A DNA stretch of 39,574 bases from a virus: positions 1 to 39,574 of the IMG/VR virus record IMGVR_UViG_3300025449_000025; one strand, written 5' to 3'. The translations under genes and the position numbers were made by a program. The notes under the pieces are model-generated. The model was not told the origin of the DNA and did not search any database. It saw nothing but the letters and a program-made list of their open reading frames with translations. This document shows, in pieces, positions 1 to 39,574 of the stretch; position 1 is the first letter of the stretch; each line of letters starts with the position of its first letter.

Positions 1-21
1 AATACGACAAGGATGTTTTGT

Positions 22-95
22 AGGCCTTTAGCATAATTGGTTAGTGCCGCAAACTCATAATTTGTACTGTTCCAGTTCGAGTCTGGAAGGGCCTA
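22..95 (+). tRNA. tRNA-Met (anticodon CAT)
   Basis: A full cloverleaf folds by hand. The acceptor stem is 22-28 with 88-94, the D-stem GCAT (31-34) pairs with GTGC (44-47), and the anticodon stem 49-53 pairs with 61-65. The loop is CTCATAA, giving anticodon CAT at 56-58. The T-stem TCCAG (71-75) pairs with CTGGA (83-87). CCA is not encoded. A1 pairs with U72 and the anticodon stem lacks the initiator G-C run, so it is an elongator Met tRNA, or an Ile tRNA if C34 is modified to lysidine. Pairing continues outside the acceptor stem for nine more base pairs (12-20 with 96-104). Confidence 0.88.
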
Positions 96-148
96 CAAAG
101 CATCTTTGAGCCCAAGTGGGCACCAAATATTATGAAATCAGTAATTAC

Positions 149-226
149 GGTGAGGTGGCAGAGTGGCCCAATGCAAGGGATTGCAAATCCCTGAAACCGT
201 CGGTTCAAATCCGACCCTCACCTCCA
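149..226 (+). tRNA. tRNA-Cys (anticodon GCA)
   Basis: Acceptor stem GGTGAGG (149-155) pairs perfectly with CCTCACC (216-222). The D-stem is GCA (158-160) with TGC (172-174). The anticodon stem AGGGA/TCCCT encloses loop TTGCAAA with anticodon GCA at 183-185. The T-stem GTCGG/CCGAC encloses TTCAAAT. The discriminator is T223 and CCA is encoded at 224-226, unlike the neighbouring Met tRNA. Both tRNAs are on the + strand just ahead of the phosphoesterase gene and may share its transcript. Confidence 0.93.
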
Positions 227-252
227 ATTTTTTTCAATAAAAGGAGCGATAT

Positions 253-870
253 ATGCCTAGTGTATTTTTGGTTAGCGACACGCACTTCGGTCACACGGGT
301 GTATGTCGTTTCACACGCAACGATGGTGTGACAAAATTACGTCCATGGGACTCAGCTGAGGAAATGGACGAAGCAATGGTTAAGGCGTGGAACGAACGGG
401 TAAAACCCACTGACAAGGTCTATCATTTGGGCGATGTTGTCATTAACCGTAAAGCGTTAAAAATCATGTCGAGATTAAACGGCGACAAAGTTTTAATTCG
501 TGGTAACCACGATATCTTTAAGGATGAAGACTACCGTCAATACTTTAGAGAATTACGGGCCTACCATGTGATGAATGGACTTATTTTAAGTCATATTCCT
601 GTTCATGAAGCAAGCCTTGGTAGGTTTGGAAAAAATATACATGGCCACCTCCATGCTAATCAAGTAATGAAGGCTCGAGGAGTAGATGCTCGGTCCGGCA
701 AAGTATTATATAGTGAAACTGAAATTGACCCACGCTATGTATGTGTATGCGTGGAACAACTTCCAGACTTTGCCCCAATATTGTTTGAAGATTTGTTAAA
801 AAATATCAAACAACGAGATATAGATCTTGGATTCAAAGACGACCGCGAATCCATAATGGGCCTGGGCTAA
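253..870 (+). CDS. Calcineurin-like metallophosphoesterase
   Basis: 205 aa. The dimetal phosphoesterase motifs occur in order: SDTHFGH (residues 8-14, the D-x-H ligands), GDVV near residue 61, GNHD near residue 84, then HIPVH and a C-terminal HGHLH. This fits the calcineurin-like superfamily, whose members hydrolyse phosphomono- or diesters in the cytoplasm; small stand-alone versions are common in tailed phages. The substrate cannot be read from sequence (nucleotide, RNA end and cyclic nucleotide are all possible). The ATG has a good upstream AAAGGAG. The 3' end overlaps the opposite-strand homing endonuclease by 38 nt. Confidence 0.9.
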   Translation: MPSVFLVSDTHFGHTGVCRFTRNDGVTKLRPWDSAEEMDEAMVKAWNERVKPTDKVYHLGDVVINRKALKIMSRLNGDKVLIRGNHDIFKDEDYRQYFRELRAYHVMNGLILSHIPVHEASLGRFGKNIHGHLHANQVMKARGVDARSGKVLYSETEIDPRYVCVCVEQLPDFAPILFEDLLKNIKQRDIDLGFKDDRESIMGLG

Positions 871-1552
871 CAGATGACATTTTAGTGGTAGTTCCGTCAT
901 TCCACCAATATGTTCCCTGAGCGTGGTGATTTGTTTTACCTTTTAAGACTGACCCTATTCTTCCCGGAGAATACCCAGTTGGGATAGGGTCAGTCTTAAA
1001 GATCATCTCCTCGTTGGTACCGTCGGTAATCCAATATTTTTGTCTATTAACATTGGCACCTATAATAGCACCGCGGTTGTTGAATGGTAATCTTCCTTTT
1101 TGATATTCCGTGCCTGGTGGCAATTCACTAAACGATTGTTCTATACCGTTGTTCCACCATCGAAGTTTACTTCTAGATATGGATTGTTTTTGTCTTACTT
1201 CTTGAGAAAATACTCTACCATAATTTTGGTGTTCTACACCAGATTTCCAACTGTAGGCTTTACCAACATTGGCATTCAACCAACGGTTATCTTTTAGAAC
1301 TTTTAATTTTTTTAAGACACGACTTTCCCATAATCTGGCTTGATCAACTGAATTAAATGTTCTGCGTATTTTTATTACATCCGGATCGCCGTATTGTTTT
1401 CTAATAGATTTAACTTTATCTGAAGAAGTAAAATACTTTTTCCAAAAATCACTTGGATGACAATGATTGGCAAATCTTACACCGTAGTAGTGTAGGTCTA
1501 ATGCTGTCCAACTTATGTAATAAGTATAAGGAATTCCTGAATAAATATGCAT
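833..1552 (-). CDS. GIY-YIG-type homing endonuclease with NUMOD3-like and repeated C-terminal DNA-binding motifs
   Basis: The frame is open from a GTG at 1609 (258 codons). I choose the ATG at 1552 (239 aa) because a T4-type late promoter at 1613-1620 would start RNA inside the longer frame; an ATG at 1597 is also possible. Numbered on the long frame, the nuclease motifs are YTYYI (28-32), YYGVR (41-45) and probable catalytic E95 in ARLWES. A NUMOD3-like segment follows (GVEHQNYGR then SQEVRQKQSISRS, about 124-147). Three repeats of a W-[IWN]-[NT]-[DN]-G motif with a distal P and GR start at about 150, 191 and 233. Homologues are mobile free-standing phage endonucleases that cut DNA lacking the gene. 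It is the only minus-strand gene in the first 10 kb, which fits insertion. Confidence 0.82.
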   Translation of the reverse strand: MHIYSGIPYTYYISWTALDLHYYGVRFANHCHPSDFWKKYFTSSDKVKSIRKQYGDPDVIKIRRTFNSVDQARLWESRVLKKLKVLKDNRWLNANVGKAYSWKSGVEHQNYGRVFSQEVRQKQSISRSKLRWWNNGIEQSFSELPPGTEYQKGRLPFNNRGAIIGANVNRQKYWITDGTNEEMIFKTDPIPTGYSPGRIGSVLKGKTNHHAQGTYWWNDGTTTKMSSVSPGPLWIRGRL

Positions 1553-1612
1553 GCTGATAAGGTACTTTCTTGTTAGAGTCAGTGGATGTTGACGCATCGC
1601 GACTGGCACTTT

Positions 1613-1620
1613 TATTTATA
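1613..1620 (-). promoter_or_regulatory. T4-type late promoter (TATAAATA) upstream of the homing endonuclease
   Basis: Exact T4 late octamer on the minus strand, 3 nt upstream of the GTG codon of the endonuclease frame. In T4, late RNA begins about 6 nt past this box, which would put the start of the message inside the longest frame and support a downstream ATG (1597 or 1552). This is inferred from motif identity. Confidence 0.6.
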
Positions 1621-1669
1621 CTTTTGGTTAAAAAGATCCAGATAATTTTTTCTACATAAAATAAACAGT

Positions 1670-1783
1670 ATGACTAAACTCGATATTTTAGAGACATCTT
1701 CGAACAGGATAGAAATCAGCGTTATCGAAGCAGAAGGCGGATCAGTAGGATTCAAGAACGGCAATTTCAATACTGCTAATTAA
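1670..1783 (+). CDS. Small hypothetical ORF (37 aa)
   Basis: ATG to TAA, encoding a 37-residue protein beginning MTKLDILETSSNRIEISVIE and ending GNFNTAN. It fills most of the gap between the homing endonuclease and the oxygenase pair and is followed at once by an inverted repeat. There is no convincing Shine-Dalgarno and I do not recognise the family. It could be a real small protein or the remnant of a gene damaged when the endonuclease inserted. Confidence 0.35.
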   Translation: MTKLDILETSSNRIEISVIEAEGGSVGFKNGNFNTAN

Positions 1784-1786
1784 AAA

Positions 1787-1810
1787 TATACCGCACAAAA
1801 ATGCGGTATA
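1787..1810. terminator. Hairpin, terminator-like on the minus strand
   Basis: A 9-bp perfect inverted repeat, TATACCGCA / TGCGGTATA, with a 6-nt CAAAAA loop. Read on the minus strand it is followed by TTTTTAATT, so it resembles an intrinsic terminator for leftward RNA. On the + strand it lacks a U-tract. Its right arm overlaps the late promoter box at 1809-1816. Confidence 0.45.
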
Positions 1811-1816
1811 TAAATA
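1809..1816 (+). promoter_or_regulatory. T4-type late promoter (TATAAATA) for the oxygenase pair
   Basis: Exact late octamer ending 21 nt before the ATG of the first oxygenase, leaving room for an AAGGA ribosome site at about 1827. The position matches known T4 late promoters. It suggests that the oxygenase pair is expressed late although it lies on the early-type strand. Confidence 0.6.
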
Positions 1817-1837
1817 TTAGTAAATTAAGGATATTTA

Positions 1838-2395
1838 ATGCCCGATTCTATTCAAACTTGTTGGTGGCTTAATAGATACGAAGAATATTTATCAGCGTAT
1901 GCCGACGATGTTATTAATGACGAAGAAAATAAATCTATTTTTGATTTATTTTCTAAATTTAAATTTAAAAATGAAGATTATAATTGTGATTTATTACGTA
2001 ATGAACCAGAAACTGCTTGGTTATTTGAAAAAATTACTAGAATTACATCTTATTTAAATAACAGATTTTTTCAATATGACATTGCTTATATTGAAAATTT
2101 GCAATTACATAAAGTAGACAAAGAATCATCAATTGTAAAATTAGATCGTCATAGTCATTTTTGTCATGTTGATAACGGGACAGTTAAGTTAAGTTTTTAT
2201 TTATTTTTATCAGCTCCAGAAGATTATAGTGGCGGTAATTTAGAATGTTATCCTGGTCCAGACCCTGTTACGTTTAGCCAAAATAAATTAAGATTAATTA
2301 TGATTCCTGGTTTTTTATTACGTCGAATTACACCTACAATCGCTGGCACAAATTATATACTAATGGGCAATTTAATCGGCCCCCAATTTAAATAA
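1838..2395 (+). CDS. Degenerate 2OG-Fe(II) oxygenase-like protein (probable pseudoenzyme)
   Basis: 185 aa, clearly paralogous to the next gene: KLSF-Y-LFLS, a DYSGGNLECYPGP segment and a C-terminal IPGFLL...TIAGTN track its KLSF...DYEGGDLVLYPGG...FPSYVL...VTKGSR. The key residues differ. The HxD motif aligns with H105-S-H107 (a nearby H110-V-D112 could substitute with a shifted gap), the distal metal His is R162, and the 2OG-binding Arg is N172. No His follows residue 110, so a normal facial triad cannot form. It probably has no oxygenase activity and may be a binding or structural partner of its neighbour. ATG preceded by AAGGA. The next gene starts 2 nt after the stop. Confidence 0.75.
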   Translation: MPDSIQTCWWLNRYEEYLSAYADDVINDEENKSIFDLFSKFKFKNEDYNCDLLRNEPETAWLFEKITRITSYLNNRFFQYDIAYIENLQLHKVDKESSIVKLDRHSHFCHVDNGTVKLSFYLFLSAPEDYSGGNLECYPGPDPVTFSQNKLRLIMIPGFLLRRITPTIAGTNYILMGNLIGPQFK

Positions 2396-2396
2396 T

Positions 2397-2972
2397 ATGG
2401 CATTTTTAAATTTTCTTAATAATAGTAAGTATCGACCGACTGTTACTGTCAATAATATTTTTTCCAACGAAGAAATAGAATATATTAAAAATATAGCTCT
2501 TAAAAATAATGATAATTTCATGAAAGCAAGAGTCAATGAGGTAAATGAAAAAATTAGAAAGAGTTCAGTATTTTGGATTACAGCAAATTTTCATACAGAA
2601 TGGATTTTTAAAAAACTAGCTGATATTATTATTTCTGTAAATGACGAGTATTATAATTTTGATATAACACACTTTGGAGACTTACAGTTTACAAGATACG
2701 ATGATAAAGAAGAATTTTATACTGCTCATATGGATTTAGAAGAAGATAGCGTTTTCACTAGAAAATTAAGTTTTACTATGCAACTATCAGATTCAAATGA
2801 TTATGAAGGTGGCGATTTAGTGTTGTACCCAGGCGGTCCCGAAATTATTGCTGATCGATCCAAAGGAGCTATCACTATTTTTCCTAGTTATGTTTTGCAT
2901 GAAGTAAAACCAGTTACAAAAGGCTCTAGATGTAGTCTTGTTGTTTGGTTCCGGGGAAATAAACTTCGATAA
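2397..2972 (+). CDS. 2OG-Fe(II) oxygenase (PKHD-type hydroxylase family)
   Basis: 191 aa with an intact site: H111-M-D113 and H168 for iron, R178 (KGSRCSLVVWF) for 2-oxoglutarate, and the typical RKLSFTMQLS and DYEGGDLVLYPGG strands between them. Enzymes of this family couple 2OG decarboxylation to hydroxylation of a protein or small molecule; in T4-like phages the target is usually unknown. The N-terminal about 85 residues are a helical lead-in common to the family. The ATG lies one base after the stop of the degenerate paralogue, so the two are translationally coupled and probably cotranscribed. Confidence 0.88.
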   Translation: MAFLNFLNNSKYRPTVTVNNIFSNEEIEYIKNIALKNNDNFMKARVNEVNEKIRKSSVFWITANFHTEWIFKKLADIIISVNDEYYNFDITHFGDLQFTRYDDKEEFYTAHMDLEEDSVFTRKLSFTMQLSDSNDYEGGDLVLYPGGPEIIADRSKGAITIFPSYVLHEVKPVTKGSRCSLVVWFRGNKLR

Positions 2973-2986
2973 TAAAAGGAATTTAT

Positions 2987-3151
2987 ATGAATAAAATTAC
3001 AGATACACTTAAAAAAGCATTAGAGAAAAAGAAAGGACAACATCACTTAGAAAATAACAATCTTCCCGAAAATATTGTTAAATCTAAAAAACCTGTTGTT
3101 CCCGTTATCACTGGAAAACCTGTTAAAAAATCTTCAGGCAGAGGAAGATAA
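2987..3151 (+). CDS. Small basic conserved-looking protein (54 aa)
   Basis: ATG with a good AAAGGA Shine-Dalgarno, 14 nt after the oxygenase stop. The product is lysine-rich: it starts MNKITDTLKKALEKKKGQHH, has a KKPVVPV core and ends KKSSGRGR. The basic tail suggests nucleic-acid or ribosome contact, but this is inference. It is the last gene of its unit, followed by a strong intrinsic terminator. Ribosome site, coding-like composition and position make it a real gene. Confidence 0.7.
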   Translation: MNKITDTLKKALEKKKGQHHLENNNLPENIVKSKKPVVPVITGKPVKKSSGRGR

Positions 3152-3176
3152 TTTATTTTGTTGTTATAATACAACA

Positions 3177-3209
3177 GCCTTACTAACATTGATTAGTAAG
3201 GCTTTTTTT
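3177..3209 (+). terminator. Intrinsic terminator after the oxygenase unit
   Basis: A 10-bp perfect stem GCCTTACTAA / TTAGTAAGGC, 6-nt loop, then seven T. It ends the oxygenase/54-aa unit and is followed directly by a new promoter. Confidence 0.92.
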
Positions 3210-3213
3210 ATGG

Positions 3214-3242
3214 TTGATTTATCAAATATCTGGTGCTATAAT
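3214..3242 (+). promoter_or_regulatory. Sigma70-type promoter for the methyltransferase
   Basis: TTGATT (3214-3219), 17-bp spacer, TATAAT (3237-3242). It sits between a terminator and the methyltransferase, whose ATG is 24 nt downstream with an AAAGGA site. The -10 is followed by TACA, as in the promoter at 6754-6782. Confidence 0.8.
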
Positions 3243-3266
3243 TACACTTAATACAAAGGATAATAA

Positions 3267-3941
3267 ATGTCTCAAAATTTTTGGAATTTTTTTGAACAAG
3301 AAGCTGAATCTAAACTGGCGAAAAGAGCTATAAGTTTCAGAAAGATTTTTGAATACCTAGATACATTTGAAACACCAATTACAATTGTTGAAACTGGTTG
3401 TTTGCGCCAAATAGGTAATTGGGCCGGCGATGGACAGAGTACATTATTGTTCGACAAATATGTTTCTAGTAAAGGAAATGGGTCCCATGTTTATTCGGTA
3501 GACTTAGATCCCGAAGCTGTCAGTGCTTGCAAAAGTCAAGTAAGTTCAAATGTAACGGTTATTGCCAATGATAGTGTTAACTATCTAAATAGTCTTGCTG
3601 AATCATTTATCAGCAATGACACGCAAATAAGTTTATTATATCTAGATAGTTATGATGTTGATTGGGTATATTGGTATCCTAGTGCCGCACATCATTTAAA
3701 GGAATTAGCAGTAGCTCAAAGATTTATTAATCACAATACTTTAGTTGTGATTGATGATTGTGGGTTACACGGAATGATTTTGCCGCGCGAAGACGATCCT
3801 GCCTTATACACAATCAACGGTGGGATACAAATTGGCGGTAAGGGCAGATTGGTGGCAGAATTAGCCAACCAAATTGGTATTAAACCTATGTTCACTCACT
3901 ATCAAGTTGGGTGGACAGGGTTTGGAAACATTGTAAAATAG
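3267..3941 (+). CDS. Class I SAM-dependent methyltransferase-like protein
   Basis: 224 aa. Rossmann methyltransferase signatures are visible: motif I around ITIVETGCLRQIG (39-51) with a Gly-rich continuation to residue 59, an acidic strand end VYSVDLDP (75-82) for the SAM ribose, LLYLDSYD (123-130) and LVVIDDCG (159-166). It resembles the Methyltransf_24 type found in phage and carbohydrate-modification contexts. The substrate is not evident. It is a single-gene unit with its own promoter; its stop lies beside the -35 box of the moxR promoter. Confidence 0.78.
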   Translation: MSQNFWNFFEQEAESKLAKRAISFRKIFEYLDTFETPITIVETGCLRQIGNWAGDGQSTLLFDKYVSSKGNGSHVYSVDLDPEAVSACKSQVSSNVTVIANDSVNYLNSLAESFISNDTQISLLYLDSYDVDWVYWYPSAAHHLKELAVAQRFINHNTLVVIDDCGLHGMILPREDDPALYTINGGIQIGGKGRLVAELANQIGIKPMFTHYQVGWTGFGNIVK

Positions 3942-3942
3942 G

Positions 3943-3971
3943 TTGACGTAAAAATCAATTAATTATATAAT
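3943..3971 (+). promoter_or_regulatory. Sigma70-type promoter for the moxR-like gene
   Basis: TTGACG (3943-3948), 17-bp spacer, TATAAT (3966-3971); close to consensus. An AAAGGAAA ribosome site and the ATG at 4016 follow after a leader of about 38 nt. Confidence 0.85.
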
Positions 3972-4015
3972 AGAGTTATAGTAAATTTTTAAACCGCAAC
4001 AAAGGAAACACAGCC

Positions 4016-5101
4016 ATGTCAGAAACAAGACAAGTAACATCCGTACAAGCTCGTCGTAGTTTGCTAAAAGCATTCAAACACAAGCGTCCATTATTTTTGT
4101 GGGGTCCTCCCGGAATTGGTAAATCAGAGCTAGTATCTGATATCACAAAAGACTTGAATGGATTTATGATTGATTTGCGTTTAGGTCAAATGGAACCCAC
4201 TGACATTCGTGGTATTCCTTTTTATAATAAAGAAGCAGGTAAAATGGATTGGGCCGAACCAATTGATTTGCCGTCAGAAGAACTAGCCAGTCAATATCCT
4301 ATTGTAGTTTTGTTCTTGGATGAGATGAATAGTGCGGCTCCTAGCGTACAGGCTGCCGCTTATCAATTGATTTTGAATCGACGTATTGGCAAGTATCACT
4401 TGCCCGATAATGTTGTTATGGTCGCAGCCGGCAATCGTGAAAGCGATAAAGGTGTTACATATCGTATGCCTACTCCTCTTGCTAATCGTTTCATACATCA
4501 AGAAATGAAAACTGATTTTGCTTCTTGGCAAGATTGGGCTGTTACCCATAACATTCATAAAGATATTATTGGTTATCTAGGTAGTAATAAACAAGACTTG
4601 TACGATTTTGATCCAAAATCTAGTAGTCGTGCGTTTGCTACACCCCGTAGCTGGAGTTTTGTATCGGAAATTTTGTCAGACGATGATGGTGACGAAGATA
4701 CTATCACTAACTTAATCTCTGGTACTATCGGCGAAGGGCTTGCTATTAAGTTTAATGCCCACCGTAAAATTGCGGGACGTATGCCCAAACCAGAAGATAT
4801 TTTAACTGGCAAGATTACTACATTAGATGTTAAGGAAGTTTCAGCGATGTATTCTTTAGTAATTTCTATGTGTTATGAACTTAAAGATGCCGTAGAAAAG
4901 AAAGTAGCAGACAAAGAATTTCATACAATGGCTGATTATTTCTTCTCTTATATGATGAAAAACTTTGAAACTGAATTAGTTGTTATGGGAGCGAGAATTG
5001 CGTTGACAGTTTACAACTTACCATTCCAGCCAACTAAGTTGAAAAACTTTGACGACTTCCACAAAAAGTACGGAAAATATATCTTACAAGCTTCGGCTTA
5101 A
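4016..5101 (+). CDS. MoxR-family AAA+ ATPase
   Basis: 361 aa. Walker A is GPPGIGKS (30-37), Walker B VVLFLDE (97-103), sensor 1 VMVAAGN (134-140), and the PLANRF motif carries the probable Arg finger R158. MoxR ATPases act as ATP-driven chaperones that remodel or insert metals or cofactors into client complexes, usually with a VWA-domain partner. A suitable partner lies 1.7 kb downstream (6814-8094), separated by six small genes. It has its own promoter and a terminator-like hairpin after the stop, so the two can be expressed independently. The phage client is unknown. Confidence 0.9.
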   Translation: MSETRQVTSVQARRSLLKAFKHKRPLFLWGPPGIGKSELVSDITKDLNGFMIDLRLGQMEPTDIRGIPFYNKEAGKMDWAEPIDLPSEELASQYPIVVLFLDEMNSAAPSVQAAAYQLILNRRIGKYHLPDNVVMVAAGNRESDKGVTYRMPTPLANRFIHQEMKTDFASWQDWAVTHNIHKDIIGYLGSNKQDLYDFDPKSSSRAFATPRSWSFVSEILSDDDGDEDTITNLISGTIGEGLAIKFNAHRKIAGRMPKPEDILTGKITTLDVKEVSAMYSLVISMCYELKDAVEKKVADKEFHTMADYFFSYMMKNFETELVVMGARIALTVYNLPFQPTKLKNFDDFHKKYGKYILQASA

Positions 5102-5106
5102 CAGTT

Positions 5107-5160
5107 AAGGGGCGGGGCGAGTAATAACACATGGCTGTGTTGCTCTGCCCCTTATTATTT
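5107..5160 (+). terminator. Imperfect hairpin terminator after moxR
   Basis: AAGGGGC (5107-5113) pairs with GCCCCTT (5147-5153). Inside are GAG/CTC and AACACA/TGTGTT pairs around a short tip. It is followed by ATTATTTT, a weak U-tract, so read-through into the small-gene array is plausible. Confidence 0.65.
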
Positions 5161-5161
5161 T

Positions 5162-5404
5162 ATGGAATACACATTAGTCGAAACTGATTATGTAGACTAC
5201 ATACATTGTATATACTTTCCAAAGTTATTAGATTTTCATAAAGTAAGAGTATGGTGTTCAGAAACTTATGGGCATGCCAATCTTGACAGCACCCGAACTA
5301 TAGCATTTACTGAAAAATGGGGATTTAAAATAATATACGGTCATTATAATATCTATTTTTTTAGTGATAAAGAATTAAATTGGTTTAATTTGAGGTGGTC
5401 ATGA
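5162..5404 (+). CDS. Small paralogue-family protein 1 (LRWS tail)
   Basis: 80 aa. A central VRVWCSETYGHANLD matches VRKWCWETWGASAELD of the sixth gene in this array, and it ends YFFSDKELNWFNLRWS, the family's C-terminal D-x-E-x(4)-F-x-L-R-W pattern. The fold is probably one small alpha/beta domain: a Trp-bearing helix, strands, then a final helix. Function unknown. The start lies right after the moxR hairpin without a clear Shine-Dalgarno. The stop TGA overlaps the next start, and the codons for LRW supply the next gene's GAGG site. Confidence 0.72.
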   Translation: MEYTLVETDYVDYIHCIYFPKLLDFHKVRVWCSETYGHANLDSTRTIAFTEKWGFKIIYGHYNIYFFSDKELNWFNLRWS

Positions 5405-5673
5405 ATTATTATTACGAATTAAGAGAAGGAACTAAAGTATTTGGACAAGATATGGGGCGTTATTTAGTAATGCCTGATTGCAGTCCGGCTACTGGCGGGT
5501 ATATGAATTATAGTATACACGATTCGGCTCTTGAAGCAAGTTCAAGAGTTTGGATGGAGAATGTTAACGGCGTCACACTTGTCAAAAACGAAGTCCCTAA
5601 GACTTCGTTTACCGAAGTACACAATATAAAAGAATTTATGTGGATTAAACTACGTGCCAAAACATTAAAATGA
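5401..5673 (+). CDS. Small paralogue-family protein 2
   Basis: 90 aa from the ATG at 5401, chosen over the GTG at 5395 because the ATG overlaps the upstream stop as ATGA and has GAGG at a proper distance. It starts MNYYYELREGTKVF and ends with IKEFMWIKLRAK, a weak version of the family's C-terminal helix motif. The middle has ASSRVWMENVNG in place of the Trp helix. It is the most diverged of the six. Function unknown. It ends in ATGA overlap with the next gene. Confidence 0.65.
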   Translation: MNYYYELREGTKVFGQDMGRYLVMPDCSPATGGYMNYSIHDSALEASSRVWMENVNGVTLVKNEVPKTSFTEVHNIKEFMWIKLRAKTLK

Positions 5674-5906
5674 TTCAAAGAGTAGATCCTACCGCTAAAT
5701 TATTAGAAGGTAAATTCAAACTTATTGGTAGTACATTTCAACCATCATTGTTTATAGTTGATTATGTATGGTGGGAAGAAAATACATTTGAAATTTTAGA
5801 ATGGATGGATAAATGTTTACCAAAAGGCCGAACACATCAAAAAGGTATGATTATAGAATTTGATAATGATAGAGATCGTATGTCATTTTTATTGAGATGG
5901 TCATGA
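5670..5906 (+). CDS. Small paralogue-family protein 3 (LRWS tail)
   Basis: 78 aa. Contains FEILEWMDKCLPKG, aligning with the Trp helix of its neighbours, and ends FDNDRDRMSFLLRWS, nearly the same tail as gene 1. Starts by ATGA overlap with gene 2 and ends by overlap with gene 4. The 3'-junction sequence TTGAGATGGTCATGA differs at one base from the gene 1/2 junction. Function unknown. Confidence 0.68.
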   Translation: MIQRVDPTAKLLEGKFKLIGSTFQPSLFIVDYVWWEENTFEILEWMDKCLPKGRTHQKGMIIEFDNDRDRMSFLLRWS

Positions 5907-6163
5907 GTTGTAATGCATATTACGCCAATACATTTGCTCGAATTGATACTATTATTGGGTATAGAGGTATTATATGGCAAAAAATTGCCGGTGCTAAAAA
6001 AGAATTTGATCAATTAGACTCATATAATAAAGATTTTTCTGAATGGATTAAAGATACATATGGTATCAATCTTAAATTTGATGATCATGGTATGGTAAGA
6101 CTTGATAGTTCCATAGTTGATGAACAAAAATATCTAATATTTTTACTAAAATATGGTAACTAA
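5903..6163 (+). CDS. Small paralogue-family protein 4
   Basis: 86 aa from the ATG at 5903, which overlaps the previous stop; an in-frame ATG at 5897 is the alternative. Features are FSEWIKDTYGINLKF in the middle, matching the Trp helix plus Gly turn, and a C-terminal DEQKYLIFLLKYGN tail in the place of the LRWS motif. Function unknown. It stops 2 nt before gene 5. Confidence 0.66.
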   Translation: MSCNAYYANTFARIDTIIGYRGIIWQKIAGAKKEFDQLDSYNKDFSEWIKDTYGINLKFDDHGMVRLDSSIVDEQKYLIFLLKYGN

Positions 6164-6165
6164 AA

Positions 6166-6471
6166 ATGAACGTTGAAATTAAATACAATTTGATAATTTT
6201 TAAAAAGCCAAGAGAGTGGCATGAAATAAAAAATCAAATTGAACAAGATTTTGGAAAAGGTATTTTTTTAATTTCTTGGCGTACCAAAAGAGATCTTGGA
6301 TTCACTGTTAGACATCATGTAGGACTACACCCTTTTGACGAAGATGAAAAAAATAAAGTATTATCTGGGCGTTTTTATTATCAAGAAGAAGTTCATTTAG
6401 ATTTTTATACTGAATCGGCTATATCTTGGTTTTGTTTAAAATATTTTAATAAAAATTATGAAGAAATTTAA
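6166..6471 (+). CDS. Small paralogue-family protein 5
   Basis: 101 aa. Starts MNVEIKYNLIIFKKPREWHE. A Trp helix EWHEIKNQIEQDFGKG lies near the N-terminus and the tail is FYTESAISWFCLKYFNK, the family's final-helix pattern. It has a longer central insert with two His (RHHVGLH). Function unknown. It overlaps the next gene by 14 nt. Confidence 0.66.
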   Translation: MNVEIKYNLIIFKKPREWHEIKNQIEQDFGKGIFLISWRTKRDLGFTVRHHVGLHPFDEDEKNKVLSGRFYYQEEVHLDFYTESAISWFCLKYFNKNYEEI

Positions 6472-6757
6472 AATTATCAAACTAGATCGCAGGTATAACG
6501 GATTTGGTATGTTTAAATATGCCGTAGAACCAACTAATTTTGCGAAATCATTAAGACTTCAATTATTTGAGGTCCGAAAATGGTGTTGGGAAACTTGGGG
6601 CGCTAGCGCCGAATTAGATTTTTTTGTTGGAGCAACTGGTTCCAAATTAGAACCTGATAATTATCTTTGGGCTTGGGACACAAATTTCAATAATCGAAGA
6701 ATTTATTTAAAATCTGACGCAGAATTGTTGTTTTTTCAGCTAAAATTCCAGAGTTGA
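6458..6757 (+). CDS. Small paralogue-family protein 6
   Basis: 99 aa. FEVRKWCWETWGASAELD is the closest match to gene 1 (KVRVWCSETYGHANLD), and the tail RIYLKSDAELLFFQLKFQS keeps the family pattern. Function unknown. Its last codons overlap the -35 box of the promoter for the VWA gene, closing the array. Confidence 0.7.
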   Translation: MKKFKIIKLDRRYNGFGMFKYAVEPTNFAKSLRLQLFEVRKWCWETWGASAELDFFVGATGSKLEPDNYLWAWDTNFNNRRIYLKSDAELLFFQLKFQS

Positions 6758-6782
6758 CCCTAAATTCGTTGTTTGTTATAAT
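6754..6782 (+). promoter_or_regulatory. Sigma70-type promoter for the VWA gene
   Basis: TTGACC (6754-6759), 17-bp spacer, TATAAT (6777-6782). The -35 overlaps the stop codon of the previous gene. AAAAGGA and the ATG at 6814 follow. Confidence 0.85.
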
Positions 6783-6813
6783 TACAGTATAGACATTAAA
6801 AAGGATCAAATAA

Positions 6814-8094
6814 ATGAGTACAGCTACTACAGAAAACACAAAAGATAAATTTGCTGATCTAATTGGCCCAATGGATCCTAAATTAGATAAAGAAGTGCGT
6901 GAAAAACTTATCACAGCTCGTGTTGGTCTTTTACTACGTGCTAGTTTTTTTGGTAATTTAGCAACAAGACTAAAATTAGTAAACGCCGATGAATGGTGCG
7001 GTACTGCCGCTACTGATGGTCGTAATTTTTACTACAATAGCCGATTCATTAATATGTTGCGTCCCAAAGAAATTGAATTTCTTTTTGGACACGAAGTATT
7101 ACATTGTGTATACGATCATATGGGTAGACGTGGTGATCGTGATCCTCAATTATGGAATATTGCCGATGACTATTGTGTCAACGGTGATCTAATTAAACAT
7201 CGTGTCGGAGAAAAAATTACCACGGTACCTTGTTTGCATGACACAAAATACGAAGGGTTGTGTGCCGAAGAAGTATACGATATCTTGTATGAAAATGCTG
7301 AAAAAATTAATATCAATGATTTGATCAATAAGTTGTTAGATGATCACTTAGATGAAAATGAAGATGGCGAAGGATCAGGTGATGGGGAAACAAACGGCAA
7401 TGGTAACGGGCGCCCAAAACTTAGCAAAGAAGAAAAAGATAAAATACGTGATGAAATTAAAGAAGCAGTATTAGCGGCCGCCGCCGCCAGCGATGGTGCC
7501 GGAAATTTACCAGCAGGCGTTAAACGTCTTATTCAAGACATGACTGCTCCTAAAATGAACTGGCGAGAATTGCTACGTATGCAACTTGAATCAACTATTA
7601 AAAGTGATTTTACCTGGATGAAAACTAGTCGCAGAGGCTGGCATATGGATGCAGTTATGCCAGGTATGAAAAATGAGGAATTAATTGACATTGCTATTGC
7701 TATTGATACTTCAGGCAGTATCGGTGAGCGTATGCTTAAAGACTTTTTAAGTGAGATCCAAGGCATCATGGAACAATTTTCAGCGTATAAAATTCATGTG
7801 TTTACTTTTGATACTGATGTTTATAATCCACAACAATACGATAGTGAAAATCTTGACGACATTACTAATTATGAAATAATGGGTGGTGGCGGAACTGATT
7901 TTGATGCTGTTTATAATTATCTCAAAGAGGAACAAATTGAACCAAAACGTTTAGTAATGTTTACAGATGGGTACCCGTTTGGTTCTTGGGGTGATGAAAA
8001 TTATACTGATACTGTATTCATCATTCATGGTAATACAACTATTGTTCCTCCATTTGGGCAACATGCGTATTACGAAGAAGAAGCAAATTCATAA
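6814..8094 (+). CDS. Metallopeptidase-like/VWA protein (DUF2201 type), probable MoxR partner
   Basis: 426 aa in two domains joined by an acidic, Gly/Asn-rich linker (about 176-205). The N-terminal domain has HEVLHCVYDH (H93, E94, H97, H102), a zinc-peptidase-like HExxH, followed by a DDYCVN segment. The C-terminal domain is VWA-like with a MIDAS: DTSGS (298-302), GGTDF (T361/D362) and FTDGYP (D385). This pairing matches proteins encoded with MoxR ATPases (DUF2201_N plus DUF2201). The VWA part probably binds the ATPase or its client. Peptidase activity is possible but unproven in the family. Single-gene unit with its own promoter and terminator. Confidence 0.85.
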   Translation: MSTATTENTKDKFADLIGPMDPKLDKEVREKLITARVGLLLRASFFGNLATRLKLVNADEWCGTAATDGRNFYYNSRFINMLRPKEIEFLFGHEVLHCVYDHMGRRGDRDPQLWNIADDYCVNGDLIKHRVGEKITTVPCLHDTKYEGLCAEEVYDILYENAEKININDLINKLLDDHLDENEDGEGSGDGETNGNGNGRPKLSKEEKDKIRDEIKEAVLAAAAASDGAGNLPAGVKRLIQDMTAPKMNWRELLRMQLESTIKSDFTWMKTSRRGWHMDAVMPGMKNEELIDIAIAIDTSGSIGERMLKDFLSEIQGIMEQFSAYKIHVFTFDTDVYNPQQYDSENLDDITNYEIMGGGGTDFDAVYNYLKEEQIEPKRLVMFTDGYPFGSWGDENYTDTVFIIHGNTTIVPPFGQHAYYEEEANS

Positions 8095-8116
8095 AAATAC
8101 ATTATCAATTCATCCA

Positions 8117-8140
8117 AAAAGCCACTAAAAAGTGGCTTTT
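8117..8140 (+). terminator. Intrinsic terminator after the VWA gene
   Basis: A 10-bp stem AAAAGCCACT / AGTGGCTTTT with a 4-nt A loop, followed by TATTTTTATT. Because the stem is A/T-flanked it could work on both strands. Confidence 0.88.
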
Positions 8141-8177
8141 TATTTTTATTGTCATTTAAATTAGCTTAAATATCTAT

Positions 8178-8429
8178 ATGGAAAATATAACTCAAATTAC
8201 TGTAAAAGATCTTGATAGCCTTAGAGCTATAGTTGATCTTGCCGCACAACGCGGGGCATTTCGCGGGGAAGAACTGTCACAAGTTGGTGAAGTCTACGAC
8301 AAACTTACAACTTTTTTGAACGCAGTTTTAGCTCAAGTACAAACTTCTGCTGATACTACTAACGGAGAAACAGCAACATCTGATTCAACTGTACAAACTA
8401 ACGCCCAAAACATAACACAAGGAGATTAA
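8178..8429 (+). CDS. Conserved phage hypothetical protein (83 aa)
   Basis: 83 aa. A helical core, LRAIVDLAAQRGAFRGEELS followed by VGEVYDKLTTFLNAVL, is followed by a Thr/Ser/Asn-rich low-complexity tail. Proteins with this core are familiar in marine T4-like phages, but I know of no assigned role. There is no clear Shine-Dalgarno. It is one base upstream of the 252-aa gene, so the two are probably translated together. Confidence 0.72.
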   Translation: MENITQITVKDLDSLRAIVDLAAQRGAFRGEELSQVGEVYDKLTTFLNAVLAQVQTSADTTNGETATSDSTVQTNAQNITQGD

Positions 8430-8430
8430 T

Positions 8431-9189
8431 ATGGCAGCATTTTTAAAACACGTAGGTAAACACGGAGATCGCAAAGTGTGCGTATTATTCCGGCAAGTTC
8501 CGGGAGATGATCATATGTGTTTAGTAGTTTATCCGGAATTATTAAATGTAGCATGGCAAGATACTATCCAAAAAGTATTAGAAAGCGATGTTGGTCAGCA
8601 AGCTGATCAATTGGCTGATGCCTTACATCGCAGTTTATTGCCAGACGGTCGTCCTGTATTAGAAACATTGCATAATGAAAGAATGATTAAAAAAATTCGC
8701 ACTGCTGATGTTCTTGTTACACCAACTACTAACGCAAAAATTAGGCTTGACGAACTTAATAAAATGTTAAACGAAATGAATCAAGGTGAAGAAGCCCGCA
8801 AAAAAATGGCCGAAAATGATGCTTCACGCGGTATGGTAGATCCCAATGTTAAAAGAGCCGCAGAAGCTAGATATAAAGAAGAACAACTGGCAAAGCAACA
8901 AATGGCCGAAAGTCGCGTAATTGATCCTTCTGAAAGACTGATTGCCCCACAAGATGGTATATTAAGTGATCGGCAAATTGCCGCTAACATGTTGGCGCAA
9001 GCTAAACGTATGGAGCGCGAAGCCAACGAAATGATTGCAGAAGCCGCACGTATGAAAAAAGATGCCGAGCGCATGACGCCCGGAGTTAATTTAGGCGAAG
9101 CTACTTATAAAGAACCAGAAGTTGAGGCTCCTAAACGTCGTGGTCGTCCTCCAAAAGCAGAAATCGCAGTATCTGATGCAGCAAATTGA
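8431..9189 (+). CDS. Conserved phage protein with coiled coil and AT-hook-like tail
   Basis: 252 aa, preceded by AAGGAGA. The N-terminal about 100 residues form a compact domain (VGKHGDRKVCVLFRQVPGDD, then LLPDGRPVLETLH). From about 115 to 220 it is highly charged and helical with many Met, Glu, Ala and Lys, probably a coiled coil. Near the C-terminus PKRRGRPPKAE is a classic AT-hook core (RGRP), which binds the minor groove of AT-rich DNA. This suggests a DNA-associated role, unproven. Its end overlaps the next gene. Confidence 0.75.
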   Translation: MAAFLKHVGKHGDRKVCVLFRQVPGDDHMCLVVYPELLNVAWQDTIQKVLESDVGQQADQLADALHRSLLPDGRPVLETLHNERMIKKIRTADVLVTPTTNAKIRLDELNKMLNEMNQGEEARKKMAENDASRGMVDPNVKRAAEARYKEEQLAKQQMAESRVIDPSERLIAPQDGILSDRQIAANMLAQAKRMEREANEMIAEAARMKKDAERMTPGVNLGEATYKEPEVEAPKRRGRPPKAEIAVSDAAN

Positions 9190-9478
9190 TGATTTACTAG
9201 ACCAATGGGATATTATTATAGCAGAAGTAAATAAAACTGATGTCCCATTAGAGTGTATTAAAAAAATTGTTATTAAATTAAATAACGGTAAACAACGCAC
9301 CGTAAATTTACATACCCTTGTCAAACAAGGATTAAAAATTGAAGAGATCGAAGAAGTGGTAACTCGTACTTTCTCGGAATTAGAAGAAGAAATACGAGAT
9401 GTAGAATTTTTAATTGATATTAAAAGCGTGGCTGCTTTAGTACAACCAGAAACTGATAAAATTTTAAGTAAATTATGA
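9176..9478 (+). CDS. Small acidic helical protein (100 aa), conserved phage hypothetical
   Basis: I start at the ATG at 9176, inside the end of the preceding gene; the longer TTG frame from 9122 only re-reads the AT-hook coding sequence. The protein is acidic and mostly helical, with IKKIVIKLNNGKQRTVNLHT followed by EEIEEVVTRTFSELEEEIRD and a C-terminal QPETDKILSKL. Size and charge recall small late-transcription cofactors of T4-like phages, but I cannot support that assignment from motifs. It overlaps thyX by 4 nt. Confidence 0.68.
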   Translation: MQQIDDLLDQWDIIIAEVNKTDVPLECIKKIVIKLNNGKQRTVNLHTLVKQGLKIEEIEEVVTRTFSELEEEIRDVEFLIDIKSVAALVQPETDKILSKL

Positions 9479-10137
9479 AAGTAGAATTAGTATCGTATTC
9501 AAAACCATCAGATGAACTATTTGATAAAGGTATTATTAATTTACAAGAATTAGTAGCGTATTGTGCTCGAGTATCTAATCCTGGTAACCAGTACAATACT
9601 GATACTTCAGACAAACTTATTCGTTATTTAATTAAAAATTCGCATTGGTCACCTATGGAAATGGCAAGTGTGTGTCTTTCCATAGAAACTACCCGAGATA
9701 TTGCTCGGCAAATATTGCGCCATCGTAGCTTTAGTTTTCAAGAATTCTCTCAGCGTTATGCTGTAGCAGACTTAGGGTGGGATTACAAAGAAGCTCGCTT
9801 ACAAGACACTAAGAATCGTCAAAACAGTTTGGAATCTGAAAATCCTGAACTAGATGCTTGGTGGGATAGTAAACAAAAATTTGTAACTACTGTAGTAGAG
9901 GATATCTACGCAGAAGCTATTGACCGTGGCATTGCTAAAGAGCAAGCTCGTGCTGTATTACCAGAAGGTATTACTACTAGCCGACTTTATATGAACGGTA
10001 CTTTACGTTCTTGGCTTCATTATATTGAATTACGTAGCGGTCCAGAAACTCAAAAAGAGCATAGAGAAGTTGCCGTTGCTTGCGCCAATTCTTTATCTTC
10101 TATATTTCCAATGGCATTAGAATTTATTGCAAAATAA
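9475..10137 (+). CDS. thyX: Flavin-dependent thymidylate synthase ThyX
   Basis: 220 aa. The ThyX signature RHRxxSxNExSxRY appears as RHRSFSFQEFSQRY (82-95), with Gln for the usual Asn at position 89, a variant I recall from phage ThyX proteins. The second conserved block, SRLYMNGTLRSWLHYIELRS with a following QKEHREVA, gives the substrate-binding Arg/His residues. The enzyme makes dTMP from dUMP using FAD, NADPH and methylene-tetrahydrofolate, supplying the phage's AT-rich DNA synthesis. The length is normal. The start overlaps the preceding stop (ATGA). Confidence 0.95.
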   Translation: MKVELVSYSKPSDELFDKGIINLQELVAYCARVSNPGNQYNTDTSDKLIRYLIKNSHWSPMEMASVCLSIETTRDIARQILRHRSFSFQEFSQRYAVADLGWDYKEARLQDTKNRQNSLESENPELDAWWDSKQKFVTTVVEDIYAEAIDRGIAKEQARAVLPEGITTSRLYMNGTLRSWLHYIELRSGPETQKEHREVAVACANSLSSIFPMALEFIAK

Positions 10138-10155
10138 TTATTAGTCTGTTATAAT
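10127..10155 (+). promoter_or_regulatory. Sigma70-type promoter with almost no leader
   Basis: TTGCAA (10127-10132), 17-bp spacer, TATAAT (10150-10155). Expected transcription start is about 10161-10163, where the next ATG lies (10163), implying a leaderless message for the 78-aa gene. Confidence 0.72.
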
Positions 10156-10162
10156 AGATATT

Positions 10163-10399
10163 ATGCAGACCATTAAATTTCATTCTTTTTTCATGGGAGA
10201 TGTAGAAGATCCCGAATTATATGCCTCTTTTCCACTAGGCGAATTTATGGATACTGAAAAGGGCCAATGGATTAAAAAAAATTGTCCAGATCCTAAATAT
10301 AGTGTTGGACCTGATATTAATAATTTTGGATTTCGTGTGGTCGTATATGGTATCGTCGAAGATCGATTTGCTATCGAGTATTATTTAAAATGGAATTAA
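10163..10399 (+). CDS. Small paralogue-family protein 7
   Basis: 78 aa. Ends VEDRFAIEYYLKWN, the C-terminal pattern of the six-gene array at 5162-6757, with GQWIKKNC in place of the Trp helix. Starts MQTIKFHSFFMGDVEDPELY. Function unknown. It lies apart from the array, behind its own promoter, and overlaps the following membrane-protein gene by 10 nt. Confidence 0.68.
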   Translation: MQTIKFHSFFMGDVEDPELYASFPLGEFMDTEKGQWIKKNCPDPKYSVGPDINNFGFRVVVYGIVEDRFAIEYYLKWN

Positions 10400-10623
10400 G
10401 TATCAAACAAAGTTTAGAATTTTATATCAAATGGGTAGCATGTTTTATAGCGTTACTTCATGTTTATCTAGTTGCCCATGATATTACACCGTACTACAAA
10501 TATACCGGATTGATTAACGCAGGATTATGGGTTTGGCTGAGTGTGCTTTGGCGTGAGCCTAGTATAATAATTTTAAATACTATAATGATATTAATTTATA
10601 TTAAAGGATTATTATTTTTGTAA
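10390..10623 (+). CDS. Small integral membrane protein (77 aa)
   Basis: 77 aa with about three hydrophobic helices: FYIKWVACFIALLHVYLVAH (about 11-30), LINAGLWVWLSVLW (about 41-54), and IIILNTIMILIYIKGLLFL at the C-terminus. The small basic and Tyr-rich segment YYKYTG lies between the first two. It probably sits in the host inner membrane. Role unknown. It is the last + strand gene and its end overlaps the minus-strand gene by 12 nt. Confidence 0.7.
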   Translation: MELSIKQSLEFYIKWVACFIALLHVYLVAHDITPYYKYTGLINAGLWVWLSVLWREPSIIILNTIMILIYIKGLLFL

Positions 10624-11043
10624 TAATTTAATATAATATCTAAAAAATGAACTTTCATTAGGAAACAGCATTACAATAGGTAAATTAAGTTCATTTACCA
10701 AATCTTCGGCAACTCTAGCAGAAACTATTTCTGGATCACTATTTTCAATAGTAGAAAATAAGTTATGAAGCGCATCAGGATCGTTAACTTGATTATAATC
10801 CCAAGTTGGTGTAATTAATGTCATATAGCATCCCATTCTAGCACCAAGTATAGACCAAATGCCGTAAGGAATATCTCTTCCGATATTTTGCCAAATAGTT
10901 AATTCATCATGTGCTTCAGCTGAAAAATCTAAAACATCAATTTTTTTATTATTAGATAGAGATAAAGTTACCCCTTGTATAAAACCTGCGGTCCAGGCAG
11001 ATTCGGAATTGTCGTATTGTTCAGGTAAATTATTAATATTCAT
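10612..11043 (-). CDS. Hypothetical protein (143 aa)
   Basis: 143 aa, starting MNINNLPEQYDNSESAWTAG; a soluble acidic protein without motifs I recognise. It is on the structural strand but lies beyond the terminator that ends the late run (11086-11115), so it probably has its own expression signal or depends on read-through; no convincing promoter is visible. Its 3' end converges with the membrane-protein gene. Confidence 0.62.
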   Translation of the reverse strand: MNINNLPEQYDNSESAWTAGFIQGVTLSLSNNKKIDVLDFSAEAHDELTIWQNIGRDIPYGIWSILGARMGCYMTLITPTWDYNQVNDPDALHNLFSTIENSDPEIVSARVAEDLVNELNLPIVMLFPNESSFFRYYIKLLQK

Positions 11044-11085
11044 ATTTTATTTAATAATATTTTTTTATAGTAAAATATTTAATCA

Positions 11086-11115
11086 AAAAAATAAGGGCTT
11101 ACGCCCTTATTTTTT
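11086..11115. terminator. Bidirectional terminator ending the late structural run
   Basis: A 13-bp perfect stem AAAAAATAAGGGC / GCCCTTATTTTTT with a TTAC loop. The A/T ends give a U-tract on either strand. It lies 14 nt past the stop of the last tail gene on the minus strand. Confidence 0.9.
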
Positions 11116-11128
11116 ATTTTCTAGCTAT

Positions 11129-11755
11129 TTAAGTAGGAGAAGGAGGAATATATCCAGATGGGGGTTGTATCTGATCAACTGTATTTGGAGCATTAATTGC
11201 AAGAGCAGTACTTCCTTCCGGGGCATTATTTGCTATCAAACGTTTAGTATTCATATCTATAATGTATCCTTCAGGTATCCATTGATTTATACTAGCATTC
11301 CAATAGTACTTTTGATCAGGAAAACTTGGAACAAATGGTGGGATATTTGGATCTTCCCACCCGGTGTCTCTATGATTACGGACCGCAGGTGCCCAAGTCT
11401 GATTAACTTCGTCCCACCTATAATACGGCGGACCGTCGGGAGTAATAGCCGGTCTTGGAATAGGGTGTTCCCAATGCCAAGTTGTTTTATTTAACACAAA
11501 ACTTGGAAAAGGTTGTTGATGATAAAATACATCATTTTCTTTATCATAAATGTGTCCAGGGGCAGGGTAATTTCCTCTTAATGCAACTCCGCCATCTGGT
11601 TTACCATCCGGACCATGGTGTAACCCAAATTTTGTATTATAAGAACACTGAACCCATAAAGAAGGATCCCCGACAGCACCTGAATCAATAAAACTTTGTT
11701 CAGCTACAATTACATTAGCTACAATTCCGTTAACAACTTTTGCAAAATGTGACAT
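11129..11755 (-). CDS. Tail-associated phage protein (208 aa)
   Basis: 208 aa. Starts MSHFAKVVNGIVANVIVAEQ and has GAVGDPSLWVQCSYNTKFG, GGVALRGNYPAPGHIYD and WHWEHPIPRP, plus several W-x(2)-D/N aromatic repeats (YYRWDEVNQTW, YYWNASINQW). Proteins with this opening are widespread in T4-like environmental phages next to tail-fibre genes; a role in the fibre or its assembly is usual but not proven. AAAGGAAA lies upstream. It is the last gene of the late run. Confidence 0.72.
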   Translation of the reverse strand: MSHFAKVVNGIVANVIVAEQSFIDSGAVGDPSLWVQCSYNTKFGLHHGPDGKPDGGVALRGNYPAPGHIYDKENDVFYHQQPFPSFVLNKTTWHWEHPIPRPAITPDGPPYYRWDEVNQTWAPAVRNHRDTGWEDPNIPPFVPSFPDQKYYWNASINQWIPEGYIIDMNTKRLIANNAPEGSTALAINAPNTVDQIQPPSGYIPPSPT

Positions 11756-11781
11756 TTTGTATTTCCTTTATTTTTATATTC

Positions 11782-14613
11782 TTACAGGTGTGCTAATGTT
11801 CCACCCGAGTTAAATCTATGTATAGTATTGCCGCCCGATGACGATATACAACCACCGCTAAATCTAGCTGATCCAGCATAAGAGATAATTACAACCCCAG
11901 ATCCGCCAGCTCCGCCCTTATATTGTGTACTATTACAAGGACAACCAGCAATCCAAGCCATTCCAGGCCCGCCGCCGCCTCCGCCGGTGTTAGCGCCGGC
12001 ATTTTGACCGCATGCCCTAGTACCGCCGCCATTACCGCCGCCGCCTGATCCGCCGCTACCGGCAGGTTGGTATCCATAAAACCCGCCGCAACCGCCCGAG
12101 AGCTGTGACCCACCTCCACCACCTCCGCCTCCAAAAGTACCCCATTGAGTGCTCAGACCTGCCCCGCCGTTACCCGACGCATTACAATTGTAGCCATAAC
12201 ATCCCGAACTTCCATTAGGACAAGCATTTGCACCTGCGCCACCACCGCCACCGCCACCACCGTTTGGCGGAGCCGGACTAAAAACGTTATTAAATCTAAA
12301 ATGTGTTCTTCCTTTTGCGCCTCGGTTGCCTTGGGTTCTCAAAGAACGTCCCGGGTGTCCTGTATAGAATGTATAAGTTGAGTTTAATCCGCCCATGCCG
12401 CCGCCGCCTGATGCTCCTGGCTGTGCCAGTGTGTAACCATAGCCGCCAAAACAGCCTGATGTCCTTCCACTTCCGCCGCCACCACCGATAGCGGTAATTT
12501 GCCCCATACACCCGCCAGTAATGTAGCTAGTACATCCCACATAACCTGGTCGATAGCTACAATTTACTTGGCTGGCTCCAGCCCCAACAACAATAGTATA
12601 ATTTACACTTGGACATAAAACAATCTGACCTGTTCTTGTTCCGCCACCGGCGCCAGCGCCACCGGCCGCACCGCAATAAGTAGGACCACCGCTGCCGCCA
12701 CCTGCTACTACTAAAAAGGCAGCTACGATGCCAGAACCTACTGGCTTCAATTTACCGCTAGCGCAAAATATATGTACTTGATTTGATCCATTTTGAACAA
12801 TTCTACCGCCTTGAAATTTCGGAGTATTATTAGAATATGAAAATATCACAGTACCTGATCCGGCTAATCCAGGACCATTTCCACAGTAAGGACCTTGTTT
12901 ATTTGACCCAGAACCTCCAGTTCCAAAACCCGGAGCTCCAACTTGCATCTGTTGCCCTGACCCATATCCGCCTGGACACCCGTAGCTGTAAGTATTGTTT
13001 GAATATCTATTATCACTGCCTTGACATGGGTAGTTTGCCATTTTACCAGCTCTAGCCATTCCGCCGCATCCATAATACCAACTAGTTCCAGTTATACTAG
13101 AACTAACGCCAGGTCCAGAGACCCATCCGCAATTAGAGATCGCTGTCCCCCATGTTGCTGGGCCGCCAGCGCCACCGCCTGATCCTGGATAATTATATGA
13201 AAAAGTTGAATTGCTACTACAGTAGGGATTTCCGCCGCTATACCCACTACCGCTGGTAGCACCTGCTTGATAAAAATAACATCTACTACATGAAGGACCA
13301 AATCCACCTGTACCACGGAATGCCCCGGCGCCGCCTCCGGCTGCTGTAACTGTACTTATACCAGGACCGGAAAATGAACTTGAATTTCCGGCACCAGTTC
13401 CTTTATTAGAGGAACATATCGAGGTACAACCCATAGTAGTGCCAGAGTAGTACTGACCGTACCCACCAGTACCAACTGTAACATTATAAGTTTGACTATA
13501 TGATAAACAAACTGTACCTGAAACTACTTGTCCGCCGCCACCACCACCACCGGCTGCTGACCACCAGAGACTGTTTGTTACACTAGTACATCTACTAACT
13601 CCGCCGGATCCGCCGCCGCCAACTACCAAATAACTGGCACTAGCAACACCCGGGGTATATGTGCCTGAAACTGAAGCTGAAACTGAAGGAGTGCCCCAAG
13701 ATGATGACAAATAAGTTGTCTCTGGAGGATAATATGTAACCACAGTAGTTGCAGCACTACCGTATGATACTCCCGAAGTAGCCGACCCGCCTGTTATACC
13801 AGTACCACTATTATCATACCAAGTAGTAGTTAAAGTTAATACAGCTCCCGATACGCTGGCGTTAACTTGAACATAACATCCTGAAAATCCACTAGCTGTT
13901 TGATATTGTTGGAAAATTGTTGTAGGTGTACTGGTTAAATTATTGTATCCTGTACCTGTCGCTAATGTTGACGTTGACCCCGATCCGCCTCTTTTAGTCG
14001 TTCCAGTATAAGTGTTTCCAGCAATAGTTTTAGATGTGGCTGACCCTGATAGATAGATTACACCGCAAGTTCCTGGACTACCTGAACCTTGTCCTACAAA
14101 TGTATTCCAATTGCTATCACCGCTATCACCAGTTGAAGATTTATTAAATTGTATTGCTATAGTGCCGCCGCAATTAAAAAAGTAACTAGCTTGAGTTGAA
14201 TTACCAAAAGTAACGGTATTTGTAAAAGTTGTAGTCCAGTTAGCCACTGAACTATAGGCTGTTGTATAACTAGAAGTACCGCTCCAACTGGTAAATTGTG
14301 ATCCTTGAGACGAAGCATTTAACTCATTAGAAGCACAATTTGAAATTGCTGTTGCCACATTAGCCAATGCTGTAATTGTAGCGCCTGCTGACTGACTAGG
14401 AAGACTAGGACTAAGAGTAGTATTACTATGTGCAGCCATATTAGTTATGGTATTAAACAATGTTGTCCATTGCGTAGCCGGAACTGTTTGCCCAGTACTC
14501 GCAGCCTGACTTAATGCTGTCTGCCCATAAAAAGTATTCCACGTAGTGTTAACGTTGGAAACAAACGTATTATAGTCTGTTGCTTGTATTAGTCCGCCTG
14601 ATGAATATGTCAT
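11782..14613 (-). CDS. Glycine- and cysteine-rich tail adhesin
   Basis: 943 aa. The N-terminal about 130 residues are a helical, Thr/Asn-rich attachment part (starts MTYSSGGLIQATDYNTFVSN). The rest is dominated by poly-Gly blocks, each introduced by a strand such as YLVVGGGGSGG or FLVVAGGGSGG. A short module, FQGG-R-IVQNGSNQVHIF and FSGG-C-ISSSGGNTIHRF, occurs between and after the blocks. More than 30 Cys are scattered in the Gly-rich part, unusual for a phage fibre. Gly-rich tips of this sort are known as receptor-binding parts (the gp38-type poly-Gly sandwich). The coding DNA is locally much richer in G+C than its neighbours. AGAGGA precedes the ATG. Confidence 0.75.
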   Translation of the reverse strand: MTYSSGGLIQATDYNTFVSNVNTTWNTFYGQTALSQAASTGQTVPATQWTTLFNTITNMAAHSNTTLSPSLPSQSAGATITALANVATAISNCASNELNASSQGSQFTSWSGTSSYTTAYSSVANWTTTFTNTVTFGNSTQASYFFNCGGTIAIQFNKSSTGDSGDSNWNTFVGQGSGSPGTCGVIYLSGSATSKTIAGNTYTGTTKRGGSGSTSTLATGTGYNNLTSTPTTIFQQYQTASGFSGCYVQVNASVSGAVLTLTTTWYDNSGTGITGGSATSGVSYGSAATTVVTYYPPETTYLSSSWGTPSVSASVSGTYTPGVASASYLVVGGGGSGGVSRCTSVTNSLWWSAAGGGGGGGQVVSGTVCLSYSQTYNVTVGTGGYGQYYSGTTMGCTSICSSNKGTGAGNSSSFSGPGISTVTAAGGGAGAFRGTGGFGPSCSRCYFYQAGATSGSGYSGGNPYCSSNSTFSYNYPGSGGGAGGPATWGTAISNCGWVSGPGVSSSITGTSWYYGCGGMARAGKMANYPCQGSDNRYSNNTYSYGCPGGYGSGQQMQVGAPGFGTGGSGSNKQGPYCGNGPGLAGSGTVIFSYSNNTPKFQGGRIVQNGSNQVHIFCASGKLKPVGSGIVAAFLVVAGGGSGGPTYCGAAGGAGAGGGTRTGQIVLCPSVNYTIVVGAGASQVNCSYRPGYVGCTSYITGGCMGQITAIGGGGGSGRTSGCFGGYGYTLAQPGASGGGGMGGLNSTYTFYTGHPGRSLRTQGNRGAKGRTHFRFNNVFSPAPPNGGGGGGGGAGANACPNGSSGCYGYNCNASGNGGAGLSTQWGTFGGGGGGGGSQLSGGCGGFYGYQPAGSGGSGGGGNGGGTRACGQNAGANTGGGGGGPGMAWIAGCPCNSTQYKGGAGGSGVVIISYAGSARFSGGCISSSGGNTIHRFNSGGTLAHL

Positions 14614-14627
14614 TTTTTAAATCCTCT

Positions 14628-16034
14628 TTATTTTGTTGAAACAATGGCTTCCACAGTACCTTCGGCATCATCTAATTTGCTTACTAGAGATCTTCCAATA
14701 ACAGTAAATGCTGTGGCTTCATTGGGTAATGCTGATCTTGCTAGCCCATTACCTGCTGACACTAATCTGTCACCTTTATTTATTTTTCCAATTACACGAA
14801 CGGGTACTCGACCAGTCATAGCCACTGGGGGGTGTGTTAAATCAGTCCCTGCCCCGGCATTCATTAAATAAGCCGCATTTGTGCTTATTACGCCAAATAC
14901 GGTGTCACTTAATTCTTCCATAGCACATGTAATTTCTGCTGATCCACCTAATTCAACTACTGTTCCTGGTAGATATTCAGCATCAGCATAAAAACGTTCG
15001 GCAACGTCGGCATACTGCGCTGATGTTGCTTTGGCAAAAATCGTATTAAAATAACTACTGGAATTACCAATATTACCTGTACCATTGCCATTAGCATTAA
15101 AAATATTACCTACAGTAATATTTCCACCGTTGGTAATAAAATTACCTGATAAATTTGGAATTGTGACCAATCCAGTAGAACCATTAACAGATATTACTGC
15201 TGTCGATGTACCGCCAACATTAGCGTTTATAGTAATATTACCATTATTGTCATTATTATTAAGTCTTACTGTAGTTCCCGAAACAGTAACACCAAAATCA
15301 CCGTTGGCACCTACTGCTATTCCATTGTTGCTGAGAATTGATACAGTGCCGGTAGTAGAAGTGTTGGAATCACTTCTCATAAATTGTGTTGAACTTAACC
15401 CGTTAAACTGTTGCGAATTAGTAGCAGTACCTTGAAATAATGGTACTTGAGCTCCGACTAATGTACTTAACGTAATCCCGGGACGTATTGTTGTAAATCC
15501 TGAAATAGGTGTTTGCGGGGTGAATGATGCTGCCGTTGAAATAAATCCAACAATAACATTAGCAACATACAATTCAATAACTGTTCTAGCAGTGGAAGTA
15601 TTATCAATAACCGTGCCTGGAATCGCTCCAGTAACACCTGTATTAGAATTATATATCGGACCTACCAATAACCAAGCTGACCCAGTCCACACATTTAACT
15701 GAGAATTAACTGTATCATACCATAAATCACCAACTGCATTATTAGATGGAGCACTGCTAGCCGCTTGAGACCCGCCGATTGATTTGAAACTAGTTCCGTT
15801 GTAAACTTCTAAAACCCCAGTAGTGGTGTTGAACCATAATTGTCCGGTTAAAGGAGCACCCGGGGGTGTACTGTTAGCACCATTTTCTAAAAGGTGTATA
15901 AAATTATCATCTAAAAATTGCCCGTACCCAGCATAATTTCTACCAACTAAAGTCTGTGAGCTTGATTGATTTATTGTACCGTCAGGTATAACAGCAAAAA
16001 CATTACCGTTTGTTAAATTTATGGTATATGACAT
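14628..16034 (-). CDS. Tail fibre protein with G2-peptidase-like C-terminal domain
   Basis: 468 aa. The N-terminus (MSYTINLTNGNVFAVIPDGT) carries two copies of a G-x-LW-x(8)-L-x-V-x-(N/T)-G-x-(S/A)-(F/W) segment (GQLWFNTTTGVLEVYNGTSF and GDLWYDTVNSQLNVWTGSAW). A Thr/Asn/Gly-rich beta shaft follows. The C-terminal 130 residues, from SAQYADVAERFYADAEYLPG, through GTVVELGG, to VFGVIS, resemble the intramolecular-chaperone/Peptidase_G2-like heads of phage fibres; autocleavage is possible but not shown. A late-promoter-like box and AGAGGA precede the ATG. Confidence 0.75.
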   Translation of the reverse strand: MSYTINLTNGNVFAVIPDGTINQSSSQTLVGRNYAGYGQFLDDNFIHLLENGANSTPPGAPLTGQLWFNTTTGVLEVYNGTSFKSIGGSQAASSAPSNNAVGDLWYDTVNSQLNVWTGSAWLLVGPIYNSNTGVTGAIPGTVIDNTSTARTVIELYVANVIVGFISTAASFTPQTPISGFTTIRPGITLSTLVGAQVPLFQGTATNSQQFNGLSSTQFMRSDSNTSTTGTVSILSNNGIAVGANGDFGVTVSGTTVRLNNNDNNGNITINANVGGTSTAVISVNGSTGLVTIPNLSGNFITNGGNITVGNIFNANGNGTGNIGNSSSYFNTIFAKATSAQYADVAERFYADAEYLPGTVVELGGSAEITCAMEELSDTVFGVISTNAAYLMNAGAGTDLTHPPVAMTGRVPVRVIGKINKGDRLVSAGNGLARSALPNEATAFTVIGRSLVSKLDDAEGTVEAIVSTK

Positions 16035-16051
16035 TTATTTCGTCCTCTTTT

Positions 16052-16059
16052 TATTTATG
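16052..16059 (-). promoter_or_regulatory. Late-promoter-like box (CATAAATA) before the fibre gene
   Basis: One mismatch from TATAAATA. It ends 17 nt before the fibre ATG with AGAGGACG between, the same layout as the exact boxes at 1809 and 35043. It lies in the only sizeable gap of this part of the run (16035-16079). Confidence 0.5.
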
Positions 16060-16079
16060 TTAATTTAATATACTCATAT

Positions 16080-16688
16080 TTATGACGTACTTAAATTAGT
16101 CAAAGTCTGTATTCTTAATGTGTAATCAATTTGAATTTGTCGATTAAGACTTTTTTGAACTGGGTGAAAAATTACGTGTGTAATTAAGAATAAATCAGAA
16201 GCTGACCCGTTCCAACATTGTAGTCCTAATTCATCAAACACATACTCACCGTTAAAATTTGTACTATTGTCAAATGCCTGTTGTCCAGATGGTTCACCGT
16301 AATCTAATAAACAAGTAACCAATATGTCAGTATAATAATTTCCCGGAGTATGTAATACTGTCATATTATTATTAATAGGATCTAAATTAGAAGCTGAATT
16401 TCCATCAACTACTTTAGCGTAAGTTTCATTGTATAAACTAGCATTTTGTCCTGTTACATTAGGCGGCAAGTAAGTAATGACCCCAGTCGGATCAACTGCT
16501 GATCCGCCGTTTCCAAAAGCCATGGTATAAATCCAACCGATACTTTGATTACTCAATGTATTAGCCATAGCAATACTAATATTTTCATAATTAACGGCAT
16601 TTTTTTTATCAACTAAAATTTCTTTAGTTACTGGATCAGTTATTTTAACGAATCCTTCGATTTTTGCTAAACCTGGTTGAATAATCAT
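16080..16688 (-). CDS. Virion structural protein (202 aa)
   Basis: 202 aa. N-terminal IEGFVKITDPVTKEILVDKK is followed by NISIAMANTLSNQ, a strand-helix start seen in tail structural proteins of T4-like phages. The rest is predicted beta (VFDELGLQCWNG, IQIDYTLRIQTL). It probably joins fibre and baseplate, inferred from its position only. GGAG lies 8 nt before the ATG; the start overlaps the stop of the 47-aa gene (ATGA). Confidence 0.68.
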   Translation of the reverse strand: MIIQPGLAKIEGFVKITDPVTKEILVDKKNAVNYENISIAMANTLSNQSIGWIYTMAFGNGGSAVDPTGVITYLPPNVTGQNASLYNETYAKVVDGNSASNLDPINNNMTVLHTPGNYYTDILVTCLLDYGEPSGQQAFDNSTNFNGEYVFDELGLQCWNGSASDLFLITHVIFHPVQKSLNRQIQIDYTLRIQTLTNLSTS

Positions 16689-16828
16689 GCTTTTTGCTCC
16701 ACAAATACCTTGCGTGTTTTAGGATCGAAAATTTTTATAAACCCGTTTACTGAGACTGAACTTGAATCATCGGGTCGTTTTTTGGGTGCCAATGACTGAG
16801 ATTTCTGATTAGGTGTTTTATTTTCCAT
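16685..16828 (-). CDS. 47-aa mini-protein related to the N-terminus of the next gene
   Basis: ATG to TGA, 47 aa. A basic, Ser-rich start (MENKTPNQKSQS, then KKRPDD) leads to NGFIKIFDPKTRKVFVEQKA. This last part matches EGFVKITDPVTKEILVDKK near the start of the following protein at G, F, K, I, D, P, T, V and K. It overlaps that gene by 4 nt (ATGA), so translation is coupled. No clear Shine-Dalgarno. It may act as a partial copy or capping strand; this is inference. Confidence 0.6.
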   Translation of the reverse strand: MENKTPNQKSQSLAPKKRPDDSSSVSVNGFIKIFDPKTRKVFVEQKA

Positions 16829-16871
16829 ATGTTTTATTTATTCTATCTAAATGTCCTGTAAAACCTTATCT

Positions 16872-18329
16872 TCAGTTTCCCTGTAAAAATTGTGCCGCCG
16901 GAGTATTAGTTTCCTGTAAAGGAACCCCGTTACTAGCAGTACCAACACCTTGTTGATACCAAGTTACCCCGCGATTTATTAAAATTGTAACATCACTGCC
17001 GTTTGCCGGAGCTGTTGTAAATTCAATAATTACAGGATTTTCGCTAGTAAATGCATACCCACTTGTTTGTAAAGTACCACCAACATATACTTGTACTGCC
17101 GCATTTAATGGTTGCCAGTATAAAGTATTTGATATAGCTGTATTTGCCGGAACATCTTTTTTAGCATAATAATAACTGCCGCTCGCATCAACTGTTGTAG
17201 CCCCAGTATATGCGTTAGTTTCTACCCAAGCAATCGAAGCCGACCCACTTAAAGATATATCTACTGCTTCAAATATTGTAGTTGTTCCGTTAGCCAATGT
17301 AGTATTACTTACTACATAATTTTGGAACTGTCCCGGCAATAAATTTCCTCTACTTTCATCATATACCTCAGCTCCGGCTAAATGTGCGGCTGCTGCAGTA
17401 CCTGCGGTACCACGTAGTAAACTACTAATTGTATTATTTTCAAAATCTATGTTACGATACATAATACGTTCACCGTCAATAGTTACTACGCCCCAAATAT
17501 TAGCAAGAAAATTAGGTATTGTTAAAACTGAAGCGTCAACAACATAAATTATATCGTCTGACATTGCTACAGCCTGTTTTAAAGTAGTAGTACTTGCCGG
17601 GGTCATTCGATATGTTGCTTGTATGCCTCTCATATCTTGAAATAATCTAAATTCTAAAGCTTCGGGAACTACAGCGTTTGTAGTCTCAGTGACTATGACA
17701 ACATCCGTTGGTTGTAAAGTACCATATGATAAAATAATAGCATTGTTTTCTAATCTAAAATCTATATCAGGATTTAATACTTTTCCGTTTAATGTTACCC
17801 ACAATCTACTTGCATCAATAATTGTTTCTTGTAATACTAAATTGTTTACAGATATACTAGAACCTGTAGTATAATCATACGATCCTGATGCATTTGTAGT
17901 AGTGCCTTGATCAAATTCTGTTGTGTCAAATCCTTCTGAAACTGTTATACCTTCAATAACCGGACCAACAAAAACTTGAGTTAACAATCTTTGTTCTCTA
18001 GTATCATTCCAAGTGGTTACTGTTATATTTTGTCCATTTCTAGGAATTAATCCGCCAGTGCTATTAAAAGTTAATGTTTTTGCTATTGGATCAATAGTAG
18101 CTTGCGCTCCAGTACTAACTGATATATAAATTCTTACGCCTACCGCAGGTGCGGTATTAAACGTGACGGTAGTCCCACCAGTCAAAGGAGATACTGTGTA
18201 TAATGATGTACTTTGTAAAATATCATTAAAGTACACATTTACGTCAGAAGACTGTATGAAACCTTGATCTATACCTAATCGTTGTGCTACAGTAAAAACA
18301 GTTGTAGCGTTATCACCAACATAAACTAT
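16872..18329 (-). CDS. C-terminal part of the giant tail protein, separated by one in-frame TGA
   Basis: 485 codons open in the same frame as the giant gene, immediately after its TGA. The only early start codon is a GTG at 18236 without a ribosome site, and it falls inside a domain: VYVGDNATTVFTVAQRLG before it and VYFNDILQSTSLYTV across it form one copy of the VNG-type beta module repeated in the giant protein. Further modules follow (LWVTLNGKVLNPDIDFRLEN, VQVYVGGTLQTSGYAF) and a GVVTIDGERIMYRNIDFENN...LLRGTAG segment that I recall as the C-terminal part of large tail proteins in related phages. It is best read as a piece of the upstream protein made by read-through, or cut off by a nonsense change. 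Confidence 0.72.
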   Translation of the reverse strand: MVYVGDNATTVFTVAQRLGIDQGFIQSSDVNVYFNDILQSTSLYTVSPLTGGTTVTFNTAPAVGVRIYISVSTGAQATIDPIAKTLTFNSTGGLIPRNGQNITVTTWNDTREQRLLTQVFVGPVIEGITVSEGFDTTEFDQGTTTNASGSYDYTTGSSISVNNLVLQETIIDASRLWVTLNGKVLNPDIDFRLENNAIILSYGTLQPTDVVIVTETTNAVVPEALEFRLFQDMRGIQATYRMTPASTTTLKQAVAMSDDIIYVVDASVLTIPNFLANIWGVVTIDGERIMYRNIDFENNTISSLLRGTAGTAAAAHLAGAEVYDESRGNLLPGQFQNYVVSNTTLANGTTTIFEAVDISLSGSASIAWVETNAYTGATTVDASGSYYYAKKDVPANTAISNTLYWQPLNAAVQVYVGGTLQTSGYAFTSENPVIIEFTTAPANGSDVTILINRGVTWYQQGVGTASNGVPLQETNTPAAQFLQGN

Positions 18330-18332
18330 TCA
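18330..18332 (-). other. In-frame TGA between the two parts of the giant gene
   Basis: The codons before are ...GGA GTA CGT GCT AGA ACT GCA GCG, then TGA, then ATA GTT TAT GTT GGT GAT. Frame is kept exactly: 96 nt from the TGA to the GTG at 18236. TGA is used as a normal stop by several small genes in this window, so a general code change is unlikely. Read-through, or TGG-to-TGA mutation, are the candidate explanations. Confidence 0.85.
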
Positions 18333-21300
18333 CGCTGCAGTTCTAGCACGTACTCCGCCTACATTAACAATAGCATTAACTGAGTTTGTATACGATAAAT
18401 TATTAGATAAATTATAAGTTAAAGCACCCGATGCTGTAATAACTTGTGTTACGGGTGCGCTCCATGAATAGTTTGTAGTTACATTATTAATTGTGGTCGG
18501 AGAAATTGCTACTAAACTAATAAAATCAGCTATTGTATATGTAGAGTCAAATATGATTGTTGTGGTATTATAAATGGTCCCCGATGAATAAGAATATCCA
18601 GAATTAGCTAAGTAAACTCCATTTACAAATATAGCAAATTCTTGAATTAACGAGTACTCAACAGGAACTGTTAATGTTCTAACAACATCAGCACCATTAT
18701 ATACTCCTTTAAATATTTGATTTCCACCACCCAATTCATAAACATAGATTCCTAATTGATCATTGTTTGCTACACGCATTGATGATTTAGAAATTGTAAA
18801 TGTTTGTAATACCCAATTTACGATATAATCAACACCCAATACTAAATCATAACCTTGGGTTTCATCTGTAACTATTAATGCCACGGGGTAAGGGAAGGCA
18901 TTGGCAAAACTTATAGTAGGATGTGCTGAATTATACACTACCCGTGTTAATTTTTCAGGAAACCCATGCCCAAGTCCTTGCCAGTCTGCTCCAGGAGTTG
19001 TGTAAACTCTAAAATCCATAGTATCAAATTCTATTCCTGGTACCAATTCTTCAGGAGCATGACTTTCAAAAGTATCAACATATGCTCCACCAACTATGTT
19101 TATATCAGTAGCACGTGTTCCCAAATAAGGATCAAGATATTGACTTTCAAATATAGTATCTAATATACCTAAATCATAAGTTGGTTTACCACTAGCATCA
19201 AGAGAAAAATTATCAAATGTGTTTATGTCAAAATTTCCAATACTATATCCAGTATTTTGATTAAATGACGGTGCCATTACTTGCACGCCTGGATAATCTA
19301 TACCATCAATTAACAAAGGTAAAGATAAACCCGGAGTATTAGCCGTAGAAACATAATAACCCATAGTTCTATCTACACCACTCAATGTGGCAGCATCAAC
19401 TTTAGTCCACTGAGCTGGATCAAATATTGAGTTTGTTATCGTACTATTTGCTTGCCATACATTATTATTGTATCGAACTTGTGTACCAGTAGTGTAGGTT
19501 GTGTTAGATTGCCAATCTATAATAGTAGTTTGATATTGATATCTATCATACTTAATAATCGTTTTAAATGAGCGTACCAAGCCATTGCCCATATAAGCCA
19601 CAGCTACTGCTCCTGAACCATTACCACCACTTATTGTTATAATAGCAGATGTAGTATAACCAACCCCTGGATTTACAATATTAATTGCTGAAACTTGTCC
19701 AGTTCCGTTTATTACCGCAGTCATTACTGCTTGTGTCACACAATTACCGGTCACAGTTACTACTGGTGCTGATGTATATCCGGTACCGCCACTGGCCAAT
19801 ACTACACTTTCAATACTTAACAAATAATTATTGAACCATTGGCTATAGATACTAGGTTCTAACCAAATTTGTGCATTAGGGGCAGTATCACTAGCCGTAG
19901 AATACGATGGTGTTATAGCCATATCGTACGGGGTCAATATAGGACTTACAAATTGAGGAGCCGCTAATGTTGAATTCCAATAAGCAGGCAAATCATAATC
20001 AGTTACATCGCCTTTAAAATCATCTTCACCAGAATAAATTAAGTTAAATTGCCTTAACTGTACATGATATGGTTTAACTTCTTGAAAATAATCTAACACA
20101 AAGTTTTGATTATCTTCAAGATAAGTTTGATATGGTAATAAAGAACGAATATTATGATTGACGTCAACATAACTAGTTTTTACAAGCCAAGTAGGGTTAG
20201 TAAATTCGCTGTAAACATAATTAAACATTAAAATTAAACTGCTATTACGTTCAATGGCTAAATCATCAATATAGATTTCTTCGTTTAATGCTTGAATAAT
20301 ATAACGTGTTTCAACTTGCGGAGTTTCATCAAAATATTGTGCGTCAAACACTTCACCGTCAAATCCAAAATTACCTGCGGCATAATTCCATAACTTTTCA
20401 GAAAATTGTATTGTTCCATCTTCTAATCCTACACGAGTCCATCCGGTAGCAGGATCTAATCCAGTACGTAAATAAATTTCCCAGCGTCCAGCGCCGTTAT
20501 TAACTACACGTACACTAGAACCCAGCGGGGCTAATGTATAACTTAAAGTTGCCAATTGTCCGTAATTTTGTACGGCAGCAACTGTAATTACACTAGAGTT
20601 ATACCCTGGCTGATACCAATTTATATAGTACCAGTATAACGGTGTTTCATAACTTTGTACTTGTATTAAACTTAATGTTCTATTAGATTGTAGTTGATAA
20701 ATTGTCCAACGCCCATTTTGACTACTATCACTGAGAACCAAATACCGGTATCCTATCGGAACAGCGAAAAGATTTTGATAGCCTAAAATTTCTAAGTTTG
20801 GAACTTCAAAATCCCAGGCGCCTGAATTGGCAGCGGGAGTTGGTTGTGAAGCATTTAATAAGTTAAAACTTTTTGTCTCTCTAATTGGATACTGGGCCAA
20901 AATAGTATTTGCTCTGCCTAGATAGTTTTGAAGTGCTGAAAATCTATCAGCAAACATACTTTGACGAGGTCTAAATTGTACACCAAATCTCATACCAGGA
21001 CTTAAGGTTGGATCAGGCACAGCATTACCTGCTGTGTCAACCCCACACAAACTATCTTGAAACTTACGATATAATTGAGTATTTAAAAATGAGTTAGCAA
21101 TTCCATCAGTAATAAGTTGATATTCTTGATGTACAACATCGTCATTTAATTGTTGATCAAAACCTATACTTAAAATAGTATTTGTACTATTAAGTAAATT
21201 TTGAGCATTGTAAATAGCAATAGTCGAAGCATTTAATCCTGCTATATAAGGCAGACCGCTACCTCTTGGATCTGCAATATAGCTAGCCACTCCGCTGGCA

Positions 21301-24300
21301 CTTAATGTTTTACCAGATCCGCTGGCTATTGTAGTAATACCTTTAACCCAGAAATAATATAAAGTTTGGAAAATATTATTTTGTCCTAGTTGTGAAGAAA
21401 TAGTATAACTTATCGGACTTAACGGTGTCCCAGGTCCTGTGTAGCTAGTTGGCGGGGTAGAGCTTTCGACCCATTGATAAACATCTACACTACTGCCAGG
21501 AAATACAGATCCCCAACGTCGGCTTGCGTAAACAATATCATCTTGATTAGGATCAATAAATCTTACAGTATTAGTGTCCCACCACATTTCACCAATATGC
21601 TCTGATTGCCAAGCATTTCCGTTATTGTGAACTGACCCAGTATTGTACTGAGCAGGATCTACCGCTCCTATATAATTAATATTTTGACGAGCGACACCGA
21701 GTATTTTTCCTTGTAATGGATCAAAAAAGTCAAAATATGTTTGAACTCCTCCATTAACAGTAACATTAATACCTACAGATTGTGCCCCGTTATATGTAAA
21801 TACTCCATCAAGTTTATAAACATCTACAACTGGCTGCTGAACACGTATTGGTGCCCAAGAAGGCGTATCACCTGGATTATTAAACACAGTTACATAACCA
21901 AAATTAGTAGTATTAGTTGGAATTCCGCCTGGCGACCCAATTAGCAATCTTCCGCTTGTATAATTAACACTAAAGGCAAACATATCACCAGATATTGTGT
22001 TACTATTATAAATTTGTTGTCCGAAAGCAAATTGCCCAGGATTATTAACATTACTTGGACTAGACGGGAAAAAATCATATGTATACGCTACACCGCCGTT
22101 GAGTATACTATTATAGTAAGTTGTACTATGTTCGTCAAAATAAGTTTCCCCAGCGTCAAATGTAGTTGGTTCATATATATTACCGTTTGGCGCTCCAACT
22201 ATCAAATTAACTGCGCTAGTATCAATACTTAACGAAGAACCAAATTGAGCATACACGCTAGGAGCGGGACTTAGAATTTGTTGAGTGAGTACAAAAGTAT
22301 TAAAACCTAATTGATTAAATACAGAATTAGTAACTCCTGGCAGAACTGTTATCATATTTCCAGGTGTTGCGGCTTTTGCATTTTGAACGCTAATTGTTAA
22401 TCTTCCAGAAACTACAATTATTTTATAGTTATTAGTCGGAGCATATACAAAATATATTTGTTCTGAACTAGGATCGTACGAATAATCTACTCCGCTAACT
22501 TGTAATACATTATTAACATATACTTTAGTGGTATAAGAACTAGCACTTGAATATAGTGTACCTATGTAAAATATTTTAGTAGTACCATCTCCTGTGAAAG
22601 TTAAATCAGCCGTTGGTGTAGCTATTACGTTAGGTATTAGCGCATTGTTAATTGCTAACGCAAATCCTGAAATTGTATTATTTGGTGAATTAGGTACTGT
22701 TACTATTGTGTCATTAATTCTAATTGTTCCACCGGCAGTAAGCGTTGGATTAGCAATAGTAGATGTAGTTACACCATATACTCTAGATTGATTAACTTGA
22801 TGATCAACAGATCCAGCTTGAGCCAAATATGTACTGTCAAAAGGAGCACCTATGTAAATGCTACAATTCAATGGGCAAACATCAACAGCAGTTCCATACA
22901 TAGCTTCATAACTTGGTGTACTAGATATTAATTGTTCTATTTGTTGAAATTGGTTTGTTTCAATTTCAATAATATCACCGCTATTAAATGTAATATTTGT
23001 AAATGTTATATTACTTCCCAAAACGGTATACTGTCCATTTATAGATTGTGCGGTAGATAATAAAAATATATTGTTTACTAATACTGCCACAGGATTGGAA
23101 ATAGTACCCGGTATTGTATAAACTAATTGTGTTGTATTTGAAACTATATATCTTATGACACTGCGGTCAAATACATAAGTTGTACCAGCTTGTGTTAACG
23201 AATTGACTTCGGCATTTGGTGCTCCCACTACAAGTTGTCTGCCATCTGTGGTAGTGCCAACACTAGCTCCAAAATTATCTCCGGAAATTGATTGTGCCGA
23301 AGTTATACTAGAAATATATTGCCAATACGTGTTAGATGTTACCTCAATTGTTGCCCCGGCACTAGGATTTGCTCCGGGATTAAAAGTTAAAGCAGTAGAT
23401 CCTGTGCTAAAAGTGTAATCAAGATAAGGACGTAGTATTTGCCCATTAACAACTACAGAAAAACTATAAATGTTTGTAGCTGTATATAAAAAATTATTTA
23501 AATTAAATGAAGATGTGTTATTGATTCCAGATCCACTGCTTGTAAATGATGTAATTTGACCAGTGTTAGATACTGAAGTAACAGTAATTACTAAATTATT
23601 AGCAGGACTTGATCCACCTATTACATTTCCATTAATAGTTAATGTATTACCTATTGAATAAGAAATACCTCCAGAAGTTAGTGTAGCAAAATATACTCCT
23701 CGAGTATTATTAACTGTAAACGTTGCGCCTACACCAACCCCACTAGTTGAATTTTGTTGTAATCCAAAATAAATTTGTTGATCTAATTGTACCTGTTGTC
23801 TTTGACTAATTCGAATTTGCTGATTAACAGTCGGCGGTGTCCCAAAAATTACATTATTTTGACTGATAGTATAATCAACCCCATAAGTAGCAATAAAACT
23901 TCCCAACGTAACTACTAGTTGGTTAGGATGAATGTAGTTAATTTGTATGTTATCAGAATAAGAAAATTGTCGCGTTATTCCGTCAGCTATGTATGTAACA
24001 AACTGAGGTAAAACATCAATACGCTCATAAGCATACACAGTATTAATCACCGGAGCACTAATATACATCCAGTGTTCATCATTGCTTATTATTCCTGAAG
24101 TACCAAAATTTATAGCAGAAAAGTTTTGATCAGGTGGTACTAATATTTGTGTTTCAGTGTATAAACTAGTTGCTGAATCTCTATAAATTGTAAATGCGTA
24201 TCCAACACCAGATAAACTTGCGCTTGCTCCGACTACTGCCCAATTTTTGTTACCAAAATTTACAAAATTACCGTATCCGTGTGTAGCTTGTGCGTTAGGA

Positions 24301-27300
24301 CTAAATGCTGTACTGTAGACATAATCAGTTTTAGTGCCAGCAAAGTAAGCATAAACTCCGCCTACTCCAGCGGATAATCCTGGAATACCAACCAACGCTC
24401 CTAAATTATCCACTGTTTGAGTAATACTTGTGCCGTATTGAGCTTGAGCAGTTAACCCCGGAGTAATAACTGAATTTGTCACAAAAGGAGTTTGTTTTTG
24501 TAATGTTTCCCAATGCCCGTTTCCATCATTATCAACCCAAACAATATCTCCAGGTATTAAATTATTAACATAAGATAATCTAGAAATATCACTTGCCTGG
24601 CTTACACGTGCTTCAGCTAATTTAAACACAAGTCCTAATCCTGGCAAAGAAGTTAAATTACTATTTGTAAAGGCAAAAGAAAGTAAAATACTGGTAGTAC
24701 TCGGTACTGCTATCACTCGGTAAACGCCATTTACTCCTGGATTAAAATATTTTACAATAATTAAATCAGCTACTGCTAAATTATGTATATTATTAAATTG
24801 AGCAATACTTGTGCCATTTAAATTATTTGTTAAAAGAGTCATTTGCGCTGGAACTTCAGCTACACGATAAACTCCCCAGTTATAACTATTAATTTTGGCT
24901 ATCCAAATATATGTTCCGATACCAATGTTATCAATATCAACATCAATAGCAGTCGGATCTTCAATGCTAAAGACTGTAACATTAACATCATTTAAACAAA
25001 CATACCCTGCCGTTGGTAACGAAGGAGCTAGACTGCTAGTTTCATATGTAGTTGGTAAAATATTAGGAGAAGTAATATTATAACTTTCTCTCCATAAATT
25101 GCTCAAGTATACAACTTGATTTGCTTGACTTGTTTGTCCAGGTACAATTACTTGTATTGTCGAAGGATTATAATTTAATAGTGCTTGATTTAATTGAATT
25201 TCAACATAGCTTTTATTAGCTTGTGCTCCGTAAGTCCCGGATAATATTCCCCAATTTTCATAAACATTATATTGCCCAGATTCTTTACCCAAATTAGCAT
25301 TGCTAAAAATTTGTGCCGCACGAGTTGTCCCTTTAGTTCCGATAAATTGTTGATATAACTGTACTTGAGTCACGCCGTTAAGATTCATATCCGTCATGTA
25401 TTGTCTAGGACGGAAACCAATCAAACCAAATGCAAATAAATCATTATCACTTGTTAAATTTGCTTGATATACATCATAAGCACTTACTAACTGATCAGCT
25501 TTGTTAGCTAAATTTGGCAATAGCCCCTGATCTATTAGTTGATAATCACTTTTAACCCAATCATTATAATTAAATTTTTCTTGAGGTTCACTTATGTCGA
25601 TTGCTTGCCAATAAGTGTTTTTATACAAAACTATTATACCTTTAGTATATTTTGTATATGGTTGCCACTGCTTAATGTTATTTAAATTTAATATAAATCC
25701 TTGGGCGTTAAGTTGACCGTCCCATTGTGTTGTAGTTGATGCAATTAAACTTAGTCTTACTTGTCTTGCTGCCGTAATTGGATCATAAATTAAATCATTA
25801 AACTGACTTGTGTTATTTAAAACTACCATGTCTTCGTAATTGGTAAAGCGCAAGGTCAAATAATTAATTGTTTGGCCGTTTGTTGTAGTCACAGAAAAAT
25901 TATTGCCATCTCGATAAACAACCATAGTGCGAACATCTAACACTTTATGATTTTGATCCAATAACATATTTTCCGGAGTAATGCTGGCAATAGTATCAAC
26001 TATGCTAATTGGCTGACTTGCTGTGATTTTTGTCGCACAAGGATTTAGATTAATCATTGTGTTAGCTGACCAACCTTGTTCTGCAAAATACAAAAATTCT
26101 TGAGCCATTTGTGCCCAATTGAGAGTGTAACCGTTTTCTACATTATCAAAAGTTAAACCTTGATTTTCTAACCAGGCGCCGTAACTTAATAAAAAGTCAC
26201 ATACACTAGTAGTATTAGTAAAGGTATACCCGTACGGGATTTGTGTAGTCCTTGTAGTATGTTGAGTTGGTACATTTACTGTTAAGTTTCCTGCCGTGAT
26301 AGTTTGATAAACCCCCGAAGGATTGCTTACCAATGTTTCAAAATAAGGTTGTACATTACTGTATCCAAATACAGAATATCCTACACTGCCATTGGATAAA
26401 ACTGTTACAGTAACTATTACTGAACTATAGGTAATTTCATTAAAAGGCTGATTTTTATAAAATAACAAATCATAACTTGTAGGAGGTATCAACAAACTAT
26501 TATTAGTAGAGTTTGGCCCTGCTCGTTCGGTAAACAACTGTAGATATACTGGATCAGAAAAAGAAGCCATTCTATAACATAAACGTACATCAAGATTAGC
26601 TAAATCTTCTGTTAATGTTGTAGTGCTGTTTACACCTAACTGACTATAATAATCAACAATCCAGTTTATGTAACTCGCTTTACTTACACCATTACCATAA
26701 ACTTGAACCCCGCTGGCATTTAATCTATAACGACCATTATAAAGATATTGCCCTAAGATTGTATTATATCGATATAAATCTCTATCAGCAAATAATGAGA
26801 AAAATTGAGCCGGTTTAGTAAGAGCCAATAAACGCATTATAGCAAATGGATATGATGAAGAATTCCACCATGATGCTTGCACTGGACCTCCGTCACCAGC
26901 TACCCAAGATTTTTGAAAAGATAAAGGATCATTAAAACCTACCAATGATTCAAGTGGCGGCAATAATTCTCCTTCGGTTCCAACTGGTATAATTCCACTC
27001 AAACCTGGTCGAGCATATTCAGGTAAAATGTATGGTGCCACTGGATCAGCTACGAGGCCGGCTTCCATGTCATCCCATAATACTGTATTACCTGAAGTAT
27101 AAGGTGCCGGTCCGTATCTGCCTGTCCACCAAGAAGGTTCTTCCGAAAACCCTATCATTTCCCAAGGGGTTGACTGAGGAGTTTCAGTGTCGTAAAAATA
27201 ACGATATAAGCCTCTCCAATTTCCTTGATATAATTGCTTGCCGTTAATACGATTTGCCGACTGACTATAATTATATGTAAAAGGATTACTCTCGACATAA

Positions 27301-30300
27301 TTTTGTTGTGTATAATCTATTTTATTTTGTCCTACCCAAGATAAAAAATCTTCGCTGAGAATTTGATTTATTTCAGCGTAGGTGTAAGGTGTATTACGAA
27401 AAAAGCCAGGTAGTAAAGCAGTTGTTTGTGCTGGATAAAAATTAGGATCAATTTCATCTGTAGTTAACGGAATAGGATTATCATCAACTTTAATATTATC
27501 ATAAATTCGTTTTTCAAATTCCAGTAGTACCTGATCTCTAATATCGCCAAAAGCAATAGTAATACTACCATCATGACCTTGAATTACTGTAGTTGGCTCT
27601 GAATATGTATTATCAACATAAATTTCAGGTGTGTATTTAGGGTAAAGGCCCATTTTACTCGGAGTGTTTGGACACCAACTGGCTATAGTTGTAGGATATT
27701 CATTAATAGTAACGACATCACCGACTTTTAACGGGATTAAAATTGTTAATTTAGGTGCTTCGGTAGATACAATATATTGTGATCCACGTAATATTAATAT
27801 TCCATTAACATATACTAACAATCCAAGATAATTACTCGAGGTAAAATTATAAGTTTGTATTGTATTAAAAGTTGATGTAGTTATAGGATTAACTACTGTT
27901 GTGTTGGAAGTATAATTTGTCCCAACTGGCAGCATATCACTCCAGTAAAATGGATTAGAACTAGTAAGACTTTGTGTGATATTTTGTATCGCCGCATCAA
28001 GTATACTACTTACAGATTGATTTACACTTATGTTTAATTGTGTTACTGCGGTAAGTAATTTATTTTTATACTTAATATATTCTCTACTATTATAAGCGAT
28101 AGATGAAAATATATCATAATTTGTAGAACGTAAAAAATATCCTGCAAGAGTTAACGGTGATGATTGCTGTAATATTTGTTGTCCATAAGGAACAATATTA
28201 CCTAAATCACGTGTATTATTTGGACCGTTAATTGTTCCTTGAAATTCTAATAAATTTTCGCAAATTGTAGCATAGTGTTGACGAATCGTCCCTAAGGTAA
28301 ATTGACTGCTGTTACCATTGAAAGGATTATTTTCCAAATTAATAGGAACTTGATAAAATCCTATATTACTTACTTGCGAACTATACACTAGTACTTCAAT
28401 GATATCGCCTGTATTATATCCACTGCCAGTTAAAGTAATTACAGTTGTATTTGTATTAGTATTCACTGATAAAGTATACGATGAAGGCAACTGATACACA
28501 TTATTAATAAAAATTTGTACGGCAGGAACATCTAAATTTGTTTCTGCCAATACATCAAGTTGCAAAGGAATTCCCGCATAACTAAACTGAAATTGTTGTC
28601 TCGGTAATGATGGTATTGCCGCTGTTTGCCATCCCAATTCTGTATTGTATAATAGTCTCGAAGAATACTGACGTACAAACCCATCACTAACCTTAACTGT
28701 AATTCCAGCATTCGTAGGAGTATAAACAAAAGTATCTGTATATAAATTATTATCAAATAGTATATCACCAATATTATTAAGACTAAAAAATGCTAACGGA
28801 ATTCCCAACACGGGATCCACCGCATTATCAATATTTTCAGAATAACTTAATAATTTACATCCAGTAAAATTAGTGCTAGGATAATATGTTGTGTCCCCAA
28901 AACTATTACCGTTTGTGTCAAAAACATCAAAAAGAGGCGGTTGATTTACTGAAGTTTTTTGTTGTGATGATACCCAATAAGATCCGTCAAAGTAAAAACT
29001 TTGTCCTTTTTGTGTCAATCCGTCTAAACATACTGTAACTTGATTTTTTTGAATAGGGCTATAATCGGTAGATACCAACTGAACCAAATCAATAACTGGG
29101 TTTGGATTTGAAGGGCTAGGTGAAATAAACGTGACAATGTATACTTGATTTCGAACATTTACGTCTGAATCTGCCGCAAATATTATTAAATCGCCTTGTT
29201 GTAATTCGTAACCATCTATACCATATCCTGTTTGTCCGTTAACATTTAACAAAGCATCTGTTTGTGAAAAATCAATAACATTTACTGGTGGTATGCCTTC
29301 GGTACCGTAATTAATTAATTTAGTGCCTGCTCTAAATTCAAGAATAGGTCGATTTGCTCTTTGTAAATTGGTATACGTAGGAGTTGTGTTATTATACGCC
29401 GATGTAGCAGAAATTACATCTGTATGAAACCATCGATTACTTCTGGACCAGGGATTTAAATCAATGCTGGCTTGATTAATTGTTATATAATCAGGTTTAA
29501 TTGGTTGATTTCCGTAAGATGTTACTACACCTCCACTTATATAAGTTCCAGAAGTTGTACTATAAAAAATTACTTCTGTTGTAGTCGAAGAAATAACATT
29601 AAAAATACCGTTATAGTTCCCAGCTGATGAAGAAACCCCAGATACTACAATTAATTGTCCGGCAACAAAAGGAGCTACTGACTGTGCTGCAAAAGTTAAA
29701 GTTACTTGTGATCCGTTACCACTTATTCCGGTTACAGGAATATTGTTTATTCCAACCGCATACGATTCAGGAACAATAAAATTAGTTACAGGCAATAAAA
29801 CTATGCTAGATCCAACCCCTTGAATGTAATAAGAATTTCCCTGGTACGAAGAGGGAGTTACACTACCCTGAAAAATAACTTTAAGTCCATTGGTGAAAGT
29901 AACACCATTTGGACTAGTGTAATTAACTTTGCCTATAATATCAGTGTCTACATTTATTGTGGCATTACTAACAGGATCAATTAAATTAATTGTTCCAAAT
30001 ATAGTTGGATCTTCACTATCTTGATAAAACAAATAATTTTGTGCAGCAGTTAGTAAGGGTATTTGCTGGAAAAATCCTTGAGAATTTTTATACCATTGAG
30101 TGTTAATATATTGTGTTCCAAAACTAATACTAAATTGTGTAAGATTGTCAACAGATTGAATAGATGTCAATTGAATAAATTGTGCTCCGCTAGAATCTGT
30201 GACATAATTTGCTCTCCATATACTAAATTGAATAGTAGGATCTGTTATTGGAATAGCTTGATCAAAACCTGTGCTATCATAACTACCAGTACTACCATTT

Positions 30301-31592
30301 ACTGGCACATTTGGTGAGTACGGTGATTGATTATACCATCCGCCTGGATCAACGTCCGAAGTTTGAGTAACAAAAACTATAGTTCTATTATTTAAATTAG
30401 TAATACCGTCAATACCAGTAGGATAATTATCTAAAAATTGTTGTGGAGTGACTCCATTAATTTTATCAAATTGATAATTTGATCCTGCTATTAAATCTAC
30501 TTTTCCTATATTTGGCAATGTATAATAAAAATTTTGTGCAGTACTTAACGGAACGTTGAAAGTTACTGTGCCTAAATCTATTCCGTTATTACTAACTCCC
30601 AACACATTTCTGCTTGATATATTACGAGACCAAGATACTTCGCCGTTAACTCCTGGCTGGCTTTGAATCCAAAAGTTGGGACCTGATCCTGGTATAGCAT
30701 CAATAACATTTAATTGACCACGAAGATTAAATTCCAAATCATTACAATAATATAAAACATCAGGAGCATCTTGCGGCACTGTAAAAGTTACTAGCCCGGC
30801 AGTGGCCCCATTATTTGTCACTCCTTCACTCCATATATTTGTAGTACCAAAAGATAATTCTGTTTTGATATAAAATGCTAACGGAATCGTTTGTACTAAA
30901 TTCCATGTATATGTGTTACCTCGAACTAATGTTAATGTAGGATTTGGCTGCTGATCAATTGCCCAAGAACTTGTTCCGTTATTTGTAACTCTGTAATCAA
31001 TAGCATTACTTGTATTTTGTGCTATATTAAATTGATAAACACCGTTACGTACAAGGGTAAGTGCTGGATTAGTACCTTTATATCCGCTAAAAGTATAAGC
31101 GCCATTCGCTCGTGTAACTGTAAAAGTTTGAGTTGTGGGAACCGTAGTTGCCGATACGGTAACAGCTTCAGGTCCATTTGGCAGCCAATAATATTGAGCA
31201 TAGTTATTAAATTTGTCAAAATCAACAAATGGATCCCAAGAATAATATTCACTTTCAAATAATCTATCAGCTTGATCTGTTATACCGCCTTGTACTGTTA
31301 ACGCATCAATTATGCCTGGGTAAGTAATAACATCGTCAATATTTAAAGTAGTTGGGTTAAGAGAAACTACACCAGGCTCAAGTTGATAATTATTACGACT
31401 AGGTGTAGGTTCAATAACGTAATTGTCATTCGGATTAACGCCTGGGCCAACTTTTTGCCCTATAAAACCCTGTGTCTGTTTATACTGTGGTTCTTGTACT
31501 AGCTGATCAAGAGTTGCTGATAAAAATTGTTTGTTAACCGGAGTTTGAAATATTTCCGGCAAAAAATTAACGGTACGAATTTGAGCTGCCAT
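18330..31592 (-). CDS. Giant tail/baseplate-associated structural protein (4420 aa)
   Basis: 4420 aa, the largest gene here. The N-terminus (IRTVNFLPEIFQTPVNKQF, then KVGPGVNPNDNYVIEPT, then ESEYYSWDPF) is the conserved start of large structural proteins that follow gp6 in environmental T4-like phages. The bulk is a mosaic: about ten beta modules of type VxVNGxxL...DYT...I-x-F...GD-I-x-I; two modules resembling carbohydrate-binding CBM5/12 (WQPYTKYTKGIIVLYKNTYW at 25543-25680 and WQSNTTYTTGTQVRYNNNVW at 19393-19524); seven FG-GAP-like repeats (21880-24445); and tandem GGTGYTSAPVVTVTG-type repeats near 19600-19800. It is probably a long fibre or baseplate-peripheral adhesin. Its ATG overlaps the gp6 stop by one base. 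The frame ends at a suspicious TGA. Confidence 0.85.
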   Translation of the reverse strand: MAAQIRTVNFLPEIFQTPVNKQFLSATLDQLVQEPQYKQTQGFIGQKVGPGVNPNDNYVIEPTPSRNNYQLEPGVVSLNPTTLNIDDVITYPGIIDALTVQGGITDQADRLFESEYYSWDPFVDFDKFNNYAQYYWLPNGPEAVTVSATTVPTTQTFTVTRANGAYTFSGYKGTNPALTLVRNGVYQFNIAQNTSNAIDYRVTNNGTSSWAIDQQPNPTLTLVRGNTYTWNLVQTIPLAFYIKTELSFGTTNIWSEGVTNNGATAGLVTFTVPQDAPDVLYYCNDLEFNLRGQLNVIDAIPGSGPNFWIQSQPGVNGEVSWSRNISSRNVLGVSNNGIDLGTVTFNVPLSTAQNFYYTLPNIGKVDLIAGSNYQFDKINGVTPQQFLDNYPTGIDGITNLNNRTIVFVTQTSDVDPGGWYNQSPYSPNVPVNGSTGSYDSTGFDQAIPITDPTIQFSIWRANYVTDSSGAQFIQLTSIQSVDNLTQFSISFGTQYINTQWYKNSQGFFQQIPLLTAAQNYLFYQDSEDPTIFGTINLIDPVSNATINVDTDIIGKVNYTSPNGVTFTNGLKVIFQGSVTPSSYQGNSYYIQGVGSSIVLLPVTNFIVPESYAVGINNIPVTGISGNGSQVTLTFAAQSVAPFVAGQLIVVSGVSSSAGNYNGIFNVISSTTTEVIFYSTTSGTYISGGVVTSYGNQPIKPDYITINQASIDLNPWSRSNRWFHTDVISATSAYNNTTPTYTNLQRANRPILEFRAGTKLINYGTEGIPPVNVIDFSQTDALLNVNGQTGYGIDGYELQQGDLIIFAADSDVNVRNQVYIVTFISPSPSNPNPVIDLVQLVSTDYSPIQKNQVTVCLDGLTQKGQSFYFDGSYWVSSQQKTSVNQPPLFDVFDTNGNSFGDTTYYPSTNFTGCKLLSYSENIDNAVDPVLGIPLAFFSLNNIGDILFDNNLYTDTFVYTPTNAGITVKVSDGFVRQYSSRLLYNTELGWQTAAIPSLPRQQFQFSYAGIPLQLDVLAETNLDVPAVQIFINNVYQLPSSYTLSVNTNTNTTVITLTGSGYNTGDIIEVLVYSSQVSNIGFYQVPINLENNPFNGNSSQFTLGTIRQHYATICENLLEFQGTINGPNNTRDLGNIVPYGQQILQQSSPLTLAGYFLRSTNYDIFSSIAYNSREYIKYKNKLLTAVTQLNISVNQSVSSILDAAIQNITQSLTSSNPFYWSDMLPVGTNYTSNTTVVNPITTSTFNTIQTYNFTSSNYLGLLVYVNGILILRGSQYIVSTEAPKLTILIPLKVGDVVTINEYPTTIASWCPNTPSKMGLYPKYTPEIYVDNTYSEPTTVIQGHDGSITIAFGDIRDQVLLEFEKRIYDNIKVDDNPIPLTTDEIDPNFYPAQTTALLPGFFRNTPYTYAEINQILSEDFLSWVGQNKIDYTQQNYVESNPFTYNYSQSANRINGKQLYQGNWRGLYRYFYDTETPQSTPWEMIGFSEEPSWWTGRYGPAPYTSGNTVLWDDMEAGLVADPVAPYILPEYARPGLSGIIPVGTEGELLPPLESLVGFNDPLSFQKSWVAGDGGPVQASWWNSSSYPFAIMRLLALTKPAQFFSLFADRDLYRYNTILGQYLYNGRYRLNASGVQVYGNGVSKASYINWIVDYYSQLGVNSTTTLTEDLANLDVRLCYRMASFSDPVYLQLFTERAGPNSTNNSLLIPPTSYDLLFYKNQPFNEITYSSVIVTVTVLSNGSVGYSVFGYSNVQPYFETLVSNPSGVYQTITAGNLTVNVPTQHTTRTTQIPYGYTFTNTTSVCDFLLSYGAWLENQGLTFDNVENGYTLNWAQMAQEFLYFAEQGWSANTMINLNPCATKITASQPISIVDTIASITPENMLLDQNHKVLDVRTMVVYRDGNNFSVTTTNGQTINYLTLRFTNYEDMVVLNNTSQFNDLIYDPITAARQVRLSLIASTTTQWDGQLNAQGFILNLNNIKQWQPYTKYTKGIIVLYKNTYWQAIDISEPQEKFNYNDWVKSDYQLIDQGLLPNLANKADQLVSAYDVYQANLTSDNDLFAFGLIGFRPRQYMTDMNLNGVTQVQLYQQFIGTKGTTRAAQIFSNANLGKESGQYNVYENWGILSGTYGAQANKSYVEIQLNQALLNYNPSTIQVIVPGQTSQANQVVYLSNLWRESYNITSPNILPTTYETSSLAPSLPTAGYVCLNDVNVTVFSIEDPTAIDVDIDNIGIGTYIWIAKINSYNWGVYRVAEVPAQMTLLTNNLNGTSIAQFNNIHNLAVADLIIVKYFNPGVNGVYRVIAVPSTTSILLSFAFTNSNLTSLPGLGLVFKLAEARVSQASDISRLSYVNNLIPGDIVWVDNDGNGHWETLQKQTPFVTNSVITPGLTAQAQYGTSITQTVDNLGALVGIPGLSAGVGGVYAYFAGTKTDYVYSTAFSPNAQATHGYGNFVNFGNKNWAVVGASASLSGVGYAFTIYRDSATSLYTETQILVPPDQNFSAINFGTSGIISNDEHWMYISAPVINTVYAYERIDVLPQFVTYIADGITRQFSYSDNIQINYIHPNQLVVTLGSFIATYGVDYTISQNNVIFGTPPTVNQQIRISQRQQVQLDQQIYFGLQQNSTSGVGVGATFTVNNTRGVYFATLTSGGISYSIGNTLTINGNVIGGSSPANNLVITVTSVSNTGQITSFTSSGSGINNTSSFNLNNFLYTATNIYSFSVVVNGQILRPYLDYTFSTGSTALTFNPGANPSAGATIEVTSNTYWQYISSITSAQSISGDNFGASVGTTTDGRQLVVGAPNAEVNSLTQAGTTYVFDRSVIRYIVSNTTQLVYTIPGTISNPVAVLVNNIFLLSTAQSINGQYTVLGSNITFTNITFNSGDIIEIETNQFQQIEQLISSTPSYEAMYGTAVDVCPLNCSIYIGAPFDSTYLAQAGSVDHQVNQSRVYGVTTSTIANPTLTAGGTIRINDTIVTVPNSPNNTISGFALAINNALIPNVIATPTADLTFTGDGTTKIFYIGTLYSSASSYTTKVYVNNVLQVSGVDYSYDPSSEQIYFVYAPTNNYKIIVVSGRLTISVQNAKAATPGNMITVLPGVTNSVFNQLGFNTFVLTQQILSPAPSVYAQFGSSLSIDTSAVNLIVGAPNGNIYEPTTFDAGETYFDEHSTTYYNSILNGGVAYTYDFFPSSPSNVNNPGQFAFGQQIYNSNTISGDMFAFSVNYTSGRLLIGSPGGIPTNTTNFGYVTVFNNPGDTPSWAPIRVQQPVVDVYKLDGVFTYNGAQSVGINVTVNGGVQTYFDFFDPLQGKILGVARQNINYIGAVDPAQYNTGSVHNNGNAWQSEHIGEMWWDTNTVRFIDPNQDDIVYASRRWGSVFPGSSVDVYQWVESSTPPTSYTGPGTPLSPISYTISSQLGQNNIFQTLYYFWVKGITTIASGSGKTLSASGVASYIADPRGSGLPYIAGLNASTIAIYNAQNLLNSTNTILSIGFDQQLNDDVVHQEYQLITDGIANSFLNTQLYRKFQDSLCGVDTAGNAVPDPTLSPGMRFGVQFRPRQSMFADRFSALQNYLGRANTILAQYPIRETKSFNLLNASQPTPAANSGAWDFEVPNLEILGYQNLFAVPIGYRYLVLSDSSQNGRWTIYQLQSNRTLSLIQVQSYETPLYWYYINWYQPGYNSSVITVAAVQNYGQLATLSYTLAPLGSSVRVVNNGAGRWEIYLRTGLDPATGWTRVGLEDGTIQFSEKLWNYAAGNFGFDGEVFDAQYFDETPQVETRYIIQALNEEIYIDDLAIERNSSLILMFNYVYSEFTNPTWLVKTSYVDVNHNIRSLLPYQTYLEDNQNFVLDYFQEVKPYHVQLRQFNLIYSGEDDFKGDVTDYDLPAYWNSTLAAPQFVSPILTPYDMAITPSYSTASDTAPNAQIWLEPSIYSQWFNNYLLSIESVVLASGGTGYTSAPVVTVTGNCVTQAVMTAVINGTGQVSAINIVNPGVGYTTSAIITISGGNGSGAVAVAYMGNGLVRSFKTIIKYDRYQYQTTIIDWQSNTTYTTGTQVRYNNNVWQANSTITNSIFDPAQWTKVDAATLSGVDRTMGYYVSTANTPGLSLPLLIDGIDYPGVQVMAPSFNQNTGYSIGNFDINTFDNFSLDASGKPTYDLGILDTIFESQYLDPYLGTRATDINIVGGAYVDTFESHAPEELVPGIEFDTMDFRVYTTPGADWQGLGHGFPEKLTRVVYNSAHPTISFANAFPYPVALIVTDETQGYDLVLGVDYIVNWVLQTFTISKSSMRVANNDQLGIYVYELGGGNQIFKGVYNGADVVRTLTVPVEYSLIQEFAIFVNGVYLANSGYSYSSGTIYNTTTIIFDSTYTIADFISLVAISPTTINNVTTNYSWSAPVTQVITASGALTYNLSNNLSYTNSVNAIVNVGGVRARTAA
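21880..24445 (-). repeat. Seven FG-GAP-like repeats in the giant protein
   Basis: In protein order the cores are LGALVGIPGLSAGVGGVYAY, NWAVVGASASLSGVGYAF, HWMYISAPVINTVYAYER, RQLVVGAPNAEVNSLTQAG, CSIYIGAPFDSTYLAQAG, VNLIVGAPNGNIYE and GRLLIGSPGGIPTNTTNFG. Most are preceded by a YG/FG-x-S-type strand. The pattern matches integrin-alpha/FG-GAP beta-propeller blades, and seven is the number needed to close a propeller. Beta modules are inserted between blades 3-4, 4-5 and 5-6. Boundaries are by eye. Confidence 0.7.
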
Positions 31593-34500
31593 TAGATTAC
31601 TCCGCTGCCTGGGGCAGTTTGTAGGTTGTTACTAGTCAACGAATTAATAATTTCTATGTCATTTATTGTTGCGCCATTTACAAAAATTTGATATGGAGCA
31701 CATTGAATTTCATATAGATCACCAAAAGATTTCTGAGGGTTAAGTGGAACTAAAACTACTGAGGCTATATATGTTCCTATTTGAGAATGAATATATGCTG
31801 ACAACTCTGAAAAATAAAATGTATCTCCAAAATTCCAATTAGCTATATTAAAATAAGCATTTAATGTACCTAATACAAGATTTTGTATTTGATTATTACT
31901 AGCATTAGTATTTGCAGCAGGTATAACTTTAATTGTAGCTCTCAATGCTTCCGGTGCTTTACTTCCGAATAAAGGTAAAAACTGAACGCTATTAAGAATC
32001 ATATTATCACTAATCATTTTGTAATTTTGTAATCCGGCATAAGCTGTTGTCAAATCATCAATAGTTGGAGGTGTTGGTTCAGACACTGTACCTGTTGTAT
32101 CTTGAATCCAACGTTGGTAAGCAGTATAATATTCCAAAGTAACTACATACAAATCAATAATATTTGTACTACCAGGATCAATTAAATTATTCAAAGAACT
32201 ATTATGTCTATATTGAAAATATAAATCTTGTCTTCCAACTTGTGCTATCCAGCCAGAGGTTACTGATAAAACTCTAGTTCCGATCAATGTTAACGATAAT
32301 GTGTAAAAAACAGATTCTTGATAAGCATAAAATATTTGTCCAGTAACATAAGATTCTTTTACTAATTCAATTGCCGATAGTGTTGGATAATCACTATTTA
32401 CAACTCCTGACGGTTGTAATAAGTAACGTTCTAAATTATCAAAATCAACAGTCTGTTGGAAAAATACATATGGTTGATTTTGTGCTGTACTAGCAGGAGA
32501 CACTCCAACTATTTCGGTAAAAAAATCTGGATCATTTGGTATACCATCATTGTTATAGTCTTGATATCCAACTAATACTTGATAGTCATCAACTAACCCA
32601 TCAGTCAAAACCGGTTGACCAATAATTTTAAGTTGTGTATCATCTAATAATGGTAAGTTAGTAAAAGGTTGACTATTTGTTTTTAATATTTTTATAAAGT
32701 CACTAATTACTGATCCAGTACGACTATCATAAATTTTTTGATCAGTGTCAAAAAAGAAACGCACTTCTATTACACTGCCAAAATAATAATCAAGACTTCT
32801 AGTAACAACTGTATATTTTGATCCATCAAATGTACATTGTATTAGCCAACTAGCATCTAAATTAGATCCAGATGTATTGCCAGCATATCCTTGACTCCAT
32901 GTAGCTCCGACGTTAAGATTGGCAGCTGTAATAACATACCAAGAGTATGGGGTTCCAGTAATATTTCCGGTGCTGTCATAACCTAATCCAAAATTAAAAT
33001 TTATTAATATTTGATTAACTATCGATTGTTTGACTGTATTACTAAATGTAGATACAAATAAAGGAATAACTGTGACAGCAATTGCGCCAGTAGGAACATA
33101 TGTATTCAATACAACTGGGCCGGTGCCGTCAGTTAAATTACCAATGCCGTTATTGGTTCCGTTACCAATAATAGCCATAGGACTAGCCCAAATCACTAAA
33201 TGATCAGAAGATCCAGTTGGAGTTCCTGGCTGGAGTTCATTATTAATATCAAAATAATAACCTGTTGGCGGAATAAATTTAATTAATGAACCTTCAACAA
33301 TAAATTTAGCATTATTACTGGCAGTTGATCCAATAACAACTGGCGAACCTGTACTATTTGTAAAATATCCTGTAGTTTCATTGACAATAGTTGTGCTTTC
33401 GTGCCATGAATAGTTTAATGCTGTTAAGTCTGGTCTTGGAAAATTAGCGTAATAGAATTGTTTCAATGTAGCTTGTATCAATATAGGAGTCAAGTCATTT
33501 AAAATAACATTATTGATATCATTAGTAGTTTGCCAAGTAAAGGTAAAAGCCGGGGTCGTGTTTGTATACCACAAGGCACCATCATCACCAAATACGTTTG
33601 TAGAAGAATATTTTCCTGTCGGATCAACTAAATCAAGATAACGACTAGTTCCTATAGAACTACGGTTCAAAGCAGAGCTTTTAATAATAGAATTGTATGT
33701 TGTAAACGGAAAATTAGTATAATCTTCTCCATTTACCATACGATTTTGTGTGTAATAACGAGCTGGGGCACGTTCTTTTATCTGATCAATTGTTTCTCTC
33801 GGGGCGGCATTTGTTACTGGAGTAGTTAGCCCGCATGTAAATGTTATTGTTTCAATAGTACCAGTACGACTAACGTAAGATATAGGAATTTGTACTGATT
33901 GCATAGATTCAGGATTAATAATATATTGCAATCCGTTAGAAGCACGTACATAAGTTCTAAATTGTCCGACTGGTATTGATGAAAATACATTATCGCCAAA
34001 TACCAATGTAATTTGATCGTTTGTTCGACTTGCTACAGAAAATACAGTTCGTATATTAGGCGTCATTTGCTCAACTGCGGCAGCATAAACCGAAGGCACT
34101 GCCTGCCAGTAAGTTTGTACATTTCCTAAATTATCAAGTTGATACAACCATACATCAGTATTGTTAATGCCTTCAATATTAATATCAACTGTACGATTAG
34201 CAATACTTTCAACTAGATTAAAATCTTGATTTTGTAATACACCTTGCTTAAAATAGAAAAAATATCCAGTATTAGCACTAGCGTATCCTAGTTGATCATT
34301 TCTAAATAAAATATTAAATTGTCCATTTGGGCGTGGGGGAGGTTCAAAAATATAAGTTTCCCCTAAGGATGTAGCATTTACTACTTCAAATGGCATGTTA
34401 ACTCCGTCTATTGTCGAAGTATACGGCACCACTGGAATATACCCAGGAACTAAATTAATAGTATACTCTTGTGTGTCAATTCCGCCAATAATTTGATCAT

Positions 34501-35023
34501 TACCTGGATTTCCAACACGCTGTGTGTCAACTAAACTAGCATTAATTATAGCAGTAAATTGCTCTTGCCAATCAAAATTACTGGGATCTGCCCAATTAAC
34601 AGTTACATTAGCAAGATTAGTTCCATTATAATCTGTTACATTCTCTGTTGTAGACACAGAAAATACTTTAAGATATCCGTTTGCTTCAGTATTACGTTGT
34701 GCTGTATAGGAAACTAAATTTGCTAATTTAATAACGCTATCACGACGCTCGGCAGTATCAATGTAATTTTCTCGAGTATTTAAATCAGTTCTAAATGCTA
34801 ATGCTTGCCCCATGAAAGCAATAACATCAAGCAAAGCAATGAACTCTGATGATTCAATATAATCATTAAATGTTTCCGGATAGTATTGTTGTAAATAATC
34901 TACGAAACTTTTACGTAAAGTTTCAAAATCATAGCTTTGAAAGTCTCCTTCGCTATAAGTTTGATAGATTCTTTTCCAATCTTCAACTCCAAAAAGTACA
35001 GTTTGTCTTGTGGTTGTAGCCAT
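31592..35023 (-). CDS. gp6: gp6-like baseplate wedge protein
   Basis: 1143 aa. The N-terminus is the gp6 family start: WKRIYQTYSEGDFQSYDFET, then SFVDYLQQYYPETFNDYIES, EFIALLDVIAFMGQALAFR and TRENYIDTAERRDSVIKLA. gp6 forms the dimeric wedge ring that holds the contractile-tail baseplate together and changes shape on infection. It is much longer than T4 gp6 (about 660 aa), with extra beta-rich segments in the middle, as is usual in environmental relatives. A late promoter lies 19 nt upstream of the start. The stop overlaps the start of the giant gene (TAATG). Confidence 0.9.
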   Translation of the reverse strand: MATTTRQTVLFGVEDWKRIYQTYSEGDFQSYDFETLRKSFVDYLQQYYPETFNDYIESSEFIALLDVIAFMGQALAFRTDLNTRENYIDTAERRDSVIKLANLVSYTAQRNTEANGYLKVFSVSTTENVTDYNGTNLANVTVNWADPSNFDWQEQFTAIINASLVDTQRVGNPGNDQIIGGIDTQEYTINLVPGYIPVVPYTSTIDGVNMPFEVVNATSLGETYIFEPPPRPNGQFNILFRNDQLGYASANTGYFFYFKQGVLQNQDFNLVESIANRTVDINIEGINNTDVWLYQLDNLGNVQTYWQAVPSVYAAAVEQMTPNIRTVFSVASRTNDQITLVFGDNVFSSIPVGQFRTYVRASNGLQYIINPESMQSVQIPISYVSRTGTIETITFTCGLTTPVTNAAPRETIDQIKERAPARYYTQNRMVNGEDYTNFPFTTYNSIIKSSALNRSSIGTSRYLDLVDPTGKYSSTNVFGDDGALWYTNTTPAFTFTWQTTNDINNVILNDLTPILIQATLKQFYYANFPRPDLTALNYSWHESTTIVNETTGYFTNSTGSPVVIGSTASNNAKFIVEGSLIKFIPPTGYYFDINNELQPGTPTGSSDHLVIWASPMAIIGNGTNNGIGNLTDGTGPVVLNTYVPTGAIAVTVIPLFVSTFSNTVKQSIVNQILINFNFGLGYDSTGNITGTPYSWYVITAANLNVGATWSQGYAGNTSGSNLDASWLIQCTFDGSKYTVVTRSLDYYFGSVIEVRFFFDTDQKIYDSRTGSVISDFIKILKTNSQPFTNLPLLDDTQLKIIGQPVLTDGLVDDYQVLVGYQDYNNDGIPNDPDFFTEIVGVSPASTAQNQPYVFFQQTVDFDNLERYLLQPSGVVNSDYPTLSAIELVKESYVTGQIFYAYQESVFYTLSLTLIGTRVLSVTSGWIAQVGRQDLYFQYRHNSSLNNLIDPGSTNIIDLYVVTLEYYTAYQRWIQDTTGTVSEPTPPTIDDLTTAYAGLQNYKMISDNMILNSVQFLPLFGSKAPEALRATIKVIPAANTNASNNQIQNLVLGTLNAYFNIANWNFGDTFYFSELSAYIHSQIGTYIASVVLVPLNPQKSFGDLYEIQCAPYQIFVNGATINDIEIINSLTSNNLQTAPGSGVI

Positions 35024-35042
35024 TTTTATTCCAGTGTTATAT

Positions 35043-35050
35043 TATTTATA
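35043..35050 (-). promoter_or_regulatory. T4-type late promoter (TATAAATA) before gp6
   Basis: Exact octamer on the minus strand in the 51-nt gap between gp25 and gp6, ending 19 nt before the gp6 ATG. It would drive gp6, the giant gene and the following tail genes. Confidence 0.72.
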
Positions 35051-35074
35051 CCTAAAATAAACTGGGTAGTTTAA

Positions 35075-35449
35075 CTACACATAACTGGCACTACGTTGTG
35101 TTTGATTAAAAAATATTGATAAGATTTGTGCGTCAGTAGTGGCAACGGTTTTTAATTGTAATTCTATTAATATACCATTTTGTTGTGGAAACATATTGAT
35201 ACCATCAAGATAAATTCTAGGGTCTCCACCAATCACTCTTTGTACTTCTCTATATATTGCTGATTGCGTTTCTGGTGTTTGATTTTCAAACAAATAATCC
35301 CAAAGCAATGTACCATAACCCGGCCTACCAACTAATTCACCCTGTCTAATATTGAAGGCGTTTAACAAATCTTGTTTTATTAGCGGATAATCAACAAGAG
35401 TGAACTGTTTGTTTTGATTAATTGTATTAAATCCAATAAAAGTTGCCAT
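35075..35449 (-). CDS. gp25: gp25-like baseplate wedge protein
   Basis: 124 aa of the GPW/gp25 family. Core features are DYPLIKQDLLNAFNIRQGEL, RPGYGTLLWDYLFENQTPET and REVQRVIGGDPRIYLDGI. gp25 binds gp6 in the wedge and nucleates sheath assembly. Close to the T4 length (132 aa). It is placed directly before gp6, as in many T4-like phages. Ribosome site weak; it starts 17 nt after the upstream stop. Confidence 0.93.
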   Translation of the reverse strand: MATFIGFNTINQNKQFTLVDYPLIKQDLLNAFNIRQGELVGRPGYGTLLWDYLFENQTPETQSAIYREVQRVIGGDPRIYLDGINMFPQQNGILIELQLKTVATTDAQILSIFFNQTQRSASYV

Positions 35450-35466
35450 ATAATATATTTATTTTA

Positions 35467-37197
35467 TTAAAATTTAATTTTAGCAGTAATTGATGCCAAA
35501 TTTTGTGATAAAATACCTTGGGCTTTGCCTATGTCGGCCGAAATACCTAATCCTTTTGCCGATGGCAGTTCAAATACAGGAGGGGAAATTAAATTACTTC
35601 CAATTACACGATTAACAGAAGCATCTACTGTGCTACGATTAACGGTATTATTAAATCCCGGAGATGGTTGAATACCTGATACTAGCCCGCTTAATATAAA
35701 ATCACTAAAGTTAACTCCAAATTGTACAGATTTTGCTAAAGAATTTAATTGTGATAGCGCCGGGCCAGCAAGAGCACTTAATACACTTGCTGGTCTTAAC
35801 GTTTGAATACCTGCTCCGGCCAACCCACCTGAACTTAAACCAGTATTCAATCCTCCAGAATTTAAATTATTAATATTGCTAAGTGCTTCACTGCCAACTG
35901 CATTAACTAAATTATTATTAGTAGCAACTGATAACAATGAAGATCCTTGTGCCCATGCTACTGTTAACGAAACACCGTACTTACTACTATTGGCCACTAA
36001 CGCACCAATGTCTCCGTTCAATGAAGAAGTGACGGAAGCAGTTATTCCTGATGTAGTCCCGCCCGAAGCTCCGCTAGCTAAACCTGATTGTTGTAAAGCT
36101 GATCCACTATTATTTGTCTTAAATCCAACCGCCCCAGTAGATAAACTAGATAAACCAGCATTATATGTAGCAGTAGCATCATTTCCAAGATTACTTATTG
36201 CTGACGGCGTTACTCCTACTGGAGTTGTTAAAGAATCATTAGTTATTTTATTAACATTTGCTGAACTGTTTAATAAAATCAATGCCGATACATCTGATAA
36301 TGTACCAGATGATGTATAAATTTTTCCAGTAGAAATACTAGGTTTTGAAATTGTTGCCGGCGGCGGCACTATAACTCCTGTAGACACTAATGAATTATAG
36401 CTTTGATTCATTAGTTTTTCTTGTATTTTATTTTGTAAGGAAGGATTTTTTAAAATATCATTAACACTATATACACCATTGAGTCCAGTCCATGGGGCTG
36501 GTGATATTAAAATACATGTAAAGGAATCTATGTTAGCCTGTGTACTAGGATTTAGAACTGAATACATTTGACTAAAACCTGGTTTAATATAGCCTGCTTG
36601 TTCTAATTGTTGTAGATTGAATCCATACTTACCAACACCATTTTTTTGAGTAAAAACACTAGCATCTTGATTTACAATTGATGCTATTTGCGCCATAATT
36701 GATTGCATTTGTTGGGCCGAAAGCTGCCCAGCTCCAGATGTATTTGAAACTTTTGAATTTCTACTGTTGTTAAAATTTCCGTTGTTAAGAGGAGCAGTAT
36801 TTCTAGCATTTGGACCTATACCAATGGCCGAAGGGCCAAGACTATAAACACCTTGTACCGGATCTGAATTAACTTGTATATAATTTGCTTGATTAATAGC
36901 ATTGGAAACTGGTACATTAGTTAATACTGGCAATGGTGCTACTATTGGCAATCCGGATATAACTGCCAATAGTGTTTTATCATCAACTCCCGCTGTGCCT
37001 CTTTGTAATCGGCTAAGGCCAAAATTAGTTAATGCTTCGACCGGATGTGTTAATGTATCTCCAGGTTGATATCCTACAAATGTTCCGGCGGCAACTTGAG
37101 AGTAGAAAATTTTGTCAGCTTCTACTTGTGTTGTGCCGTCAGGAGCAGTTAATGTAAAGGAAGCGCCGGAAGGAAGAGTGTAATTAAAAATGCTCAT
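35467..37197 (-). CDS. Structural protein next to the hub (576 aa)
   Basis: 576 aa. N-terminus SIFNYTLPSGASFTLTAPDG, then EADKIFYSQVAAGTFVGYQP. An Asn/Ser-rich stretch follows, then a helical part, KYGFNLQQLEQAGYIKPGF and NDILKNPSLQNKIQEKLMNQ, recalling small helical repeats of baseplate-hub or lysis-associated proteins. The C-terminal half is Ser/Ala/Gly-rich. I do not recognise an enzyme. It lies between gp5-like and gp25-like genes and overlaps gp5 by 4 nt, so it is probably a central baseplate component. Confidence 0.7.
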   Translation of the reverse strand: MSIFNYTLPSGASFTLTAPDGTTQVEADKIFYSQVAAGTFVGYQPGDTLTHPVEALTNFGLSRLQRGTAGVDDKTLLAVISGLPIVAPLPVLTNVPVSNAINQANYIQVNSDPVQGVYSLGPSAIGIGPNARNTAPLNNGNFNNSRNSKVSNTSGAGQLSAQQMQSIMAQIASIVNQDASVFTQKNGVGKYGFNLQQLEQAGYIKPGFSQMYSVLNPSTQANIDSFTCILISPAPWTGLNGVYSVNDILKNPSLQNKIQEKLMNQSYNSLVSTGVIVPPPATISKPSISTGKIYTSSGTLSDVSALILLNSSANVNKITNDSLTTPVGVTPSAISNLGNDATATYNAGLSSLSTGAVGFKTNNSGSALQQSGLASGASGGTTSGITASVTSSLNGDIGALVANSSKYGVSLTVAWAQGSSLLSVATNNNLVNAVGSEALSNINNLNSGGLNTGLSSGGLAGAGIQTLRPASVLSALAGPALSQLNSLAKSVQFGVNFSDFILSGLVSGIQPSPGFNNTVNRSTVDASVNRVIGSNLISPPVFELPSAKGLGISADIGKAQGILSQNLASITAKIKF

Positions 37198-38711
37198 GCT
37201 GTTTTAGTAATACTTACCCCTTGTGGTATTGTCGGAGCACCTGGAGGAGTTGAATTTGTCCCATCTGATAATGTAACATCAACTTGTACACCTTGATTAT
37301 GATATGGCCATGGTTCGTGCGTAGGTGCCCTAGTTACAACACTAGTCAATGAATCTGGTGTTACTGCCCATCCAGTACTTGTATCAAATGCAGCATCTGG
37401 CATGGTATATTCTGTTAACCCCGACGGTACATCAACTGAGGAGCCACCACCTCCATTAAGATTTATGGTTGCGCCGTCTATATCTAAATCACCAGATGAA
37501 TTCCAAGCACCATTACCATTATTAATAATAGTTAAATCTCCATTACTTCTAACACCTATTGTAGATTCACTAAACAAAGTTAATACATCTTTATTGGCGC
37601 AAGTAAATGTGCCGTTACTTTCCATAGTGGTAGATATACCACTTTTCATATTAATGTTTCCGCCAGCCCATACATTGAAATCATTGTCAGCATGTAAATT
37701 TATATCACCTTCAGTCCGTAAATTAATAGAATTTGTAGTGTATACATCTAACGTTCCCTCTTGGCCAAATTCTAACCATGCTTGGCCGTTAGCATGAACA
37801 ATATAAAAACAATTGCCATCATCACTCATAGTAATTTGATGACCTTTGGCGGTACGAATACGAACCATGCTATTCACGCCACTAACATCTCCATCGTCTA
37901 AAACAAATGAATGTCCGCCTCGACGACCAACTACATTAACCGCATCTGGTGGAACTGATCCTGAAGATACTTGTTGTTGGATAGTAGCATCAGACAATCC
38001 GCCTTGATATATTGGTCGACCAGGTGTACTTAATCCGAAAGTAGTAGAAGGACTTTCTCGTTGGCTCGACGATGTAATTGGTCCGCGTATCGGATCATTT
38101 ATCAATCCCTGCTGAAATAAAACACTGGCTAGATAACTATGAACTGGTTTTTCTTGATTAAAGAATTGAGAGTTTTCGTTAATAGCAGTATTTTGTGGAG
38201 CATTATTAATTTCACTAACTGGCAGTTGTGGACTTTTAGCAAAATATGTAGACTGATTTTCGTTTTGTGGGGCGGCATTGGCAGTTGCTCCAATAGCCGG
38301 GGTCATATGGTTAATACCTTGATTTGGTATACAACCAACGTAATACCCTTGATTTGGGTCTCCGGCCACAAAAAAGCATAAAACAGAAACTCCTATATCA
38401 GGAGGACTAAATGACATGCCGTAACTTTGTTGGTTATTTGTTGATCCATAAGATCCAACTCCAGCAGAAGTACTAGTTTTTGGTGTAGCACCGCCGAACG
38501 GTGGACAATAACTTACGGTGCGCCAAAGTGTTTTATTTGTTTTATCTGGTCCAGAAAATTGTTCAATGTAAACTTGAACACGCCCGCTGCGGGTAGGATC
38601 AACATTATTCATTATTTCGCCGCTAAACGGTCCGAAATCAGTGGGCATTCCCCCACGATCAAATTTATAATTTGGTGCTCTGCCAGTATTGCGTTCTACA
38701 TTTAATCCCAT
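37194..38711 (-). CDS. gp5: gp5-like baseplate hub/central spike protein without lysozyme domain
   Basis: 505 aa. The N-terminal OB-fold is seen as GPFSGEIMNNVDPTRSGRVQ, VYIEQFSG, DIGVSVLCFFVAGDPNQGYY and VGCIPNQG. Near residue 265 GRRGGHSFVLDDGD leads to VRIRTAKGHQITMSDDGN, then a repeat-rich beta-helix (GDINLHADNDFNVWAGGNIN, MKSG, and following), as in gp5/VgrG spikes. T4 gp5 (575 aa) carries a lysozyme between these parts; here there is only a linker, so cell-wall digestion must be done elsewhere. Overlaps both neighbours by 1-4 nt. Confidence 0.87.
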   Translation of the reverse strand: MGLNVERNTGRAPNYKFDRGGMPTDFGPFSGEIMNNVDPTRSGRVQVYIEQFSGPDKTNKTLWRTVSYCPPFGGATPKTSTSAGVGSYGSTNNQQSYGMSFSPPDIGVSVLCFFVAGDPNQGYYVGCIPNQGINHMTPAIGATANAAPQNENQSTYFAKSPQLPVSEINNAPQNTAINENSQFFNQEKPVHSYLASVLFQQGLINDPIRGPITSSSQRESPSTTFGLSTPGRPIYQGGLSDATIQQQVSSGSVPPDAVNVVGRRGGHSFVLDDGDVSGVNSMVRIRTAKGHQITMSDDGNCFYIVHANGQAWLEFGQEGTLDVYTTNSINLRTEGDINLHADNDFNVWAGGNINMKSGISTTMESNGTFTCANKDVLTLFSESTIGVRSNGDLTIINNGNGAWNSSGDLDIDGATINLNGGGGSSVDVPSGLTEYTMPDAAFDTSTGWAVTPDSLTSVVTRAPTHEPWPYHNQGVQVDVTLSDGTNSTPPGAPTIPQGVSITKTA

Positions 38712-39574
38712 TATTCGTCCTTAGGTGCCATTGTTTGTGTTTGTGTATTTAAAGTATTACCAAACCGTGAGTTACTTATAGATCCAGGAGCAGGAAGAGA
38801 CGCATTTCCAATAACATTATTATTAGATGTCGGGGGTAAGGCAGGAGTTGAAGGTTGTACTGATGGCTTGCCTATAACTGATGTGCCAGTAGAAGTCGAA
38901 GATGGCACATTAGCGGGAGTTTGTGGCCATTGACTACTATTTTGATTAGTTCTACTAATAAGATTAGGATCAGATACATCATTAGTTTGCAATGACGGAG
39001 TACGATTGTTTGGAAGATCTAATCTGCGCGGATCTGTTGCCGCAAAATCTGGAGAACTTTGTCCGCCATTAGCATTTGTATCGTTACTATTCGGAAGGTC
39101 TACTCTACGCGGATCTGTTGCCGCAAAATCTGGAGAACTTTGTCCGCCACCTGTCCCTGTGCCTGTAGCATTATCAATTTGTTGCTGATTAAGATTAGTT
39201 AACAAACAACCAGTTAATTCTTGCTCAAATATTCCTCTTCTAAAAGTACTTTTAATTCCCATAGCAACATACGCTGCACTGGCTGCTGGTTGTGTTGCCA
39301 GTAAATTATTGTTATTACCATTAGTTCCTTCAGCATTAACATCTACTAAACCTGTATCAAGATTATAATCAGCTGGAGCATTCCAATTGACTACAAATAC
39401 AGCCTGTTGGGCATCTGTATTAATAGTTCCGTCTGGATAAAATCCTTGAAAGTTAAAATTAGGAGCATTAATACCTACAATTTCTCCTTGTTGTATCCAT
39501 GCTGGATCTCCAATAATTTTTAAACTGATATTTTGTTGATCCGTAAAATTGTATAAAAAATCTGCGGCTGTACT
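38711..39574 (-). CDS. Structural protein, N-terminus outside the window
   Basis: The frame is open from the window edge (39574) to the TAA at 38711, 287 residues visible; the ATG at 39262 is internal. The part before it, LKIIGDPAWIQQGEIVGI and FYPDGTINTDAQQAVFVVNW, is well-formed domain sequence, and YVAMGIKSTFRRGIFEQELT continues straight through. A Pro/Ser/Asn-rich tail follows with a 27-residue repeat. It is next to the gp5-like hub (1-nt overlap, TAATG), so a baseplate or hub role is likely. No enzyme motif seen. Confidence 0.72.
   Translation of the reverse strand, partial: STAADFLYNFTDQQNISLKIIGDPAWIQQGEIVGINAPNFNFQGFYPDGTINTDAQQAVFVVNWNAPADYNLDTGLVDVNAEGTNGNNNNLLATQPAASAAYVAMGIKSTFRRGIFEQELTGCLLTNLNQQQIDNATGTGTGGGQSSPDFAATDPRRVDLPNSNDTNANGGQSSPDFAATDPRRLDLPNNRTPSLQTNDVSDPNLISRTNQNSSQWPQTPANVPSSTSTGTSVIGKPSVQPSTPALPPTSNNNVIGNASLPAPGSISNSRFGNTLNTQTQTMAPKDE
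39012..39149 (-). repeat. Tandem 81-bp repeat (27 residues)
   Basis: Two near-identical copies 81 bp apart encode GGQSSPDFAATDPRR-V-DLPN and GGQSSPDFAATDPRR-L-DLPN. About 40 bp are identical between copies. It is in frame, inside the low-complexity tail of the partial structural protein. Confidence 0.9.

Follow-up and report, generated by a model that had tools for sequence, protein, structure and literature searches.

The giant gene and its neighborhood

The window, i.e., the whole stretch of 39,574 nucleotides of viral DNA analyzed here, contains a minus-strand frame that opens with an ATG at 31592 and runs through 4420 codons (18333..31592) to a TGA at 18330..18332, beyond which the same frame remains open for another 485 codons (16875..18329) and closes at a second TGA (16872..16874). 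These coordinates, first given in a sequence-only reading of the same DNA, hold, and so does the combined size of about 4906 residues proposed there, given that the frame comprises 4906 codons with the internal stop, codon 4421, included. The second TGA marks the native end of the gene and has a counterpart, also TGA, at the matching place in the nearest relative, locus L020.

The 4420-residue part matches phrog_10938 ("virion structural protein"; E 4.1e-269, with the best stretch at residues 1049-1970) and has intact relatives. Directly upstream, also on the minus strand, lies a gp6-like baseplate wedge gene (31592..35023; phrog_10646, E 8e-288; phrog_219, E 5e-20), and genes for a gp25-like wedge protein and a hub/lysozyme protein are located further upstream. 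By both sequence match and position after the wedge gene, the giant gene is assignable to the phrog_10938 family of virion structural proteins. A giant gene likewise directly follows the baseplate wedge gene in Pseudomonas phages MIJ3 and PA5oct and Agrobacterium phage Atu_ph07; its size as a single gene, 11.6 kb in MIJ3 and 13.4 kb in Atu_ph07, is similar to that in the window, and the central part of the window's protein shares 31-33% identity with the giant structural proteins of these phages. Given that the order of the giant gene and the wedge gene is the same as in MIJ3 and Atu_ph07, the window most likely belongs to the genome of a large T4-related myovirus. DNA and protein searches with the C-terminal part of the gene detected no match in isolate phages for the C-terminal 875 residues.

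In sequence searches of the PDB, neither the giant protein or its conserved region nor the wedge protein returned a match. In an AlphaFold2 model of the corresponding region of L020 (mean pLDDT 83, pTM 0.59), the glycine found at the site of the internal TGA opens a strand located between two beta modules. Short segments of the model find matches among chains from the tail complexes of podoviruses (8es4, 8i4m, 7y22, and 9efk; 73-79 aligned columns, 2-4 Å). On the strength of the model, we read the giant protein as a probable modular tail protein, a reading that has no bearing on the stop.

The tail cluster also encodes, on the minus strand (11782-14613), a 943-residue protein with very glycine-rich stretches that matches phrog_2295, a family of unknown function. 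Elsewhere in the window, the plus strand carries small frames of 78-101 codons within 5162-6757 and 10163-10399 (at 5162, 5395, 5670, 5897, 6166, 6458, and 10163), several of which end in similar motifs (LRWS, LLRWS, LLKYG, YLKWN) and look like a tandem paralogue family. A minus-strand frame of 258 codons (833-1609) might, judging by eye, encode a homing endonuclease of the GIY-YIG type.

One gene on both sides of the stop

The GC content by codon position in the 485 codons after the internal TGA (0.454/0.454/0.181) matches that in the 485 codons before it (0.439/0.439/0.173), so that the downstream piece appears coding-like. Moreover, the 485 residues that this piece encodes, which make up C-terminal modules of the protein, can be aligned in frame with the C-terminal end of the unbroken gene in relatives. 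On this sequence evidence, the in-frame continuation past the TGA is more than chance, and the alignment shows the pieces on either side to be parts of one gene, as had been supposed when the downstream part was first ascribed to the same protein.

The downstream codons are also under purifying selection. In comparison to four relatives, the 485 codons downstream of the TGA yield a dN of 0.25-0.36 and a dS of 1.4-3.3, the latter near or at saturation, compared to a dN of 0.22-0.28 for the 485 codons before it; the downstream part evolves only somewhat faster. Given this continued constraint, the stop, if real, would be recent.

The codon at the stop site in relatives

The relatives were drawn from 16 close IMG/VR loci and two wider surveys, which together provided an alignment of the site for 139 loci, including 101 distinct ones; residues were tallied from the orthologous module copy only, not from paralogous modules. 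The gene of the relatives crosses the site unbroken, with a sense codon in all 139 loci. Among the 101 distinct relatives, the residue is glycine in 92, serine in seven, and cysteine and aspartate in one each; neither tryptophan nor a stop was found in any of them or in the 139 aligned loci. Thus, the earlier suggestion of a nonsense change or an assembly error at a TGG codon is upheld as to the kind of event and fails as to the codon. Likewise, of the tryptophan or other sense codon sought in homologues across the junction, only the sense codon is there, and tryptophan at the site was rejected.

Three near relatives (L002, L003, and L005) have GCG GGA ATA where the window has GCG TGA ATA, a single G-to-T change on the coding strand. 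In L020 and L019, the nearest relatives in terms of overall identity, the site is occupied by GGC, a codon that would need two changes to become TGA, and this leaves the exact ancestral codon to inference. An exact search of viral contigs for the junction, with the changed position free to be any base, found no second copy. The TGA is private to one contig whose relatives are intact, the pattern expected of an error, and the uninterrupted passage of the relatives' gene through the site makes an error or a chance mutation likelier than a controlled switch.

Similar breaks elsewhere in the family

A survey of the giant gene in 175 loci (~0.7 million codons on coding strands, with some contigs counted twice) covered codons ~1100-4906 in most loci. 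Beyond the window, in-frame nonsense codons were detected in L043 (TGA; arginine in relatives), L053 and L061 (TAA; glutamate in relatives in both cases), and the gene of L016 contains a frameshift. Two near-identical contigs from different samples, L133 and L134, have missing sequence and frame breaks around 9500-9620, 13200, and 15300, in partly differing places; these breaks, situated at join points, look like misassembly. L061 differs from the intact L055, which comes from another sample, in one of 10,552 bases, and the difference is the in-frame TAA of L061 (7961-7963). Breaks that are limited to one contig with intact relatives, together with this pair, point to isolated events in single contigs.

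Nonsense codons were observed at a rate of ~0.4 per 100,000 codons, which corresponds to false or harmful substitutions at roughly 3e-5 per base; at this rate, a gene of the length of the giant gene has about a 2% chance of containing a nonsense codon. The gp6-like gene, used as a control, was free of nonsense codons over 92,000 codons and had a single frame break, which is compatible with the rate in the giant gene; the other genes of the same loci yielded a few weak nonsense candidates. Three of the four nonsense changes (those in the window, L053, and L061) appear to be G-to-T changes, which account for 13% of nonsense opportunities (binomial 0.008). A known source of C-to-A/G-to-T sequencing errors is 8-oxoguanine (PMC5994075); with four cases, the excess is only suggestive as an error signature.

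The TGA of L043 (10061-10063) lies five codons before the position that matches the window's TGA and is followed by 453 open codons; in L046, which is 90% identical to L043 at the nucleotide level, the giant gene is intact. Under uniform placement, a neighboring stop as close as this has a chance of ~0.9%. With the apparent misassemblies set aside, the breaks in L016, L043, L053, L061, and the window all fall within the last ~1140 codons, a hint that C-terminal truncation is perhaps tolerated.

Origin of the internal stop

Taken together, these observations leave us highly confident that the window's TGA, at codon 4421 of one giant gene, is a single-base nonsense call specific to this contig, due to either an error or a recent mutation. 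A consensus error of sequencing or assembly, which we rank somewhat above a genuine mutation, appears slightly better than an even bet; a genuine recent nonsense mutation in the sampled phage is our tentative second choice. In either case, a glycine codon, GGA in several near relatives, would have become TGA in one contig. If the TGA is an error, the real protein would have ~4906 residues; if it is a mutation, the phage would produce a form truncated by 485 residues at the C-terminus, perhaps along with a little full-length protein made through ordinary misreading of UGA. Both the direction of the change and the choice between error and recent mutation are what we infer, and three observations count against this explanation, namely the GGC codon of L020 and L019, the nearby TGA of L043, and the C-terminal location of all breaks.

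The latter two observations would be accounted for by a real truncation, tolerated or selected, whereby the last ~450-485 residues are lost through nonsense mutation at a module boundary, e.g., in host-range adaptation, with no read-through needed. The TGA of L043 arose independently of the window's, all five broken genes are interrupted in the C-terminal quarter even though codons ~1100-4906 were surveyed in most loci, and the predicted location of the site at a strand start between two beta modules would suit such a boundary. However, the cases number only five and were spotted after the fact, L061 is a single base away from its intact twin, and the downstream parts remain open and constrained, so that we consider a real truncation improbable. 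Marginally less probable still is a more elaborate scheme in which the linker before the C-terminal beta module would be a recurrent truncation point, the window and L043, both with UGA followed by A, shedding or partly expressing the last ~450-485 residues through a combination of selected nonsense and leaky UGA.

Programmed read-through, under which the TGA would be retained to let a fixed proportion of ribosomes continue and the protein would exist in a short and a long form, was among the possibilities raised in the sequence-only reading. The base following the internal TGA is A, 485 open codons follow, and in E. coli, tRNA-Trp tends to misread a UGA that precedes an A, according to Engelberg-Kulka (1981), as cited in PMC5289835. 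Nevertheless, a stop at the site is absent from all relatives, and the folding of the RNA downstream of the TGA does not surpass that of shuffled sequences (z = +1.2). Furthermore, the final codon of the giant gene is likewise a TGA followed by A, so that UGA-A must terminate. We therefore regard programmed read-through as very unlikely. Phase-like switching, raised along with it, fares no better: the change is a substitution and no repeat unit spans the TGA, for which reasons repeat-driven phase variation was rejected.

The prospects of an alternative code or a suppressor tRNA, with TGA standing for an amino acid in the phage or its host, are close to nil. NCBI code 25 reads TGA as glycine, the residue of the relatives, and the window has two tRNA genes, but these encode tRNA-Met and tRNA-Cys(GCA) only, according to a tRNA scan. 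No UGA-reading tRNA was detected in the window or in the scanned loci of relatives, all fragments of genomes in which such a tRNA could lie elsewhere, and the contigs of L043, L020, L046, L053, L055, L002, and L009, also fragments, contain no tRNA of any kind. Moreover, the giant gene contains one internal in-frame TGA in its 4906 codons, compared to 152 GGA and 72 TGG, and several other genes in the window terminate with TGA, in agreement with the earlier observation that TGA is a working stop here; these terminators already contradict an alternative code, and a code change was rejected.

The same negligible weight attaches to two separate genes, the second of which would start at GTG 18236 (codon 4453), with a 454-codon open frame, or at a later TTG (codons 4470, 4536, and 4597), the sole restart candidates within ~230 codons downstream of the TGA, among which there is no in-frame ATG. 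As noted from the outset, the GTG has no ribosome site, the 18 bases preceding it (cagtcttctgacgtaaat) lacking a Shine-Dalgarno sequence, and a start there would exclude the first part of a conserved module. A conserved start of a second gene after the stop, the outcome that had been named as contrary to a split giant gene, is not what relatives have: every intact one has a single uninterrupted gene across the site, and a split gene with restart was rejected.

Implications and comparison with known systems

The private nonsense call in the window is mainly a caution that very long genes in metagenomic viral contigs gather isolated false or fresh stops, which at the rate observed here would affect ~2% of genes as long as this one; most such cases are quickly settled once relatives are compared. 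The clustering with L043, if real, would indicate that loss of the distal part of a giant virion protein of jumbo phages is tolerated or selected.

With respect to known systems, the window's gene differs from its counterparts in MIJ3, PA5oct, and Atu_ph07 in the presence of the internal TGA. The coat protein gene of Q-beta, one of the RNA coliphages, has a leaky UGA that is subject to read-through, both the stop and the extension being functional and kept by selection. The window shares with Q-beta an in-frame UGA followed by A and a long open extension but, unlike the selected stop of Q-beta, its stop is present in no relative. A second copy of the same phage was not found for the window, in contrast to L061 with its intact copy in L055. 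The window's TGA otherwise resembles the isolated nonsense bases and indels of metagenome-assembled phage contigs, exemplified by the L061/L055 pair: a single base is affected, in a single contig, and the relatives are intact.
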